Assembly: GCF_030651915.1 (NCBI RefSeq)
Contig: NZ_JAUSBV010000008.1
Span: 124,001 to 188,000 of the forward strand
DNA from: Parvibaculum sp.
Lineage (GTDB): Bacteria > Pseudomonadota > Alphaproteobacteria > Parvibaculales > Parvibaculaceae
Length of the DNA stretch: 64,000 nt
Direction: 5' to 3'
A model generated the notes under the pieces. That model searched no databases. It was not told where the DNA came from and saw only the letters and a program-made list of their open reading frames with translations. Positions 1 to 64,000 of the stretch are shown in pieces; position 1 is the stretch's first letter; each line of letters begins with the position of its first letter. Made by a program: the position numbers and the translations under genes.

Positions 1-931
1 TGTCGGTGACAGTCTTCGTGTAATACGATGACGGGTCGAACAGTGCAGCGGCGACGGCGCTTGCAGCCGCTTCAACAGCGCTTGTAGCAGCGGCGTCCTT
101 GTGTGTGGACGCAGTTGTCGCGTGCGCGCCTGCGGTCGTCGCGCTGGCAGCAGCTTCAGATGCCTTAGTAGTCGCCGCACCTGCGTGCCCTCCTGCGGTC
201 GTCGCGCTGGCAGCGGCAGCATCCTTGTGCGTGCTCGCAGTCGTGGCGCTCGCGGCGGCGGCGTCCTTATGTGAACCGGCTGTCGTCGCGCTGGAAGCAG
301 CTTCAGACGCCTTCGTCGTAGCTGTTGTGGCGTGTGTGGAGGCCGTGTTGCGATACGCCAGCGCATCCTGCGAGTAAGCGAGAGCAGCGACGGCGCTGGC
401 AGCGGCGGCCACCATACTGTTGGACGACGACACCGCGCTTGCTGCGGAGCTATCCGCGCTGATGGCAGCAGCGGTGGCGGCGGCGGCGGTGCTGTTAACG
501 GCGGTAGAGAACTGGCCGTAGGTGATGGCGTCATCCGGCGAAGTAGCGTCGCCAAGGTTCTTCAGACGTCGGCCGCCGACGTCATAGTGGCCTGTTGCGT
601 CCTTACCGAGACGGTCAAGCGCCTCGTCGAGCGCTTCTTGCGTGACGAAGAGTGCCTGCGTGTTCGCAAGGTTGAGGTTCGAGGACACGAGGACCGAGCC
701 GTCCGTGAACGTGACGAGCAAGGCCGCGCCGGGGGTCGTGCGGCGCACCTCGACAACAAGCCCGGCAGCAGGCGCCGGCGACACGTTGATCTGGTAGGCG
801 TTCACCCACGTAAACGCGGTCGGCACGCCATCGACTTTGACGGTGATGTGCGCGGTAGCGAGGTAGTCGAACGCGAAGCCGAAGGCGGTTGTAACGCCGT
901 CGCCCGGCACGCGAATGTAGGAAAGAGCCAT
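1..931 (-). CDS. Tail fibre protein, T7 gp17-like N-terminus (partial)
   Basis: The gene starts at ATG 931 and runs off the left edge, leaving about 310 codons. Residues 1-150 resemble the T7 tail fibre N-terminal domain that attaches the fibre to the tail: MALSYIRVPGDG, then FDYLATAHITVKVDGVPT, and a later NLANTQALFVTQEALDEALDR segment. From about residue 170 the protein becomes an Ala/Ser/Thr-rich string with repeated units such as SATTAG.HKDAAA and TTKASEAAS, typical of fibrous shafts. The receptor-binding tip is beyond the window. It lies downstream of the gp16-like gene, as in T7. Identity of the N-terminal domain is clear; host specificity cannot be inferred. Confidence 0.88.
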   Translation of the reverse strand, partial: MALSYIRVPGDGVTTAFGFAFDYLATAHITVKVDGVPTAFTWVNAYQINVSPAPAAGLVVEVRRTTPGAALLVTFTDGSVLVSSNLNLANTQALFVTQEALDEALDRLGKDATGHYDVGGRRLKNLGDATSPDDAITYGQFSTAVNSTAAAATAAAISADSSAASAVSSSNSMVAAAASAVAALAYSQDALAYRNTASTHATTATTKASEAASSATTAGSHKDAAAASATTASTHKDAAAASATTAGGHAGAATTKASEAAASATTAGAHATTASTHKDAAATSAVEAAASAVAAALFDPSSYYTKTVTD

Positions 932-947
932 GTGGTTCTCCAAAAGG

Positions 948-977
948 AGCGGCCCCCAAGATCACTCAGGGGCCGCG
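948..977 (-). terminator. GC-rich hairpin before tail fibre gene
   Basis: GCGGCCCC and GGGGCCGC form a strong stem between the gp16-like stop and the fibre start. On the minus strand it is followed by TCCTTTT and then the GGAG ribosome-binding site of the fibre gene. It could be a weak terminator or an RNA-processing hairpin that sets fibre expression. The short T-run makes termination uncertain. Confidence 0.4.
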
Positions 978-997
978 TCACTTCTTGCTAGGTGGTG

Positions 998-3900
998 TTA
1001 GGGCTTGACGGAGTTCAGAAGTTCGATGCCCTTCTGCTGCGTCGCAGGCTTGGCCGACTTCGCAGCAGCGGCGCCGACCTTGGCCGCGCGCATCTTGGTG
1101 TTGAACACCGGGTCTTCAGCCATCATCCGCTTCACAGCAGCGCTGTGGTAAGCTTCAATGACCTTTCGCGTGGCACGCTGCCGCGCACCTTCGACGCCCT
1201 CAGGCGTGTCGGGAAGGCGGGCGCGAGCGCTGTCATACGCCGGGCTGTCGAACAGGCGCCGAAGCTTTGCCTGCACGTTCCGGCCGCCGCTATCTGTCAC
1301 GGTAGCCATCGTCTTGTTCAGCGCCGAGTATTCAGCGCCGGTCAGTTCGACGCCGTAGAGCGTCTTCGACGGACTGTAGGCAACGCCGATGCGGATGAGT
1401 TCGTCGGCGATCTCGTTACCTTTGATCGGCATTGACGTGATCGGAGAGAGGAACGTGTCCGGCCGGACAGCAGGTTCGCCTGTGAGCCACGACACGCGCG
1501 CGGGAAGCGTCTCGCTCCACCCCGGAAGGCGGGACTTGAAGCGGTCCTGCACCGTCCGCACTTCGCGGATGATGTTGTCCATCTCGTGTGTCGTCTGGCC
1601 GAGCATCGCGGAGTACGGGAGCATCGACGTCGTCATCTGCTGTATCAGCGCGTTGGCCTTATCGGGGCGGTCGGGGCTGGAAACAGCGTCGATGAGATCG
1701 GTGATGCCTTGGAAGTAGAGCTTGTTCGAGAGCGTCTTACCGAGCGCAAGCGCTGTCACCAGCGTCATGTCCTCGTAGGTCTTGTCACTTCCCTCAAGCT
1801 GCCCGTAAATCTCCGAGCTATCCGCAAGCACGCCGATGATCGTTGCGAACGGGTCGAGGCGCTGATAGCTCACCCACCTGTCACCAATCCGAATGGAATA
1901 CGGCTGCCACCCGGCTTCGATCCACATGGCGCGGAGAGCGTGGTCGCTCGGGCCGGCGCCGGTGACGTTTCCGTTGATGACTTCAGCGGTGATGGCACCA
2001 ACGAGCGCGGTGCCGACAGCCATCTGACCAACGGCGCGGGCGCGAACTTCCTTCGAGACGCCTTCGCCCCAAAGAGCGTTGCGGTGTTCCTTCAGGATCA
2101 TGTTCGCGCCGGGCGTGTAGGCAGCGGCGGTCTTCAGCAGGTTTGTCGGCGTGCGAATGAACGGCGCAATCAAACGGGCGGCGGGATGCCTGTTGACGAA
2201 CCCCTGAACGCTGTTGCCGAGCGTCCCTGCCGGGAGTTCGTGCGTGAACGTGGCGTTACGTGCGGCGTTGATTGCGCGCGCGGCGTTAGCCGTCAACACT
2301 TCCTTACCGCTGACAGGGTCGATCACGGTGGCTGCGCCGCCTGCCGTGTTAAGCGCACGCTTCTCGAACTCATCCGTGACGTAGCGCTTTGCCCCTGCTC
2401 CCTTCAGGCCCATGTCAGACGCTTCCGAGAACAGTTGTCCGTAGAAGTTCGTCCTGTAGGCGATCTGTTTGAAGAACTCGTCTTCAGTCAGCAGGAGGCG
2501 CGTCGGGACATTCAGCGCGACGCCCATTGCGTCAACGGCTCGGCCGGCAGCGGTGGTGGCCCGCCCGGTCGTCCCGTCAACAGACATGCCTAGTGCTTCC
2601 GACGAAATAGCGTTGCGGAAGATGCGGTCGTCAACGGTCGAGTGCGTGTCGAGGACGTTGTCGCCAGTGCGGAAGGCAATCTTCGCCATCTCGTAGCTGT
2701 CCGCAACAGCCATGCGTGCCATAGCGAACCCTTGGTAAGCCTCGCGGGCGGTGCGCATGTCGCCCATGATGGCGGCGCCGGCAGCGGTTGTTAGCGGGTC
2801 CATTACCGTCATCGTAGCGTTCGACAACATGTTGACCATGTGCGTCTTCGGCCCTGACAGGATCGCGTTGATGAAGTTCTCGTTCATCACGTCGATGAAC
2901 TTCCGACCGGCCGACCGTTTCATCACGGCGCGCACCTTGTACGGGCTGCCGCCAGTTGCGGCCAGACGTGCGGCCATCTTGGCGATGCCCTTCTCGCCAC
3001 CGGCAACCGAGAGCGCCTTGAGGTGCCCTATCTGGTCCGGGGAAAGGTCTGCTCCGATGCGGATGCGGCCGGCGCTCGTGGCGCGGGCAGCGGCGGTGCG
3101 GACAACCTGCGTGGCGCCCATGACGTCTTCAAGCGCGCGGACCATGTGGACCAGTTGCGCCTTCTCGACGTCGGTTGCTTGGCCGAGGTTGATCTTCTTC
3201 GCGACGTCGGCAATGTCGCGCGACAGGGCTGCCGAGGTGATGCGCCCGAACGTGAGGAGCTTCGCCTGCTCGGCGGCGTCTTTCGAGAACCGCTCAAGCT
3301 GCGCGAGGGTGTCACCAAGCGTTTCGCCGGTGTCATCCGCCCACGCCTTCAAGGCTTGGTCGCGGACGCGTACATGGCTCTCGACGCTACCGCCGAGGGC
3401 GCGTGTGACGGCCGGCCCAATGGCATCGCCAGTCACCTGCATCACCTGCTGCATGTCAATAGAACCATTGACGCGGGCGAAGTTGATCGCGCGCGTGTCG
3501 GTGCTCGCCATACGGACGATGGTGTCGATCGTCAGTTCGCTGGTGGCGTCTGCCATGATGCGCGATGTGGTCGCGGCGATGGCTTCCGGGTTGACCGTCT
3601 GGAAGTTCGGTGCCGGGACGTCACGCTGCGGGGCGCGCGCGATCGACGCTGCAAGGTCTTCCGGGAACAGGTCGGCCTGCCGGTCGAACGTCTGCGGAGG
3701 CACGGCAGCTTCCACAGCGTCGGCGGCACTCTTCGCGGCTGCCTGCGCGGCTTCGGGGCTGTCGGCCTTGAACACGGCCTTGATGCCTCTGAAGGCGAGG
3801 AGGACGCCTTCGGACAGGACGCCAAGGGACATGCCTTCCAGCACGTTCTTGAGCCGACCCTCGGCATCACTATCGTCGTCGGACGCGGCGAGGTAGTTGA

Positions 3901-4501
3901 TGATGTCGCTTTCCATGCCCGGAAACGTCTCCTGAAGCATGTTGGCGAAGCGCGGGTCGCGGGGGTCGAAGACAACAGCGTCCGCGATCCCACCCTCGAC
4001 GGCAGCCTTCGTGAAGGCACCTGTCCGGGTTGCGGTCTTTGTGAACGCCGTGAGCTTACCAGCGCCGACAAACCCTGAGATGAACTGCGCAGCACCTTTC
4101 GGGAGCGCGTAGGAGATGTCGTCAGGACGTGTGCTGTCCTCAGACAGGATCGAGAGGTTGTCCTGCTGCTGGACAGCGGGCGTGCCCTCGCCGACATCAC
4201 CGACGACGGCTGCGCCTGTCAGCGCCTCAGCCACGCCAGAGAGCGCCTTGGTAACGGGGAACCCCTCGGCCAGCGCCGGGAGGACGTACTTGTCAGCGAA
4301 CTTCGTCGTCTCGCTGGCGGCGGCTAGAACACCGTCCACGACGCCGGCGCCGATGTTGACGAGGACGCTGTTGTCGCTGTCAGCGTCAGCACCGCCGCTG
4401 AGGCGGGTCGCCGCACCTTCGCCGAACCGCCTGTCGAAAGCAGGAGCAGCGTCGGGGTGTTGCTTGAGATATTCTACGTCTTTCGCTGTCGGCTCTGCCA
4501 T
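998..4501 (-). CDS. Internal virion protein, gp16-like ejection protein
   Basis: This 1,167-residue protein is the largest in the phage and occupies the T7 gene 16 position, directly before the fibre gene. In T7 the equivalent protein is packed in the capsid core and forms part of the channel that carries DNA across the cell envelope. The N-terminus (MAEPTAKDVEYLKQHPDAAP) shows no lytic transglycosylase domain, unlike T7 gp16. The middle has long helical stretches and several Ala-rich hydrophobic segments. The assignment rests on size and gene order; sequence motifs are few. Its start is 3 bases from the stop of the preceding gp15-like gene. Confidence 0.78.
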   Translation of the reverse strand: MAEPTAKDVEYLKQHPDAAPAFDRRFGEGAATRLSGGADADSDNSVLVNIGAGVVDGVLAAASETTKFADKYVLPALAEGFPVTKALSGVAEALTGAAVVGDVGEGTPAVQQQDNLSILSEDSTRPDDISYALPKGAAQFISGFVGAGKLTAFTKTATRTGAFTKAAVEGGIADAVVFDPRDPRFANMLQETFPGMESDIINYLAASDDDSDAEGRLKNVLEGMSLGVLSEGVLLAFRGIKAVFKADSPEAAQAAAKSAADAVEAAVPPQTFDRQADLFPEDLAASIARAPQRDVPAPNFQTVNPEAIAATTSRIMADATSELTIDTIVRMASTDTRAINFARVNGSIDMQQVMQVTGDAIGPAVTRALGGSVESHVRVRDQALKAWADDTGETLGDTLAQLERFSKDAAEQAKLLTFGRITSAALSRDIADVAKKINLGQATDVEKAQLVHMVRALEDVMGATQVVRTAAARATSAGRIRIGADLSPDQIGHLKALSVAGGEKGIAKMAARLAATGGSPYKVRAVMKRSAGRKFIDVMNENFINAILSGPKTHMVNMLSNATMTVMDPLTTAAGAAIMGDMRTAREAYQGFAMARMAVADSYEMAKIAFRTGDNVLDTHSTVDDRIFRNAISSEALGMSVDGTTGRATTAAGRAVDAMGVALNVPTRLLLTEDEFFKQIAYRTNFYGQLFSEASDMGLKGAGAKRYVTDEFEKRALNTAGGAATVIDPVSGKEVLTANAARAINAARNATFTHELPAGTLGNSVQGFVNRHPAARLIAPFIRTPTNLLKTAAAYTPGANMILKEHRNALWGEGVSKEVRARAVGQMAVGTALVGAITAEVINGNVTGAGPSDHALRAMWIEAGWQPYSIRIGDRWVSYQRLDPFATIIGVLADSSEIYGQLEGSDKTYEDMTLVTALALGKTLSNKLYFQGITDLIDAVSSPDRPDKANALIQQMTTSMLPYSAMLGQTTHEMDNIIREVRTVQDRFKSRLPGWSETLPARVSWLTGEPAVRPDTFLSPITSMPIKGNEIADELIRIGVAYSPSKTLYGVELTGAEYSALNKTMATVTDSGGRNVQAKLRRLFDSPAYDSARARLPDTPEGVEGARQRATRKVIEAYHSAAVKRMMAEDPVFNTKMRAAKVGAAAAKSAKPATQQKGIELLNSVKP

Positions 4502-4503
4502 TG

Positions 4504-6105
4504 TCAGTCAATCCAATCCGGCGTGTATGGGGGAGGTGTGGTAGGCGCTGCGTCTGGTAGCGGCGCGGGAGGCGCGGCGTCCGGTTTCATCAGCGTGCGT
4601 ACCGTGTTCTGAAGGCGGAGGTACGTCTTCTCAGCGTGGTCGCGCGTTGACGACATCGTGTTCGTGAAGTCTTCGCCGCTGCTCTGTGACCAGTGCCGGG
4701 CAACCTCGTTGTCGAACTCGCGTATCAGGTTGGACGCCATGATCGCCCGATCAATGTCGAACTCGCTCATCTCGTCAGGCGCAACAAGCGGCTTAACGAG
4801 CGCTTCAAGACTGCGGCGCGTCTGAGACACGGTCCAGTCGTTCATCACAGTACCTTCGGAACGAGAGCGTTCGATTGTGCGGCGCGCGTCCTTCATAGAA
4901 GCTGTTGAGATACGGTTCTCGGACGCGAGGTGGTTGATGCGCTGTTCGGCTGCATCAGGGTCGCGGACGGCGAGGCCGTACAGGTCGCTGATCTCTCGCG
5001 GGTCTTCCGTTGTCTGGCCCGCGAGCAGCGCCTTGCGCGCGCTTTCAAGCTGCATAGCCTTCGCAGGGTCGATGTCGTTAAGCTCGGAGATGAAGCTGCG
5101 GACGTCGGCCTGCGGGTTGTTCAGTAGGACTTCCACGCCTTCCTTCATGGACTGGCGTGAGCGGTCTTCGCGGTCCTTGGTTACGCGCCACTCGTAGAAC
5201 TGCGCGTCGGCGCGGTTCTCAGAACGGATGGCATCAGACACGTTGTCGGCTGCCTTCTTGAACGCAGACGTTCCAGACAGCTTGCCGGTGCCGAGCGTGA
5301 CGCCATCAGCGACGCGCAGGATGTCGAGATCACCTGACTGCTGCGCCATCGCAATGATCGCGCCGGCGACGATGTCGTTCGCCTTGGACTTGTTCATCCC
5401 GCTTGCAATCATCGCGTCCACCTTCAACTGCACGGCAGAGGCGACGGAAGCGGCAGCGGCGGCAGGGGCACGCGTGAACAGGTCGTTGTCGAGCGCGTCC
5501 TGCATCGTGTTCTGCACACTGATGTCGAGTTCAGCCATCGCGTCCTGCTCAAGCTGCGCGACGTAGTCAGTCGTGTGGCGTGACAGAAGGTTCTCGCGCG
5601 ACGACTGCATCATCGGCGTGAGCACGTCGTCCACGAGATGTCGCGGGTACGTGTCGATCCCGTTCTCCTGCATAAGGCGCGCGTAGGCGGACTGGTGAAA
5701 GCGGTCCACTGCCGTGACGTCATCGCTGCCGCGCAGGTCGCTGGCGGCGTACTCAGTACGTACCTTCGCGTCAATCTCGTGCGCGAGGTTGGAGAGATGG
5801 GCACGCTGAAACCCGCGCTTGAAATGCGGGGAGGCGCCGGCAGGAACAGCGCCGCTCTTGATGGCGTCGTTCCAGTTCTGTCGGTTCGCCTCAAGCTGCG
5901 CGGTGGCGCCCTCCTTCTCTTCACGGACACGGGCGTCGTCACTCAGCTTGTCAGCGATCGGCTTGAGAGAGCCAAGTGCAGTGAGCAGCGCAGCAGCGCC
6001 GCTTTCAGACGAGGCGCGCGCCGGGACTACGTATGTGTCGGTGAGGCTGATTGTCTGTCGGTTGGTCGGGTCAGGGAGGCGCGCTACGCGCTCGCGTTCA
6101 GTCAT
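4504..6105 (-). CDS. Internal virion protein, gp15-like
   Basis: The product is 533 residues, mostly helical and highly charged, ending in a proline-rich tail (PPAPLPDAAPTTPPPYTPDW). It sits between the gp14-like and gp16-like genes, matching the T7 order of ejection proteins. T7 gp15 is about 750 residues, so this one is short. No enzymatic motif is visible. The start at 6105 (MTERERVARLPDP) follows the gp14-like stop by about 20 bases. Function as a core or ejectosome tube protein is inferred mainly from position. Confidence 0.7.
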   Translation of the reverse strand: MTERERVARLPDPTNRQTISLTDTYVVPARASSESGAAALLTALGSLKPIADKLSDDARVREEKEGATAQLEANRQNWNDAIKSGAVPAGASPHFKRGFQRAHLSNLAHEIDAKVRTEYAASDLRGSDDVTAVDRFHQSAYARLMQENGIDTYPRHLVDDVLTPMMQSSRENLLSRHTTDYVAQLEQDAMAELDISVQNTMQDALDNDLFTRAPAAAAASVASAVQLKVDAMIASGMNKSKANDIVAGAIIAMAQQSGDLDILRVADGVTLGTGKLSGTSAFKKAADNVSDAIRSENRADAQFYEWRVTKDREDRSRQSMKEGVEVLLNNPQADVRSFISELNDIDPAKAMQLESARKALLAGQTTEDPREISDLYGLAVRDPDAAEQRINHLASENRISTASMKDARRTIERSRSEGTVMNDWTVSQTRRSLEALVKPLVAPDEMSEFDIDRAIMASNLIREFDNEVARHWSQSSGEDFTNTMSSTRDHAEKTYLRLQNTVRTLMKPDAAPPAPLPDAAPTTPPPYTPDWID

Positions 6106-6125
6106 GTGATTGGCCTTTGTGCTGT

Positions 6126-6665
6126 CTACTTAGCGCCAGCGGTTTGATTGGCTGTGAACGCCTCGCCACCGAGCTTCATGGCAGCGCCGAAGTAATCCGG
6201 GGCAGTTCCTTTGGGCACGGAGTTTATGCGGTTCTGCATCGTCGTCTTAGCACCGTCTAGCTGAAGCACGGCGCCGGTGCGGTTCCACTGTGTCTGACGC
6301 TGCGAGGCACCGATTAGGCGGTTCTCAGCAGCGCTGAAGTCGTCCATCAGTGCCTTGACGGAGAGGCCGCCTGTGCCTGCTTCACCGGCTGAAGTCGCGA
6401 CAGTGGCGCGGCGACGCGCGCCTTCGCGCTGCGTGGCAGTCGTGTTGTCGGCCTCCTGCTGGTCCTGTTGACCGAGCGCGGCGTTGGACTGGTTGATGTT
6501 ATCGACGAACGCCTGCTGCGCGTTCAGTGTGTTCTGCTGCTGCTGCGCATCCTGCGCCTTCTGCGCGGCGCTCTGTGACACGATGCTGCCGATCGCCGAC
6601 GCGGCACTCATCGCCAAGCTTATGTACATAGCGGTGGTTGTGGTGATCGTTACCGGCTCACACAT
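6126..6665 (-). CDS. Internal virion protein, gp14-like
   Basis: A 179-residue protein with a hydrophobic N-terminal segment (MYISLAMSAASAIGSIVSQ, about residues 12-30) followed by a Gln/Ala-rich coiled-coil region (AQQQQNTLNAQQAF) and RRRATVATSAGEAGTGG. This pattern is typical of the T7 gp14 family, which lodges in the outer membrane during ejection. ATG 6665 (MCEPVTITT) is chosen because upstream in-frame codons overlap the gp13-like gene. It overlaps that gene by 8 bases. The call is supported by both pattern and position. Confidence 0.78.
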   Translation of the reverse strand: MCEPVTITTTTAMYISLAMSAASAIGSIVSQSAAQKAQDAQQQQNTLNAQQAFVDNINQSNAALGQQDQQEADNTTATQREGARRRATVATSAGEAGTGGLSVKALMDDFSAAENRLIGASQRQTQWNRTGAVLQLDGAKTTMQNRINSVPKGTAPDYFGAAMKLGGEAFTANQTAGAK

Positions 6666-7116
6666 TTCGGTGTCTTTCGTAGTGGATGAATGGGGTTCTA
6701 GCGCGGCCGTGCGCTGGTGACACGCCAACACGCTTGAAGCCGGCCCACGTTATTAGACGGGCGTGGAGCGTGTTTCGCGCATCAGCGGTGCATGTCAGGG
6801 TCGGGTATGCGATCTGCTGCGCGTCGAGCCACCCGCGAGAGCGGCGTAAGAAAGCGGAGGCGTGCGTTTCCAGTGCAGGCGTGCTCAGGAGCCACACAGC
6901 GCCCGAGCCTGTCACAGGAACGATGCCGAAGGCTGCCACAGGCACACCGTCAGCAGTTCCTACGAGACACGGCGCGCTGTCGGCTAGGCCACTCACCAGA
7001 ACGGAGAGCGGTGTCCTTCCAGACGCGGCCGCAATCTCGGCAACGTCCGCCTCGCGGAGGCGCGGCGCGAGCCACAGAATGTCCTCAACCGTTGCGAGGC
7101 GGACGTTGTAATCCAT
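6658..7116 (-). CDS. gp13-like protein, GNAT-like fold (DUF2833 type)
   Basis: This 152-residue protein starts MDYNVRLATVEDILWLAPRLREADVAEI and contains GVPVAAFGIVPV and AWLDAQ-like segments in a GNAT acetyltransferase-like layout, ending with WAGFKRVG. That layout is shared with the T7 gp13 / DUF2833 family found between tail tubular B and gp14. T7 gp13 is needed for assembly of the internal core but is not itself abundant in virions. The ATG overlaps the TGA of the gp12-like gene (TGATG), implying translational coupling. No proof of acetyltransferase activity can be drawn. Confidence 0.7.
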   Translation of the reverse strand: MDYNVRLATVEDILWLAPRLREADVAEIAAASGRTPLSVLVSGLADSAPCLVGTADGVPVAAFGIVPVTGSGAVWLLSTPALETHASAFLRRSRGWLDAQQIAYPTLTCTADARNTLHARLITWAGFKRVGVSPAHGRARTPFIHYERHRNV

Positions 7117-9539
7117 CAGATGCTCTTACTCTTCGGCGTGAACTCTGCGGTCCACTCTGCCGAGATGAATGTGGAGGGGAGATAACTGTCGTTCACCAGA
7201 TCAATGCGAACCTGATCGTTCTTGGACATGACCATCACGAGGACGTCGCCGCTATCCACAACGGGACTGCCGAGAATGGCGGCACCATCACCTAGCGTGT
7301 GTCCGGTGTAGAGCGTGCGGCTGACTTCTCTGAACGCAGGCTCTACCTCAACCGCGAACTGTGCGGTGTTGTCGAAGGTGACGCGCAGCGTCTTGACCTG
7401 CACACGACCGTCCTTAACAACGACTTCACCACCGCCGCTTGACGGCCTACGAACAACGAAGTCCGAGAACGTGTAGCGAAGCGTGTAGACCTTCCCGATG
7501 AAGACAGGCGTGGACGTGTAGTCGCCGAAGGCTGAGACAGTTGTCGAAGAGGGACGTGTGTGGGGAATAGAGGTGCCGGCTGGATCGGCAGAGGGCGCGC
7601 GAACAACAACCTGAACGGCGCCTGCCTCGACGAACGGAAGTGTCCATGTCGTCAGTCCGGTCCCGGCACTGTACGCAACAGAGGTGCATTGCGCCTCCGT
7701 GATGCGTCGGTCGAGGCGGACGATGAACGGGAGATGCGTGTCTGTAGCTTTCTCGGAAAGCTCGATGCTCTCAATGAACGTGCCAGACGCGCGCTGCACA
7801 AGAAGGTACAGAGATGACTGGAAGAACTTTACCGAGCGCACGACAACACCGTCGCCGAACTGCCACTTAGTCCAAGCGTTCTGAACACGGTCGTTGCCCT
7901 GCCAGAAATACTTGTAGACGAAAATTGTGTCAGGCGCGGCGGAAGAGAGCGTGGCGATCATGTCAACAGTCGTTGACGGTTCCAGAAGGAACACGCCGGA
8001 CGGGATGTATGACGGGACGTGTGCTGTTAGCTCAACACTGCTCGTTGACTGCGCTTCGCTGTCGTCGGCGACGTAGAACTCCCTAACGGAAGCTGTCGCG
8101 CCGGCCTCTGACACGAAGTAGACGAACCGGCCGTTAGCGATAGGCCGTGCTGTTGAGACGTTCTCGTACTCTGTCACCGGCGTCACGGAAACTGTGGAGG
8201 CCGTCAGGGTGGCCGGCGATCCGAGGACAAACTGTGTCTGGTCGGAGAACAGCACTAGGTTCCTCTTCACGGGGATCGCTGCCGACAGTGTGGACGCCTT
8301 TACATGCGCCACGCTGACGTCGATGAAGTCAGTGTCAAGGGTTGTGGTGACTGTCGCACGCGTGAAACTGAAATACTCACCAGCCTCACTGAGGATCACG
8401 TTCTCTCCTGCGAGGAACCCGAGACGGTTGCGGTTGAAGTAGACGTCCTTGATCTTCTCGCCAATGAACGAGGGCAGCGGGTTGCTGTCGTCGTCGCCGA
8501 CGTCGCGTGGTTTCCACGCTGCCTGCTTGAACGTGAACGTACCGTCACTCTCGCGAACGAGTTGGTGAGGCATCGTCGCGGGGTTGGTGCCGAGGACCAT
8601 GTCGGGCGCGGGGCACTCTTTCCACCCGCCTTCGCCGAAGCTGGTTCCGTCCTTCGTGGCAAACTGCACCCAGTAGTCGCCGACGCTGGCGCCTTCCTTG
8701 GCGAGCACCTTCAAGCGCATGCTGTTGACGCACTTCGGCGGAAGGTCCGCAACCGTCTTGACGCTCCGGTAGATGAGACGCGTGTTCACGTCACCGTAAC
8801 CGTCCGTAAAGTCGATCGAAGAGAACACGCCGGAGTTGCGCTTGATAGCGATGTAGTTGTCCGACCGGCTCTTTGTGTATGTGGCGCCGCTGAGAGCGTT
8901 CAGGCCACCAGTCATTCCAGTGTAGGCAGCCAGAGAACCAGCGCCGTCGTTGCCCTGCCACAGACGCTCTGCGATGTGATCCGTGGCAACATACGTGGAC
9001 TGAAGGGTGTCGTTGTTTCGACACGTCAAGAACGTGGCGTTGGCACCGTCGATAGTGGCGATGTACTTCGTCGTGTAGTTGCCTGCCCGAAACCAGAACA
9101 CAGCCTGCTCCTCAAGGAGCGCCGTCTTCGTGGTTCCTGCGAGAACAGTCACGGCCTTGTTAGCAATGAATGTGAAGTCCGACACGGTGACGGCTGCGAA
9201 GCCGTGGAGCGGATTGGCGTTGTTCAGGTACGCCTTGCCGTTCGGGAACGCGACTGTCTTCTCGTTACCCGCAAGGTCAAAGACCTTCAGGTCGCCGTTC
9301 GAGATGACGACGACGTAGCGCTCGGCGCTGTCGCGGTTTATCCAGTGCGTGTAGATGTTGCCGAGGGCGCCGGCTGAGACGCGGCCACGGTGCAACGTAG
9401 GCAGGCGCTTTGAAAGGCCGGACACGACAGACGTGTAGCCATTCACCACTGCGCGCGCCTGCGACGGGAGCTTCAGCGTGTCGGGCTGCTGGCTAACGCC
9501 GTTGACGAGGTTTGGCACGGAGCCAATTACTCGGGTCAT
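7116..9539 (-). CDS. Tail tubular protein B (gp12-like nozzle)
   Basis: The 807-residue product begins MTRVIGSVPNLVNGVSQQPDTLKLPSQA, the diagnostic start of T7-like tail tubular protein B (nozzle). Later segments such as KIKDVYFNRNRLGFLAGENVILSEAG and LFSDQTQFVL are characteristic of the family's beta-propeller body. Length agrees with T7 gp12 (about 794). It follows the tail tubular A gene with a 9-base gap and is coupled to the gp13-like gene downstream. It forms the distal part of the short tail to which fibres attach. Confidence 0.95.
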   Translation of the reverse strand: MTRVIGSVPNLVNGVSQQPDTLKLPSQARAVVNGYTSVVSGLSKRLPTLHRGRVSAGALGNIYTHWINRDSAERYVVVISNGDLKVFDLAGNEKTVAFPNGKAYLNNANPLHGFAAVTVSDFTFIANKAVTVLAGTTKTALLEEQAVFWFRAGNYTTKYIATIDGANATFLTCRNNDTLQSTYVATDHIAERLWQGNDGAGSLAAYTGMTGGLNALSGATYTKSRSDNYIAIKRNSGVFSSIDFTDGYGDVNTRLIYRSVKTVADLPPKCVNSMRLKVLAKEGASVGDYWVQFATKDGTSFGEGGWKECPAPDMVLGTNPATMPHQLVRESDGTFTFKQAAWKPRDVGDDDSNPLPSFIGEKIKDVYFNRNRLGFLAGENVILSEAGEYFSFTRATVTTTLDTDFIDVSVAHVKASTLSAAIPVKRNLVLFSDQTQFVLGSPATLTASTVSVTPVTEYENVSTARPIANGRFVYFVSEAGATASVREFYVADDSEAQSTSSVELTAHVPSYIPSGVFLLEPSTTVDMIATLSSAAPDTIFVYKYFWQGNDRVQNAWTKWQFGDGVVVRSVKFFQSSLYLLVQRASGTFIESIELSEKATDTHLPFIVRLDRRITEAQCTSVAYSAGTGLTTWTLPFVEAGAVQVVVRAPSADPAGTSIPHTRPSSTTVSAFGDYTSTPVFIGKVYTLRYTFSDFVVRRPSSGGGEVVVKDGRVQVKTLRVTFDNTAQFAVEVEPAFREVSRTLYTGHTLGDGAAILGSPVVDSGDVLVMVMSKNDQVRIDLVNDSYLPSTFISAEWTAEFTPKSKSI

Positions 9540-9548
9540 GTCGGTGTC

Positions 9549-10160
9549 CTATGAAATGACACCACCGCCACCCGGACGCCTGCGAAGGACGTCGGCGACT
9601 GAGTATGTGTCGAAAATGGAAAAGTCGGCGCTGCGTGCCTCTGCGTTTTCAAACGCTGCACGCGCGGAGCGCTCATCGTCCTTGTCGAACATGTCGCTCG
9701 TGGTAGAGCCGATGATCTTCTGCTGGAAGCGGCGCACTGCAATCACGAGGACGTACCAGCGCGCAGCCTGCGGAAGTTCCATGAACGGAAGCGCGAGGAT
9801 GACGTCAGCCAGCACGACTGAACTGAACGTGTACGAACGCGAGCGCTTGTCGTACAGGCGAGCGCCGCGCACGACAGGGTCGATGCCGCTGCCGCGCTTC
9901 AAGTCAGCGCTCAGGACGTTGTTAGGCACGGCAATGTGGCCGTCGATGTCGGGGGTCAGGGGGAAGTTGTATTCACTGTTGAAGTCCCACCCCGGCGTCT
10001 GAACCTGTAGGTTGGCCTCCGAGAGGTACTTCTTGGCGATCGCAACGTCCATCGGAAGGGCGCCGGAAAGCGTGTTGACGGGCGCCTCGGAGATCGACAG
10101 GAGCATTGAGTTGACTGCCTCAAGCTCGGTCGTCGGGACGGGTACGGGTAGTTCTGACAT
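9549..10160 (-). CDS. Tail tubular protein A (gp11-like adaptor)
   Basis: This 203-residue protein has the typical family pattern: ELEAVNSMLLSISEAPVNTL near the N-terminus, then GWDFNSEYNFPLTPD and RLYDKRSRSYTF. Length matches T7 gp11 (196). It forms the ring between portal and nozzle. It lies just after the capsid gene and its terminator, so expression likely depends on read-through of that terminator, as for T7 genes 11 and 12. Confidence 0.94.
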   Translation of the reverse strand: MSELPVPVPTTELEAVNSMLLSISEAPVNTLSGALPMDVAIAKKYLSEANLQVQTPGWDFNSEYNFPLTPDIDGHIAVPNNVLSADLKRGSGIDPVVRGARLYDKRSRSYTFSSVVLADVILALPFMELPQAARWYVLVIAVRRFQQKIIGSTTSDMFDKDDERSARAAFENAEARSADFSIFDTYSVADVLRRRPGGGGVIS

Positions 10161-10170
10161 GCGGTCCTCG

Positions 10171-10204
10171 CGAAAAAATAGGGAGAGAGCAAGTGCTCTC
10201 CCCC
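10171..10204 (-). terminator. Rho-independent terminator after major capsid gene
   Basis: On the minus strand GGGAGAGCA and a complementary GCTCTCTCCC form a perfect stem with a 3-base loop, followed by TATTTTTTCG. It starts 23 bases after the capsid stop. T7 has its single strong class-III terminator (T-phi) at the same place, after gene 10, to boost capsid mRNA relative to tail mRNA. Confidence 0.93.
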
Positions 10205-10226
10205 TACTTGGTGTCGGTGGTTTTCG

Positions 10227-11180
10227 TTACGCGATCTTAACTTCGACCGCGCACTCGGGACGCAGCAGGCCGTGGCCCATCGCGTACTTCGCGACCATCA
10301 GGGTGCCCTGATACATCGTCGCAAAGTCGCCATCGTCGGCAGTCTTCTGAACCGCAAGGTCCATCAGCTTCACCGTGCCGACAGCGGACTTCTGGAACAC
10401 GGCGGCTGCCACGTTCGTGAAGGTGCCCGAGTAGGTGTTGTTCTCACCGGAGGCGCCGGCAACCACGCCCTGCGGCAGGTTGTTCGACTTCACGATGACG
10501 ATGTCGGAGATACGCGTGATCTTGCCGTCGCTGTACGAGCCGGCGCCATTCCAGTCCTTGTTCAGAACCTTCGTGGTCTGCGCGAGCAGGTAATACTGGG
10601 CCGGCTTGACGATCGCATAGCGGTCGTTCTCGGGCACGTCCTTCTCGTCGAGCACCTGCGCGGCATCGAAGATCGAGCCGGCAAGGCTTTCGCCGTTGGT
10701 GCGGGCGTCGGCATCCGTGATGGCCGAGCCGCCGAAGGCGCCGGTGACGACGGCCGAAGCGCGGGCGGCGAGGATCGCAACCTGAAGAAGCTTCGTGTCG
10801 TAGGCGCGCGCGAGGGCCGCGCCAAGCTGCGCCGAGTAGATCGAGCGCACGTCGTAGTGGTTCTTCGCCTCGTCGATGCTGGCGATGAACGTGTCGGCGA
10901 CGAGCAGGTCGTCGATCGAGATGGTACGTTCGCCGTGGCGGATTTGGTTCGCGCCGAGGATTTGGTTGCCCGGCGTGTGGTAGGCGGCGTTCGCCTTCCA
11001 CGTTGCGGGGAACTGGGCGCTCTTGCCGTGCTCGATGGTGCGGACGATGTGCTTGTCCGACATCACTTCGGTTTCGTTGAAGGCCGTGAGGACTTCACCG
11101 CCGAAGACCTTCAGGAAGAGAGCGTCCGACGCGCCGGCGAGGTTCGCCTGACCGAGCGGGGAGACAGTCATGTTCGACAT
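10227..11180 (-). CDS. Major capsid protein (gp10-like)
   Basis: A 317-residue protein with the T7-like capsid pattern: FLKVFGGEVLTAFNETEVM near the start, SAQFPATWKANAAYHTPG, ERTISIDDLLVADTFIASIDEAKNHYDVR, and AQYYLLAQTTKVLNKDW. It belongs to the HK97-fold coat proteins of Autographiviridae. T7 gp10A is 345 residues. A good AAGGA ribosome-binding site lies upstream of ATG 11180. Two phage-type promoters lie in the 310-base leader and a terminator follows, consistent with very high late expression. Confidence 0.96.
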   Translation of the reverse strand: MSNMTVSPLGQANLAGASDALFLKVFGGEVLTAFNETEVMSDKHIVRTIEHGKSAQFPATWKANAAYHTPGNQILGANQIRHGERTISIDDLLVADTFIASIDEAKNHYDVRSIYSAQLGAALARAYDTKLLQVAILAARASAVVTGAFGGSAITDADARTNGESLAGSIFDAAQVLDEKDVPENDRYAIVKPAQYYLLAQTTKVLNKDWNGAGSYSDGKITRISDIVIVKSNNLPQGVVAGASGENNTYSGTFTNVAAAVFQKSAVGTVKLMDLAVQKTADDGDFATMYQGTLMVAKYAMGHGLLRPECAVEVKIA

Positions 11181-11301
11181 AGTGTGGTATCCTTGGTGGG
11201 TGTATCGGGAATGGACTTGCCATCCGTCGAACGCTCACCGCGCACGCATGGTTGTCGCTCGCAAGCGGCCAAGGTTTGCATGTGGTAGTTCGGAGGGGCT
11301 T

Positions 11302-11319
11302 CTCCGTGAGCACCTAAAG
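11302..11319 (-). promoter_or_regulatory. Phage RNAP promoter candidate, capsid-proximal
   Basis: CTTTAGGTG matches the 5' half of the SP6 promoter ATTTAGGTGACACTATAG. The predicted start region reads GAAG, as in SP6. The middle (CTCACGGA) diverges, so this is the weaker of two tandem candidates before the capsid gene. Confidence 0.5.
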
Positions 11320-11453
11320 AGGTGTCTGGTTTGGAGAACATTCCGACCAAGGAAGAAGAGGGGTTTCCACCCTCTGCTGCGCGGCGCTTTCGCCCGGCGC
11401 ATCTGTAGACCGCCCGTCTACACAGGGCCACCCGCTGCTGCTACGTGAGATGC

Positions 11454-11471
11454 CTAGAAGGGCACCTAAAC
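11454..11471 (-). promoter_or_regulatory. Phage RNAP promoter candidate, capsid-distal
   Basis: GTTTAGGTGCCCTTCTAG aligns to SP6 ATTTAGGTGACACTATAG with identity in the TTTAGGTG block and in the closing TAG with +1 G at 11454. It lies just after the holin-like gene and 274 bases before the capsid ATG, so it would give a long capsid leader. Confidence 0.65.
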
Positions 11472-11490
11472 CGCGCAGACGTCGGTGGAC

Positions 11491-11883
11491 TTATTTGCTC
11501 AACGCACCTTTGAAGCTCAGGTACATGCGCTCGCCGAAGATGAACCCGAACGGGTAGCCAGCAAGCTGGACGCCGAGGATAATCACTTCGTTGTTTGAGG
11601 CAGTGATGCCGGCCGCGAGAACAGCACTGCCAATGGCAATGATGGCGGCGGCGGCGACATAGCGGAAAGAGGCGCGGAGATCGACTACCCACTGGCTCGG
11701 AACGCCGTGCGGATTGTCGAGAACGGCAAGCGCCTTGAGGCGTTCGACGTGCGCGCTGTCCAGCTTTAGCTGGTCGTCTGTGGAGATGCCACCTACACGC
11801 CGCGCCACCGCACCGCCAAGACCTTTGAACAGGTCAATGGCGGCGGGGAGGACGACGGAGGCGATCAAGCCTTCGATCACCAA
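11491..11883 (-). CDS. Holin-like membrane protein
   Basis: This 130-residue protein has an amphipathic N-terminal segment (MVIEGLIASVVLPAAIDLFKGLGG) and two strong hydrophobic stretches near residues 74-95 (RYVAAAAIIAIGSAVLAAGI) and 98-117. The layout, with a WVVDLRASFR linker before the membrane region, resembles the 3TM holins of gene-transfer agents. It is placed between scaffold and capsid, whereas T7 holin lies near the terminase genes. The role in membrane permeabilisation is inferred from topology only. Confidence 0.55.
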   Translation of the reverse strand: MVIEGLIASVVLPAAIDLFKGLGGAVARRVGGISTDDQLKLDSAHVERLKALAVLDNPHGVPSQWVVDLRASFRYVAAAAIIAIGSAVLAAGITASNNEVIILGVQLAGYPFGFIFGERMYLSFKGALSK

Positions 11884-11894
11884 TGGAGCGTTCC

Positions 11895-12698
11895 TTACCG
11901 GAGGTTGTGGGAGACGGCGAGACGCTTCTGAACGTCGGCGTGGTACGCCTTGTCACCGGACTTGTAGCGGGCGTCCGACATCGCGCGTGTCACTTCCTGC
12001 ATCGAGCCGAAAGGCTGCACAGTTGGCGTGTTCGTGTCGGCACCGTGCACCAAGTTCGGCGTGTTGCTGTCCGAGTTCGCATGCTTGCTCGACAGCCACT
12101 CGACGGCCATGCGGGCGGTCTTGGCATTGCCACTTTCAATCATGGCATCATAAGCACTACGTTCGTCAGCGGTGAGGGTTTCGGAAGCCCACGCAAGTAT
12201 CTCGGTGAACTTCTCCTGACCACCAGCGGCGGCGATGATCGACGCGCTCTCAGCGTCAGCGATCGTCTGCGCAGCGGCAGGGCCGGCAGTCATCGCGTTC
12301 TTGTACGCGTCAACCGTTGCCCGGTCGAAGCCTTTGGCCTCAAGCGCGGAGTACGTGGCGTCCGAGAGGGCGCCTGTCTCAGCGAACTCAGCGTTGTAGG
12401 CCGCGAGATCGAGGCCGACGTCGGCGAGGACGCGCGAGGCAGCGTCGTGAAGCTTCGCGGCGTCGTTCGGCGTCTCGACAGGCGGGACAGCGTCCGGCTT
12501 CGCGGGGTCGGTGTCCGGCTTCGCGGGATCAGCGTCCGGTGCCTTGCCATCCATCTTGGCGCGGAGCGCTGCGTAGGCGTCGGCAAGCGCTTCCGGCTTG
12601 TCGAACTGCTCAGGCAGCCACTCGGGGCGATCAACGGCAGGTGCGGCGACGGGCGCCTCAGACGTCGTGGGCGCGGCGCCGAACACAGCGGTCGTCAT
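11895..12698 (-). CDS. Capsid assembly scaffolding protein (gp9-like)
   Basis: The 267-residue product is acidic and low in complexity at the N-terminus, with a characteristic early motif RPEWLPEQFDKPEALADAYAAL and a repeated ADPAKPDTDPAKPDA stretch. The C-terminal half is helical and ends in basic residues that in this family bind the coat protein. It lies between the portal block and the capsid block, as gene 9 does in T7. Length is close to T7 gp9 (307). Confidence 0.85.
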   Translation of the reverse strand: MTTAVFGAAPTTSEAPVAAPAVDRPEWLPEQFDKPEALADAYAALRAKMDGKAPDADPAKPDTDPAKPDAVPPVETPNDAAKLHDAASRVLADVGLDLAAYNAEFAETGALSDATYSALEAKGFDRATVDAYKNAMTAGPAAAQTIADAESASIIAAAGGQEKFTEILAWASETLTADERSAYDAMIESGNAKTARMAVEWLSSKHANSDSNTPNLVHGADTNTPTVQPFGSMQEVTRAMSDARYKSGDKAYHADVQKRLAVSHNLR

Positions 12699-12699
12699 A

Positions 12700-12990
12700 T
12701 CAGTAGTCCTCGCGGAGCGAACCGGAGGGCATCGTCACGCGGTTCTTGAGCGTCGTGACCACGCCTTCAACAACGCGCACGGCGCCGTCGTCGAGGATGA
12801 CTTCCGGGGCGGTGACGGGCTGCGGCACGGCGGCGACGGCGGCTTCGGCGACGTACAGGCGCGCGACAGCCTCTTCGTCGGAGAGCACCGGCGACAGCGG
12901 CTCAGTGTGGTCGGTGGGGGTCGGCTCGACGACGGCGTCAGGCGCGGTGGCGGGCGTCGGCGCGGGCGTCGCGCCTTTGATCTTGCTCAT
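12700..12990 (-). CDS. Unknown phage protein between portal and scaffold
   Basis: A 96-residue acidic protein, Pro/Ala/Thr-rich at the N-terminus (SKIKGATPAPTPATAPDAVVEPTPT) and ending TMPSGSLREDY. No family is recognised. Its start overlaps the portal stop by four bases and its stop is next to the scaffold start, so it is translationally coupled to both. The position suggests a minor head-assembly role, which is only an inference. Confidence 0.6.
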   Translation of the reverse strand: MSKIKGATPAPTPATAPDAVVEPTPTDHTEPLSPVLSDEEAVARLYVAEAAVAAVPQPVTAPEVILDDGAVRVVEGVVTTLKNRVTMPSGSLREDY

Positions 12991-14528
12991 TGCGGTGTAG
13001 TTCCCTTCGTTTGGTCAGCAGCCATGCCGCCGATTTGCTTCATTGCTTCAGGGCCGAGGCGATCGACCATCTGCGTCATCTGCGCTTGCTTCTGTTCTTC
13101 AGCGACTTGCTCGTCCGTCTTCAGGAGGCCAGTCACGTCCATGCTCAAGGCAGCGGCGCGGCGGCGTAGGTACTCGTCCATGTTAAGACGTGCAAGACCC
13201 TGCTCTCCTACCTTCGCGAGCAGATCGCCGACGAACAGGTCGAGCTTGCGCAAGTCCTGACCACGGCCGAGCGCTTCGATGCCCGTTATGATGACGGGGT
13301 TCACGACGTTCGCAGGCAGCTTTGGCAGGCCCTTAGCGAGGGCGATGCGGCGTTTGACGTAGGGCAGTTGAAACTCAGACGACATCAGCGAGTAGAGGCC
13401 ACCAAGGGCGTCCTCAAGTTCGCTCGCGACGTACCGGATTTCTTCTGCGGTGACACGTTCAGCGGAGCGCTGCACGGTCGAGTTCAGTAGGAAAGCAAAG
13501 CTGAGACGCTGTTCAATCTCAGATGCGATTTCCTTGGCTACACGGAAGTCAGCGTACTTGTTCAGTTGAAGCACGGTGACATCTTGTGAGTTGCCAGAGC
13601 GGACAGCACCGTTCGGTGCCTCGGCGATAACGCGCTGTTGCGTGGTCCCGTTCGGGTTCACGAGGAACAGCACTTTCGCGGCGGCGGCGGCGCCCTCAAC
13701 AATGGCGCGGGTCAGAGCTTCGAGCGACTTCAGGTCGCCGAAATACTCTTCGACATGGCCCCGACCGTAATCCTCGCCGTCAATGCGTGTCCAGCGGAGG
13801 GGAATGTAGGGGGACTTGTCGAGGGGAAACGTGCCGCGCGTCTCAGGGATCACGAGGCCGTTTGTTTCCTGATACACCTCCCACTTGTCGGGAAGGCGTT
13901 TGATGTGTGTGTACACCTCGACCGTCTCATCGTCCTTGCGGCCGTCGCGGGTGAGTTGATCCACAAGCGCCGCGTCGAAGCGGTGGTACTTGCGGAACAC
14001 TTCAGGAGCGACGTCTTCGCGCGTGACGATCTCAATGGCGTTACCCATCGGGTCGCGTTTACAGACGTAGCGGTGCAGGTGAAACACGCGCAGGCCGTCC
14101 TTGCCTATGTAGAGGAGGACGTTGCCTGCGATAACGAGATGCTTGAAGCCCTCGAACACCGGGTTGCGGTCGCCGGCACTCTCGATCTCTTTCATCACAC
14201 TGCGCTCGTATTTGGAGAGCGCAGTCTCAACCTCAGCGGTTGAGCCTTCCATCGCCATGATCTCCTCAAGCACGTCATCCGCGACCACCATGCGGAGGAT
14301 CGGCGAATTGGGCGGGAGCAATGCGAGGATGAGCTTGTTCGCGAGGTTGTTGACGCCGCGCGCGCCGATGCTTTGGAAGGGCGTCGGGAGCGTGGCAGAG
14401 GACGAGTGGGACTGCGGCGGGACGATGGCGGGGATGGTGAGCTTGGAGCAGTCACGCGCGCGGGTCAGAAAAGGTTCGCGGGCGCTTTCGAGTTGGAGAT
14501 ACCGCTTCTGTGCGGCGCCCTTCGCCAT
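12987..14528 (-). CDS. Portal protein (gp8-like head-tail connector)
   Basis: The 513-residue protein contains the T7-type portal signatures: TPFQSIGARGVNNLANKLILALLP near residues 48-72, IALRWTRI-like PYIPLRWTRIDGEDYGRGHVEEYFGDLKSLE, and NSTVQRSAERVTAEEIRYVASELEDALGGLY. Length agrees with T7 gp8 (536). It forms the dodecameric ring at the packaging vertex. ATG 14528 is followed by AKGAAQKRYLQLES, typical of the family. It directly follows a 65-residue small gene. Confidence 0.95.
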   Translation of the reverse strand: MAKGAAQKRYLQLESAREPFLTRARDCSKLTIPAIVPPQSHSSSATLPTPFQSIGARGVNNLANKLILALLPPNSPILRMVVADDVLEEIMAMEGSTAEVETALSKYERSVMKEIESAGDRNPVFEGFKHLVIAGNVLLYIGKDGLRVFHLHRYVCKRDPMGNAIEIVTREDVAPEVFRKYHRFDAALVDQLTRDGRKDDETVEVYTHIKRLPDKWEVYQETNGLVIPETRGTFPLDKSPYIPLRWTRIDGEDYGRGHVEEYFGDLKSLEALTRAIVEGAAAAAKVLFLVNPNGTTQQRVIAEAPNGAVRSGNSQDVTVLQLNKYADFRVAKEIASEIEQRLSFAFLLNSTVQRSAERVTAEEIRYVASELEDALGGLYSLMSSEFQLPYVKRRIALAKGLPKLPANVVNPVIITGIEALGRGQDLRKLDLFVGDLLAKVGEQGLARLNMDEYLRRRAAALSMDVTGLLKTDEQVAEEQKQAQMTQMVDRLGPEAMKQIGGMAADQTKGTTPQ

Positions 14529-14529
14529 C

Positions 14530-14727
14530 TTAGCGCGGGACGTTCAGGCTGGTGCCGGTGCTGCCGGGTGTGGACAGCGGGATGCGCAGTGACAGCGTTC
14601 CTGTGCGCCGTGCCTTCGCCGCAAGCTCGTCCTTGTTCGCACCCACGTCGGGGGCGTCGGCGGCTTTCTCGGCGGGCGGGGGCGCTTCAGCAGGCTTCTG
14701 CGGGGTCTTCGGAGAGGGCATGCACAT
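14530..14727 (-). CDS. Small Pro/Ala-rich phage protein before portal
   Basis: A 65-residue protein beginning MCMPSPKTPQKPAEAPPP and ending with the motif RRTGTLSLRIPLSTPG. Similar short proteins with an RRxGxxSLRIPL motif precede portal genes in many podoviruses of alphaproteobacteria and in cyanophages; their function is unknown. ATG 14727 is chosen because it lies just after the TAG of the preceding gene. It is one base away from the portal start codon. Confidence 0.7.
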   Translation of the reverse strand: MCMPSPKTPQKPAEAPPPAEKAADAPDVGANKDELAAKARRTGTLSLRIPLSTPGSTGTSLNVPR

Positions 14728-14729
14728 GT

Positions 14730-14912
14730 CTAAAGGTCTTTCGGATTGTTCTGCTCCTCCCACGTCTGGCGGAGGAGGCGAATGACATTCCGCTCGCCGG
14801 CCGCGTACATGATCTCAGCGTGCGTCATCGAAGACGTCACAGCGAGTGGGGGAAACCGCCCTTCGAGGGCAGTCAGGAGGTGCTTGGGAATGGTCGGCAA
14901 GCGGTCAGTCAT
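14730..14912 (-). CDS. Small conserved phage protein, 60 residues
   Basis: The product (MTDRLPTIPKHLLTALEGRFPP ... EQNNPKDL) is a short soluble protein with a predicted helical HAEIMYAAGERNVIRLLRQTWEEQ segment. It begins 12 bases from the predicted start of the phage promoter at 14924, so on that mRNA it would be almost leaderless. No function is known to me. It is the first gene of the structural transcript. Confidence 0.65.
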   Translation of the reverse strand: MTDRLPTIPKHLLTALEGRFPPLAVTSSMTHAEIMYAAGERNVIRLLRQTWEEQNNPKDL

Positions 14913-14923
14913 CTGAATTGCTG

Positions 14924-14941
14924 CATAGGTGCAACCTAAAT
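14924..14941 (-). promoter_or_regulatory. Phage RNAP promoter candidate, structural block
   Basis: ATTTAGGTTGCACCTATG shares the ATTTAGGT and CAC elements of SP6 ATTTAGGTGACACTATAG and keeps a G at the +1 position (14924). Its TAG is also the stop codon of the gene at 14936-15121. It stands in front of the portal-scaffold-capsid genes. Confidence 0.72.
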
Positions 14942-15121
14942 GCCCTTTGAGGTGAACGGCTGCCCGCCCTTGAAGAACCCAATCGGGTGCTTCTTAGGCG
15001 CGCGGCGTGGTTTCGTATGCTCGATGAGTTGCATGACACTGCCCATCGCGGCGGTGGCGAGAGGAAGCGCGTCGTCCGCTTCCTCATCGTCGGCAACAGG
15101 CGGGCGCCCGTACCGGATCAC
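14936..15121 (-). CDS. Small phage protein, 61 residues, unknown
   Basis: The gene starts at GTG 15121, overlapping the TGA of the dNMP kinase gene. Its product (IRYGRPPVADDEEADDALPLATAAMGSVMQ ... KGGQPFTSKGI) has an acidic N-terminal half and a basic C-terminal half. Its TAG stop lies inside the phage promoter at 14924-14941. No family is recognised. Confidence 0.6.
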   Translation of the reverse strand: MIRYGRPPVADDEEADDALPLATAAMGSVMQLIEHTKPRRAPKKHPIGFFKGGQPFTSKGI

Positions 15122-15726
15122 AGGCGCCGCTCGATGGGGAACCCGGCACCGTCGAGGGCCGCGTCCACCTCAGCCCGGAGACACTTCAGGTCGAAGTTGT
15201 TCGGGATGACAATGTCAGCGAGATCGGGCGGGAGCGCTCCTTCCGAGGCGTGCGCCTGAACGAGGGCCTGCGGGCCGGCGCTGCGGTTGACCGTCCAGAC
15301 TTGGCCGCCGATGGTGCGGACAGCGTGGTACTCGTTCATAAACCGCATGTCGTCGATGACGACGCGTCGGCCCTGACCAAGAAGGCGGGTCGCTTCACCG
15401 ACTGCGCTGTTCAGCCAGAAGTCGTAGCCCATGATGGCGCGGCCCCACTCCGTGCCGAGCGTCTGCATCGCGCGGCGGGGCGAGGAACCGTCGAGGTAAT
15501 CCGTCGGGACGTCCTTCAGGGTGCCTTCGAGGTACTGAGGAAGCAGGTCGATCGGACACCCACGCGCAATCATCAGAATACGGATCATGTCCTTCAGCGC
15601 ACCGGCGAACTTCACGCGGGTGAACCCGTGTGTCGTGATGAGGTGGTTCGCTACTTCAGACTTACCGCTCCCTGCGGGCGCGTGGATTGCGATGAGGCGG
15701 TCGTAGCTCAGGCTGGCGGGTTCCAC
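15118..15726 (-). CDS. Deoxynucleoside monophosphate kinase
   Basis: A 202-residue P-loop kinase with Walker A APAGSGKSE (about residues 16-24), a conserved LGTEWGRAIMGYDFWL segment and VVIDDMRFMNEYHAV. These match the phage dNMP kinase family (T4 gp1-type), which phosphorylates dNMPs to feed phage DNA synthesis. The GTG start at 15726 overlaps the exonuclease gene end, so the two are coupled. Such kinases occur in several T7-like phages of alphaproteobacteria but not in T7 itself. Confidence 0.85.
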   Translation of the reverse strand: MEPASLSYDRLIAIHAPAGSGKSEVANHLITTHGFTRVKFAGALKDMIRILMIARGCPIDLLPQYLEGTLKDVPTDYLDGSSPRRAMQTLGTEWGRAIMGYDFWLNSAVGEATRLLGQGRRVVIDDMRFMNEYHAVRTIGGQVWTVNRSAGPQALVQAHASEGALPPDLADIVIPNNFDLKCLRAEVDAALDGAGFPIERRL

Positions 15727-16544
15727 AGAATAGGTTCCTTCTTCTTGAAGTTGTAGTCTGCGGCGCGCAGGATGCGGGCGACGCGGGCGTTCTGAAGGGC
15801 GACGCCTTCGCTAAGGCCGGCGCGTCGGTACTGACTGACGACAGCCTCCCACGTCGAGCAGGCGCGCGTCGGTTCCCACACAGTCTGCGTGGTGCCCTTG
15901 TTCTTGCCGCGCGTGATCGTCTTCTCGAACGGCTCGTAGAGCAGCGGCTCGTCAAGGATTTCATTCGCAGCCTTGGGGCCGACACCGGGACACCCGGAGT
16001 AACCGTCAGTGGCATCGCCCGTGAGTGTCTGGAACAGGTGGAACCTGTCCGCGTCAGCTTCGGAGACGTCAGTGATGATCGCCTTGCCGTTCTCTGTGAC
16101 GGAGCGGCAGAACAGTCCGGGGATTGTGTACATGTCCTTGTCGAGCGACCAGATGATCCGCTCACCCTTGCAGATGACACTGCTCGTGGAGACGATGCCG
16201 AGGATGTCGTCACCCTCAAGGCCGGGGCGTACCATCGCGGAGTAGTCGTCGATGAGCACCTGACGGAGCGTTGGAAGAAGCATGGGCTTGCGGACATCCT
16301 TGCGGTTGCCCTTGTACGTCGGGAGGATGCCGTACCTGAAGTTCTCCGTGTCTGTCAGCGCGACGATTGCAGCGTCGGCGTCACACGCGTTCACAATGAA
16401 GGCGATGTTGTCGTGCAGGCGCGCAATGGCCGGCTGTTCCTCGGCGTGAAGCGTCCACAGGTTGTCATTCCACTTCACTGCGCGCTCGGCGGCAACCGCA
16501 ATGCGGAACGCCGCGATGTCGCCGTCGATTAGAACTGTCCTCAT
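15708..16544 (-). CDS. 5'-3' exonuclease (gp6-like, FEN fold)
   Basis: The 278-residue protein begins MRTVLIDGDIAAFRIA, where the Asp residues are the first metal ligands, and contains GLEGDDILGI and GDATDGYSGCPGVGPKAANEI, the acidic and helix-hairpin-helix signatures of flap-type 5' nucleases. T7 gp6 removes primers, degrades host DNA and aids recombination. ATG 16544 has a GAAGGAAAT ribosome-binding site. The gene overlaps both the GIY-YIG-like gene upstream and the kinase downstream. Confidence 0.9.
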   Translation of the reverse strand: MRTVLIDGDIAAFRIAVAAERAVKWNDNLWTLHAEEQPAIARLHDNIAFIVNACDADAAIVALTDTENFRYGILPTYKGNRKDVRKPMLLPTLRQVLIDDYSAMVRPGLEGDDILGIVSTSSVICKGERIIWSLDKDMYTIPGLFCRSVTENGKAIITDVSEADADRFHLFQTLTGDATDGYSGCPGVGPKAANEILDEPLLYEPFEKTITRGKNKGTTQTVWEPTRACSTWEAVVSQYRRAGLSEGVALQNARVARILRAADYNFKKKEPILWNPPA

Positions 16545-16843
16545 ATTTCCTTCTGGCTTTCTACGCGGCGGCCTACACGGGTGATAACCCGCGCGGCGGC
16601 CTGCGCGTTCATTCGGAACCACTCGCCCCTACGCTCGTGAGCGCGGCGGGCAAGTTCAAGATGGCACTCAAACTCCCCTGCCCGGCTGTTCGTGAACGGA
16701 ACAGACGCGACCAGTACGAAGTCGCGCATGGGAGAGTACGTCTGGTAACGTGCGAGGCGCTTGTCAGCGCTGATGGCGTGGCCGCACTTGACCCACTCAG
16801 GCCAAGCACGGTTCGTGATGACGTAGACGAAGCCGGCGCTAAT
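16541..16843 (-). CDS. GIY-YIG/T5orf172-like small protein, probable AUU start
   Basis: The frame after the polymerase stop encodes GFVYVITNRAWPEWVKCGHAISADKRLARYQT, which fits the GIY-YIG fold of the T5orf172/MUG113 type (VYVITN, then VKCG, then an Arg helix). A further conserved-looking segment EFECHLELARRAHERRGEWF follows. No ATG, GTG or TTG lies in frame near the domain start. ATT at 16843 overlaps the polymerase TAG (ATTAG) and gives 100 residues, with GGGA eight bases upstream. Alternatives are a frameshift fusion to the polymerase or initiation elsewhere. Role could be DNA nicking or homing; this is not established. Confidence 0.6.
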   Translation of the reverse strand: MSAGFVYVITNRAWPEWVKCGHAISADKRLARYQTYSPMRDFVLVASVPFTNSRAGEFECHLELARRAHERRGEWFRMNAQAAARVITRVGRRVESQKEI

Positions 16844-18758
16844 GGGTCTGTTCCCAGTTGTCGCCGCACTTGTACGCGCCGTCGATTGGACACCGGAGGG
16901 CGAGGACTTCACCGGCCAGTTGGAAGGACTTAACGGCAATGGCGCCGACAGTCTCAGCGATCTCGTCACGGGCGAGCGTTTGAAACTCGTCGTGAACGTG
17001 AGCGACCATCGCGAAGTCGCGGGTCCACAGTAGTCCAGCCGCCGCGAGTGCGTCGTCGAACAGGACCGTCGCAAGCTTGACCACGACAGCGCCGGCGCCT
17101 TGCAGCAGGGCGTTGAGCGCCGCATGCTTGGAGCGTACCGGGATGCGTCGTCCGTCCAACCCAGTGAGGTATCCGCGAGCATCGACGGCTTTGTCGATCG
17201 CGTCCTTCAGGTACTTGAGGGCGGGCAAGGTCGCGAGGAACTTTGCCTTGAGCTTCTTGCCTGCTGCCGCACCACCGCCGACGATACTGCCGATCTTCGC
17301 GTCACCAGCGCCGTAGAGGTAGGCGTAGATGAAGCGCTTTGCGATGTTGTTACGGGCGCGCAGGTGATGCTCGTTGTGATCGTCGAACACCGTACCTGCG
17401 GGAACGAGGCCGAGCGCGATGGCGTTCACCCAGTGGATGTCACCGTGGAGGAGCGCGTCGCGGTAGGCGCCGTCATCGTAGCGGGCCATGTAATGCGCCA
17501 GCATGCGAAGCTCTAGGCCAGCAGCGTCGGCGCCTACAAGGCGGAACCCCTTGATGGCAGTGAACAGCGCGCGACATTCAGCGCCGTAAGGCTTGCCGAC
17601 AGCAGGCACCTGCCCGATGTTCGGCTTACTGTGTGTGCAGCGTCCTGTGACAGCGCCGTTGGTGTTTACTTCGCCGTGGATGCGGCCGCCGCGCACTAGC
17701 TTGAGCCACGCACCGTTGCCCTCGGCAAGCTGGCCGATGCGCTTCTGAAGCATGAAGGCTTCCGCCAACAGCTTCGCTTCCGGGTATTCCAGTTCGCTCA
17801 GGATTTCGTCGTCGATGGTCGGCTTGCCGTCCTTCGTGAACTCCTCAGGTTCCCACCCGTGCAGGGCGATGAGCCTGTTCGATACGTGGTCGCGAGAGTT
17901 CACGTTGAATTGCGTGAGCGTGACGCGTGTGTAGTTGCAGCCTTCGACGGTACTGGCGCGCGTTACGTCCTTGTAGTTGAGCGTCTTCTTCGGGGAGACA
18001 AGCTCTAGGGCTGTCCACCACGGCGCGAACGCGACGAGGAGTTCCTTCTCAATCTCGTCGCGGCGTGACGCGAGGACATTGTACAGGCGCTCGCCGGCCG
18101 CGACATCGAACGGGAAGCCCGCGTTCTCCATCTTGAGAATGACGTGTTGAAACCTGTGCTCCAAGTCCAGAGCGCGTGGGTCATAGTTCTTTGAGAGACA
18201 CACCTCGTGGAAGCGGGCGGTGACGGCGACGTCCTGCTCACAGTACGCCTGCATCATCGGGTTCCACTCAGCCCACGGATCAATACCAAGTTCCTTGCAG
18301 CGCGCCTTGTAGTCGTCTTTCGGAAAACCGAGACGCAGGCCCCACGCTTCCAGTGAGTGCCGGCCGTACATGTTGCCGGGGAAGTTTGGGCGGCGGCGGC
18401 GGTTGTTGATGTCGTCGTCGCGAAGCGCGGGCCAGATGACGCGGGACATGACAAGCGTGTCCACGATCTTGCAGTGAGCCGGCAGGCGCCAGTTCGGGTA
18501 GACCTTCGTGATCGCGGGAATGTCGTACTTGATGATGTTCTGCCCAACGACTTCGTCGGCGGCAGCTAGAAGTTCAAGTCCCTGTGCGATCGACATGTGA
18601 ACAAGCACGCCTTCCTTGGCGCGCGGGTTGCCGTGTTCGGCATTGTCGTGGCACGAGAACACCACGTTGGTGTCAAGGTCACGCAGAACGAGTGAATGGA
18701 TTTTGGTAAGGCTTTCAAGAAGCCCGTTGGTTTCGCTGTCGAAGTAATAGCGGCTCAT
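16839..18758 (-). CDS. DNA polymerase, family A (gp5-like)
   Basis: A 639-residue T7-type replicative polymerase. The N-terminal 3'-5' exonuclease begins YYFDSETNGLLES (metal-binding Asp and Glu). Polymerase motif A is VGADAAGLELRMLAHY, motif B is RNNIAKRFIYAYLYGAG, and motif C is HVHDEF. All catalytic residues are present. ATG 18758 is preferred over 18770 because GAGAGG sits at proper spacing before it. T7 polymerase uses host thioredoxin as processivity factor; a thioredoxin-binding insert was not assessed. The stop codon overlaps the next frame. Confidence 0.96.
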   Translation of the reverse strand: MSRYYFDSETNGLLESLTKIHSLVLRDLDTNVVFSCHDNAEHGNPRAKEGVLVHMSIAQGLELLAAADEVVGQNIIKYDIPAITKVYPNWRLPAHCKIVDTLVMSRVIWPALRDDDINNRRRRPNFPGNMYGRHSLEAWGLRLGFPKDDYKARCKELGIDPWAEWNPMMQAYCEQDVAVTARFHEVCLSKNYDPRALDLEHRFQHVILKMENAGFPFDVAAGERLYNVLASRRDEIEKELLVAFAPWWTALELVSPKKTLNYKDVTRASTVEGCNYTRVTLTQFNVNSRDHVSNRLIALHGWEPEEFTKDGKPTIDDEILSELEYPEAKLLAEAFMLQKRIGQLAEGNGAWLKLVRGGRIHGEVNTNGAVTGRCTHSKPNIGQVPAVGKPYGAECRALFTAIKGFRLVGADAAGLELRMLAHYMARYDDGAYRDALLHGDIHWVNAIALGLVPAGTVFDDHNEHHLRARNNIAKRFIYAYLYGAGDAKIGSIVGGGAAAGKKLKAKFLATLPALKYLKDAIDKAVDARGYLTGLDGRRIPVRSKHAALNALLQGAGAVVVKLATVLFDDALAAAGLLWTRDFAMVAHVHDEFQTLARDEIAETVGAIAVKSFQLAGEVLALRCPIDGAYKCGDNWEQTH

Positions 18759-18785
18759 ACGCCCTCTCATTGGAGTAGCTGGTTA

Positions 18786-18915
18786 GACCGCTTGTCCCTC
18801 CCGCGAGGGCTGCGCGCGCACGGGCGCGCTTCCTCAGACACTCAGCCGAAGCGAATGTTCAGGGACGCAGCGAAAGCCAGCGCAGCGCGCCTACTCGCGG
18901 GAGGGTGTAGCGGTC
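18786..18915 (-). ncRNA. Structured non-coding segment between primase and polymerase
   Basis: A 22-base arm at 18786-18807 pairs with 18894-18915 at 19 of 22 positions, including a 12-base perfect block CTCGCGGGAGGG. Inside, GGCGCGCT (18824-18831) pairs with AGCGCGCC (18884-18891), giving nested stems and a large G+C-rich structure. It starts at the primase stop codon and ends about 28 bases before the polymerase start. No reading frame with phage-like content spans it. It may be an mRNA stability, attenuation or translation-control element, or a free RNA; class unknown. Confidence 0.6.
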
Positions 18916-20572
18916 AGAAGTCCGTGCTGTCGGTTTCGTTGCCGAAGGCCGGAGGTTCTTTTGACGGGTCGTCGGTTGGATAGAGACGGCCTGTGTCAAC
19001 CTCGTAGCCGAGGAAGAAGCACTTGCCTGTTGCCTGTCCGGTGTAGCGGTCCTTCAGCACACGGAGTGTTGTCGTCTGCTGGATGCGCGGGTCTTCAGCC
19101 TGCTGGTCACGCTCAAGTCCGATCATGTAGTGCGACCAGAACCCGATAGCGCGGGAACCTTTGAAGTTCCTGATGGTGACACGGCCGCCCTCTTCGTGAG
19201 GGACGCCGTCCGCCGTCGTCAGATGACTGACGAAGATGAGGATGATGTTCAGTTCTTTGACCAGTGATCCTATCTCGGCCATGATCCGCTCAAGCTCGTC
19301 CTTCTCGCTGCCGACGTTCCCGCCTGTGGCGAGCGCGGTGAGATGGTCGAGGTAGTAGATGACGATGCCTTCGGTGTGGAACAGGAAGCGGATGCGATCG
19401 GCAATCTTGTCCCACTCGGCGGAACCGAAGTGGTCGTACATGTGCAGACGCGGCTCGGCGTCGATCAGGTCGAGCGCCGCGACAAGTTCCTCCTGCTCCC
19501 ACCCGCCGAAGCGTGCAGGTATGTGGAAGCGCTTGCCCGCGAATTTTCCGCACACACGCTTCGCAGTCTCCTCCGGCTGCTGTTCGAGGAAGAACACGGC
19601 AACCTTCTGACCGAGCGTGTTGATGTCGTATTCAACCTGCTGCGTGATGAAGTCGGTCTTGCCGACGCCGGTGCCGGCGCCTAGCGCGTATGCCTCGCCG
19701 GGGCGGCGGCCGTATGTGACTTCGTTCAGCCCTTCGTGCCACCACGGGAAGCCCTCAACAGGCGCCGCGAGGACGCGGTCGCGGATGTCCGAGATCGTTA
19801 CAATCCCGTCCGGGCGGAGCGTCTTGGCCTCGAAGATGGCGGCGCGCAGTTCGTCGGCGCGGCCCGCCTTCAGCATCTCGTTCGCGTCCTTCAGAGGAAG
19901 CTTCGCGACCTTGCACTGCCCCGGCTTGAAAAGCGTGAAGCAATCCATCGTGGCGGCGCGGCCGGCATCGTCCTCGTCAAACAGGAGGACGACTTCCTCG
20001 AAGCCTGACAGCCACTCAAGCTGCGCGGCGAGGGACTTGCGGGCGTTGTTAGCGCCCAGTGGTATGGAGACGACAGGCCACTTGTTGCCCTGCACCTGCG
20101 ACACGGAGAGCGCGTCGATCTCGCCCTCAGTGATGACGACGCGTCGGCCGCCATCGCGCCACAGGTGTTGGCCGTACAGACCGGCAGCCTTTATGTCGCC
20201 ACGTATGGCGAAGCTCTTGTCCTTGAAGCGCACCTTCTGCGCGACGAGGGTGCCGGACGTGTCGCGGTAGTTCGCGATCTGCACGCCCTGCCCCATGTGG
20301 TCGCCTTGGCGGTAGTCCCATTTGCGGCACGTCTCTTCGTCGATGCAGCGGGAGGCGAGACGCATAGCTGTCCCGCCTTGTATCAAGTCTTGCGACATCG
20401 GTGATCGTTCCTTGTGCGTGACTGGGCGTCCTCCCTCAGCGGGCTGATAGTGTCCGCATCCAAAGCACCAGCCGTGCCCGTCCGAGTAGCGCGCAAGGTT
20501 GTTGCGGCTACCGCACTCCGGGCACGGCTCTTTGTGGAGGTAGGTGGCCTCAGTGTCGTGATCGTGTGACAC
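18914..20572 (-). CDS. DNA primase-helicase (gp4-like)
   Basis: A 552-residue bifunctional protein. The N-terminal zinc-binding motif is CPECG...WCFGCG (residues about 18-40). The primase TOPRIM region has VVITEGEIDALSV and VVLLFDEDDAGR. The helicase domain has Walker A GAGTGVGKTDF and Walker B-like IVIYYLDHLTAL, with GSRAIGFWSHYMIGLERD further on. This is the full T7 gp4A-type layout. It starts at GTG 20572 within the end of the preceding small gene. It unwinds the fork and primes lagging-strand synthesis with the polymerase encoded next. Confidence 0.96.
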   Translation of the reverse strand: MSHDHDTEATYLHKEPCPECGSRNNLARYSDGHGWCFGCGHYQPAEGGRPVTHKERSPMSQDLIQGGTAMRLASRCIDEETCRKWDYRQGDHMGQGVQIANYRDTSGTLVAQKVRFKDKSFAIRGDIKAAGLYGQHLWRDGGRRVVITEGEIDALSVSQVQGNKWPVVSIPLGANNARKSLAAQLEWLSGFEEVVLLFDEDDAGRAATMDCFTLFKPGQCKVAKLPLKDANEMLKAGRADELRAAIFEAKTLRPDGIVTISDIRDRVLAAPVEGFPWWHEGLNEVTYGRRPGEAYALGAGTGVGKTDFITQQVEYDINTLGQKVAVFFLEQQPEETAKRVCGKFAGKRFHIPARFGGWEQEELVAALDLIDAEPRLHMYDHFGSAEWDKIADRIRFLFHTEGIVIYYLDHLTALATGGNVGSEKDELERIMAEIGSLVKELNIILIFVSHLTTADGVPHEEGGRVTIRNFKGSRAIGFWSHYMIGLERDQQAEDPRIQQTTTLRVLKDRYTGQATGKCFFLGYEVDTGRLYPTDDPSKEPPAFGNETDSTDF

Positions 20573-20882
20573 TGGCGAGGCCGTTGGAGGCGAACAGCGC
20601 CCACATGCCCCGGAGGCTGATGACGCCGGCGTCGGCTGTCAGCGCCTTGAAGCTGCGCATGCGGTTCCCCTTGGTTGGGTGAAGCTGTTCGAGGTGGTCG
20701 CGTTCGATCGCCGCATCGGCAAGGCGATCGTTGTGTGCGTCCAGTGCGCCGGGTGCGGCGTGACGCGCCTTGGACGCCGCAACGCGCCGGGTGCGGCGGT
20801 TGCCGTCCGGGTGCGGGCGGTTGCGAATGACAGGGGGCGGAAGCTGTACGAACAGTTCGTCCGTGATGATCTGCCCGCCCAT
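20550..20882 (-). CDS. Unknown basic phage protein, 110 residues
   Basis: The gene starts at ATG 20882 inside TGATG shared with the HTH gene stop, and overlaps the primase-helicase start by 23 bases. The product (MGGQIITDELFVQLPPPVIRNRPHPDGNRR...) is rich in Arg and His, with no recognised domain. The tight overlaps on both sides support a real gene. Function is unknown; basic charge suggests nucleic-acid contact, as inference. Confidence 0.6.
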   Translation of the reverse strand: MGGQIITDELFVQLPPPVIRNRPHPDGNRRTRRVAASKARHAAPGALDAHNDRLADAAIERDHLEQLHPTKGNRMRSFKALTADAGVISLRGMWALFASNGLASVTRSRH

Positions 20883-21214
20883 CAGCGTGCCGCCACGGTC
20901 GGCGCGAGCTTGAACTCGCCGTACTTGTTCCCGGCCACGTCGCGGTGGATCGTGCAAACGACGTCGTAGCCTGCGTTGCGGAGTTCGCTGATGCGGGCGG
21001 TCAGGTTCATCACGCCATAGTGCATGGCGGTGACGCGTGTGGTGGCGCGGCCGGCCTCAAGCGAGCGGAGCACGAGGCGTGCCTGACGCGTGAGCTTTTC
21101 ACGACGCTTCGCAGTGGCCTCAGCGGCGGCGGTGGCGGCGGCGTTGGCGGCACTCTTCGCAAGCGCCTGCGTGTAGCGGTAATCACAGGAGTGCGAGTGA
21201 TGTTGGATCGACAT
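20882..21214 (-). CDS. Helix-turn-helix protein (HTH_39-like)
   Basis: A 110-residue protein starting MSIQHHSHSCDY. Its middle is an Ala-rich helix (SAANAAATAAAEATAKRREK). Its C-terminal part, LVLRSLEAGRATTRVTAMHYGVMNLTARISELRNAGYDV, fits the small HTH domain found in many phages, with the typical NLTARISELRxxG recognition-helix pattern and a two-strand wing. It is the first gene behind the promoter candidate at 21306. It may bind DNA to control phage or host genes, or modulate replication; target unknown. Confidence 0.68.
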   Translation of the reverse strand: MSIQHHSHSCDYRYTQALAKSAANAAATAAAEATAKRREKLTRQARLVLRSLEAGRATTRVTAMHYGVMNLTARISELRNAGYDVVCTIHRDVAGNKYGEFKLAPTVAAR

Positions 21215-21305
21215 GGCGGGTGTTCCTTCTGCGCAGTTGTCGCGCTCGTTGAAAAACGAAAAGGTGCCCCCGCCTGCCGGAGCAGGACGAGGGCGTTCAG
21301 GTGTT

Positions 21306-21323
21306 GTCTTGGTGCAACCTAAA
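21306..21323 (-). promoter_or_regulatory. Phage RNAP promoter candidate before HTH gene
   Basis: TTTAGGTTGCACCAAGAC is identical to sites at 24772 and 28198. It lies 92 bases before the HTH gene. Its TAG is the stop codon of the lysozyme gene. The SP6-like TTTAGGT block and repeated use before gene blocks support a promoter role. Confidence 0.8.
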
Positions 21324-21759
21324 GGTTGAGCGACGCGGCCCACGCCTTCACGTCGAAGGTCGGACAGGTCTTGGTGCGCGTGAGATCGTTGTGCCCCACG
21401 ACGACAGCGTTCGGAAACTTGTCCTTGAGCGTGCGGACCACGATGGCGAGCGTCGTGTACTGCTCGGGCGTGAAGTTGGTTTCATCGACCGGGTGTGCGC
21501 CGGCAGTGCCTTCCTTCATGCCACCTACCAGACAGACACCGACCGACCTGTTGTTGTAACCGGAGACGTGCGCGCCAACCATGTTCAGTGGGCGGCCGTT
21601 CTCTGCTGTTCCGTCGCGGCGGATGACGAGGTGGTATCCCACCATCAGCCAGCCACGCACGCGGTGCCACCTGTCGATGGTGCGGACGTCAACGTCCATG
21701 CTCGGAGGTGTGTACGAGCAGTGAACGACAATGTGTGTGACGTTCTCAGGCTTCAGCAC
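21319..21759 (-). CDS. N-acetylmuramoyl-L-alanine amidase (gp3.5-like lysozyme)
   Basis: The product matches T7 lysozyme: THIVVHCSYTPPSMDVD near the N-terminus supplies the first zinc His, GYHLVIRRDG and GGMKEG... follow, and GHNDLTRTKTCPTFDV supplies the second His and the Cys ligand. It cuts the amide bond in peptidoglycan; in T7 it also binds and inhibits the phage RNA polymerase. GTG 21759 (146 residues) is chosen because it directly follows the stop of the upstream gene and gives the usual family length. Longer upstream starts would overlap that gene. Confidence 0.92.
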   Translation of the reverse strand: MLKPENVTHIVVHCSYTPPSMDVDVRTIDRWHRVRGWLMVGYHLVIRRDGTAENGRPLNMVGAHVSGYNNRSVGVCLVGGMKEGTAGAHPVDETNFTPEQYTTLAIVVRTLKDKFPNAVVVGHNDLTRTKTCPTFDVKAWAASLNL

Positions 21760-21763
21760 AATA

Positions 21764-21976
21764 CTACCACTGCGCCTTCGTGAGGCCGACGACTTCACGC
21801 ACGACAAGACGCGCGCGGCGGTGGTCACGGCGGACGCCTTCACCGACTTCGCGGAAGAAGAACACAGCTTCCGTGAAGATGGTCTTGGCAGCGTCAGCCA
21901 AGTACGCGGGCGGGAGGAGGAGAGCGAGCGCGGTCAGCCCAAGCGCAATGCGAAGGCGGCGGATGAAGGTGTTCAT
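21764..21976 (-). CDS. Small one-TM protein upstream of lysozyme
   Basis: A 70-residue protein starting MNTFIRRLRIALGLTALALLLPPAYLADAAK. It has a basic N-terminus and a single hydrophobic segment, then a charged tail rich in Arg. The stop is five bases from the lysozyme start, and its own start overlaps endonuclease I. A membrane anchor or spanin-like lysis role is possible from the neighbour, but no family signature supports it. Confidence 0.6.
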   Translation of the reverse strand: MNTFIRRLRIALGLTALALLLPPAYLADAAKTIFTEAVFFFREVGEGVRRDHRRARLVVREVVGLTKAQW

Positions 21977-22437
21977 TTTGATTTTGCTTTCTCGATGGCG
22001 GCGAAGCGTCGCGGTTCAGGCGGTTCGGCCAGCCACTCAGGGGGAATACGTTTGCGCGCGAATTTGAAGCCGTGCTTCTGACACCACATTGCGTAAGTCG
22101 TCTTGCTCGTCTTGGAGATTTTCTCGGACGGGTTTGAGAACACGAAGCGAATGTCGATGTCGGGGTGCTGTTCCTTCAGGAGGATGTGCTTCTGCCGGTC
22201 GGCCGTAACGAACCGCCCCTTCGTCTCAACGATGATGCCGTTGAACAGGAGCAGGAAGTCTGGCGTGTATTTCGCACGGCGCTCAGGCACGGTGTAGGCG
22301 ACCTTGAACGTCTCGAACTCGAAGGCAGCGCCGGAGGCGGTGAGGTCTTGAGCGGTGACTTCTTCAAGTCCGCTTCGATACCCCGCCGCCTTCGCACGTT
22401 GCCTTGGATCAGAAGTCCGTTTCGCCGGGCGCTGCAC
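21973..22437 (-). CDS. Endonuclease I, Holliday junction resolvase (gp3-like)
   Basis: The core AKAAGYRSGLEE...YTPDFLLLFNGIIVETKGRFVTADRQKH carries the T7 endonuclease I catalytic set (Glu of GLEE, Asp of PDF, Glu and Lys of VETKG). It resolves branched DNA and helps degrade host DNA. GTG 22437 (154 residues) is chosen to limit overlap with the SSB gene; an ATG at 22524 would extend it by 29 low-complexity residues and is an alternative. T7 gp3 is 149 residues, which favours the shorter form. Confidence 0.92.
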   Translation of the reverse strand: MQRPAKRTSDPRQRAKAAGYRSGLEEVTAQDLTASGAAFEFETFKVAYTVPERRAKYTPDFLLLFNGIIVETKGRFVTADRQKHILLKEQHPDIDIRFVFSNPSEKISKTSKTTYAMWCQKHGFKFARKRIPPEWLAEPPEPRRFAAIEKAKSK

Positions 22438-23146
22438 GCTGCTCGCCTGCCTGCTCGCCGTCACCGGACGCGTCGTCGGTGCTGTCGTCGGACGGGTCAT
22501 ACTCATACCCGCCGTCCTCTTCACCGAAGCCGTAGCTCGAAGCGGCGCGCGAACCCTTCGACACGAGGTCGATGATCTGCACAGCGTCGAGGTTCAGCTT
22601 GAGGCCGGCAGCGCCGGTCCCTGCGATGAAGTAGGGCGACGCCTTGTAGGACACCTTGGCGACAGTGCCGCCCCAAATGTCGGGCGCCTTCGCCATCGCG
22701 ATACCCTTCGCGTCGAAGATCGCGACTTCACGGTTCCAGCGCTTGCCCGCCTTCGGGCCGTTCTTGTAGACGCCGGACGCGGTGGTGACGAACTTGAACT
22801 CGACATCGCCTGTCGGTTCTTCCGTTTCCTTGTCGTAGATCGCGGTGTAGAGCGCGTTGATCTGCACGCCCTTCTTGCCGTTCTTCGCTTCGAGCTTCTT
22901 GCGGACGTCAACCTTCAGTTCCTTGAAGGCTTGCTCGGCCAGCGAGACAGCCTCGTCATGGAGCGGCTGAAGCACCTTCAGGAGCGCGTCGCACTCCGGC
23001 GAGCCGAGACGGAGGACACCCTTGGTCGAGAACTCACCGTCCTCTTTCGGGTAATCCTTCGAGCCGTAGTCAGGCTCGTTCAGCTTCGGCCACTTCAGCG
23101 TCATGCGCGGCGACGTGAGCGTCGGCAGCTTTTTCTTTTCGGTCAT
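22409..23146 (-). CDS. Single-stranded DNA-binding protein (gp2.5-like, DUF2815)
   Basis: A 245-residue protein with the DUF2815 pattern: RMTLKWPKLNEPDYG, later SGVYKNGPKAGKRWNREVAIFDAKG and SYKASPYFIAGTGAAGLKLNLDAVQIIDLV. The C-terminus is strongly acidic (EYDPSDDSTDDASGDGE) and ends in Phe, as in T7 gp2.5, where the acidic tail binds polymerase and helicase. It lies upstream of endonuclease I, as in T7. Confidence 0.94.
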   Translation of the reverse strand: MTEKKKLPTLTSPRMTLKWPKLNEPDYGSKDYPKEDGEFSTKGVLRLGSPECDALLKVLQPLHDEAVSLAEQAFKELKVDVRKKLEAKNGKKGVQINALYTAIYDKETEEPTGDVEFKFVTTASGVYKNGPKAGKRWNREVAIFDAKGIAMAKAPDIWGGTVAKVSYKASPYFIAGTGAAGLKLNLDAVQIIDLVSKGSRAASSYGFGEEDGGYEYDPSDDSTDDASGDGEQAGEQRAAPGETDF

Positions 23147-23160
23147 GTCTGTTCTTTCGT

Positions 23161-23304
23161 TCAGGAGATGTTGGAGATGTCGATGCCCTCGTGCGCAAGC
23201 GCGGCGAGGACGTCGGCAGGGACACGCTCGCCGGCCGCAACAAGTTCGTCGGCTTCTTCGAGCATGTCGCGGAGGTGGCGCGGGAGGTGTGCTGCGTCAT
23301 TCAT
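23161..23304 (-). CDS. Very small phage protein, 47 residues
   Basis: ATG 23304 overlaps the preceding TAA (TAATG), and the frame ends at TGA 23161, just before the SSB leader. The product begins MNDAAHLPRHLRDMLEEADEL and ends AHEGIDISNIS. It is helical and acidic. Overlap with its upstream neighbour and the tight fit before SSB support translation. Function unknown. Confidence 0.55.
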   Translation of the reverse strand: MNDAAHLPRHLRDMLEEADELVAAGERVPADVLAALAHEGIDISNIS

Positions 23305-23669
23305 TAGCGGCACCCACGCGGGCAGTGGCAGCGACCGTCGCGGCAGGTGACAGGCTCGAACTCACGAATACGCGCGAGATCGCCGAGAGGTGCTGACGTG
23401 TGGAGGATGCGTTCAGCGTTCCAGAAATCGTCCGGGTCAATGCGGACTGCCACCGCGAAGGAGACGCGCGTAATGTCGATCGAACGGGACGACATTGGGA
23501 CGTCCCTGTGGGACACCGTCGCGTAGCACGGGTGCGCCACTGCGAGATCAAGGCGCGTGCCAGACAGCGACGCGACGGACTTGTTCACGGACCTCAGGAA
23601 CCCCTTCGGGAAGTAGCCAAGAAGACGGTTCTGGTTGACGCTGTCGTAGACGGGGACGTGGTTCTTCAT
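23304..23669 (-). CDS. Unknown early phage protein with Cys-rich tail
   Basis: A 121-residue protein starting MKNHVPVYDSVNQNRLLGYFPKG. The C-terminus TCRDGRCHCPRGCR holds four Cys and a His in a short stretch, which may bind a metal. No family is recognised. It overlaps both neighbours by 1-4 bases, part of a tightly packed early block between RNA polymerase and SSB. Confidence 0.6.
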   Translation of the reverse strand: MKNHVPVYDSVNQNRLLGYFPKGFLRSVNKSVASLSGTRLDLAVAHPCYATVSHRDVPMSSRSIDITRVSFAVAVRIDPDDFWNAERILHTSAPLGDLARIREFEPVTCRDGRCHCPRGCR

Positions 23670-23920
23670 AGCTCACCTTCCATGTAGTCGCGGACGGCAG
23701 CGAACTCGGGGCGCTTGCCTTCGGCGTGATTGATGATGCGGTCGGTGATGCGGAGAGCGTCACGCGGGTCTGTGTTCCAGCGCTCGCAGAGGAGGAGGAA
23801 CGTCGCAGCGAGGGCGACGATCTGCTCGTGCGGCTGGTAGTCCTGCACACCGTCAATGACCTGCATGGTGCGGGACGCGGCGGTGCGTGTCGGCGTGGAG
23901 AGGAGGAGATCGCGGTTCAT
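23666..23920 (-). CDS. Unknown early phage protein, 84 residues
   Basis: The product (MNRDLLLSTPTRTAASRTMQVIDGVQ...) continues HEQIVALAATFLLLCERWNTDPRDALRITDRIINHAEGKRPEF, a helical pattern seen in small phage accessory proteins, with no assigned function known to me. Start and stop overlap adjacent genes by four bases each, so coupling is likely. Confidence 0.6.
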   Translation of the reverse strand: MNRDLLLSTPTRTAASRTMQVIDGVQDYQPHEQIVALAATFLLLCERWNTDPRDALRITDRIINHAEGKRPEFAAVRDYMEGEL

Positions 23921-24300
23921 TGTTCGACCTTCCTGTTCTCCAACAGGTCGTACAGGAAGTACGAGCGGTGGGACGAGCGGTTGGCGGCTATGAGGCGCCC
24001 GATGTGCGCCTCAGCGCCACGGCGGGAGATGAACATGGCCGAGACATTGCGATGCGTCTTCGCCATGAGGGTCGTCTTGATCTGCGCAATGACGGCGTAG
24101 CGCATGACGCACTTCACCTGCACATCGACAGCCTCTTCGACCACGCGGGACGTGGTTGTCTGGATCGTGATGCAGGGGATGTCGGCGCAGCGTGCTGCCT
24201 CAACACGAGCCGCACTGATGCGGGCCGCCTCGCGGGCGATGGCTGCGGCGCGCGGGCGGCGATCTTCGCAGGGAGTGCGGTGACAACAGGACATCTTCAT
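23917..24300 (-). CDS. Unknown early phage protein, 127 residues
   Basis: ATG 24300 overlaps the stop of the upstream membrane protein gene (ATGA). The product starts MKMSCCHRTPCEDRRPRAAAIAREAARIS and has several Cys in the first half (CADIPC, VKCVMRY), then a basic FISRRGAEAHIGRLIAANRSSHRSY segment. No family is recognised. It could be a metal-binding or host-interaction protein; only the composition suggests this. Confidence 0.55.
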   Translation of the reverse strand: MKMSCCHRTPCEDRRPRAAAIAREAARISAARVEAARCADIPCITIQTTTSRVVEEAVDVQVKCVMRYAVIAQIKTTLMAKTHRNVSAMFISRRGAEAHIGRLIAANRSSHRSYFLYDLLENRKVEQ

Positions 24301-24539
24301 TGGCGCTGCGCCTTTCTGAATGAGGGAAGGACGCCCTTGAGCGCCTTGAAGACGGCCTGCGACAGGCCACACACTGCTGCGAACACGAGCAGTGCTAGGA
24401 ACGCGCCGACCTGAAGGACGACGAGTGCGACGTCACGGACGATCAGTGACAGGACGTAACCGCCCATGAAGAGAGCGAACACGGCCGGCAGAAACAGCAG
24501 GCCGGCAACGATTAAGAGCGGGAGAGCGTGCTGATACAC
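24297..24539 (-). CDS. Small two-TM membrane protein
   Basis: An 80-residue protein with two long hydrophobic stretches (LLIVAGLLFLPAVFALFMGGYVLSL-type, residues about 7-32, and VALVVLQVGAFLALLVFAAVCGL, about 37-60) and a basic C-terminus (KALKGVLPSFRKAQRQ). This topology would suit a holin, but early position near RNA polymerase argues for another membrane role, such as superinfection exclusion. No family match is claimed. Confidence 0.55.
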   Translation of the reverse strand: MYQHALPLLIVAGLLFLPAVFALFMGGYVLSLIVRDVALVVLQVGAFLALLVFAAVCGLSQAVFKALKGVLPSFRKAQRQ

Positions 24540-24570
24540 GGGCGTTCCTTTCAGGATGGGCGGGGGATTT

Positions 24571-24741
24571 TCATGTGGCGGCGTGCGTGCCCCACTCGAT
24601 TGCCTTGGCGGCAGTGACGAGGCGGGCCAGCTTGCGCTGCTCCGGGCGGGTCATGGTGCTACGGTCGAACACGACGCCGTCAACGGTGACGGAGTTGTGA
24701 GCGGCGCCCATGCGGATGACGACGGCGGACTTGCGGCTCAT
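24571..24741 (-). CDS. Small early phage protein, 56 residues
   Basis: The gene starts MSRKSAVVIRMGAAHNSVTVDG at 24741 and is the first frame behind the promoter candidate at 24772. A GAAGGGACC ribosome-binding site precedes it. The product ends RPEQRKLARLVTAAKAIEWGTHAAT. No function is recognised. An upstream extension is rejected because it would run through the promoter. Confidence 0.58.
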   Translation of the reverse strand: MSRKSAVVIRMGAAHNSVTVDGVVFDRSTMTRPEQRKLARLVTAAKAIEWGTHAAT

Positions 24742-24771
24742 TGGCGGTCCCTTCGTGAGCGTTCTGTGCTT

Positions 24772-24789
24772 GTCTTGGTGCAACCTAAA
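24772..24789 (-). promoter_or_regulatory. Phage RNAP promoter candidate, early-middle block
   Basis: TTTAGGTTGCACCAAGAC, identical to the copies at 21306 and 28198, lies 31 bases before the 56-residue gene. Its TAG supplies the stop codon of the gene at 24785-25006. Confidence 0.8.
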
Positions 24790-25006
24790 GGCGTGTCTTG
24801 TCGCCGAAGGCATCGACCGAGGTGATGAGGAGAGCGTTGGACGCCTGCGGAATAATCGACAGGCACTCACCGAACGGCTCGATGATGGTTACGGACGCAC
24901 AGCCCCGCCGCTCAGTGATTTGCAGCCGCATGCCAGCCACCTCAACGGTGACGGCGTCCACGTCAGGGAGGGTCACATGGCGCGCGCCTTCAGTTCTTAC
25001 CTTCAT
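24785..25006 (-). CDS. Small early phage protein, 73 residues
   Basis: ATG 25006 has a strong GAAGGAA ribosome-binding site. The product (MKVRTEGARHVTLPDVDAVTVEVAGMRLQITERRG...) looks like a small beta-rich protein ending SVDAFGDKTRL. It is the first gene after the RNA polymerase gene, and its stop codon lies inside a promoter candidate. Function unknown. Confidence 0.6.
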   Translation of the reverse strand: MKVRTEGARHVTLPDVDAVTVEVAGMRLQITERRGCASVTIIEPFGECLSIIPQASNALLITSVDAFGDKTRL

Positions 25007-25023
25007 CAGGTGTTCCTTCTGTG

Positions 25024-25042
25024 TCACGGGTGATTAGGTCAG
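25024..25042. repeat. 19-base repeat, copy 1
   Basis: CACGGGTGATTAGGTCAGG, at the end of the RNA polymerase gene, matches CACGGGTGAGTAGGTCAGG at 28262-28280 in 18 of 19 bases, same orientation. The two copies bracket the polymerase and first early gene. Meaning is unknown. Confidence 0.6.
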
Positions 25043-27570
25043 GAGAAAAAAAACTCGGAGTGCTTCACCTGCTCCAAGTCGAGCAAGCCACGCGGCGGGA
25101 CGGCGGCGATCTCAGCGCCGATGTCGAGCATCCGCCCCACCTCCTCGCGGAAGTTCTCAAGCACGTCGTTCTCGTCGTACATGTCCACGAAGGCTTCGCG
25201 GATACAGGCGGCGAACGTGTTGGTGTGCGCTGCATGTGTGCCGAAGCTATCGTGGATCATGGCGAAGTGCTTGACGCCGTTGTTGATGGCAAGGTCCACC
25301 GTGATGCAGAGGTGGGCCGCGTCGTTGGCGTGGACGAAGTTTGGGCTGATGCCGTTCGCCTGCCCGCGCACGTCCAGCTTCGATGTCTGTTCGAGGAGCG
25401 TCAGGTAGACCAGCGTGTCACCGAAGTGCGTCTTGACGCGGTTGGCCTTGCTCTCGAAGTAGGACTGAAGGACCGGGAACCCGGCAGGCGTAACCCACGA
25501 CACGGGCCGGCCGTCCTTGGCCAGCACGCGTGCAGCACCTTGCAGCCAGTTCATCACCGACCGGGCGCCGATCACCACGTCGGAGATCGAGGACCAGATG
25601 TGCTTCGCCAGATAGATGGCAGCAGAGAACGAGCGTTCGTCTCCGAAGACATCCGCCCTGCCGTCTTCGTAAATCTTCTCGCGCATGTAATCCTCGACAA
25701 ACGAGCGGGACGAGAACAGCGTGCCGCCGTATGGAAGGACCATGACGCTGCGCTTAGTCGCGCCGCGTGAGACGGTGCCGCCCTCGAACTCAAGCCACAA
25801 GGCAGCGAGGACATGCGCGGGAACGGGAGGCTTCTTCCCTGCCGCGACCGCCGCAACGGCAGCCTTGACATCCTCCTCGGTGACACCTTCCGCGATGTCT
25901 TGGTGCAGCTTCTCCAACACCTTGTTGGCTACCTGCTGATAGATGTCTTGACGACCGGCGCCGGGTATCAGGTTCACGGCCGCACCGCCGTGCTCGTCGC
26001 GGAGCATGGCAGAGAAATGCTGGATGCCGGAACAGGTGGCATCCATCGCGACCGGGAGGTGGCTGACGTATCCGTAGCCTGTGGTCTGTAGCGCTGCCCA
26101 CTCGTAGCAGAACGCGAGGAAGCACCACGGGCTGTCTGCCTCTGTCCACCACAGATCGGCGAACGGGTCGGCGGCGATGGCTTCGATGCGATCCGAGTTG
26201 TCCGTCACCCACTGAACACGCTCGTCCAGTGTGACCTTGTCCTCTCCGAACGTGTTGGCACCATGAACCGCAAGCCAGCCGACCGCCACGTCGTCGGTGA
26301 TGGCGGCGCCCTCGGCGAACGTGAGCAGCGCCTTGGACAGGTCGTTACCCTGCGGGTTGAGGTACGCCGGCACGGCATAGATGCGCGAGCGGAAGTCTAG
26401 CTGGTACGGGAAGAACAGCGCGACTTCGTCCGCATACCCCATAGCTGTCTGCAAGGTGCGGGCGGTTTGAACGCGGCGGGAACGCAGGCGGGCGTTCTCG
26501 TCGTGCAGCTTGGTAGCTGCACGCTTCCACTCGGCGAGCGTGGCGGCCTGCTCCTCGGTCATGTCCTCGCGAGCGAGCGTGCGCGGCAGCGGGCAAGGCG
26601 GGACCGTGTAGCTGTCGCGCGCGGGAAGCTTGCAGATGGTGAGGCCGCGCTCCCACGCCTCGTTGGCGGTGGCGAGGACATCAGCGTTGACCTTCCACGG
26701 CGTGCGCTGCATGGCGTTGACCGTGGTGTAGACCTTCTCCATCTCATCGACACGCTCGGAAAGTTCCTGAAGGTAGTTCCGATTGGTCGTCTTCACCAGC
26801 GACAGCGGGCGGAGGGCGGCGGTGTGGTAGGCGCCTGTGAACGGTGACGTCCAGTCCTTCGGAGGGATCAGGAACGGCAGCTTGACAGGCATCAGCAGTT
26901 CACACCGGCCGTGCATCTGTTCGATCCACTGGCACAACGCCTCTGTCGGTTCGAGATACAGGCGCGTGTCGTTCTTGCTCACCGTCTTACTGCGCACCTC
27001 GACCAGCCCGAGCGACTGCACCATCTCAATCAGCTTCATGCCGAGATGAACCTTGTCCGTCTTGGGCCAATCCTCCCACACAACGTCCGACTTGTTGAAG
27101 GCGTTGTTCATGGCAGTCCGTCGATGGCGGGTGTGCTTTGACGTTACCTTCTCCTGTACGAAGCGGAAGAAACGCGGCGACTGCGTGGCGAACTCGCGGA
27201 ACCGCACCTCGTCTTCGAGGCGGTTGGCGACCGACGTGGCGACGCCTTGAACAAGCATAGTGCGTGTGCCCTGCCCGCCAAGCGTGACCTTGAGCGCGAT
27301 GAAGGCCGCGACCTGCGGCTCGATCATGTTCAGGTACTTGGCCGCGACCGCGCGCCGGCCGCGCTTGGCCGCCATCGTGGTTGTGACGAAGTCCGCGATC
27401 ATCACTGACAGCGGCTCGATGTACTTCTTCATCAGCATGACAACCGGAGGCGTGGTGCTCACGTCCTTCGACTGCTCGGCCTTGGCGATGGCGGAGCGAT
27501 ACGCCTCGACGCCTTGGCTCACCATGTTCTCTTCAAGCGCGACCTGTCGGTCGAACAGGACTTGATCCAT
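25039..27570 (-). CDS. Single-subunit DNA-directed RNA polymerase (T7 type)
   Basis: An 843-residue T7-family polymerase. Key motifs are present: PVAMDATCSGIQHFS (catalytic Asp), TKRSVMVLPYGGT (Lys and Tyr of the O helix), and MIHDSFGTHA (second catalytic Asp). VSWVTPAGFPVLQSYF precedes the promoter-specificity loop region, and the C-terminus HSEFFFS matches the T7-type aromatic foot. It would transcribe the middle and late genes from the TTTAGGT promoters in this window. The ribosome-binding site GGAAGG precedes ATG 27570. T7 polymerase is 883 residues, so the length fits. Confidence 0.97.
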   Translation of the reverse strand: MDQVLFDRQVALEENMVSQGVEAYRSAIAKAEQSKDVSTTPPVVMLMKKYIEPLSVMIADFVTTTMAAKRGRRAVAAKYLNMIEPQVAAFIALKVTLGGQGTRTMLVQGVATSVANRLEDEVRFREFATQSPRFFRFVQEKVTSKHTRHRRTAMNNAFNKSDVVWEDWPKTDKVHLGMKLIEMVQSLGLVEVRSKTVSKNDTRLYLEPTEALCQWIEQMHGRCELLMPVKLPFLIPPKDWTSPFTGAYHTAALRPLSLVKTTNRNYLQELSERVDEMEKVYTTVNAMQRTPWKVNADVLATANEAWERGLTICKLPARDSYTVPPCPLPRTLAREDMTEEQAATLAEWKRAATKLHDENARLRSRRVQTARTLQTAMGYADEVALFFPYQLDFRSRIYAVPAYLNPQGNDLSKALLTFAEGAAITDDVAVGWLAVHGANTFGEDKVTLDERVQWVTDNSDRIEAIAADPFADLWWTEADSPWCFLAFCYEWAALQTTGYGYVSHLPVAMDATCSGIQHFSAMLRDEHGGAAVNLIPGAGRQDIYQQVANKVLEKLHQDIAEGVTEEDVKAAVAAVAAGKKPPVPAHVLAALWLEFEGGTVSRGATKRSVMVLPYGGTLFSSRSFVEDYMREKIYEDGRADVFGDERSFSAAIYLAKHIWSSISDVVIGARSVMNWLQGAARVLAKDGRPVSWVTPAGFPVLQSYFESKANRVKTHFGDTLVYLTLLEQTSKLDVRGQANGISPNFVHANDAAHLCITVDLAINNGVKHFAMIHDSFGTHAAHTNTFAACIREAFVDMYDENDVLENFREEVGRMLDIGAEIAAVPPRGLLDLEQVKHSEFFFS

Positions 27571-27620
27571 GTTCGCAACCTTCCAATTAATTTTTCAGGG
27601 GAAACTTCGGAGGGCGGCTG

Positions 27621-28172
27621 TCAGTTGCCGAAATCGAACCCGAAGACAGGCTCTTTGAAGAGCGGGTAGGCGAGATAGGCGAGGCTGTGTCGGGAGAGGA
27701 GCGAGGCGTAGCGCGTCATCTTCTCGTCCATTCGCCGCTTGGCTTCGACGGTGTAGGCAGTCCGCCACTGGGTGACACGGTTGACCGCCTCGACGTACTC
27801 GGTGGCGATCCGGTGTGCCTCGGCGTCGGTGATCCGGCGCAGGGTCGATGCGGTGGCCTCGGCCTTCCTGTCGGCGGCGTTGGCGGCGGCGTTGGCGGCG
27901 GCGTTCTTCCTGTCGGCGGCAGCAGCGGCGGCGTCAGCGACGTGGCGGAGCATCGCGCGGATCGCCATGTTCGCCGGCGTGAGGCCGAGGTTGTCACCTT
28001 CCCGGCCGAGCACAGCGCCGGCGTCCGAGCGGAAGAACGCGACGAGCCGGCCGTGGTCGATGACGATGTCGCGTACCGGGCGCGCGAGGGCCGATAGCTC
28101 GGCGTCGCTGTAGAGGTGGTGCGCCTGTTCGGTCAGGCGGGCGGCGATTGGGACCGACTTGTTGTTCGACAT
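27621..28172 (-). CDS. First early phage gene, unknown function
   Basis: A 183-residue protein from ATG 28172 (MSNNKSVPIAARLTEQAHHLYSD), preceded by GAAGGGAAG. The middle has an Ala/Asn-rich helical repeat (ADRKNAAANAAANAADRKAEA) and the rest looks helical, ending KEPVFGFDFGN. An in-frame extension to 28340 is rejected because it would translate the promoter and terminator. It is the only gene between the attachment junction and the RNA polymerase. A host-takeover role is a guess from position. Confidence 0.65.
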   Translation of the reverse strand: MSNNKSVPIAARLTEQAHHLYSDAELSALARPVRDIVIDHGRLVAFFRSDAGAVLGREGDNLGLTPANMAIRAMLRHVADAAAAAADRKNAAANAAANAADRKAEATASTLRRITDAEAHRIATEYVEAVNRVTQWRTAYTVEAKRRMDEKMTRYASLLSRHSLAYLAYPLFKEPVFGFDFGN

Positions 28173-28197
28173 TCGTTCTTCCCTTCGTTCTGATGAC

Positions 28198-28216
28198 GTC
28201 TTGGTGCAACCTAAAT
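28198..28216 (-). promoter_or_regulatory. Phage RNAP promoter candidate at genome left end
   Basis: ATTTAGGTTGCACCAAGAC lies 26 bases upstream of the first early gene. It matches the copies at 24772 and 21306 and the 5' half of the SP6 promoter. It would let the phage polymerase transcribe its own gene. Confidence 0.78.
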
Positions 28217-28261
28217 CCGCAACAACACCGCAACATATGGCGGGCACTGCGTTATCCGCTG

Positions 28262-28280
28262 CACGGGTGAGTAGGTCAGG
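28262..28280. repeat. 19-base repeat, copy 2
   Basis: CACGGGTGAGTAGGTCAGG, between the terminator and the first phage promoter, repeats the sequence at 25024-25042 with one difference. Confidence 0.6.
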
Positions 28281-28281
28281 G

Positions 28282-28313
28282 CAAACAAAAACCCCCGGCG
28301 ATAAGCCGAGGGT
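28282..28313 (-). terminator. Rho-independent terminator at prophage edge
   Basis: On the minus strand, ACCCTCGGC pairs with GCCGGGGGT (eight of nine) around a five-base loop, then TTTTTGTTT. It lies about 45 bases downstream of the tRNA-Leu 5' half. It would stop chromosomal transcription from entering the phage early genes. Confidence 0.88.
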
Positions 28314-28354
28314 TCCTGCCGTTTTTGATGTCTTATGCACCTGTGGAAAGCGGC

Positions 28355-28401
28355 GCAGCAGATTTTAAGTCTGCTGCGTATACCAGTTTCGCCAAGGGGC
28401 C
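28355..28401 (-). tRNA. 5' half of tRNA-Leu(UAA), split at prophage junction
   Basis: Read on the minus strand, GGCCCCT could be the 5' acceptor strand. It is followed by TG, a D-arm of the form GCGAAACTGGTATACGC, and an anticodon arm GCAGA-CTTAAAA-TCTGC with anticodon TAA at 28367-28365. This is the usual bacterial tRNA-Leu(UAA) layout. The variable arm, T-arm (GGTTCGA) and matching 3' acceptor are missing; phage-side sequence follows after about 28355. This is a fragment and most likely one end of the attachment site. Confidence 0.82.
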
Positions 28402-28449
28402 CCGCGGCGCGCGCCGCCGTTCAAGCTATGCCTTCTCGCGCGGCTTCGC

Positions 28450-28482
28450 GCAAAAGGAAAACGGCGGTCGCAAGGACCGCCG
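28450..28482 (-). terminator. Terminator of the small secreted-protein gene
   Basis: GGCGGTC and GACCGCC form a perfect stem with a GCAAG-type loop, followed on the minus strand by CGTTTTCCTTTTG. It lies about 33 bases after the stop of the 83-residue gene. Confidence 0.88.
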
Positions 28483-28514
28483 CTCCATAGAAATTCCGGT
28501 GTGCCGTGAAAGGC

Positions 28515-28766
28515 TTAGCCGGCAAGGCCCTGCCAGACGGGCCAGCAATTGTTGCCGGAGCTGGCGGCGAGCGTCGCCTGGGCTTCCTTGGCGTTGGCGC
28601 CGTCGGCGGTCTTGACGCTGTCCGCGCCGCCCGTGCACCACACATAGAACTGATGCGTTCCGGCCTTCGACTGCGCGTCGAAGCTGGAATCGAGCGCCGA
28701 AGCCGCGCCGGCCAGCATCAGTGCCGCGCCGGCAACCAGGCCCACAAATCCGATGGTCTTCTTCAT
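28515..28766 (-). CDS. Small secreted protein, unknown
   Basis: An 83-residue protein with a clear signal peptide (MKKTIGFVGLVAGAALMLAGAASA, cleavage likely after ASA). The mature part (LDSSFDAQSKAGTHQFYVWCTGGADSV...) is about 59 residues with two Cys that could form a disulfide. GAGAGAG-type ribosome-binding sequence precedes ATG 28766, and a terminator follows. It is the first complete chromosomal gene beside the prophage. I do not recognise the family; periplasmic location is inferred. Confidence 0.75.
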   Translation of the reverse strand: MKKTIGFVGLVAGAALMLAGAASALDSSFDAQSKAGTHQFYVWCTGGADSVKTADGANAKEAQATLAASSGNNCWPVWQGLAG

Positions 28767-29023
28767 AATTCTCTCTCCCTCCGGGTAACCTGACCCTAAA
28801 AACTCGTTCCCAGGCCTTTGTTTGGACGTCTGGCCTGTTTCCCCCGTTCCGCCGTTCTTCGCCCCGCGGACGAGCCCGGCAGACCCTTCATGGGGAAATT
28901 CTAGCCGGTTCGAATGCGATTGTATCGCGCCGAAACCCGCAGGAATGCTGAAACTTTTGTAATGTTGGCGGCCTGTTGCCGAGAAGCGACAAAAACCCTG
29001 CCATTCCGCGGCCTTGACCGCCT
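28767..29023. other. Intergenic region upstream of small secreted protein
   Basis: These 257 bases separate two minus-strand genes. They should hold the promoter of the secreted-protein gene and the end of the CinA-like transcript. I see no convincing hairpin, repeat or reading frame here. Confidence 0.5.
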
Positions 29024-29782
29024 TCAGGCGGGATCGCCGGTCTGCGGTTCGACGCCGAATTCGCGCATCAGCGCCGCCACTTCCGCCGCCACGCCCTCCA
29101 GCGCGTTCGAATCGACGCCGCGCATGACGATGCTGGTGCCGAAGGTCCGGCCCCGGTAATAGGGATAGCTGCCGATGCCGATATCGGGGTGTTTGGCCTG
29201 CAATTCTCCCAGTTTTTCGGCGATCGTGCCCTCGCCGATCTGCCCCGTCACGGTCAGGCTGCGCATCGTCGCCCCGCCTTCCAGGCGGCCGGTCAGGCTG
29301 TCCAGCATCACCTGCATCACCATCGGCACCCCGGCCATCACGAAGACATTGCCGATCTGGAAACCGGGCGCCTTGCTGAGCGGATTGTCGATCATCGTCG
29401 CGCCTTCCGGAAGCCGCGCCATCCGCATGCGAGCGGCCGTAAACGCGCCGCCAGTGGCCTTGTAGTGCTCGCCGAGTATCTTCACCGCCTCCGGATGATG
29501 ATCGATCCCCACGCCGAAAGCCTTGGCCACCGCGTCGGCCGTGATGTCGTCATGGGTCGGGCCGATGCCGCCGGTCGTGAACACATAGTCGTGGCGCGCC
29601 CGGACCTCGTTCAGCACCGCCACGATCGTTTCCTCGACATCGGGAATGACCCGCGCCTCGCGCACCTGAATGCCGATCTTGTTCAAATGGTTGGCGATAT
29701 AGGCGAGATTGGAATCGCGCGTCCGCCCCGACAGGATCTCGTCGCCGATCAGCAGCACACAGGCGGTAACGGTTTTCGGCAT
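29024..29782 (-). CDS. Molybdopterin-binding / CinA N-terminal domain protein
   Basis: A 252-residue protein with the MoaB/CinA fold: ACVLLIGDEILSGRTRDSN at the start, FTTGGIGPTHDDITADAVAKAFG in the middle, and MAGVPMVMQVM later. These are typical of the COG1058 family, linked to CinA pyrophosphatase-type activity. The C-terminal nicotinamide-nucleotide amidase domain of full CinA is absent, which is common in stand-alone alphaproteobacterial members. ATG 29782 (MPKTVTACVLL) is chosen because upstream residues look non-conserved. It is divergent to map. Confidence 0.85.
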   Translation of the reverse strand: MPKTVTACVLLIGDEILSGRTRDSNLAYIANHLNKIGIQVREARVIPDVEETIVAVLNEVRARHDYVFTTGGIGPTHDDITADAVAKAFGVGIDHHPEAVKILGEHYKATGGAFTAARMRMARLPEGATMIDNPLSKAPGFQIGNVFVMAGVPMVMQVMLDSLTGRLEGGATMRSLTVTGQIGEGTIAEKLGELQAKHPDIGIGSYPYYRGRTFGTSIVMRGVDSNALEGVAAEVAALMREFGVEPQTGDPA

Positions 29783-29913
29783 GGGCCTTCCTCGAAATCG
29801 CGGAACCGCAGGATAGCGCCCCGCCCCGCCACCGATCAAATCGGCGCAAAGGCTAGGATCGGGCCCGCGCAACGGCTATGTTAGGCCATCAACCGCCGAC
29901 ACCGCGAGACCCG

Positions 29914-30735
29914 ATGACCTATCAGGACGCCACCGAAAGCCCCGCCGCCAATAGCGGCCGCATCAAGATTCACGGTGCCGAAGACTTTGCCGGCATGCGC
30001 AAGGCCGGCCGGCTGGCCGCCGAATGTCTCGACATGCTGGCCGATGAAGTGAAGCCCGGCGTCACCACGCTGGCGCTCGACAGGCTGGTGTTCGAATTCG
30101 GCATGGATCACGGCGCCCTGCCGGCGACGCTGAACTATCGCGGCTACCGCCATTCCTGCTGCACCTCGATCAATCATGTCGTCTGCCACGGCATTCCGGG
30201 CGACCGCATTTTGCGCGAGGGCGACGCGGTCAATATCGACGTGACGCTGATCGTCGACGGCTGGCACGGCGACACCAACCGCATGTATTTCGCCGGCGAA
30301 GCGCCGCGCAAGGCGCAGCGTCTCGTTGAAGTCACCTATGAAGCGATGATGCGCGGCATCGCCGCGGTGAAGCCTGGCGCCACGCTGGGCGACATCGGCG
30401 CCGCGATCCAGGAATTCGCCGAGGGCCAGCGCTGCTCGGTGGTGCGCGAATTCTGCGGCCACGGCATCGGCCGCGTCTTCCACGACATGCCGAACGTGCT
30501 GCATTACGGCAAGCGCGGCCAGGGCGCGGCCTTGAAGCCCGGCATGTTCTTCACCGTCGAACCGATGATAAACGCCGGAAAACCGGGCGTTAAAATCCTC
30601 TCCGATGGCTGGACGGCGGTCACCCGCGACCGCTCGCTCTCGGCGCAGTTCGAACATTCGATCGGCGTCACCGAGACCGGCGTCGAGATCTTCACCAAAT
30701 CGCCCGCGGGCCGCGATTGCCCGCCCTATGCCTGA
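29914..30735 (+). CDS. map: Methionine aminopeptidase, type I
   Basis: A 273-residue enzyme that removes the initiator Met from new proteins. Metal ligands are visible: the Asp pair in AVNIDVTLIVDGWHGDTNRM, His in GHGIGRVFH, Glu in TVEPMI, and Glu in FEHSIGV. The segment SCCTSINHVVCHGIPGD is typical of the type I core. ATG 29914 (MTYQDATES) is preferred over 29878, which would add twelve residues of no clear conservation. radC follows after 12 bases, so the two are probably cotranscribed. Confidence 0.95.
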   Translation: MTYQDATESPAANSGRIKIHGAEDFAGMRKAGRLAAECLDMLADEVKPGVTTLALDRLVFEFGMDHGALPATLNYRGYRHSCCTSINHVVCHGIPGDRILREGDAVNIDVTLIVDGWHGDTNRMYFAGEAPRKAQRLVEVTYEAMMRGIAAVKPGATLGDIGAAIQEFAEGQRCSVVREFCGHGIGRVFHDMPNVLHYGKRGQGAALKPGMFFTVEPMINAGKPGVKILSDGWTAVTRDRSLSAQFEHSIGVTETGVEIFTKSPAGRDCPPYA

Positions 30736-30747
30736 GCTTCAGGCCGC

Positions 30748-31443
30748 ATGGGGACGCGCGCCGAACAGAAGCCGAAACCCCATTATCACGGCCATCGCGA
30801 CCGCCTGCGCCAACGCTTCCTGAAAGCGCCGGAGAGTCTCGCTGACTACGAAGTACTGGAGATGATCCTCTTCAACGCGGTGCCGCAAAAGGACACGAAG
30901 CCGCTTGCCAAGGAACTGATCGACAAATTCGGCGGATTGTCCGAAGTGCTGAACGCCGAGGAAGCGCGGTTGCGCGAAACCAGCGGCATCAAGGACCGCG
31001 CCGTCACCGAGCTGCGCCTTGCGCGCGAAGCGGGCCTGCGCCTCGCGCAAGCGAACATCAAGAAGAAGGATATCATCGGCTCCTGGTCGGCGCTACTCGA
31101 TTATTGCGCCGCCGCCATGGCCCACAATCCGGTCGAACAATTCCGCATCCTCTTTCTCGACCGCAAGAACCATCTGATCGCCGACGAAGTACAGCAGAAG
31201 GGCACGGTCGACCACACGCCGGTCTATCCGCGCGAAGTCGTCAAACGCGCCCTCGACCTCAACGCCTCGGCGCTGATCCTGGTCCACAACCATCCGAGCG
31301 GCGATCCGACGCCGTCGAACGCCGATATCGAAATGACAAAACGGATCGTCGACACCGCCAAACCGCTCGGCATCGAGGTCCACGACCACCTCGTCGTCGG
31401 CAAGGGCCGGCACGCAAGTTTCCGCTCGCTCGGATTGATCTGA
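30748..31443 (+). CDS. radC: RadC-family JAB domain protein
   Basis: A 231-residue RadC protein. The N-terminal helix-hairpin-helix-like region ([27 protein letters not shown]) is followed by the JAB/MPN metal site [14 protein letters not shown], and EVHDHLVVG near the end. RadC proteins are often linked to DNA repair or mobile elements, but the biochemical activity is not settled. The gene follows map closely on the same strand. Length and motifs are normal. Confidence 0.94.
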
Positions 31444-31504
31444 AGCGCGGACGAAGTTCAGCAGCGGGCCCCGAGGGCAAACTTGCTCGGTTGCGCGCCG
31501 TGCC

Positions 31505-33001
31505 CTACCCCGCAAAGACCGGCGCATATTTGTCCGCCCACGGACGGGCTTGTTCGAGCTCGAAGGCGAGTTCGAACAAGACCTTTTCGCCGCCCAATGG
31601 CGCGGCGAATTGCGAGCCGATGGGGAGGCCCTTGTCGTTCCACGACAGCGGCACCGACATGGCCGGCGTGCCGGCGACATTGTGGAGCGGCGTATAGGCC
31701 ACATAGCGGATGGTGCGTTCGTAAAGCGTGTCGAAGGGCACGCGGGGGTCCTGCTGCCCGAGCTTCGGCGGCGCCGAGGCCAGCATCGGCGTCAGCCAGA
31801 CATCGTAATCGGCCATGAAGGCATTGACCTGCGCCGTCGCCGCCGCGAACTGCGCCAGCGCCCTTTCCATCGCATCGCCGGGCATGGCATCGAAAAAGGC
31901 CGCAAGGCCGTTGGTCCAGGGCTCGAGCACCTCGTTGGGATCGAGGCCGTTTTCCTTCGCCAGCTTGACGAGATGCGAGGGACCGGACGCCCAGACGGTC
32001 AGGAAGGCGTCGATGAAGGGCTCGCCCTCGACCGGATTGCGGGCCGGGATGATTTCATGGCCGAGATCGGCGCAGAGCTTCGCCGTCTCTTCGAGCGCCG
32101 CCTTGACGTCGGCATCGGGCTCGGTGCCGTAATAGCTCATCGTGTCGAAGGCGATCTTGAGCCGCTTCTTGCCCGGCGCCGTGACGCGGCCGACCGGCGC
32201 GAAGGTGGCGCCCTCGCCTGTCATCTCGGTGACCGCAAAAAGCGTTGCGCTGTCGCGCACCGAGCGGCTGACGCAATGCTGGACGCCGATATCGCCCGGC
32301 AGGTTACGCTCGCCGGTAAAAATGCGGCCACGGCTCGGCTTCAACCCGAAGACGCCGCAGCACGATGCCGGAATGCGGATCGAACCGCCGCCATCGGTCG
32401 CATGCGCCAGCGGCACCATGCCCGCCGCAACCGCCGCCGCCGCGCCACCCGACGAACCGCCGGAGGAATGTTCGAGGTTCCACGGATTGTGGCAGGGCGC
32501 GAGAAGCAGCGATTCCGTGGTGCCGAGCAGGCCGAATTCCGGCGTGTTGGACTTGCCGACCATGACGAAGCCGGCCGCCTCATTGGCGGCGATCAGCGGG
32601 TCGGTCTCTTGCGAGATGTTTTTGGCGAAGAGATGCGAGCCAGAGGTGACGCGCGTGCCCTTGAGATTGTCGAGGTCCTTCACAAGATTGGGAACGCCGG
32701 TGAACGGACCCTTGGGCAGCGGACCCGCCGCCGCCGCGCGGGCGCGGTCGTAAAGCTCGGTGACGACCGCATTGACCTGTGGATTGACTTTTTCGATGCG
32801 GGCAATGGCGGCATCGACCAGTTCGAGCGCGCTCGTCTCGCCCTTGGCGACCAGATCGGCCTGTGCCAGCGCATCGAGCCGCGCCAGATCGGGCGCGGCC
32901 AGCGCCGGACGGAAGCCGGCGCCGTAAGCGCCTGCAACCACGGCCGTCGCCGCCGTCGATTTCAGAAAATGCCGGCGCGAAAGCTGCCTGCCCATGCCCA
33001 A
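31505..33001 (-). CDS. Amidase signature family protein, Tat-exported
   Basis: A 498-residue amidase with a twin-arginine signal at the N-terminus (RQLSRRHFLKSTAATAVVAGAYGAGF), so it is probably exported folded. The catalytic triad is present: Lys in NLVKDLDNLKG, Ser in the SSGGSSGGAAAAVAAG loop, and Ser in DGGGSIRIPASCCG. The substrate cannot be told from sequence. The gene is convergent with radC and divergent from purB. Confidence 0.92.
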   Translation of the reverse strand: MGMGRQLSRRHFLKSTAATAVVAGAYGAGFRPALAAPDLARLDALAQADLVAKGETSALELVDAAIARIEKVNPQVNAVVTELYDRARAAAAGPLPKGPFTGVPNLVKDLDNLKGTRVTSGSHLFAKNISQETDPLIAANEAAGFVMVGKSNTPEFGLLGTTESLLLAPCHNPWNLEHSSGGSSGGAAAAVAAGMVPLAHATDGGGSIRIPASCCGVFGLKPSRGRIFTGERNLPGDIGVQHCVSRSVRDSATLFAVTEMTGEGATFAPVGRVTAPGKKRLKIAFDTMSYYGTEPDADVKAALEETAKLCADLGHEIIPARNPVEGEPFIDAFLTVWASGPSHLVKLAKENGLDPNEVLEPWTNGLAAFFDAMPGDAMERALAQFAAATAQVNAFMADYDVWLTPMLASAPPKLGQQDPRVPFDTLYERTIRYVAYTPLHNVAGTPAMSVPLSWNDKGLPIGSQFAAPLGGEKVLFELAFELEQARPWADKYAPVFAG

Positions 33002-33187
33002 ATCCTCCCTTTATGTTCGCTGCCGCCTGTCGCGGCTTGAGAGGGAGGGTAGCGCGGCGAACGACGGAAATGAAAGAGATTCGGGCACTTTCCAGCCCAT
33101 CCCGGCCTGCTATTGAGCGCCGGGTGTCCAAGTGCTACACCCTGCGCATTCCTGCAAGACCGGTTTTTCCAAGCCCGAGAGGCGCCG

Positions 33188-34531
33188 ATGATCCCCCGCT
33201 ATTCGCGGCCCGAAATGGTCGCCATCTGGGAACCCGAGACGAAGTTCCGCATCTGGTTCGAGATTGAGGCGCACGCCTGCGCGGCGCTGGCGGAACTGGG
33301 CGTGATCCCGAAGGAAGCGGCAAAGAATATCCGCGCACGCGGCGACAAGGCGGTCTTCGACGTCGCCAGGATCGACGAGATCGAGCGCGAGGTGAAGCAC
33401 GACGTCATTGCCTTCCTGACGCATCTGGCCGAATTCATCGGCGAGGATTCGCGCTTCGTCCATCAGGGCATGACCTCGTCGGACGTGCTCGACACCTGCT
33501 TCAACGTGCAGCTCGTGCGCGCGACCGACATTCTGCTGGCCGACATGGACGCGCTGCTGGCCGCCCTCAAGCGCCGCGCCTTCGAGCACAAGGACACAGT
33601 CTGCATCGGCCGCAGCCACGGCATCCATGCCGAGCCCGTGACCTTCGGGCTGAAAATGGCGCAGGCCTATGCCGAGTTCGAACGCTGCCGCGAACGCCTG
33701 GTCGCGGCGCGCAAGGAAGTGGCAACCTGCGCGATTTCGGGCGCGGTCGGCACTTTCGCCAATATCGACCCGCGCGTCGAAGAACATGTCGCCAAAGCGC
33801 TCGGCCTCGAAGTCGAGCCCGTGTCGACACAGGTGATCCCGCGCGACCGCCACGCGATGTATTTCGCAACGCTCGGTGTCGTCGCCTCGTCGATCGAGCG
33901 GCTCGCCACCGAAATCCGTCATCTGCAGCGCACCGAAGTGCTCGAAGCCGAGGAGTTTTTCTCCGAAGGCCAGAAGGGCTCCTCGGCGATGCCGCACAAG
34001 CGCAATCCGGTGCTGACCGAAAATCTGACCGGGCTTGCCCGCCTCGTGCGCGGCATGGCGATCCCGGCGATGGAAAACGTGGCGCTCTGGCACGAGCGCG
34101 ACATTTCGCATTCTTCGGTCGAACGCATGATCGGCCCGGACGCGACGGTGACGCTCGACTTCGCGCTCAACCGCCTGACCGGCGTCATCGACAAGCTGCT
34201 CGTATATCCTGAGCAGATGCAGAAGAACCTCGACAAGCTCGGCGGCCTGGTGCATTCGCAGCGCGTGCTGCTGGCGCTGACGCAGAAGGGCGTTGCCCGC
34301 GAGGACGCCTATCGCCTCGTGCAGCGCAACGCCATGCCGGTGTGGCGCGGCGAAGGCAACTTCCTCGAACTGCTGAAAGCCGACAAGGATGTGTCGGCGA
34401 AGCTGTCGGATGCCGACCTCGAGGCGCTGTTCGACCTCGGCTATCACACGCGCCAGGTCGACACGATCTTCGCCCGCGTCTTCGGCAAGGAAGCGATGGC
34501 GGCCGCCAAAAAGGGCAAGGCGGCGGAGTAA
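33188..34531 (+). CDS. purB: Adenylosuccinate lyase
   Basis: A 447-residue enzyme of purine synthesis, acting on SAICAR and adenylosuccinate. The fumarase-family signature SSAMPHKRNPVLTENLTGLAR (catalytic Ser loop) is present, as are TSSDVLDTC and GRSHGIHAEP, with the catalytic His. ATG 33188 (MIPRYSRPEM) has GAGAGGCG upstream. It starts 186 bases from the divergent amidase gene and stands apart from the purC-purL cluster at 40 kb. Confidence 0.97.
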   Translation: MIPRYSRPEMVAIWEPETKFRIWFEIEAHACAALAELGVIPKEAAKNIRARGDKAVFDVARIDEIEREVKHDVIAFLTHLAEFIGEDSRFVHQGMTSSDVLDTCFNVQLVRATDILLADMDALLAALKRRAFEHKDTVCIGRSHGIHAEPVTFGLKMAQAYAEFERCRERLVAARKEVATCAISGAVGTFANIDPRVEEHVAKALGLEVEPVSTQVIPRDRHAMYFATLGVVASSIERLATEIRHLQRTEVLEAEEFFSEGQKGSSAMPHKRNPVLTENLTGLARLVRGMAIPAMENVALWHERDISHSSVERMIGPDATVTLDFALNRLTGVIDKLLVYPEQMQKNLDKLGGLVHSQRVLLALTQKGVAREDAYRLVQRNAMPVWRGEGNFLELLKADKDVSAKLSDADLEALFDLGYHTRQVDTIFARVFGKEAMAAAKKGKAAE

Positions 34532-34594
34532 GGCTTCACCGCGCCGTCACAATCCGGCCTATACTGCGCGGATTGTCATTCCCCGGGGGTTCCC

Positions 34595-35317
34595 ATGCTT
34601 CGTACCGCTTTCGACGGCGCGCGCCGCCGCCGCATCTATCTCTTTCGCCATGGCGACGTTTCCTATGTCGACGACAAGGGCAACCGGGTGGCCGACTCGA
34701 CCGCCGTGCCGCTGACCGACTGGGGCCGCGAACAGGCGGCGCTGACCGGCAAGGCGCTCGCCGCCATCCCTTTCGACCGCGCGGTCGCCTCCGCCTTTCC
34801 GCGCTCGGTCGAAACGGCCGAGCTGATCCTTGCCGGCCGCGGGCTGGCGGTCGAACGCCATGCCGGTTTCGTCGAGTTCCAGGGCAATCCTCAATTCCGC
34901 GACAAGATCACCGATCTCAACGACATCGCCTATGCCTTCCGCAGCGCGCATGAACCGGGCGCGCGCTACAATGGCGGCGACAGCTTCGAGGAAGTGAACA
35001 CGCGGGTGACGGCGGCGCTCGAAACGCTGATCGCCGAACCTGAATGGGAAACGCTGGCGCTGGTCGCGCATGGCGGCATCAACCGCCTCGTCATCGGCTG
35101 GGCCTTCGGCACCGGCCTGCAAACCTTCGCCGCCATCGACCAGAACACCTGCTGCCTCAACGTCATCGATTTCGACGAACATCCGGAAACGCGCGAGATC
35201 GTTCGGAAGTCGGTGCGCGCGATGAACATCGCCGTTTATGACGTGGTCAAGGAAGGCAACCACCTGCAATCGCTGGAACAGATCGCAACGCGGCTGAAAC
35301 CGAAGACTGTCGTCTGA
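34595..35317 (+). CDS. Histidine phosphatase family protein
   Basis: A 240-residue protein of the phosphoglycerate mutase-like superfamily. The catalytic RHG motif is in RIYLFRHGDVSYVD, further conserved parts are FPRSVETAEL and the second His in LALVAHGGINRLV. The substrate is unknown; family members range from sugar-phosphate to alpha-ribazole phosphatases. It lies close downstream of purB on the same strand and convergent with an enoyl-CoA hydratase gene four bases away. Confidence 0.88.
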   Translation: MLRTAFDGARRRRIYLFRHGDVSYVDDKGNRVADSTAVPLTDWGREQAALTGKALAAIPFDRAVASAFPRSVETAELILAGRGLAVERHAGFVEFQGNPQFRDKITDLNDIAYAFRSAHEPGARYNGGDSFEEVNTRVTAALETLIAEPEWETLALVAHGGINRLVIGWAFGTGLQTFAAIDQNTCCLNVIDFDEHPETREIVRKSVRAMNIAVYDVVKEGNHLQSLEQIATRLKPKTVV

Positions 35318-35320
35318 GCG

Positions 35321-36100
35321 CTACTTCTTGCCCTTCACAAACTTGTCGCTCTCTTCCTGCGCCGAGCGGAAATTGGTCGAAAGCTGGCTCTGGTCGGCAT
35401 CGGCATAGCTCGCCACCTTGTGGAGCGCATAGGCGGTCGCGTTGACCGCTTCCTTGACCATGCGCACGGCGGGTGCCGGCATCGACGCGGCGGCGGCGGC
35501 AAGCGCCATCGCCTTTTCGACCACATGGCCGTCTTCGGCGACTTCCTCGACGAGCCCCCAGTCGAGCGCGTGCTCGGCACTCATGCGCTCGCAGAGAATG
35601 CAGATGCGCTTGGCACGCGCTGGGCCCACCAATGTGATCAGGCGCGGCAGCGCGCCCCATTGCAGGTTGATGCCGATCTTGACTTCCGGCACATAGAGAA
35701 AGGCGCCCTTGCCCATGACGCGCCAGTCGAGCGCCAGCGGCAGCGCGACGCCGGCGCCGACCGCCATGCCCTCGATGGCCGCGACCGTGATCTGCGGCAT
35801 GTCTTCCCAGGCCTGGCAGAGCCGGACGCCGCGATAATAGGTCTGGCGCAGCTCGAGATCGGTGCCGGCCGTTACCGCGCGGGTCGCGCGCTCCTTGAGG
35901 TCGATGCCACCGGAGAAAGCCTCACGTGTGCCGGTGAGAACGACCGCCTGCGTGTCGAGATCGTCCTGGAAGCGGCGGGCGACATCGGTGAGTTCGAGGA
36001 TCGTTTCCTGATTGAAGGCGTTACGCGCGCCCTTGCGGTCGAAGCGTACCAGCGCGACGGCGCCTTTTTTCTCGATGGTGACGTTGTTGTAAGCGGTCAT
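35321..36100 (-). CDS. Enoyl-CoA hydratase/isomerase family protein
   Basis: A 259-residue crotonase-fold protein. The oxyanion-hole segments are REAFSGGIDLKE and AAIEGMAVGAGVALPLALDWR. The usual second catalytic Glu region reads EVKIGINLQWGALPRLI, so at least one acidic residue is kept. It probably acts on acyl-CoA thioesters in fatty-acid or aromatic breakdown; the exact reaction is uncertain. ATG 36100 follows a GGGGAGG ribosome-binding site. It lies downstream of the PQQ dehydrogenase on the same strand (77 bases). Confidence 0.88.
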   Translation of the reverse strand: MTAYNNVTIEKKGAVALVRFDRKGARNAFNQETILELTDVARRFQDDLDTQAVVLTGTREAFSGGIDLKERATRAVTAGTDLELRQTYYRGVRLCQAWEDMPQITVAAIEGMAVGAGVALPLALDWRVMGKGAFLYVPEVKIGINLQWGALPRLITLVGPARAKRICILCERMSAEHALDWGLVEEVAEDGHVVEKAMALAAAAASMPAPAVRMVKEAVNATAYALHKVASYADADQSQLSTNFRSAQEESDKFVKGKK

Positions 36101-36177
36101 GGCCCGCGCCTCCCCTTTGTTGTTCTTGTCGAACGATTGTGCGGGGAGGCGCGGGACGATGACAAGCGGAATGCGGG

Positions 36178-38103
36178 CTATTCCGGCAGCGCGAAGGCGA
36201 CGACAGAATCGCCAAGCTTCGTCGTGGCGCGGGCGTGACCGCCGGCCGCGATGACGACATATTGGCGGCCCTGCCATTCATAGGTCATCGGCGTCGCCTG
36301 CCCGCCGGCGGGGAGACGGCCTTTCCAGAGTTCGGCGCCCGTCGCCGCATCGAAAGCGCGCAGATAATCATCCATCGCGGCGCCGATGAAGACGACGCCG
36401 CCCGCCGTGACGACGGGTCCGCCGAAATTGGGCGTGCCCCATTTCAGCGGCAGCGGCAACGGCGCGAGATCGCGCACCGTGCCGAGCACGCTTTCCCATT
36501 TGATCGTGCCATCGGAAAGATCGACCGCGGTCAGCATGCCCCAGGGCGGCGGATTGCAGGGAAGATCCAACGGCGACAGCACAAGCTCGCGCTTGACGGC
36601 CCAGCGCGTCGGCAATTGCGGCGAGATTTCCTCGTTCGGCTCGGCAGCCTTCGCGGCTTCGTAGTTTTCGGACGGAACCAGCGTGATCAGATGCGCGGCG
36701 CGGCTGGTGTTGATGTACATGAGCTGGCTTTCAGGATCGAACGCCATGCCGCCCCAGTTGGCGCCACCGCCGGTGAAGGGATACATGATCGTGCCCTGCG
36801 CCGAAGGCGGCGTGTAGAGGCCTTCCGAGCGCGCGGCGGCGATCTTTTCGCGGCACGCCTTGCGGTCCCAATATGTGAGGCCCCAAGCATCGTCCAGCGA
36901 GAGCGTCTGCGGCACCAGCGGTGGCGGCGCAACGGGAAACGGCTGCGTCGGCGACAGGAACTCGCCCGCCGCGCCGTCCTGCGGCACCGGACGCTCCTCG
37001 ATTTCGAAAACCGGCTTGCCGGTGTCGCGGTCGAAAACGAAGACGAAGCCTTGCTTGGTCACCTGCACCACCGCGTCGAGCGGCTTGCCGTCGCGCGTCA
37101 GCGTGACGAGGCTCGGCTGCGCCGGCAGATCGTAGTCCCAGACGTCGTGATGCACGGTCTGGAAATGCCAGCGCACTTTGCCGGTCGCCGCTTCGAGCGC
37201 CACGACGGAATTCGAATAACGATTGTCGCCCGAACGCAAGCCGCCGAAGAAATCGGGCGAGGGCGAGGATGTCGGCAGAAAGAACATCCCGCGCGCCTCG
37301 TCGGCCGACATCGGCGCCCAGACATTGGCATGGCCGGTACGCGCCGCAACGCCGCGCGGCCAGTCTTCGGGATGATCCTTCGCGCCGCGCGTCACCGGAT
37401 TGAAATCCCAGAGCGGCTTGCCGTTGCGCGCATCGAAAGCGCGAACGGTTCCTTTCGGCGCATCGACACGGCGGTTGTCGCTGATCGCCGAGCCGATGAT
37501 GACGACGCCGCGCGCAACGGCGGGCGGCGAGGTGATGTGGAATTCGCCCGGCCAGATGAGATCCATACCCGGATCGATGCGCACTTCGCCGTCGGCGCCG
37601 AAACCGAGACAGGGCTGCCCCGTCGGCGCATCGAGCGCGATCAGGCGCGAGTCGACCGTGCCCATGAAAAGCCTTGTCGCGCAGAGATCGCCGGGCGCTG
37701 CCTCGGCATCCGTCCATGGCGTGACGCCGCGGCAGACGAACTGATTGGCCGGCCGGTAGCCGGTCGTCACTTTCGGGTCGTAGCGCCATTTTTCGGCGCC
37801 GGTGCCCGGATCAAGGGCAATGACCTCATTGAACGGCGAACAGAAGATCAGCGATCCGGCAACAAGGATCGGCGTCCCTTCGAAGGCCGAGTACTTCATG
37901 TCGTCGGCACGGGTCTCCATGTCGCCGGTCCGGTAGGTCCAGACGGGTTTCAGCTTGCCGACATTGACGGGCGTGATCTGCACCGCCGTCGAATGGCGCT
38001 GGCCGCCCGCATCGCCGCCGTAATGGCTCCAGCCCGCCGCCATTGCCGGGACGGCCAGGCACATAGAGATCAGGACGCCGAAGACAGAGTGCCGCGGGAA
38101 CAT
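36178..38103 (-). CDS. PQQ-dependent dehydrogenase, periplasmic
   Basis: A 641-residue quinoprotein. A signal peptide (MFPRHSVFGVLISMCLAVPAMA) leads into GWSHYGGDAGGQRHSTAVQI, typical of the PQQ dehydrogenase beta-propeller. W-motif repeats include ALDPGTGAEKWRYDP, AFDARNGKPLWDF, ALEAATGKVRWHF and FDAATGAELWKG. HHDVWDYDLPAQPSLV is the conserved active-site region of quinoprotein glucose dehydrogenase relatives. No CXXCH haem site is present, so it would pass electrons to a separate carrier. Substrate is probably a sugar or alcohol. The start at 38103 has AAGGGG upstream, and an operator-like palindrome lies 18-34 bases before it. Confidence 0.92.
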   Translation of the reverse strand: MFPRHSVFGVLISMCLAVPAMAAGWSHYGGDAGGQRHSTAVQITPVNVGKLKPVWTYRTGDMETRADDMKYSAFEGTPILVAGSLIFCSPFNEVIALDPGTGAEKWRYDPKVTTGYRPANQFVCRGVTPWTDAEAAPGDLCATRLFMGTVDSRLIALDAPTGQPCLGFGADGEVRIDPGMDLIWPGEFHITSPPAVARGVVIIGSAISDNRRVDAPKGTVRAFDARNGKPLWDFNPVTRGAKDHPEDWPRGVAARTGHANVWAPMSADEARGMFFLPTSSPSPDFFGGLRSGDNRYSNSVVALEAATGKVRWHFQTVHHDVWDYDLPAQPSLVTLTRDGKPLDAVVQVTKQGFVFVFDRDTGKPVFEIEERPVPQDGAAGEFLSPTQPFPVAPPPLVPQTLSLDDAWGLTYWDRKACREKIAAARSEGLYTPPSAQGTIMYPFTGGGANWGGMAFDPESQLMYINTSRAAHLITLVPSENYEAAKAAEPNEEISPQLPTRWAVKRELVLSPLDLPCNPPPWGMLTAVDLSDGTIKWESVLGTVRDLAPLPLPLKWGTPNFGGPVVTAGGVVFIGAAMDDYLRAFDAATGAELWKGRLPAGGQATPMTYEWQGRQYVVIAAGGHARATTKLGDSVVAFALPE

Positions 38104-38120
38104 CGGAAACCCCTTGTTAA

Positions 38121-38137
38121 ATGAATGGTTCATTCAT
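38121..38137. promoter_or_regulatory. Palindromic operator-like site for TetR regulator
   Basis: ATGAATGGTTCATTCAT has 6-base inverted arms (ATGAAT / ATTCAT) around five bases. It lies between the divergent PQQ dehydrogenase and TetR genes, close to the dehydrogenase start. The form TGAATGG..CATTCA is typical for TetR-family operators. Confidence 0.7.
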
Positions 38138-38222
38138 ATAATACCCTTTCATGATGGATGCAAGCGGCTTGACGAAATCGGTCCCGCCCGGCCTTTTGGA
38201 GCCGCGGCACAAGGGGAGATAA

Positions 38223-38924
38223 ATGAGACGCAAGGCCGGGAATCGACTGGAGGACATCGCCGAGGCCGCAGTGGCCTGTTTCACCGATATGGGCATCAAA
38301 CGCACCCAGATGGCCGACGTGGCGCGGACGGCAGGCGTTTCGGCCGGCACGCTCTATCTCTATGTCGCCAGCAAGGAAGCACTGTTTCACCTCGCCATCC
38401 TGAGGGTCTGCGACCGGCCGCTCGACAAACTCGCCCTGCCCCTCACCGATCCCGGAATCGAGGAGACGGTGGCGGTCTATGCGGCGCGGGTGGCGGAAGT
38501 GGCCGAATGGCCCGCGCTGCGCGCGGCGCGGGCTCCCGGCGCCCGGCCCGGCCACGAAACGCTGGTCGCCATTGGCGGCGAACTCTACGACATGCTGCAC
38601 GAGGCGCGTCGCGCCATCTGGCTGCTCGATCACTGCGCGCGCGAGATACCGGCGTTCGACTCCCTGCTCTCCACCGACATGCGCGGCCACTACCGCGACG
38701 ACATTGCCGCCGTGGCGCTGAAGGCGGCCGGCCGGACCGGCACGCCGAATGCAGCGATACGGCTGGCGGCGCGCCTTGCCATCGAGATCATCGCCTGGGC
38801 GGCCATGCACCGAATGAAGGAGACGCCCGCCAACCTGATCGACGGGCTCGACGAGGCCGGGGCCCGGAAAACCGCCACAGAAAGCTTTGCCGCCGTCGTT
38901 CTGGCCGCCGCGGGTGGCAATTAG
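38223..38924 (+). CDS. TetR-family transcriptional regulator
   Basis: A 233-residue regulator. The N-terminal HTH domain is RLEDIAEAAVACFTDMGIKRTQMADVARTAGVSAGTLYLYVASKEALFH, with the typical TetR recognition helix. The ligand-binding C-terminal domain is not classifiable by eye. It is divergent from the PQQ dehydrogenase gene, with a palindrome between them, and so probably represses that gene until an inducer appears. The inducer is unknown. Confidence 0.92.
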   Translation: MRRKAGNRLEDIAEAAVACFTDMGIKRTQMADVARTAGVSAGTLYLYVASKEALFHLAILRVCDRPLDKLALPLTDPGIEETVAVYAARVAEVAEWPALRAARAPGARPGHETLVAIGGELYDMLHEARRAIWLLDHCAREIPAFDSLLSTDMRGHYRDDIAAVALKAAGRTGTPNAAIRLAARLAIEIIAWAAMHRMKETPANLIDGLDEAGARKTATESFAAVVLAAAGGN

Positions 38925-38952
38925 CGCCATTTTGGCCACAAGTCGAAGCGCT

Positions 38953-38967
38953 TTAAGGGCTTCTTAT
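38953..38967. promoter_or_regulatory. CtrA-like box before PAS_5 gene
   Basis: TTAAGGGCTTCTTAT fits TTAA-N7-TTAA with one mismatch. It lies 56 bases before the PAS_5 protein gene, a reasonable promoter distance. Such near matches occur by chance, so this is weak on its own. Confidence 0.35.
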
Positions 38968-39022
38968 CGCTTTGGGGACGACATTATGAACTGAATTGCC
39001 GTCAGAACGGGCACCCCCAGCA

Positions 39023-39547
39023 ATGTTTGCCAGCCTTCGAAAGCACAACGACCCGCAGTCCTTGCCGGCTGACGCTGTGCGCATCGAAACGGATGTGACG
39101 CCGATCGAGACGCCGCAGCATCCGCAATCTCAGGCTTTGCTCGATTTCTGGCGCCATCACCGGCAGGGCGACCGCCTGCTGAGCCGGGCCGATCTTCCCT
39201 GCCGCGCCATGAGCGCGTTGCTGCCCAGCGTCTTCGTGCTCGAGCCGCTGGATCCCGAAGGCGCCGACTGGCGGCTCAGGCTGATCGGCACGCAGTTGAC
39301 GGGCTGGCTGGGCTTCGATCCGACCGGCATGGCGATTTCAGACCTCTATCAGCCGGATTGCGTGGCCGAGAATGCCGAGGTCTACCGGCAGGTCACACGC
39401 GAACGCATCGTCCATGCGACGCAAGGACGGCTCTGCGGCATCAACCGCGATTTCCTGAGCCTCGAAATCCTGCATCTGCCGATCGAAGGCGCAACGCCGC
39501 AGGACATGCTGCTGCTCGGCAGCATCTCGATTTTCCCGGATATGTAA
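39023..39547 (+). CDS. PAS_5 domain protein (DUF1457 type)
   Basis: A 174-residue protein with the alphaproteobacterial PAS_5 pattern: ALLDFWRHHRQGDRLLSRADLP, then MSALLPSVFVLEPL, then DWRLRLIGTQLTGWLGFDPTGMAISDLY. These single-domain PAS proteins are common in this class and some are linked to motility or stress regulation, but functions are mostly unknown. ATG 39023 is chosen; a TTG at 38996 could add nine residues. A near-match CtrA box lies upstream. Confidence 0.82.
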   Translation: MFASLRKHNDPQSLPADAVRIETDVTPIETPQHPQSQALLDFWRHHRQGDRLLSRADLPCRAMSALLPSVFVLEPLDPEGADWRLRLIGTQLTGWLGFDPTGMAISDLYQPDCVAENAEVYRQVTRERIVHATQGRLCGINRDFLSLEILHLPIEGATPQDMLLLGSISIFPDM

Positions 39548-39565
39548 TGAGGGCGGCGACCGGCC

Positions 39566-39883
39566 TCAGCTCTGAAGCTGACGGATCGCTTCGTCCATCA
39601 GTTCGTCCATCGTGCGGCGAAGCTGGTGGTCGGATTGTTCGACGCCGGCTGCATCGAAATCGGCGCGGATCTTGTCGAACACATCCTGATCGCCCGCTTC
39701 CTTGAGGTCCGAGGTGACCACGTCCTGCGCATAGGCGTCGGCTTCCGCGCCGGACTTGCCGAGCAGACCCGCGGCCCACAGCCCCAGAAGCTTGTTGCGG
39801 CGCGCATTGGCCCTGAAACGCAGCTCCTCGTCATGGACGAACTTCTTTTCGAAACCGTCTTGGCGCTTGTCGAAGGTGGACAT
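39566..39883 (-). CDS. DUF1476 protein, F1-ATPase zeta-subunit-like
   Basis: A 105-residue helical protein: MSTFDKRQDGFEKKFVHDEELRFRANARRNKLLGLWAAGLLGKSGAEADAYAQ. This is the DUF1476 family, whose Paracoccus denitrificans member is the zeta subunit that inhibits F1Fo-ATP synthase rotation. The first helical segment is the inhibitory part in that model. The gene is convergent with the PAS_5 gene and divergent from purC. The family call is strong; the inhibitory role here is by analogy. Confidence 0.88.
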   Translation of the reverse strand: MSTFDKRQDGFEKKFVHDEELRFRANARRNKLLGLWAAGLLGKSGAEADAYAQDVVTSDLKEAGDQDVFDKIRADFDAAGVEQSDHQLRRTMDELMDEAIRQLQS

Positions 39884-40201
39884 GGGACCGGGTCACTCCG
39901 TTCAAAGGTCAGGGGCCGGCGGGAAGGGCCGCAGCGGCGCAAAACTGGCTCTAGGCATAGCCGCCCGGCCCTTTCAAATCAACCGCGATCGGGGACGCGG
40001 CGGGGCGCTGCGACGAAATGGCTAAGATGCTGATTTTTCGGGCATTTCCCGAAACCTTGCAGCGCGGCAAAACGGCGCCAGAGGCGCATTGTATCGCCCC
40101 CGGCCTTGCGTTAACTTGCGCACGCCGAAGAGCCGATTCCGCAACCGCTCTTCGCGCTCCCTCCGCTCAGCTTTCCGGGCCAACCGATTGGAATTCACGA
40201 C
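39884..40201. other. Divergent promoter region between DUF1476 gene and purC
   Basis: These 318 bases separate divergently transcribed genes, so two promoters are expected. I see no riboswitch-like fold or clear operator. The purC ribosome-binding site is weak (GGAATTCACGAC before the ATG). Confidence 0.5.
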
Positions 40202-40963
40202 ATGAGCCGGCGCAGACGCGTTTATGAAGGCAAGGCAAAGGTGCTGTACGAAGGCCCCGAGCCCGGCACGCTTGTCCAGCACTTCAAGGACGACGCGACC
40301 GCCTTCAACAACCAGAAGCGCGCCGTCATTGAGGGCAAGGGCGTCCTCAACAACCGGATTTCGGAATTCATCTTCACGCGCCTCAACGAGATCGGCGTGC
40401 CGACGCATTTCATCCGCTCGATCAACATGCGCGAGCAACTGATCCGCGAGGTCGAGATCATCCCCTGCGAAGTCGTGGTGCGTAACGTCGCCGCCGGCTC
40501 GCTGTCGAAACGCCTCGGCATTGAGGAAGGCACGGCGCTGCCGCGTTCGATCATCGAATTCTATTACAAGAACGACGAACTCGGCGACCCGATGGTGTCG
40601 GAAGAACACATCACCGCCTTCGGCTGGGCGACGCCGCAGGAAATCGACGACATGATGGCCCTGTCGCTGCGGATCAACGATTTCATGACCGGGCTCTTCC
40701 TCGGTGTCGGCATTCGTCTTGTCGACTTCAAGGTCGAATTCGGGCGCCTCTATGAAGGCGACATGGTGCGTGTGGTGCTGGCCGACGAGATCAGCCCGGA
40801 CTCGTGCCGGCTCTGGGACATCCGCTCCAACGACAAGCTCGACAAGGACCGGTTTCGCCGCGACCTGGGCGGTCTGATCGAAGCCTATCAGGAAGTGGCG
40901 CGCCGCCTCGGCATTCTCTTCGAGAACGAACCAAAACGCAGCGGCCCCAAGCTGGTGAAGTGA
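40202..40963 (+). CDS. purC: SAICAR synthetase
   Basis: A 253-residue enzyme that joins CAIR and aspartate in purine synthesis. Motifs: [19 protein letters not shown] (nucleotide binding), [20 protein letters not shown], and DFKVEFGR...[14 protein letters not shown], the family signature. It leads a compact run purC-purS-purQ-purL in which genes are separated by a few bases or overlap. Length and start are normal. Confidence 0.98.
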
Positions 40964-40976
40964 GGAACGACGACGC

Positions 40977-41222
40977 ATGAAGGCCCGTATCAAAGTCACG
41001 CTGAAAAACGGCGTTCTCGACCCGCAGGGAAAAGCCATTGAGGGCGCACTGGGCGCGCTGGGTTTTTCCGGCATCGAAAGCGTGCGGCAGGGAAAGTTCA
41101 TCGAGGTCGAGCTGGCCGAGAAAGACCGGACCAAGGCCGCCGCCGCCATCGACGAGATGTGCAGGAAGCTTCTGGCCAACACCGTGATCGAGAATTACGC
41201 GGTGGAGCTCGACGAGAAGTGA
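40977..41222 (+). CDS. purS: FGAM synthase subunit PurS
   Basis: An 81-residue protein ([30 protein letters not shown]) that bridges PurL and PurQ in the three-part FGAM synthase. The conserved EGALGALGF and the C-terminal [17 protein letters not shown] are visible. It starts 14 bases after purC and ends two bases before purQ. Confidence 0.97.
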
Positions 41223-41224
41223 GC

Positions 41225-41893
41225 ATGAAGTCCGCCGTCGTCGTCTTCCCCGGATCGAACCGCGAGCGCGACATGCTCTACGCGCTCGAACTGATCACCG
41301 GCGTCAAGCCGCATGCCGTCTGGCACACCGAACGCGACCTGCCGGATGTCGATCTGGTCGTGCTGCCGGGCGGCTTTTCCTATGGCGATTATCTGCGCAC
41401 CGGCGCCATCGCCGCGCGTGGCAACATCATGCCTGCAATCGCGAAGGCGGCCGACAGGGGCGTTCGCATTCTCGGCGTCTGCAACGGTTTCCAGATCCTT
41501 TGCGAGGCGGGCCTGCTGCCCGGCGTGCTGATGCGCAATGCCGGCCTCAAATTCGTCTGCCGTCATGTGAAGCTGCAGGTCGTCAATGCCGAGACGGACT
41601 TCACACGCAAATACGAGCGCGGTCAGGTGTGGAACTGCCCGGTCGCGCATGGCGACGGCAATTATTTCACCGACACCGACACGCTGGCGCGGCTCGAAGG
41701 CGAAGGCCGCGTGGCCTTGCGCTATGCCGAAGGCACCAACCCCAATGGCTCGCTCAACGACATCGCCGGCATTCTCAACGAACGCGGCAATGTCTTCGGG
41801 CTGATGCCGCATCCCGAAAACATGATTGAACCGCTGAACGGCGCGACCGACGGACGCGCGCTCTTCGAAAGCGTGCTGGAGGCTGTGGCGTGA
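41225..41893 (+). CDS. purQ: FGAM synthase glutaminase subunit
   Basis: A 222-residue class I glutamine amidotransferase. It begins [14 protein letters not shown] and has the nucleophile region [19 protein letters not shown] with its Cys, and the C-terminal His/Glu pair in [10 protein letters not shown]. It supplies ammonia to PurL. Its stop overlaps the purL GTG start. Confidence 0.97.
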
Positions 41894-44109
41894 TCCCGAA
41901 TGTCGTTCCTGTCACTCCGGAACTGATCGCCGAGCACGGTCTGAAGCCCGACGAGTATCAGCGCATCCTCGACCTGATCGGCCGCGAGCCGACGCTGACC
42001 GAACTCGGCATCTTCTCGGCCATGTGGAACGAGCACTGCTCCTACAAATCGTCGAAGAAATGGCTGCGCACACTGCCGACAACCGGCCCGCGCGTCATCT
42101 GCGGCCCGGGCGAAAATGCCGGCGTCGTCGATATCGGTGACGGACAGGCGATCATCTTCAAGATGGAAAGCCACAACCATCCCTCCTACATCGAACCGCA
42201 TGAGGGCGCGGCGACCGGCGTCGGCGGTATTCTGCGCGACGTCTTCACCATGGGCGCGCGCCCGGTGGCAGCCCTGAACGCGCTGCGTTTCGGCGCGCCC
42301 GAACATCCGCGCACCCGCCATATCGTCTCGGGCGTCGTCGCCGGCATCGGCGGCTACGGCAATTCCTTCGGCGTGCCGACCATCGGCGGCGAAGTGAATT
42401 TCGATCCGAGCTACAACGGCAATTGCCTGGTCAACGCTTTTGCGGCCGGTCTCGCCGACGCCGACAAGATCTTCTATTCGGAAGCCAAGGGCGTTGGCCT
42501 GCCGATCGTCTATCTCGGTTCGAAGACCGGTCGCGACGGCATTCACGGCGCAACCATGGCCTCGGCCGAATTCGGCGAGGGAACCGAAGAAAAGCGGCCG
42601 ACGGTGCAGATCGGCGATCCTTTCTCCGAAAAGCTGCTGCTCGAAGCCTGTCTCGAACTGATGGCGTCGGGCGCCGTCATCGCCATCCAGGATATGGGGG
42701 CGGCGGGCCTGACCTGCTCCGCCGTCGAAATGGGCGCCAAGGGCAACCTCGGCGTCGAACTCGATCTCGACAAGGTGCCCTGCCGCGAAGACGGTATGAG
42801 CGCCTATGAAATGATGCTGTCGGAGAGTCAGGAGCGCATGCTGATGGTGCTCGACCCGGCGCGGGAGAAAGACGCCGAGGCGATCTTCGTCAAATGGGGC
42901 CTCGACTTCGCGATCATCGGCAAGACCACCGACGATCTGCGCTTCCGCGTGCGCCGTCACGGCGACGTCATGGCCGATCTGCCGATCAAGGAGCTGGGCG
43001 ATCAGGCCCCGGAATATGACCGCCCCTGGATTGCCACCGCGAAGCCCGAGACCCTGTCTCCCGCCAGCGCACCGGCGCCCAGCGATGTCGGCGAAGCGCT
43101 GGCGCGCCTGATCGGCCTGCCCGACATGTGCTCGCGCCGCTGGGTCTGGGAACAATATGACCATCTGATCCAGGGCAACACCGCCGTCGGCCCCGGCGGC
43201 GACGCCGCCGTGATCCGCGTCGAACGGCAGAAAAAAGGCCTCGCCTTCTCGCTCGACGTGACGCCGCGCTATTGCGCCGCCGATCCGGTGGAAGGCGGCA
43301 AGCAGGCCGTCGCCGAATGCTGGCGCAACCTCACCGCCGTCGGCGCCGAACCGCTCGCCATCACCGACAATCTCAATTTCGGCAATCCCGAGAAGCCGGA
43401 GATCATGGGCCAGCTGGTCGGCTGCATTCAGGGCATCGGCGAAGCCTCCCGGGCGCTCGACTTTCCGGTCGTCTCGGGCAATGTCTCGCTCTACAACGAG
43501 ACCAACGGCAAGGGCATCCTGCCGACGCCGACGATCGGTGGCGTCGGCCTGCTCCCCGACGTGGCACAGCGCGCCACCATCCCCTTCAAGGCCGAAGGCG
43601 AGGCGATCATTCTCGTCGGCGAAACGAAAGGCCATCTCGGCCAGAGCATCTACTTGCGCGACATCGCCGGAAAGTCGGACGACAAAAGCGCACCGCCACC
43701 GGTTAACCTCGCCGTCGAACGTCGCAACGGCGACTTCGTCCGCACCGAGATCCGCGCCGGCAACCTTACCGCCGTACACGACCTCTCCGATGGCGGCGTC
43801 TTTGTCGCGCTGGCCGAAATGGCCATCGCCAGCGGCATCGGCGCGCGCGTGAAGCCCGAAACCGCCCTGCCTCTGCACGCCTGGGCGTTCGGCGAGGATC
43901 AGGCCCGGTATCTGGTCACAATGCCGGAAAAAGACGCGGAAAGCTTCATGGCCCGCGCCGCGCAAGCCGGTGTGCCGGCCGCGCGGATCGGCGTCACTGG
44001 CGGCAGCGAATTGACACTGGCGGGTGCCACTCCCATATCATTGGTGGAACTTGGTGTTGCGCATGAAGGCTGGCTGCCGGCCTATATGGCCGAAGGCGCC
44101 GAACTTTGA
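41890..44109 (+). CDS. purL: FGAM synthase large subunit (small-type PurL)
   Basis: A 739-residue ATP-dependent subunit of the PurLQS complex. [18 protein letters not shown] and [29 protein letters not shown] are the N-terminal signatures; [13 protein letters not shown] and DLSDGG follow in the repeated halves. The start is GTG 41890, overlapping the purQ stop, so translation is coupled. Length is typical of the type without a fused glutaminase. Confidence 0.98.
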
Positions 44110-44139
44110 GGGCCACCATGAACCGGGAGACGCGCTGAC

Positions 44140-44376
44140 ATGGCCATGACCGCCTCGGACATCGAACGCTTGATCAAGGAAGCGCTCCCCGACGCGATCG
44201 TCGACATTCGCGACCTGGCGGGCGACGGCGACCACTACGCCGCCAACGTCATCTCGGCCGCCTTCAAGGGCAAGACGCGGGTGCAACAGCATCAGATGGT
44301 CTATAGCGCCCTGAAAGGCGGTATGGGCAACGAACTTCACGCATTGGCGCTGCAGACCAGCGCGCCGCAGGATTGA
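44140..44376 (+). CDS. BolA-family protein
   Basis: A 78-residue protein (MAMTASDIERLIKEALPDAIVDIRDLAGDGDHYAANVISAAF) of the BolA/YrbA type, with the conserved GDHYAANVIS and RVQQHQMVYSALKG segments. BolA proteins partner with monothiol glutaredoxins in Fe-S cluster handling. The next gene is such a glutaredoxin, 41 bases downstream. This pair is conserved in alphaproteobacteria. Confidence 0.93.
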   Translation: MAMTASDIERLIKEALPDAIVDIRDLAGDGDHYAANVISAAFKGKTRVQQHQMVYSALKGGMGNELHALALQTSAPQD

Positions 44377-44417
44377 CACGAGACGCCGGCGAGACGCGCC
44401 GTGAAAGGACGAAGCAG

Positions 44418-44756
44418 ATGAGCGACAACCCGGTCTTCGATCGCATCAAGACGGAAGTCAGCGATAACGACGTGGTGCTCTTCATGAAGGGCACGCCTGT
44501 TTTCCCGCAATGCGGCTTTTCGAATGCCGTCGTGCAGGTGCTGACCTATCTCGGCGTCCCCTTCAAGGGCATCGACGTACTGGCGGACGACGACATCCGC
44601 AACGGTATCAAGGAATTTTCCGACTGGCCGACCATTCCCCAGCTCTATGTGAAGGGTGAATTCGTCGGCGGCTGCGACATCGTCCGCGAAATGTTCGAAC
44701 AGGGTGAGTTGCGCGACTATCTCGCCGCCAAGGGCATCGAGACGCAGGCGGCCTGA
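44418..44756 (+). CDS. grxD: Monothiol glutaredoxin, Grx4/GrxD type
   Basis: A 112-residue protein with the active site PQCGFS (single Cys, CGFS), preceded by VVLFMKGTP and followed by WPTIPQLYVKGEFVGGCDI. Such proteins bind [2Fe-2S] clusters with glutathione and BolA. ATG 44418 has AAAGGAC upstream. A strong shared terminator follows. Confidence 0.96.
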   Translation: MSDNPVFDRIKTEVSDNDVVLFMKGTPVFPQCGFSNAVVQVLTYLGVPFKGIDVLADDDIRNGIKEFSDWPTIPQLYVKGEFVGGCDIVREMFEQGELRDYLAAKGIETQAA

Positions 44757-44775
44757 TCCTTCCGGCGCCAACAGC

Positions 44776-44810
44776 AAAAAGGCCGCTCTTTCGAGCGGCC
44801 TTTTCGTTTG
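44776..44810 (+). terminator. Bidirectional rho-independent terminator, grxD/rpsD
   Basis: AAGGCCGCTC and GAGCGGCCTT form a perfect 10-base stem with a TTTC loop, flanked by A-rich and T-rich tracts. It can end both the purC-grxD transcript (+) and the rpsD transcript (-). Confidence 0.93.
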
Positions 44811-44825
44811 TCCGACGCGCTGCGA

Positions 44826-45446
44826 CTAGCTGCGCGAATAGAATTCGACGACCAGGTTCGGTTCCATATGCGCCGCATAGGGCACATCGGCAAAGGCCGG
44901 GATGCGAACGAACTTCGCCGTCATCTTGTCGTGGTCGACTTCGAGATAGTCCGGTGTGTCGCGCTCGGCCGACTGCGCGGCTTCGAGGACCAGCGCCATC
45001 TGCCGCGACTTCTCGCGTACCGACACCACATCGCCTTCGCGCACACGGTAGCTCGGCACGTTGACGCGCTTGCCGTTGACCATCACATGGCCGTGGCTGA
45101 CGAACTGGCGGGAGGCAAAAACCGTCGGCACGAACTTGGCGCGGTAGACGACGGCGTCGAGACGGCGCTCCAGCAGGCCGATCAGCAGCTCGCCGGTGTC
45201 GCCACGCAGGCGGTTGGCATCCTTGTAGATGCCGCGGAACTGCTTTTCGGAAATATTGCCGTAGAAGCCCTTGAGCTTCTGCTTGGCGCGCAGCTGCACG
45301 CCGTAATCCGAGACCTTGCCCTTGCGGCGCTGGCCGTGCTGGCCGGGACCGTATTCGCGGCGGTTGACCGGGCTCTTCGGACGACCCCAGATGTTTTCGC
45401 CCATCCGGCGGTCGATTTTGTACTTGGACTCCTGGCGCTTCGTCAT
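44826..45446 (-). CDS. rpsD: 30S ribosomal protein S4
   Basis: A 206-residue primary 16S rRNA-binding protein. It begins [26 protein letters not shown] and contains the S4 RNA-binding domain [35 protein letters not shown]. It stands alone in this cluster rather than in the alpha operon, as is common in alphaproteobacteria. Length and motifs are normal. Confidence 0.98.
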
Positions 45447-45549
45447 CGCGGTTTCCTTGTCAGATATGACGGAAACGCGCCCTCCTTTGCCCTTTTCGGG
45501 CCGACAGGGGCTGGCTACAAGCGTCGCCGTCCCCGCGGGTGCGTATTCT

Positions 45550-45608
45550 AATGAAACCGGGCCCCCGAATGCCGGGAGCCCGTTTCGAGGCGGGTTTTAG
45601 CCCGCCGC
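45550..45608 (-). terminator. Hairpins between trmJ-like gene and rpsD
   Basis: Two adjacent stem-loops lie here: GGGC.CCCG / CGGG.GCCC around GCATT, followed on the minus strand by GGTTTCATT, and GGCGGG / CCCGCC around TTTTAG. They lie upstream of rpsD and may end or process the RNA leaving the methyltransferase gene. T-runs are short. Confidence 0.45.
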
Positions 45609-45636
45609 GGCGCCCCTGTCAAACCACCGAAACACT

Positions 45637-45666
45637 GCAGGAAACAGCAGGAAACAGCAGGAAGCA
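45637..45666. repeat. Three tandem 10-base repeats
   Basis: GCAGGAAACA occurs twice in a row and is followed by GCAGGAAGCA. The run lies just after the stop of the TrmJ-like gene. It is probably a simple-sequence tract with no function visible. Confidence 0.7.
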
Positions 45667-45676
45667 GGCTCTGCGC

Positions 45677-46465
45677 CTATTCCGGCGGCCCCTCGCCTTT
45701 CGGGAAACGCCGGGTCAGCGCCGCGACCACACCCCGGAGTGTCCTAATTTCCTGCTCGGTCAGCACCGCGCGCTGGAACATGTTGCGTAGGTTGCGGATC
45801 ATCGACGGACGCTTCTCCGGCGGCTTCAGAAAGCCAAATCGGTCGAGTTCGCCTTCAAGATGGACGAAGAAGCCGAGCAGCTCCGCCTTGCTGGCCGGTC
45901 TCGTCTGCAGATATTCGATGCGCATGGGCGCGGTCGCATCGCCGGCCTTGTGCCATTCATAGGCCATCAGCAACACGCATTGGGCGAGATTGAGCGAGGC
46001 GAAGGCCGGATTGACCGGCACCATCATCAACACATCGGCAAGCGCCAGATCGTCGTTCTCCAGACCGGTGCGCTCCGGACCGAACAGCAGGCCGGTCTGC
46101 CCACCCGCCCCGATCGCACGACGCAGATTTTCCGCCGTCACCGCCGGCGTGAAGATCGGCTTCACCATGTCACGGGCCCGCGCCGTCGTTGCCACGACAT
46201 AATCGAGATCGCCAATGGCATCCGCAGTGCTGTCGAAGACCCGCGCGGCCTCAATGACGATGTCGGCACCCGATGCCGCCGCGCGGGCACGCTCGTTCGG
46301 CCAGCCATCACGCGGCCGCACCAGCCTGAGGTCGGTCAACCCGAAATTGAGCATGGCGCGCGCCGCTGTGCCTATATTCTCGCCAAGCTGGGGCGCAACG
46401 AGAATCACCGCCGGTCCCACCTCGAGCGGGGCCTCGTCGCGCCTGGTCTGGTCGGTTCCGGCCAT
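45677..46465 (-). CDS. trmJ: tRNA/rRNA 2'-O-methyltransferase, TrmJ-like SPOUT
   Basis: A 262-residue SPOUT methyltransferase of the TrmH group 1 type. LVAPQLGENIGTAARAMLNFGLTDLRLV, LLFGPERTGLENDDLALADVLMMVPVNPAFASLNLAQCVLLMAYEW are the three knot motifs. TrmJ in E. coli methylates tRNA position 32. ATG 46465 (MAGTDQTRRDE) is chosen; upstream in-frame residues look non-conserved. It is divergent from icd. The exact target cannot be proved here. Confidence 0.9.
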   Translation of the reverse strand: MAGTDQTRRDEAPLEVGPAVILVAPQLGENIGTAARAMLNFGLTDLRLVRPRDGWPNERARAAASGADIVIEAARVFDSTADAIGDLDYVVATTARARDMVKPIFTPAVTAENLRRAIGAGGQTGLLFGPERTGLENDDLALADVLMMVPVNPAFASLNLAQCVLLMAYEWHKAGDATAPMRIEYLQTRPASKAELLGFFVHLEGELDRFGFLKPPEKRPSMIRNLRNMFQRAVLTEQEIRTLRGVVAALTRRFPKGEGPPE

Positions 46466-46620
46466 GAGTACTGAAAGTTTCCGTTGGGGCAGTTGGCGAG
46501 CGTCAATAAGCGATTGCCCGTCTTTAATCAATCGGCCCGCAATGTTATAGGAAAGAGGCTCGTCTTGCGCAGGCGCCGCGTAGGCCTGCCCCGCCCGTTA
46601 CACGTCTCGAAGGACCCCCC

Positions 46621-47844
46621 ATGCCGAAGATCAAAGTTGCAAACCCCGTGGTCGATCTCGATGGCGATGAGATGACCCGGATCATCTGGCAGATGATCAA
46701 GGACAAGCTGATCTTCCCCTATCTCGACCTCGATATCGACTATTACGACCTCGGCATGGAGCATCGCGACGCCACCGACGACAAGGTGACGGTCGAATCG
46801 GCCGAGGCAATCAAGAAGCATGGCGTCGGTGTCAAATGCGCGACCATCACGCCCGACGAGGCCCGCGTTGAAGAATTCAAGCTGAAGAAGATGTGGAAGT
46901 CGCCCAACGGCACGATCCGCAACATTCTCGGCGGGACAGTGTTTCGCGAGCCCATCATCTGCCGCAACATTCCGCGCCTCGTGCCGGGTTGGACCGAGCC
47001 GATCGTGATCGGCCGCCACGCCTTCGGCGACCAGTATCGCGCCACCGACATGCTGATCCCCGGCAAGGGCAAGCTGACGATGAAATGGGTGTCGGACGAC
47101 GGCAAGGAGACGATCGAAGAAGAGATTTTCGACTTCCCTTCGGCCGGCGTCGCCATGGGCATGTACAATCTTGATGACAGCATTCGCGACTTCGCGCGCG
47201 CCTGCTTGAAATTTGCTCTCGACCGCAAGTATCCGGTCTATCTCTCGACCAAGAACACGATCCTGAAAACCTATGACGGCCGCTTCAAGAATCTCTTCCA
47301 GGAGATTTACGAAAAGGAATTCAAGACCGATTTCGCCGCCGCGAAGATCACCTATGAACACCGGCTGATCGACGACATGGTGGCCTCGTCGATGAAATGG
47401 TCGGGTGGCTATGTCTGGGCCTGCAAGAACTACGACGGCGACGTCCAGTCGGATTCGGTGGCTCAAGGGTTCGGCTCGCTCGGCCTGATGACCTCCGTCC
47501 TGCTGACCCCGGATGGCAAGATCATGGAAGCCGAGGCCGCCCACGGCACCGTGACGCGCCACTACCGGGCCCATCAGCGCGGTGAGGAAACCTCGACCAA
47601 CTCGATCGCCTCGATCTTCGCTTGGACGCGCGGCCTCTCACACCGCGCCAAGCTCGACGGCAACGACGCGCTGGCGAAGTTCGCTGCCACACTCGAAAAG
47701 ATCTGCGTCTCGACGGTCGAGAGCGGCTATATGACGAAGGATCTGGCGCTGCTGGTCGGCTCCGAGCAGTCATGGCTGTCGACGGAAGGTTTCCTCGACA
47801 AGGTCGCCGAGAATCTCGACAAGGCGTTGGCGAAGCAGGCGTGA
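46621..47844 (+). CDS. icd: Isocitrate dehydrogenase, NADP-dependent
   Basis: A 407-residue enzyme of the TCA cycle of the type shared by alphaproteobacteria and eukaryotes: [51 protein letters not shown], and [28 protein letters not shown]. These carry substrate and cofactor contacts. It stands as a single gene on the plus strand with no gene close downstream. Length and ends are normal. Confidence 0.97.
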
Positions 47845-48106
47845 TCTGCAGACGTTGAAACTGCCGCTCTCGGTTGCTGGGGTGAAGTCGCAGTATGAGC
47901 TGAATACATTTGGCAAAGCCCTGCCATAAATGTTGATGGCGTCGATGCCTGAAAAGATCGGCACGCGCACGACCATGTCCCATGTCACCACGAAATCGCG
48001 CCGATGGATTTCCGCAGCGAACCATCACCTTGCGGAGCAAATATCCTCAGCGTAGGCTTCGACCCGACTCAGACGAACCGGACCATTCAGCGAAAGCCAA
48101 ACCCGA
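47845..48106. other. Intergenic region after icd
   Basis: These 262 bases lie between icd and a membrane-protein gene. A minus-strand frame here reads VVRVPIFSGIDA..., faintly like the start of a cyclic-nucleotide-binding domain, but it is short and overlaps icd. I see no terminator of good quality. Confidence 0.4.
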
Positions 48107-48646
48107 ATGTCCACCGGAAGACCCCATAGTGGAAAGACCGGGTGGCTTTTCAGGCTCCGTCATTTCTTCTTCATTTTCGTCTATCTTTGGCTGCTCCTCA
48201 GCGTTTACACGCTGCACAATACACTCGTCCTGTCGGACTGGAGCCTTCTTGCCCATTTGGGCGCGGCTACGCTGAAGGCGCTGGTCTTCGCGAAATTCAT
48301 CCTGATCGGCGAGCACCTGAAACTCGGGTCGCGCGCTGAGCACCTGCCGCTGATCTGGCCGATCCTCATCAAGTCCGCCCTTTTCTCGCTCGTCCTCATC
48401 GGCTTCAACCTCGCCGAGGAAGCCCTTCTCCATTGGCTCCGCCCCCATGAAGCCGCCAGCGGCGACGGCATGGACCTCGGCAGCCTGCCGGCGATCCTCT
48501 CTCTCACCGTCATGATCTTCGTCGCCCTCATCCCCTTCTTCGGCATCAGGGAACTCGGCCGCATCATCGGCGAAGATGGAATGTTCGACCTTTTTTTCCG
48601 CAAAGGCCCCCGAGGCGCCAACACCCTCGGTCCAGGCGCGGACTGA
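48107..48646 (+). CDS. Multi-pass membrane protein, unknown
   Basis: A 179-residue protein with about four hydrophobic segments: FFFIFVYLWLLLSVYTLH, a helix near ATLKALVFAKFILIGEHL, ILIKSALFSLVLIGFNLAEEALL, and AILSLTVMIFVALIPFFGIREL. The KALVFAKFILIGEHL segment suits a buried helix with a charged pair. I do not recognise the family. It lies alone between icd and an NTF2-like gene on the same strand. Confidence 0.75.
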   Translation: MSTGRPHSGKTGWLFRLRHFFFIFVYLWLLLSVYTLHNTLVLSDWSLLAHLGAATLKALVFAKFILIGEHLKLGSRAEHLPLIWPILIKSALFSLVLIGFNLAEEALLHWLRPHEAASGDGMDLGSLPAILSLTVMIFVALIPFFGIRELGRIIGEDGMFDLFFRKGPRGANTLGPGAD

Positions 48647-48745
48647 CACCGGATCGCAAGATCGCTCTTGCGAGTTCGCGCGTCCAAAGTCAGACTCGCC
48701 TCGAAATCCGGCTTGGCAAAAGCACAATCGGCCGGATCGGGGGAA

Positions 48746-49261
48746 ATGCACAAAATGTTATCGGCAAAACAGCAGGAAATGGTGGCGCTCTTCGAGCGCC
48801 ATGTCGGTGCAGAACTGGAAGGCGATCTCGACGTCACGATGGCGACGATGAGCGACGATCCCTACCTCAACCACGTGCCGACCATGCAAGGCGGCAGCGG
48901 AAAGGAAGGCGTCCGCGCCTTCTACCGCGATCATCTCGTCGGCAAGTTCTTTCCGCCCGATGTCGAGATGATCGGCGTGTCGCGCACGGTCGGCGAAGAG
49001 CGGATCGTCGATGAAATCTACATCAGCTTCACGCATACGACCGTCATCGACTGGCTGTTGCCGAACGTCGCGCCGACGGACAAGCCCGTCGAAATGGTCG
49101 TCGCCGTCATCGTCGGCTTCGAAGGCGACAGGATTTCCTACGAGCACATCTATTGGGATCAGGCTGGCGTGCTGATGCAGGTCGGTCTGCTCGACCCCAA
49201 AGGCCTCCCCGTCACCGGCGCGGACAGCGCTCGAAAGGTCCTCGCCCGCAAAGCAGACTAG
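48746..49261 (+). CDS. NTF2-like/SnoaL-type protein
   Basis: A 171-residue protein. VALFERHVGAELEGDLDVTMATMSDDPYLNHVPTMQGGSGKEGVRAFYRDHL fits the cone-shaped NTF2-like fold (helix, then strand with polar pocket residues), and EEMVVAVIVGFEGDRISYEHIYWDQAGVLMQVGLL closes it. Such proteins act as isomerases, hydrolases or binding proteins; no function is implied. ATG 48746 has GGGGG close upstream; ATG 48755 is an alternative with better spacing. Confidence 0.78.
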   Translation: MHKMLSAKQQEMVALFERHVGAELEGDLDVTMATMSDDPYLNHVPTMQGGSGKEGVRAFYRDHLVGKFFPPDVEMIGVSRTVGEERIVDEIYISFTHTTVIDWLLPNVAPTDKPVEMVVAVIVGFEGDRISYEHIYWDQAGVLMQVGLLDPKGLPVTGADSARKVLARKAD

Positions 49262-49461
49262 GCCCGCACGCGCCCAAACCCTGAACCTGTCACCTCTGCC
49301 TCGTGCCGGGGTTCAAGAGCCGCGCACTCAGCAAAAGCCGCCCTGGGTCCCACGGTCAAGGTCCTTGGGATGCCTCCGAGTTATTGTGATGCACGAATGA
49401 ACATTCATCGTCGTCCCGGGACTTGATCCTGGGACCCGCCTCTTCAGAAAACAAAAGAGAC
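49262..49461. other. Convergent intergenic region with palindromes
   Basis: The region separates the convergent NTF2-like gene and alaS. It carries two related imperfect palindromes (49342-49373 and 49405-49440) and a short AT-rich stretch between. No frame of note. Confidence 0.6.
49409..49438. repeat. REP-like palindrome of alphaproteobacterial type
   Basis: GTCCCGGGAC-TTGA-TCCTGGGAC is an imperfect palindrome of the dispersed form GTCCCGGACTTGATCCGGGAC, familiar from intergenic regions of many alphaproteobacteria. It may also serve as a terminator for alaS and the NTF2-like gene. Confidence 0.65.
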
Positions 49462-52131
49462 TTAAGCCGCCACCGCCTCCAGCGCCGCCTTCACCGCTGC
49501 AAGCGCCGCCTCGGCCTTGTCACCATCGGGACCGCCCGCCTGCGCCATGTCCGGACGGCCACCGCCCCCAGCGCCGCCCATTGCCGCCGAACCGGCTTTC
49601 ACCAGATCGACCGCGTTGAACCTCGCCGTCAGGTCCGCCGTGACGCCGACAGCGACAGCGCCTTTGCCGTCTTCACTGACAGCGACAAACGCAACAACAC
49701 CCGAGCCGATCTGCTTCTTCGCCTCGTCCACAAGCCCGCGCAGATCCTTCGGATTCACACCATCGAGCTTGCGCGCGACGAGTTTCACCCCGCCGATTTC
49801 CTGCACCTGCGCATCGGCGGACGGGCCGCTGCCACCGCCCATCGCAAGTTTCTTCTTCGCTTCCGTCAGTTCGCGCTCAAGCCGCTTGCGCTCTTCCATC
49901 AGCGAGACGACGCGCGCCGGCAGATCTTCCGGCGCAATCTTCAACACCCCGGCAGCTTCCCTGGCAATGCGTTCCTGTTCGACCAGATAACGTCGCGCGC
50001 CCTCGCCGGTCAGCGCTTCGATACGACGGACGCCCGACGCAACCGCGCTCTCGCTGACGATCTTGAAGATCGCGATGTCGCCAACACGGCGCACATGCGT
50101 GCCGCCGCAAAGCTCGACCGAATAGACGCCATTGTCGTTGGCGTCGTCGAGCCCCATCGCCAGCACGCGCACTTCCGCGCCATATTTTTCGCCGAACAGC
50201 GCCAGCGCGCCGGCCTCGATTGCCTTCTCCGGCGTCATCAGCCGCGTCGAAACTTCGGCATTCTGGCGGATGACGCGATTGACGATGGTTTCAACTTCGG
50301 CCACCTCGTCGGCCGCCATCGGCTTCGGATGCGAGAAGTCGAAGCGTAGCCGGTCCGGCCCGACCATCGACCCCTTCTGGGTGACATGCGGCCCGAGCAC
50401 ACGGCGCAACGCCTCGTGCACAAGATGCGTCGCCGAATGATTGGCGCGCGTCGCGCTCCGCAATGCCTCGTCCACTTTCATCTCGACGATATCGCCGGTC
50501 TTGAGCTTGCCGCGCATGAGCGTGCCGATATGCACATGCATGTCGCCGAGCTTCTTCACCGTGTCCGATACTGGAAACTCCGCACCGCCGGGCGTGAACA
50601 ATACGCCGCTGTCACCCACTTGCCCACCCGACTCGGCATAGAACGGTGTCTGGTTGGCGATGATGGCCGCTTCGGTCCCCGCCGCAATCTCATCGACCGG
50701 CCGGCCATCAACAATGATCGCCACGATCTTGCCTTCGGCATTTTCGGTTTCATAGCCGAGAAATTCCGTCGCGCCATGCTGCTCGCGCAATTCGAACCAG
50801 ACGGCCTCGGTCGCCTTTTCGCCTGAGCCCGACCATGCGGCGCGCGCGTCCTGGCGTTGTTTGGCCATCGCAGCATCGAAGCCCGTCTGGTCGACGCTCA
50901 TGCCGCGCGAGCGAAGCGCGTCCTGCGTCAGATCGAGCGGAAAACCGTAAGTGTCGTAGAGCTTGAAAGCGACGTCGCCGGGGAGCACACCTTTGCCCTG
51001 CTGCTTCTCGATTTCCTCGTCGAGAAGCTTCAGCCCGCGCGTCAGCGTTTCGCGGAACCGCGTTTCCTCGAGCTTCAACGTTTCGGTGACCAGCGGTTCA
51101 GCGCGGCGCAGTTCGGGATAGGCGTCGCCCATCTGCCTGACCAGCGCCGGCACCAGCCGCCACATCAAGGGTTCGGCGACGCCGACAAGCTGCGCATGGC
51201 GCATGGCGCGCCGCATGATCCGCCGCAGCACATAGCCGCGGCCTTCATTGGATGGCATCACACCATCGGCAAGCAGGAACGAGCTCGCCCGCAAATGGTC
51301 CGCGATGACTCGGTGGCTGACCGCATGCGGTCCGTCGGGATCGGACTTCGAGGCCTCGGCGGAGGCGACAATGAGCGCCCGCATCAGGTCGGTCGCGTAG
51401 TTGTCATGCGTACCCTGCAGCACGGCGGCGACGCGCTCGAGCCCCATGCCTGTGTCGATCGACGGCTTGGGCAGGTTGAGACGCGTCCCGTCGGCCTGCT
51501 GCTCATACTGCATGAACACCAGATTCCAGATCTCGATAAAGCGGTCCCCATCCTGATCGGGGCTGCCGGGCGGCCCGCCGGGAATCTTGTCGCCATGATC
51601 GAAAAAGATCTCCGAGCACGGCCCGCACGGTCCCGTGTCGCCCATCGACCAGAAATTGTCGGCGGTCGGAATGCGGATGATCCGGCTTTCGGGCAGGCCC
51701 GCGATCTTGCGCCAGAGCCCAAAGGCTTCGTCGTCGTCGGCATAGACGGTCGCGATCAGACGCTCTGTCGGCAGTCCGAATTCCTTGGTCACCAGCGTCC
51801 AGGCAAACTCGATCGCCTCGGCCTTGAAATAATCGCCAAAGGAGAAATTGCCGAGCATTTCGAAGAAGGTGTGATGCCGGGCCGTGTAACCGACATTGTC
51901 GAGATCGTTGTGCTTGCCGCCGGCACGCACGCATTTCTGGGCCGAGGCGGCGCGGACATAGGGGCGCTTTTCCTGCCCGGTGAAGACGTTCTTGAACGGC
52001 ACCATGCCGGCATTGGTGAACAACAGCGTCGGGTCATTGTTGGGCACAAGCGGCCCCGAGGCCACGACCTCATGACCCTGTGCACGGAAAAACTCCAGAT
52101 ACTTCGCTCTGATCTCGTTGAGGCCGGCCAT
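49462..52131 (-). CDS. alaS: Alanyl-tRNA synthetase
   Basis: An 889-residue class II synthetase. [35 protein letters not shown] and [20 protein letters not shown] are the catalytic signatures. The editing domain carries [24 protein letters not shown] and CGGTHV (zinc ligands), and the C-terminal DHHA1-type domain is Gly-rich ([16 protein letters not shown]). ATG 52131 ([15 protein letters not shown]) is chosen since upstream residues are not part of the family. It follows recA on the same strand. Confidence 0.98.
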
Positions 52132-52364
52132 GGTTTCGTTTGTCTCGCAGTCGGGCTTCGGGGACACAGGAACACGGTGCGGCCATGGCCGCACATCCGC
52201 CCGTTTATCCCCGATTATCCGGAAAAATACGGCGCCCCAGCTTTTACCTGTCGCCCCGCCGACTGTCCAGAAAGGGGCGAAAAAGGCCCGCCGGACATGA
52301 CAACGGCGCCGGAGGGTACCCGGCGCCGCTTTGGCTCATCATCAGGAAATCTGAAATACAGGAC

Positions 52365-53453
52365 TCAAGCGCTGGCTTCGAGCTCGCCGTCATCATCCTC
52401 GGCTTCGGGACCCACTTCCATGATCTTGGCGGCGATCAGACCGGCATTCTGGCGGATGGAGGCCTCGATTTCGGCGGCCATGTCGGGATTGTCCTTGAGG
52501 AACTGCTTGGCATTCTCGCGGCCCTGACCGATGCGCTGGCTGTTGTAGGAGAACCAGGAGCCGGACTTCTCGACAATGCCGGCTTTGGCGCCGAGATCGA
52601 CCAGTTCGCCCATCTTCGAGATGCCTTCACCATACATGATGTCGAATTCAACCTGCTTGAAGGGTGGCGCGACCTTGTTCTTGACCACCTTGACGCGGGT
52701 CTGGTTGCCAACCACCTCGTCGCGCTCCTTGATTGCGCCGATGCGGCGGATGTCGAGACGGACAGAGGCATAGAATTTCAGCGCATTGCCGCCGGTGGTG
52801 GTTTCGGGACTACCGAACATCACGCCGATCTTCATGCGAATCTGGTTGATGAAGATGACCATCGTGTTCGACTTGGAGATCGAGGCCGTGAGCTTGCGGA
52901 GCGCCTGGCTCATCAACCGCGCCTGCAGGCCGGGCAACGAGTCGCCCATCTCCCCTTCGAGTTCGGCTTTGGGCGTCAGCGCCGCGACCGAATCAATCAC
53001 CAGCACATCGACCGCGCTGGAACGCACCAGCGTATCGGCGATCTCGAGCGCCTGTTCGCCGGTGTCAGGCTGGGAAATCAGAAGTTCATCGAGTTGCACG
53101 CCGAGCTTGCGCGCATAAATGGGGTCGAGCGCGTGTTCAGCGTCGACAAAGGCGCAGACGCCGCCCTTCTTCTGGGCTTCGGCGATGGTCTGCAGCGCCA
53201 GCGTGGTCTTACCGGATGATTCCGGGCCGTAGATTTCGATGACCCGGCCGCGCGGCAATCCGCCGATCCCGAGCGCAATGTCGAGGCCGAGTGAACCGGT
53301 CGAGATCGATTCGATCTCGACGATCTGCTCGTTCTTGCCGAGCCGCATGATGGAGCCCTTGCCGAACGACCGCTCGATCTGGCTCAACGCGGCGTCCAGC
53401 GCCTTTTTCTTGTCGCTATCGTCTTTCACGAGGCTCACAACATTCTTTGACAT
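52365..53453 (-). CDS. recA: Recombinase A
   Basis: A 362-residue RecA with Walker [16 protein letters not shown], Walker [13 protein letters not shown], the L2-like [27 protein letters not shown], and the acidic C-terminal tail [14 protein letters not shown]. It carries out strand exchange and triggers LexA self-cleavage. A LexA-like box lies 52-66 bases upstream. The order cckA, recA, alaS, icd resembles that of other alphaproteobacteria. Confidence 0.99.
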
Positions 53454-53504
53454 GACCGGTTTCCCCTTATTCCATTGCGCGTCGAGTCGTGCAATGCGGT
53501 TAAT

Positions 53505-53519
53505 GTACCGGTTTTGTTC
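53505..53519 (-). promoter_or_regulatory. LexA-box candidate upstream of recA
   Basis: GTACCGGTTTTGTTC fits the alphaproteobacterial SOS box GTTC-N7-GTTC with one mismatch in the first half. Its placement upstream of recA supports SOS control. Confidence 0.7.
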
Positions 53520-53569
53520 TCTGTGGCAACAGAATTTTCAAGTTCTTGATTTTATTTAAAAATCAGACT

Positions 53570-54619
53570 TTAGTTCGCGCGACGTTCTTGTTTTTTCTCA
53601 ATGGCGGAGGCCGGAGCCGCGACGCCGGTGCTGCCGCGCGCCATGCGGGTGCCCGGCGCGACGCCCGTCAGCGGCCGCGCAACGACACCACGCGGCTTTG
53701 CATCCCACGCATGGGTCCAGTCATGGATGATGGCACCCTCCGCCTCCAGGATCGGCCGCATCTCGTGGAAGGCGCGGCCGATGCGGTAGAACGGAATGCG
53801 CGGGAAGAGATGATGGATCAGGTGGTAGGTCTGGTACATGTCGAGCACGGTCACCAGCCGGTGAATGGCACGCGGCAGCAGGAAGACACCGGAATCCTTG
53901 TAGCGCTCCTGCGAAAGATGCGGGCGGTGCGGCAGATAATTGAAGACAAGCCCGATCAGCGCGACGTTGAGGAAGGTCGGGAAAATCCACAGCATCAGGA
54001 TTTCCCATCCGAAGCCGTAGACGAAAGCGGCGACGACGATCGTCCATGCGGTCAGGTGATGCGCCCCCGCGATGAAATAGGGCCGCCGCTGCGCCTTGTC
54101 CTTCCACATCCCCATCCGCGTCATCATCCAGACGTAATGCGGCGTCTGCGTGAAGAAGCGGAAGACCAGCGCCAGCGGATTGTGCGAGGCGCACCATGTA
54201 TCGGGATCGCGTTCGAAATCGTTGGTGTAGCGGTGATGCACGAGATGCATTACGTCGTAGCCGCGAAAGGGAATGAGCGTGACCATGCCGCCCATCCAGG
54301 CGAGCAGGTCGTTCAGCCATTTATAGCGGCGATTGTCGCCCGAGATCGCATCGTGAATGCCGTCGTGAACGGCCATGAACTGCATCAGCAGCAGGTAGCC
54401 GTTGACCAGCATCGAAACCCAATAGGGCCATAATCCGGTAAGCGCCGCCACCGTCGAGACGGCAAGGCCGGCAAGCGACCCCAGCGCGACGAAAACCGTC
54501 GGCCAGGCGACATGCCCCATATGCCGTCGCGCGACCGCCAGCGCCGCACGGTGGTTCTCCGCACTCGTCGCGACGGGCCGGGAACTGCCCGGCTCGATGG
54601 AACTGAATTCAATGCCCAT
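53570..54619 (-). CDS. Fatty acid desaturase
   Basis: A 349-residue membrane di-iron desaturase with the three His boxes HDGIHD, HLVHHRYTND and HLIHHLFP, and several hydrophobic segments (for example YWVSMLVNGYLLLMQF and AWTIVVAAFVYGFGWEILMLWIF). It would introduce double bonds into acyl chains or related lipids; carotenoid or alkane substrates are alternatives for this superfamily. ATG 54619 (MGIEFSSIEPG) is chosen. A charged C-terminal tail of about 30 residues is odd for the family and may be accessory. Confidence 0.88.
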   Translation of the reverse strand: MGIEFSSIEPGSSRPVATSAENHRAALAVARRHMGHVAWPTVFVALGSLAGLAVSTVAALTGLWPYWVSMLVNGYLLLMQFMAVHDGIHDAISGDNRRYKWLNDLLAWMGGMVTLIPFRGYDVMHLVHHRYTNDFERDPDTWCASHNPLALVFRFFTQTPHYVWMMTRMGMWKDKAQRRPYFIAGAHHLTAWTIVVAAFVYGFGWEILMLWIFPTFLNVALIGLVFNYLPHRPHLSQERYKDSGVFLLPRAIHRLVTVLDMYQTYHLIHHLFPRIPFYRIGRAFHEMRPILEAEGAIIHDWTHAWDAKPRGVVARPLTGVAPGTRMARGSTGVAAPASAIEKKQERRAN

Positions 54620-54707
54620 AAAAAACGAAGCCACCCGCCACACTCGTTTCAGACCGGCTCAGGATATACGGCTCCGGCGGGTGAAACCAGCATTCGGTCG
54701 GTCGCCT

Positions 54708-55226
54708 TCATGAAATGCTTAACGAAGGCAAGCGCTCGAACAACTCGGCAAGTGTTTGGGCCGGAGGCTTGCCGGCGGTGTCGATGACGATGCGCTCGCT
54801 CTGCCACGGGCGGTAGTCGCGGCGGATTACCTCGCTCCATGTGGGTTGACGGAGCCCCATAATGTCGCTTGTCCGCGTCTCAACGCGGCGGCGATGCTCC
54901 ACCTCGTCGGAGCAGACGATCTCGACGTCGATGGCGTCGCACCCTGCCTGGACCGCGACGATGCGCCACGCCGCCCGCGTCTCCTCGACGGGATTTACCG
55001 AGTCCGCCACGACGATGCGCCCCAACTTCAAATTGTCTTCGGCCAGCGCAAAAGCCGCCGCATAACCCGCGTCGTCGACCGGGTCGATCCGCAAACTCGA
55101 ATTCTTCAACGCCTGCTCGATCGTATCGATGCGCAAGTAAGTCGCACCAATACGCCGCGCGAGTTCGCGCGCAATGGTTGATTTTCCAGTGCCGGGCAGT
55201 CCCGAGAATACGATGAGCACAGACAT
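54708..55226 (-). CDS. P-loop kinase-like ATPase
   Basis: A 172-residue protein with Walker A FSGLPGTGKSTIAREL and later RRDYRPWQSERIVIDTAG. It resembles predicted small-molecule kinases (COG0645/zeta-toxin-like AAA_33). ATG 55226 (MSVLIVFSGLPG) is preferred over 55253. The stop is convergent-side to the desaturase. Substrate unknown. Confidence 0.8.
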   Translation of the reverse strand: MSVLIVFSGLPGTGKSTIARELARRIGATYLRIDTIEQALKNSSLRIDPVDDAGYAAAFALAEDNLKLGRIVVADSVNPVEETRAAWRIVAVQAGCDAIDVEIVCSDEVEHRRRVETRTSDIMGLRQPTWSEVIRRDYRPWQSERIVIDTAGKPPAQTLAELFERLPSLSIS

Positions 55227-55249
55227 TGCTCCGAAAGGCGGCACGCCGC

Positions 55250-57784
55250 TCACTTCGCGTTCATTACTTCCTTGACGGCTGCGGCAAGCTGCTTCAGCGA
55301 GAAGGGCTTGGGCAGGAAATGGAATTCCTGCCCGGGGTCTAGGCTCTTGGCGAAAGCGTCTTCCGCATAGCCCGACACGAAGATGATCGGCGTACCCGGC
55401 AGCTTGTGCTTCAGCTCCTTGGCCATGGTCGGGCCGTCCATGTTGGGCATCACGACATCAGACACCACGAGATCGATCCGGCCTTCATAGGCATCAACGA
55501 CTGCAAGCGCCGCCTCGCCGCTCTCGGCCTGCAGCACGTCGTAGCCTCGGGTCGCCAGCGCCCGCGCCGCGAAGGTGCGCACAGCGTCCTCGTCCTCCAC
55601 CAGCAGGATCGTGCCCTTGCCGGTGAGGTCCGACGGTTCCGGCGGGGCCGCGGCGAGCGATGCCTCTTCCTGCCGGCGGTCGGCCGCCGTTTCGGTATAG
55701 CGCGGCAGGTAGATGCGGAATGTCGTGCCCTTGCCGACTGTCGAATACGGGAAGATGAAACCGCCCGTCTGCTTGACGATGCCGTATACGGTCGAAAGGC
55801 CAAGGCCGGTTCCCTTGGAGGGGTCCTTGGTCGTGTAGAAGGGCTCGAAAATCTTGCCGAGGTTTTCCTTGGGAATACCGTGACCGGTATCGGCAACCTC
55901 GATCAGCACATACTCGCCATGCGGCATCAGCGCGTGATCGAGCGCGCGGCTGTCGGCCTCTGAGACATTGGCGGTGCGGATCGTGAGGCGACCGCCTTCG
56001 TCCGGCATCGCATCGCGTGCATTGACGGCGAGATTGATGACGACCTGTTCAAGCTGGTTCTGATCGACCTTCACGAGACCGAGATCGCGACCATGCACGA
56101 TCTTGAGTTCGACCTTCTCGGTGAGCAAGCGCGCCAGCAGGTTTTGCAGCTCGGCCAGCGCATCGGTCAACGAGAGCACTTTGGGCCGGAGCGTTTGGCG
56201 CCGCGAGAAGGCCAGCAACTGACGCGTCAGATTGGCAGCACGATTGGCGTTCTGCTTGATCTGCACAACATCGGCAAACGAAGGATCGCCAGCCTGGTGC
56301 CGCGCCAGAAGGAGATCGCAAAAGCCGATAATCGCCGTCAGCAGGTTGTTGAAGTCATGCGCAACACCGCCCGCAAGCTGACCGACAGCCTGCATCTTTT
56401 GCGATTGCGCAAATTGCATCTCCAGCGACTTCTGTTCGGTTGCATCGATCAGATAAACGACCAGCGACGCACCCTCACCCGCATCGACGCGCGCGGCATA
56501 GAGCTGGCCGACCCGCTCCGCATTTCGAACGAGGCGGATATCGATGGCAGCACTGGACAGCTGGCCCGCCCGCGCACGGGCCAGGAGTTCGTCCACGGCA
56601 GGACGGTCGTCCTCCGCCGCAAGGTCGGCGAGCCTGGTGCCGCGCTCCACGCCCTCACCCACATAGCCGACAAAGGCGCTGTTGGCGTTGTCGATCCGGC
56701 CATTCTGATCGACCGTTGCAATGCCGATCGGCGCGTTGTTGAAGAAGCGTGCAAAGCGCATCTCGGCATCGCGCGCGGTGACCTCGGCCTTGTCGCCTGT
56801 CGTCCGGTTGAGCACCAGCGCAAAGATACGCGCCGGCCGGCCTTCAATGCCGTCAAGCCGGCTCCGCATGATGCGAACCGGTACCGCGCGGCCTTCCGGC
56901 CCCTTGAGGTCAAGATCGAGCGGCGACATCTCACCGTCCGATCCGCTCTCGTCCTCGGCCAGCGCCGGCGCCTCGCCGAGCGCCAGATCGGAAAGCGTCA
57001 GTCCGCGTTCCGTCACCCGTGCCGGTTCGATCGCGAGCCAATTGCCGAGCGTCGGATTGAGATAGACGATGCGGCCGCTCACGGCGTCGGCGGCGAAAAA
57101 GCCGACAGGCGCATTTTCAAGGTAGGAAAGCGAGCGCATATGTGTGCGCTCGGCAGCCTCTGCCCTGTCGCGTTCCGCCGTCAGGTCACGGAACAACCAC
57201 ACGGCGCCGCCTTCCGCACCGCTCAGCGGGCGCACCACAACCTTGTAGAGGCGCTCAATTCCTCCCGGCGTCTCAATGCGTATATCTTCATCGGCCGCAA
57301 AGCCGGTTCGCGCTGCCTGCGCTAGGCGGAAGGCAATCTCGGCCACATCGCCGCGCCCGGCCAGAAGGCGCTCCAGCGGCACCGGCCGGTCGAGATCGAA
57401 GCCGCCCGCCAACATCCGGTAGGCCTCGTTGGCGAACAGCACGGCCCCACGCCGGTCAGTCGCATAACAGGGGTCAGGGAGCACATTGAGCGCGTCGGCC
57501 GCCGCCGCCGGCGAACGGCTCAATGCGTCGGCGTTGTTGCCGGAAAAACTATAGAGAACGGCGATCGCGATCACGAACAGGCCAAGCGCGGTCAGCGCAC
57601 CCGTCACGCCGAACGCATGGACACCCACCGTATCGAGCAATGTCGTGACGGCACCGATCGCAACGCCGCCAATGACGATCCAGCGCCGCGCCGGCATTGA
57701 CCGGACGGTATCGCCGTCAGGCAGCCGCGGGCCATCGGACCTATCGTCTATTGTGTCGGCATAATCGGCCGGCGTTTCGGCCAT
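55250..57784 (-). CDS. cckA: Hybrid histidine kinase CckA
   Basis: An 844-residue sensor. Two TM helices lie near the N-terminus (RWIVIGGVAIGAVTTLLDTVGV and a following LTALGLFVIAIAVLYSF). PAS domains follow, then HisKA with GGVAHDFNNLLTAIIGFCDLLL (phospho-His), HATPase with VINLAVNARDAMPDEGG and GHGIPKENLGKIFEPFYTTKDPSKGTGLGLSTV, and a C-terminal receiver ILLVEDEDAVRTFAARAL with VVSDVVMPNMDGP. This is the CckA layout that feeds ChpT and CtrA. ATG 57784 has GGGAGTTGGGA upstream. It lies 52 bases after flhB and may be cotranscribed with it. Confidence 0.92.
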   Translation of the reverse strand: MAETPADYADTIDDRSDGPRLPDGDTVRSMPARRWIVIGGVAIGAVTTLLDTVGVHAFGVTGALTALGLFVIAIAVLYSFSGNNADALSRSPAAAADALNVLPDPCYATDRRGAVLFANEAYRMLAGGFDLDRPVPLERLLAGRGDVAEIAFRLAQAARTGFAADEDIRIETPGGIERLYKVVVRPLSGAEGGAVWLFRDLTAERDRAEAAERTHMRSLSYLENAPVGFFAADAVSGRIVYLNPTLGNWLAIEPARVTERGLTLSDLALGEAPALAEDESGSDGEMSPLDLDLKGPEGRAVPVRIMRSRLDGIEGRPARIFALVLNRTTGDKAEVTARDAEMRFARFFNNAPIGIATVDQNGRIDNANSAFVGYVGEGVERGTRLADLAAEDDRPAVDELLARARAGQLSSAAIDIRLVRNAERVGQLYAARVDAGEGASLVVYLIDATEQKSLEMQFAQSQKMQAVGQLAGGVAHDFNNLLTAIIGFCDLLLARHQAGDPSFADVVQIKQNANRAANLTRQLLAFSRRQTLRPKVLSLTDALAELQNLLARLLTEKVELKIVHGRDLGLVKVDQNQLEQVVINLAVNARDAMPDEGGRLTIRTANVSEADSRALDHALMPHGEYVLIEVADTGHGIPKENLGKIFEPFYTTKDPSKGTGLGLSTVYGIVKQTGGFIFPYSTVGKGTTFRIYLPRYTETAADRRQEEASLAAAPPEPSDLTGKGTILLVEDEDAVRTFAARALATRGYDVLQAESGEAALAVVDAYEGRIDLVVSDVVMPNMDGPTMAKELKHKLPGTPIIFVSGYAEDAFAKSLDPGQEFHFLPKPFSLKQLAAAVKEVMNAK

Positions 57785-57836
57785 TCCCAACTCCCGGTGC
57801 AGTCTGTCGGTGTGCTTGGCGCCGCGCTGGCCCGAA

Positions 57837-58919
57837 TCACTTCCGGCCGCGTCCACCGACCATCTTAGCCTTAAGCCGCATCACATAGCCAATCACCTCG
57901 GCGACGGCCTTGTAGTGCTCCGGCTCGATCTCGTGGTCGATCTCGACGGTCGCATAAAGCGCGCGCGCGAGCGGCGGATTCTCGATAATCGCCACATCGT
58001 GCTCCCGGCCGACCTCGCGGATACGCAAAGCGACCGCGTCGACACCTTTGGCGACGCAGGTCGGGGCCCCCATCCCCTGCTCGTATTTGAGCGCCACGGC
58101 ATAATGAGTCGGATTGGTGATGATGACGGTGGCGGTCGGTACGGCAGCCATCATGCGCTTGCGGCCGCGCTCGACGCGGATCTGACGCAGCTTTGCCTTG
58201 ACTGTCGGGTCGCCTTCCATCTGCTTGTATTCGTCCTTGACCTCCTGAATGGTCATGCGCTGCTTCTTCATCCATTGCAGCCGCTCGAAGAGATAGTCGA
58301 GCGCCGCCACGACGGTCATGACGGCGATCACACCGGCGAACATCTTCAACGCCAGTTCGCGCACCAGCGGCAGCAGCTGGGCAATCTCCCAGGTCATCAT
58401 CAGCACCAAGCGGTCGCGCTCCGGCCAGACGATCATGGTGGCAACAACACCGACGACGCTGAGCTTGACGATGCCCTTGGCAAGGTTCATCAGGCTTTTT
58501 GCCCCGAAGAGACGTTTCAATCCTTCCTTCGGCGAGATTTTTGAAAGCTTTGGCGTCATCCGGTCGGCGGAGAAAACCGGGGCGTGCTGGATGATGTTGC
58601 CGATCAGCGCGGCCAGCATGAGGACCGACAGAGGCGCCAGCAAAACACCGAACACCGTGCCGCCAACGTCAAGCCAGATCTTGCGCAGATGATCCGGATC
58701 CATCGGGATAGCCTCAGGCTGCGAAATGAACACCTTGAGCGTGCCTGACAGCGATGTCGCCGTGCCCGTCGCCATCAGCGCAAGCGCCACGGCAGCGCCC
58801 AGCATTACAAACCAGGTGCTGATTTCCTGGCTTTTGACGACATCGCCCTTCTTCTGGGCTTCTTCCAGTTTTCGGTGTGTTGGTTCTTCTGTTTTTTCTG
58901 AATCATCATGTTCGGACAT
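57837..58919 (-). CDS. flhB: Flagellar export protein FlhB
   Basis: A 360-residue export-gate protein. DDSEKTEEPTHRKLEEAQKKGDVVKSQEI is the family N-terminus, TM helices follow (AAVALALMATGTA; MLAALIGNIIQH; VIAVMTVVAALDYLF), and the autocleavage site NPTH is in VIITNPTHYAVALKYEQG. It switches export substrate specificity after the hook forms. It follows fliR with 15 bases between. Confidence 0.97.
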   Translation of the reverse strand: MSEHDDSEKTEEPTHRKLEEAQKKGDVVKSQEISTWFVMLGAAVALALMATGTATSLSGTLKVFISQPEAIPMDPDHLRKIWLDVGGTVFGVLLAPLSVLMLAALIGNIIQHAPVFSADRMTPKLSKISPKEGLKRLFGAKSLMNLAKGIVKLSVVGVVATMIVWPERDRLVLMMTWEIAQLLPLVRELALKMFAGVIAVMTVVAALDYLFERLQWMKKQRMTIQEVKDEYKQMEGDPTVKAKLRQIRVERGRKRMMAAVPTATVIITNPTHYAVALKYEQGMGAPTCVAKGVDAVALRIREVGREHDVAIIENPPLARALYATVEIDHEIEPEHYKAVAEVIGYVMRLKAKMVGGRGRK

Positions 58920-58934
58920 GGCGCAACCTTTCGC

Positions 58935-59696
58935 CTAACCGACAAACATGGAAATGGTCTGCTCGAATTCCTGCAGGAACCAGGTCATCATCGCGCCCAG
59001 CAGCAGCATCAGCAGAACCAGGCCCAACCCGATATTGGCGGGCATGGCGATGAAGAAAATCTGTATCTGCGGCATCAAACGCGAAAGGATGCCAATCCCG
59101 AGGTAGAAAATCAGGCCAAACACCAGAAATGGCGCCGCGAGCTGCAATCCAAGACGGAACGCAGCGGACATGATCTTGACGATCATCTGCGTGAAATCGC
59201 CGACAGGCAGTGCAGCGCCGGGGCTGAAAATCTCGTAACTGTCGCGCATCGCCGCAATCAGAAGATGATCGAGACCGGTCGCAAAAATGAGCGTCACCGC
59301 AAGCAACGACAAAAAGCTCGAGATCATCACGCCCTGCATGCCTTGCGTCGGGTCGACATTCTGCGCGAAGGCGAGGCTCATCTGCAGCGCAATGATATTG
59401 CCGGCCACATGAAGTGCACTCATGATGAGGCGGGCAGCACTACCAATGAACAGACCGACAAGAATTTCGTGAACCACCATGAAGGCAAGCGCCGGAATCG
59501 TTTCCGGCAGCTCTCCGAAGGTTCCCGAAACAAGCGGCATCATGATGAGCGACAGCAGCAGCGCCATGATCAAGCGCGCCTGCGCCGGAATGGTCGCCTC
59601 GCCAAGCGCCGGCATCAGCATCAGCATCGCCGCAACGCGGGCGAACACGAGCAGGAAGACGAAGGCGGTTTGTGGCAGAAAATCGACGGTGATCAT
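58935..59696 (-). CDS. fliR: Flagellar export protein FliR
   Basis: A 253-residue integral membrane protein with many hydrophobic helices (FVFLLVFARVAAMLMLMPALGEATIPAQARLIMALLLSLIMMPLV; GLVLLMLLLGAMMTWFLQEFEQT). It forms the export gate with FliP, FliQ, FlhA and FlhB. The FliR C-terminus pattern is typical. It lies between fliQ and flhB. Confidence 0.96.
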   Translation of the reverse strand: MITVDFLPQTAFVFLLVFARVAAMLMLMPALGEATIPAQARLIMALLLSLIMMPLVSGTFGELPETIPALAFMVVHEILVGLFIGSAARLIMSALHVAGNIIALQMSLAFAQNVDPTQGMQGVMISSFLSLLAVTLIFATGLDHLLIAAMRDSYEIFSPGAALPVGDFTQMIVKIMSAAFRLGLQLAAPFLVFGLIFYLGIGILSRLMPQIQIFFIAMPANIGLGLVLLMLLLGAMMTWFLQEFEQTISMFVG

Positions 59697-59715
59697 GATG
59701 GCGGTCCCGGCGCGC

Positions 59716-59979
59716 TCAGCCCGAGACGATCTTTTGCGCGATCAGGCTCATGAACCCACCAAGCGACGAGCCCATGAAAGGCAGCGCCACCAGCAATGTA
59801 ACGAAAATGGCAAGGATCTTGGGCACGAAAACCAAGGTCATTTCCTGCACCTGCGTCAACGCCTGCAGCAACGCAATCACAAGACCGACCGCGAGCGCGA
59901 TGAACATCATTGGCGCAGCCAGCGTCAGCAGCACGTAAATCGCCTGCCGCGCGAGATCGAGAATTTCCGGTCCGCTCAT
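59716..59979 (-). CDS. fliQ: Flagellar export protein FliQ
   Basis: An 87-residue protein with two TM helices and the family core AIYVLLTLAAPMMFIALAVGLVIALLQALTQVQEMTLVFVPKILAIFVTLLVALPFMG. It joins the FliP-FliR export gate. It lies between fliE and fliR, 19 bases from fliR. Confidence 0.97.
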   Translation of the reverse strand: MSGPEILDLARQAIYVLLTLAAPMMFIALAVGLVIALLQALTQVQEMTLVFVPKILAIFVTLLVALPFMGSSLGGFMSLIAQKIVSG

Positions 59980-60020
59980 TGTCTGGTTACGCCCCTGTCC
60001 ACCCCAGTCGCATCCGATCG

Positions 60021-60341
60021 TCAGATCGGCATGCGCATGATTTCCTGATACGCCGTAATCACCTTGTCGCGAACGGTAACAACCGTCTGCAACGTGGCCT
60101 CTGCTTCTGCGACGGCGGTCACAACATCGACGAGGTTGCCTTCGCGGCCGGCCGTCACGGCGGCGATCTTCTGTTCGCCGCCCTTCGCCGTCTCAACGGC
60201 CTCGTCAAGCGCCTGTTTCAGGATCTCGCCGAAACCGCCGCCGTTCTCCTTGAGCCCGCCTGCCGGCCCCGCTGGCGCGCCGGCGCCGATACCGGCTGCG
60301 CGGGCATAAGCGTCGAGGGCGAAAGATGCCGGTATGCTCAT
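60021..60341 (-). CDS. fliE: Flagellar hook-basal body protein FliE
   Basis: A 106-residue protein. ALDAYARAAGIGAGAPAGP is followed by FGEILKQALDEAVETAKGGEQKIAAVTAGREGNLVDVVTAVAEAEATLQTVVTVRDKVITAYQEIMRMPI, the FliE C-terminal helix that joins the MS ring to the rod. It lies between flgC and fliQ. Confidence 0.94.
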   Translation of the reverse strand: MSIPASFALDAYARAAGIGAGAPAGPAGGLKENGGGFGEILKQALDEAVETAKGGEQKIAAVTAGREGNLVDVVTAVAEAEATLQTVVTVRDKVITAYQEIMRMPI

Positions 60342-60356
60342 ACGCGTCTAGCTCCC

Positions 60357-60776
60357 CTATTTTCGCAGAATTTCGATCGTCTGCGAGATCATGCGCCGTG
60401 ACGCCTGGATGAGATTGAGATTGGCCTCATAGCTGCGCTGGGCTTCGCGCATGTCCATCGACTCGACCATGCCGTTGACGTTCGGCATCTTGACATACCC
60501 GTTATCGTCGGCGCCGGGATGACCGGGCATGTATTTGAGCTTGAATTCCGATTGATCGAACACCGGCCGGCCGAGTGACACGACATGCGTTCCGATTTCG
60601 CGATCGAGCTTCTGCTGAAAAGTCGGAATTCGACGCTGATAGGGATCGCCGCCGGGCGTACGAGCGGCGGAGTCTGTGTTGGCGATGTTCTCGGCGATGA
60701 TACGCATGCGCCCGCTCTGGGCTTTCAGCCCGGAAGCCGCAACCATCATCGACTTGATAAGGTCCATGGCACTCAT
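60357..60776 (-). CDS. flgC: Flagellar proximal rod protein FlgC
   Basis: A 139-residue rod protein. It begins KSMMVAASGLKAQSGRMRIIAENIANTDSAARTPGGDPYQRRI, the flagellar rod N-terminal motif, and ends RSYEANLNLIQASRRMISQTIEILRK, the matching C-terminal motif. These helices assemble the rod. It follows flgB. Confidence 0.96.
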   Translation of the reverse strand: MSAMDLIKSMMVAASGLKAQSGRMRIIAENIANTDSAARTPGGDPYQRRIPTFQQKLDREIGTHVVSLGRPVFDQSEFKLKYMPGHPGADDNGYVKMPNVNGMVESMDMREAQRSYEANLNLIQASRRMISQTIEILRK

Positions 60777-60805
60777 GTTGATTGTATCCTTTCAGGCCCG
60801 GACGT

Positions 60806-61234
60806 TCACGAGCGCCCGAGCGCGATCCTGATGAGTCCGAGACTCTTGGAATAGAGTCCGGTCACCGCCTGATAGTCCATCTGCGTCTCGGCAACCTTGA
60901 TCATCTGCTCTTCGAGCACCACCGAGTTGCCGCCGGGGGTCGTCTCAAAATCCGGCTTCTTGATAACCTGCCCACCTGTCGCCTGCCCTGGACGGAGGCC
61001 GATCCCCGAGCCTGCTGCCGGGCTGCCGATATGCATCGCCTGCGTCGCGGTCGGCGCCAGCACAGGTCCGCTCCGCTTGACCATTGTGCCGAAATCGAGA
61101 GCCTTGATATCCCGTGCCGTGTAACCGGGCGTGTCCGCATTGGCGACGTTCTGCGCCAGCACTTGCTGACGCTGGGTCAGCCACTGCATGCGCTGCTTCA
61201 TCATTTCGATGATCGGGAGAGTACCGATTGTCAT
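60806..61234 (-). CDS. flgB: Flagellar proximal rod protein FlgB
   Basis: A 142-residue rod protein. MTIGTLPIIEMMKQRMQWLTQRQQVLAQNVANADTPGYTARDIKALDF has the typical N-terminal rod motif (QNVANADTPGYTARD). ATG 61234 is chosen because the upstream frame would overlap the divergent promoter area. It heads the flgB-flgC-fliE-fliQ-fliR-flhB-cckA run, downstream of two CtrA-like boxes. Confidence 0.95.
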   Translation of the reverse strand: MTIGTLPIIEMMKQRMQWLTQRQQVLAQNVANADTPGYTARDIKALDFGTMVKRSGPVLAPTATQAMHIGSPAAGSGIGLRPGQATGGQVIKKPDFETTPGGNSVVLEEQMIKVAETQMDYQAVTGLYSKSLGLIRIALGRS

Positions 61235-61345
61235 AGCCGCGGGCCCATCAGCCGGTCGATCGAGCGCCCGTGTTCTGGGTGCAAGCCGGACCGTTTCCGA
61301 AGCCACGCATTCCTTGGCGGCAAGCCCAAGTTTTGCCCCTGAGAG

Positions 61346-61360
61346 TTAAGATCGCGCTAA
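61346..61360. promoter_or_regulatory. CtrA box candidate, flgB side
   Basis: TTAAGATCGCGCTAA fits TTAA-N7-TTAA with one mismatch (C for T at the first base of the second half). It lies 112 bases upstream of flgB. Confidence 0.55.
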
Positions 61361-61426
61361 CGCGGCAAAATAGTCCTGGTGCATTCACAATCGGCTAACC
61401 AGAAAGCGCCTTGAATTCCCTCGCCC

Positions 61427-61441
61427 TTAACCCGGCATTAA
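61427..61441. promoter_or_regulatory. CtrA box, perfect, between flgB and fliO
   Basis: TTAACCCGGCATTAA is an exact TTAA-N7-TTAA match, the Caulobacter CtrA consensus. It lies 73 bases before the fliO start and 193 before flgB. CtrA controls flagellar genes widely in alphaproteobacteria. Confidence 0.82.
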
Positions 61442-61513
61442 GCCTGAGGCGGCAAATTCTTCCCATGACAGGGCCGGCCGGGTGTGCCGCCCTCAGGTGG
61501 GGGAATACGCTCA

Positions 61514-61885
61514 ATGGACGTCTCTGAGGTTCTGCGATTTGCGGCCGCGCTCGTCTTCATCATTGGCCTGATCGGGCTCTGCGCTTTCGTCGCGCGCCGT
61601 CTGGGCTTCGCAGCCGGTGGCATCGCAACCACAGGCAGTCAGCGGCGTCTCGCCATCGTCGAAGTGAAGCCGGTCGACGCGAAGCATCGCCTCCTGCTGA
61701 TCCGTCGCGACGGCAAGGAACACCTGATCCTGCTTGGCGGTGAACATTCATTGCTGATTGAGGGTGGCATCGACGCGCCGGCACCCGTGATGCTGGCCGA
61801 TACCGGGTCGGGCCCGGCGGGCGCGCCCGCGCCCGTTCTGCAGTTTCAGCGTATCGTCGACTTCATCAAGGAGCGTCGCGCGTGA
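61514..61885 (+). CDS. fliO: Flagellar assembly protein FliO
   Basis: A 123-residue protein with one TM helix (VLRFAAALVFIIGLIGLCAFVARRLG) and a short cytoplasmic domain with SQRRLAIVEVKPVDAKHRLLLIRRDGKEHLILLGG, the FliO core. It helps FliP oligomerise. ATG 61514 (MDVSEVLRF) is chosen over 61484. The stop overlaps the fliP GTG. Confidence 0.9.
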   Translation: MDVSEVLRFAAALVFIIGLIGLCAFVARRLGFAAGGIATTGSQRRLAIVEVKPVDAKHRLLLIRRDGKEHLILLGGEHSLLIEGGIDAPAPVMLADTGSGPAGAPAPVLQFQRIVDFIKERRA

Positions 61886-62646
61886 TCCGCTTTCTCGACA
61901 TTTCCGCGTACCGGAAGCGCCTGCTGACCGGTTTTACCGTCGCACTCCTTTCGTTCGGTCTTGCGGATCCGGCGCTTGCCAACAGCATTAGCCTCGATCT
62001 GTCCGACGGTCTCGGACTGACCGATCATGTGGTGCAAATCGTTGCATTGGTCACGATCCTGAGTCTTGCGCCATCGATTCTGATCATGGTGACGTCATTC
62101 GTGCGCATCATCGTTGTACTGTCGCTTCTCAGAACGGCACTCGGCATGCAGCAATCGCCGCCGAATGCCGTTCTGGTCAGCCTTGCACTCTTCCTGACGG
62201 CGTTCGTGATGACGCCAACCTTCACCAAGGCCTATGACGCCGGCATCCTGCCCCTGATGAACCAGGAAATGGAAATGGGCGAAGCATTTGAAAAGTCGAG
62301 CGAGCCGTTCAAGACTTTCATGCTCTCGCAAGTACGCAAGCAGGACCTGAAGCTCTTTGTCGATTTGTCGAACATCGCCGAACCGGAAGAAGCAACCGAC
62401 ATCGGCCTTCAGGTGCTGGTGCCTGCTTTCATGATCAGTGAACTGCGCCGCGCCTTCGAGATCGGCTTCCTGGTCTTCCTGCCATTCATTATCATCGACA
62501 TGGTGGTTGCATCGGTTTTGATGTCGATGGGCATGATGATGCTGCCGCCGATCATCATATCTCTACCGTTCAAGCTGATCTTCTTCGTGCTGGTCGACGG
62601 CTGGTCGTTGATCGCCGGGAGCCTGGTGCAGAGCTTCGGAACCTGA
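61882..62646 (+). CDS. fliP: Flagellar export protein FliP
   Basis: A 254-residue protein. A signal-like N-terminus (LLTGFTVALLSFGLADPALA) leads to ILSLAPSILIMVTSFVRIIVVLSLLRTALGMQQSPPNAVLVSLALFLTAFVM, LPFIIIDMVVASVLMSMGMMMLPP, and VDGWSLIAGSLVQSF, all typical of FliP. It forms the export gate core. The GTG start overlaps the fliO stop. Confidence 0.98.
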   Translation: MIRFLDISAYRKRLLTGFTVALLSFGLADPALANSISLDLSDGLGLTDHVVQIVALVTILSLAPSILIMVTSFVRIIVVLSLLRTALGMQQSPPNAVLVSLALFLTAFVMTPTFTKAYDAGILPLMNQEMEMGEAFEKSSEPFKTFMLSQVRKQDLKLFVDLSNIAEPEEATDIGLQVLVPAFMISELRRAFEIGFLVFLPFIIIDMVVASVLMSMGMMMLPPIIISLPFKLIFFVLVDGWSLIAGSLVQSFGT

Positions 62647-62667
62647 CGGCACGGAGCCGTCCGATCC

Positions 62668-64000
62668 TCAATTGATCGCCGGCGGCGCGTTATCCCGCAA
62701 TGACGTCACGAACCGCTCCATCGTATCGATGGATGCAATTCGGCTGGCAAGTTCGCGGAAGGCGACACCCTGATCGATGATCGGATCGGAAACGATTGCG
62801 AAGGCGCCCGCATCTGCACTGCGACTCATGGCATCACCGAACTTCGTCCGCATGCGCGACAGTCCGTCTTCGTTGCCCGCCAGCGAATAGGCAACAGCGG
62901 CACGCATAACCTGCAGGCGCACATCCTCAGACAGGGAATGGTCGGCCTTCCAGCTGTCGCCGAGCAAGGTCTCGAAAGCGGCACCTGCCTCCTCCCAGCG
63001 CCCGGCGCGCCACAATACGTCGGCACGCAGCACATTGGAAAGCGCGTCGCTGCGTGTTTCGAGGAGGTCGAGCGCGTAGTCATATTGCTTGGTCTCGGCA
63101 AGCGCCCGCGCTTCGATCAGGAGCCGGCGCTCGGCCAGTGCTTCAGGCAGCAGATTCTGTCTGGTCGCACGCAGCGCCGCCAGCGCGTTTTCCGGCTTTT
63201 CGTCGAGCAGCAGAATGGCGGCAAGTCGCGCCGCAACTTGCGCCTTGGCAACGCCGCCATGCAGCCGGTTGGCAACCTGATAGTCGAGAAGTTGAGCGGC
63301 CTGGGGCAGCAGATCGGCCTCTACCAGACGCTCGGCCAGATGACGGATCATCTCATCGCCCCGTTGGCCGATCGGCGTCAGATCCTTGAACCGCTCGAAA
63401 AAGGCCAGCGCCTGCAACGGAGTCAGGCGCGTTGCTTCGTCACCCAGAAAAAAATCCGCAAATAGATCTGACATCTGCATATTCATGCGATGTGCATGGT
63501 CGCTATCCGGATAGTTAGCAGTTGCGATACGCATGACATTCAGCGCTTCGACGATTTCGCCTGCCTCAAGATGCAGCGCCGCCAGTTGGCTCAGCACTTC
63601 GAGCTCAAGCGCATCGCCGCGCCACGCAAAACGCAGGCTTTCGAGTTCTGTCTTCAACGCTTCATGGTCGAGCTTGTCGCTCTTGCTGAGCAGCATGGCC
63701 TTGCCGAAACGCGCCCGCGCTGCAACGGGCGGATATCCGTCCTCAATGGCACGGTCGTAACGAATAAGCGCTTCGTCGGCCCGTCCAATCCTGTCGGCGA
63801 TCAACGCATCGACAAACATGACCTCGGCACGCGCCTTGCGGCTCTGCGGGTTCTCGGGAAAGGCGGCCGCATGACGTCGCGCGCCCTCGATATCGCCATT
63901 CGTCAGCGCAGCCTCCGCTGCATGGGCGCGGAATGTTGTCCGCCAATCGTCGTCGAAGGAATCCATGACGGCGCCGGCAAGCGCAAACTGCCCGCGTGCC
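62668..64000 (-). CDS. TPR-rich protein, partial at right edge
   Basis: The stop is at 62668 and the frame stays open to the right edge, so the start is outside; at least 443 residues are present. It shows many helical repeats with Ala/Leu spacing (for example GEIVEALNVMRIATANYPDSDHAHRMN, EKPENALAALRATRQNLLPEALAERRLL, AETKQYDYALDLLETRSDALSN), which fit tetratricopeptide or similar repeats. It is convergent with fliP. Its role near the flagellar genes is unknown; it could serve motility or be unrelated. Confidence 0.75.
   Translation of the reverse strand, partial: ARGQFALAGAVMDSFDDDWRTTFRAHAAEAALTNGDIEGARRHAAAFPENPQSRKARAEVMFVDALIADRIGRADEALIRYDRAIEDGYPPVAARARFGKAMLLSKSDKLDHEALKTELESLRFAWRGDALELEVLSQLAALHLEAGEIVEALNVMRIATANYPDSDHAHRMNMQMSDLFADFFLGDEATRLTPLQALAFFERFKDLTPIGQRGDEMIRHLAERLVEADLLPQAAQLLDYQVANRLHGGVAKAQVAARLAAILLLDEKPENALAALRATRQNLLPEALAERRLLIEARALAETKQYDYALDLLETRSDALSNVLRADVLWRAGRWEEAGAAFETLLGDSWKADHSLSEDVRLQVMRAAVAYSLAGNEDGLSRMRTKFGDAMSRSADAGAFAIVSDPIIDQGVAFRELASRIASIDTMERFVTSLRDNAPPAIN

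Follow-up and report, generated by a model that had tools for sequence, protein, structure and literature searches.

A T7-like prophage of Parvibaculum sp. interrupts the host tRNA-Leu(UAA) gene and carries a complete tRNA-Leu(UAA) of its own

In this Parvibaculum genome, a T7-like phage has very probably split the host tRNA-Leu(UAA) gene through 17-bp attP/attB recombination and carries a complete replacement for it, the mode of integration known as tRNA-dependent lysogeny. The window, that is, the whole stretch of 64,000 nucleotides that was analysed (C10:124001-188000), belongs to a 473-kb contig, one of 11 in a draft genome of 3.50 Mb; the prophage extends past the left end of the window. 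The features of tRNA-dependent lysogeny that can be read from sequence are present: an integrase, an attB within a host tRNA gene, a carried tRNA-Leu(UAA), and a 17-bp core with a functional tRNA rebuilt at neither junction. The arrangement of a classic tRNA-restoring prophage, where the element supplies the missing half and the tRNA is whole at one junction, is not found.

Two halves of a host gene

On the minus strand, positions 28401-28357 of the window hold the opening 45 nt of the tRNA-Leu(UAA) gene of the host, from the 5′ acceptor strand through the D arm to the anticodon arm with its UAA anticodon. The gene is split in the anticodon arm, and the right copy of the att core lies at 28357-28373 on the same strand. 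Neither ARAGORN nor Rfam (gathering threshold) finds a tRNA in the whole window, and inspection by eye finds no 3′ half adjoining 28355, where the sequence-only reading had allowed for one. That reading had described a broken tRNA in reversed polarity and had pointed to the left junction as the place to look, and it was right on each count: the host 5′ half is at the right junction with phage DNA from 28356 onward, the 3′ half and a repeat are found on the left, and the host gene is split at both junctions (ARAGORN calls no tRNA on the right and only the phage gene on the left).

A search of the genome with 80 bases of the junction gives 15 matches, namely the junction itself, a 17-bp repeat, and 13 short matches (14-19 nt) that fall on other or partly overlapping stretches of the query. 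The repeat is an exact copy of the anticodon-arm sequence, on the same strand, at C10:112172-112188 (L009 8188-8172, minus strand), 40.2 kb to the left of the right junction and beyond the window. A repeat of 28358-28401 had been anticipated here; the 17 bp at 28357-28373 do recur, and the rest does not. Read along the minus strand, the left junction comprises a tyrosine integrase gene (L009:8742-9827; PF00589, 3.9e-20), a 129-aa ORF without Pfam family (L009 8338-8727), a complete phage tRNA-Leu(UAA) with CCA (L009 8284-8197, equal to C10:112197-112284), 8 nt, the repeat, and 42 nt ending in CCA (L009 8171-8130), which together with the core make up the host 3′ half. Past the junction, on the plus strand, is a host gene (L009 7438-8058) that we take to be LysE-like.

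The host flanks joined at the core give an intact 87-nt tRNA-Leu(UAA) whose acceptor stem pairs perfectly over 7 bp. Because this is the intact tRNA of relatives, and the 3′ half that completes it lies at the repeat 40.2 kb away, the 45-nt fragment is no chance match. The joining also shows in silico that precise excision would restore the host gene, which is split because a 17-bp core is too short for rebuilding the tRNA at either junction. We give practically no weight to an assembly artefact that would have joined phage DNA to a broken tRNA. The genome is a draft in 11 contigs, but the halves share the 17-bp repeat, join to the perfect gene of relatives and have the same upstream neighbour, the contig is 473 kb long, and the arrangement recurs in two other genomes.

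The sequence-only reading offered two options: a phage-supplied 5′ half with a hybrid tRNA on the left, or a tRNA simply broken. Neither alone fits, since the host gene is broken and a complete, diverged phage tRNA-Leu(UAA) stands beside the left core. A hybrid tRNA restored at the left junction, as in T7-like cyanophages, would fit the polarity; the attP sites of those phages match the first half of tRNA-Leu, according to the accessible text of the report on them (PMC8776855), and six loci (L198, L203, L207, L210, L233, L247) carry a 5′ half up to the anticodon. Yet what comes before the left 17 bp is no D arm; 8 nt separate them from the CCA end of another tRNA, complete in itself, and no tRNA is read across the left core. 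The hybrid is thus refuted by the sequence at L009 8130-8284, and we regard it as extremely improbable.

The joined 87-nt sequence was searched in 46 genomes (this one and 45 relatives). Of the 26 relatives of the same genus, 16 have the whole gene (94-100% identity), in each case called by ARAGORN as tRNA-Leu(UAA); G024 and G008 match the joined sequence perfectly over its whole length, and the other fourteen are 94-99% identical. Among the remaining congeners, six have a diverged tRNA-Leu(UAA) (G005, G009, G013, G015, G019, G022), one has the same gene split by another element (G018, see below), and in three (G020, G021, G026) neither a whole nor a diverged gene was found. The gene upstream of the tRNA fragment in the window (28515-28766, minus strand; 83 aa, no Pfam match) is also upstream of tRNA-Leu(UAA) in relatives, at 11 of the 16 loci tested; the host gene past the left junction is near the tRNA in 3 of the 16.

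The six diverged genes (L154 in G022, L155 in G013, L152 in G019, L156 in G015, L157 in G009, L158 in G005) match the gene of this genome at 76-80% and that of the phage at 78-83%, and the usual upstream host gene adjoins five of the six. They are possibly old, fixed replacements. Two loci look instead like the classic type: in G005 a whole tRNA by the usual host gene is followed after about 1 kb by a 3′ half, and in G044 an integrase gene has a whole tRNA close by, with a 3′ half of identical sequence on another contig, so that this genome was dropped as a further case.

The present genome has 46 tRNA matches, and 11 of them were typed, namely the weakest match and every one of the 10 that exceed 80 nt. 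Their leucine anticodons comprise CAA, UAG, CAG, GAG, and UAA, the last being the phage gene. There is no second tRNA-Leu(UAA) among these 11 typed tRNAs of the draft genome, and the 35 others measure 71-74 nt, too short for a leucine tRNA. As the phage tRNA is the sole tRNA-Leu(UAA) found in the draft genome, the host gene is truly broken and the whole phage gene is its stand-in.

UUA accounts for 10 of the 15,118 codons in 40 host ORFs, a rarity that possibly makes the loss of the tRNA less harmful than for a common codon. Streptomyces bldA mutants, which are without this tRNA, grow. Both points would suit a host that has merely lost tRNA-Leu(UAA) and tolerates the loss, with the phage copy inert. 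Against this, UUA is still present in 6 of the 40 ORFs, and the phage tRNA folds with all arms and a CCA end. We consider such tolerated loss unlikely to a high degree.

The prophage and the role of its tRNA

From core to core, the prophage measures 40,202 bp (C10:112172-152373), with a GC content of 0.626 against 0.619 in the flanks. Its right 28.4 kb are positions 1-28373 of the window; leftward, up to C10:112172, follow a terminase, a MarR-like regulator, the integrase, the complete tRNA-Leu(UAA), and the left core. All its genes named here within the window are on the minus strand. The first large one inside the right junction codes for a T7-like single-subunit RNA polymerase (25039-27570; PF00940, 1.3e-105; phrog_414, 5.8e-269). 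Further in, PHROGs identifies a Gp2.5-like single-stranded DNA-binding protein (22409-23146), a DNA primase/helicase (18914-20572), a DNA polymerase (16839-18770), an exonuclease (15708-16622), a head-tail adaptor that is presumably the portal (12987-14528), a head assembly or scaffolding protein (11895-12698), the major head protein (10227-11180), and two tail proteins (7116-9539 and 9549-10160). Internal virion proteins are encoded at 998-4501 and 6126-6731, with a gene lacking a PHROG match at 4504-6105 between them.

The regulator beside the integrase belongs to phrog_9665, "transcriptional regulator," and its MarR name comes from annotations of related phage records. The order MarR, integrase, RNA polymerase is also that of Roseobacter CRP-113, LUZ100, and pelagiphages such as HTVC200P. 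Because the integrase and polymerase genes lie near opposite ends of the prophage, the attP of the circular phage would be located between them. The element thus has what characterises a temperate T7-like (Autographiviridae-like) phage: a single-subunit RNA polymerase, T7-type replication and virion genes, and, in the circle, a regulator and an integrase next to the polymerase. A search of 192 genomes for close relatives of the integrase gave 27 matches at 1e-10, one being the gene itself and the rest distant (at most 44% identity); single-protein scans gave 6 distant relatives in viral contigs and 10 in genome contigs.

In the mechanism we propose, the tyrosine integrase would act on the 17-bp anticodon-arm sequence, present in the phage as attP and in the host gene as attB, and recombine the two copies; the phage's own tRNA-Leu(UAA), which lies 8 nt from the left core in the orientation of the integrase, would replace the broken gene in the lysogen. 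The phage tRNA would read the UUA codons of the lysogen, as it is the sole tRNA-Leu(UAA) gene found. That it serves the lysogen is further suggested by the codon usage of the phage, with 2 UUA among 8,817 codons in 22 genes, and by an anticodon that follows the broken gene. Loss of the phage by other means than precise excision would therefore take tRNA-Leu(UAA) away. The phage gene and the joined host gene are identical in just 62 of 90 aligned columns, so the phage tRNA was not copied lately from this host locus.

The carried gene might alternatively be a passenger, either a codon supplier for the lytic cycle or the product of an imprecise excision, and its match to the broken gene incidental. 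Phages often carry tRNAs. Imprecise excision was suggested by the authors of LUZ100 (PMC10134795, accessible part). However, the codon count just given speaks against a supplier, and codon supply as the main reason is rejected on these grounds; the low identity to the host gene speaks against recent capture from this locus; the carried and broken anticodons agree in all three T7-like lysogens; and whole tRNA and isolated core co-occur in a survey of best-scoring phage loci (both below). A passenger role is therefore most unlikely. As for its expression under the proposed replacement, the phage tRNA may be co-transcribed with the regulator and the integrase, which form one operon in LUZ100 (PMC10134795, in part); a consensus scan finds no sigma-70-like promoter near it.

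Just inside the right junction, a hairpin followed by a T run (28286-28314, minus strand; 51-nt fold of -25.7 kcal/mol) is a proposed terminator. Integration leaves the promoter of the host tRNA pointing into the phage, and the hairpin probably serves to block it from driving the phage polymerase and early genes. Counterpart hairpins occupy the corresponding place in G347, G764, and LUZ100. A consensus terminator scan returned no terminator-like site, leaving the hairpin at 28314-28286 uncalled.

Other lysogens and related phage loci

The T7-like polymerase family was searched in 385 genomes of the class (4 matches) and 398 of the phylum (6 matches), this genome being in both, and the flanks of the eight others were examined. 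Two of them show the same kind of arrangement. In G347, the 5′ half of a host tRNA-Leu(CAA) abuts the polymerase end, and the other end has an integrase (39% identity to the one described here), a whole tRNA-Leu(CAA), the core, and the host 3′ half. G764 has this layout with tRNA-Leu(UAG), except that the integrase gene has the whole tRNA on its opposite side, as in LUZ100. The joined flanks give tRNA-Leu(CAA) in G347 and tRNA-Leu(UAG) in G764, single junctions give neither, and in neither genome do the 10 tRNA matches above 80 nt include a second gene with the carried anticodon. The broken and the carried anticodon hence agree in three lysogens out of three (UAA, CAA, UAG). The reversed polarity is ordinary for this T7-like group: the host 5′ half adjoins the polymerase end in all three lysogens with both junctions readable. 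In the stretches examined of the other six genomes (G250, G316, G487, G554, G592, G654), there is no tRNA or such arrangement. Upstream of the polymerase in G250 is an integrase; in G592, one contig has the integrase towards one end and the polymerase towards the other, and the stretches examined lie outside its central 20 kb; and in those of G316, G487, G554, and G654 the queries found no integrase.

The association between carried tRNA and core was surveyed in 92 integrase loci: 12 phage records, picked from 20 listed of 732, and 80 IMG/VR loci with related integrases, found with an alignment (A1) of 11 of the 12 phage-record integrases plus the one described here. Each locus was scored for a whole tRNA-Leu(UAA) and for the anticodon-loop core CTTAAAA outside any tRNA between integrase and polymerase; 78 loci were counted, the 14 without a polymerase in view being left out. 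Among these 78, where the IMG/VR loci are the best-scoring matches listed rather than a random sample, related rows are not independent, and some 7-mer cores are chance occurrences (L160, L200, L262), 22 have tRNA and core, 1 the tRNA only, 12 the core only, and 43 neither (Fisher 7e-10). In other words, the isolated core is present in 22 of the 23 best-scoring loci with a whole tRNA-Leu(UAA) and in 12 of the 55 without. With one best-scoring locus per cluster the counts are 19, 1, 9, and 38 (Fisher 4.7e-9). The locus with tRNA only, L238, lacks an exact core and has by eye the variant GATTTAAAATC; L263 and L265 are ambiguous.

A half tRNA abutting the core is found in none of the 22 best-scoring loci with a whole tRNA and in 7 of the 12 without (Fisher 1.5e-4), or in 0 of 19 against 5 of 9 with one best-scoring locus per cluster (1.3e-3). 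Phages of the survey set therefore tend to bring either a half tRNA (5′ or 3′) or a complete tRNA rather than the two together. In 5 of the 12 loci with a core and no tRNA there is no recognisable half either, and one locus outside the 78, L202, is an exception with a whole tRNA and a 3′ half. The order integrase, tRNA, 10-11 nt, CTTAAAA, polymerase is that of L196, L209, L223, L225, L227, L229, L245, and L248, and the corresponding spacing in the prophage described here is 12 nt. The 9-mer GACTTAAAA occurs 55 times in the surveyed loci, copies inside tRNAs included, against 3-20 times for nine words taken for comparison, eight of which have an identical composition.

Other forms of carriage are seen among these loci. 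The six IMG/VR loci with a tRNA-Leu(UAA) 5′ half mentioned above have no whole tRNA, and three other IMG/VR T7-like integrase loci (L194, L232, L257) carry a 3′ half. L192 and L165 have a UAG form of the module, with a whole tRNA-Leu(UAG) and an isolated GATTTAGGTT arm after the integrase (by eye).

Known systems and whole-tRNA replacement

The following comparisons hold for the accessible parts of the papers cited. The term "tRNA-dependent lysogeny" dates from 2024, when it was defined on actinobacteriophages with evidence from mutants (Guerrero-Bustamante and Hatfull, PMC10865867), and Lj965 was named there as a possible case outside this group. The prophage described here resembles those phages in its tyrosine integrase, its attB in a host tRNA gene, the absence of a rebuilt tRNA, and a phage tRNA of the same isotype; its core of 17 bp compares with 8-17 bp in theirs. 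It differs from them in that they are mycobacteriophages and other actinobacteriophages, where the requirement was shown by phage mutants, whereas here the phage is T7-like, the gene is tRNA-Leu(UAA), and the case is known from sequence.

T7-like cases have been described since 2019. The Fonsibacter phage uv-Fonsiphage-EPL and the pelagiphages HTVC011P and HTVC025P are such cases, with the difference that they concern tRNA-Leu(TAG) and SAR11 hosts (PMC6811365). The vTRX32-1 family and RHEph01 of Rhizobium are also T7-like, with a core in a host tRNA-Leu and a whole tRNA-Leu carried as a proposed replacement (PMC8631192); by our reading, however, their 12-bp core CAGATTTAGGTT is a UAG arm, and the present one is a UAA arm of 17 bp. 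The carried tRNA of the vTRX32-1 family was proposed to be without the core and so to avoid super-integration (PMC8631192). In the Autographiviridae-like Lo5R7ANS-like prophages of Sinorhizobium meliloti, the host tRNA-Leu is inactivated in mid-gene and the same isoacceptor is carried (PMC11476347; also PMC12429752), but the isoacceptor is UAG and two strains are concerned (PMC11476347). Pseudomonas phage LUZ100 (L161) shares with the prophage described here the MarR-integrase-polymerase order, a whole tRNA-Leu(UAA), and an isolated CAACAGACTTAAAA core; it differs by a tRNA that is upstream of the integrase and antisense, and its authors could not confirm stable lysogens (PMC10134795). T7-like cyanophages carry instead the first half of tRNA-Leu (PMC8776855). 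In the accessible literature, subscription papers being mostly outside it, no T7-like replacement case for UAA or CAA was found. Whole-tRNA replacement by T7-like phages is thus already known, and within that literature UAA and CAA are added to the reported UAG cases.

Whole-tRNA replacement may extend beyond phages. In the congener G018, the same tRNA-Leu(UAA) is split at a 10-bp core, with halves 27.7 kb apart. The intervening stretch (G018:C16:39987-67773, or L149 3987-18000 plus L150 1-13773) contains genes for a MobA/MobL relaxase, a TraG-like protein, a DNA methylase, a helicase, and two integrase-family genes, and we infer that it is one mobilizable element. Its integrase has PF14659 above the cut-off and PF00589 just below it, and has no detectable similarity to the phage integrase. 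The replacement tRNA-Leu(UAA) of this element (L150:12051-12351, minus strand) is interrupted between U34 and A35 by a group I intron of 212 nt (RF00028, 54.7 bits for a gathering threshold of 50; boundaries by eye), and the joined exons read as tRNA-Leu(UAA). No UAA was found among the G018 tRNA matches longer than 80 nt (9 of 39 matches typed). The intron lies inside the sequence that the integrase recombines and so would shield the replacement gene from it. Tentatively, then, whole-tRNA replacement is not restricted to phages, the intron may conceal the G018 gene from the integrase on the DNA level without loss of function in the spliced RNA, and self-splicing introns could guard mobile replacement tRNA genes, although we hold this to be rather doubtful.

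Relatives of the intron-bearing tRNA (H21-H40) are found in 1,278 of 72,556 plasmid records, in 1,267 of them over at least 80% of the query, with 73-74% identity in the gammaproteobacterial rows listed and 81% in Bradyrhizobium. Of 385 genomes of the class, 32 also have a relative at 1e-12. The plasmid gene tables used are without RNA genes, and the intron-bearing tRNA may or may not be annotated in the original records. G018 also has a second, diverged tRNA-Leu 3′ half near an integrase-like stretch (L151 3734-3788, minus strand; G018:C17:109734-109788).

For annotation, a candidate rule is that a lone tRNA 5′ half by a T7-like RNA polymerase gene marks the end of a prophage, with the working tRNA at the other end. 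For the phages, the results suggest that the whole tRNA-Leu genes of temperate T7-like phages such as LUZ100 and the pelagiphages serve lysogeny and are no relics. For the host, the breakage of a tRNA gene that is normally needed finds its explanation: the bacterium probably depends on a viral gene for UUA.
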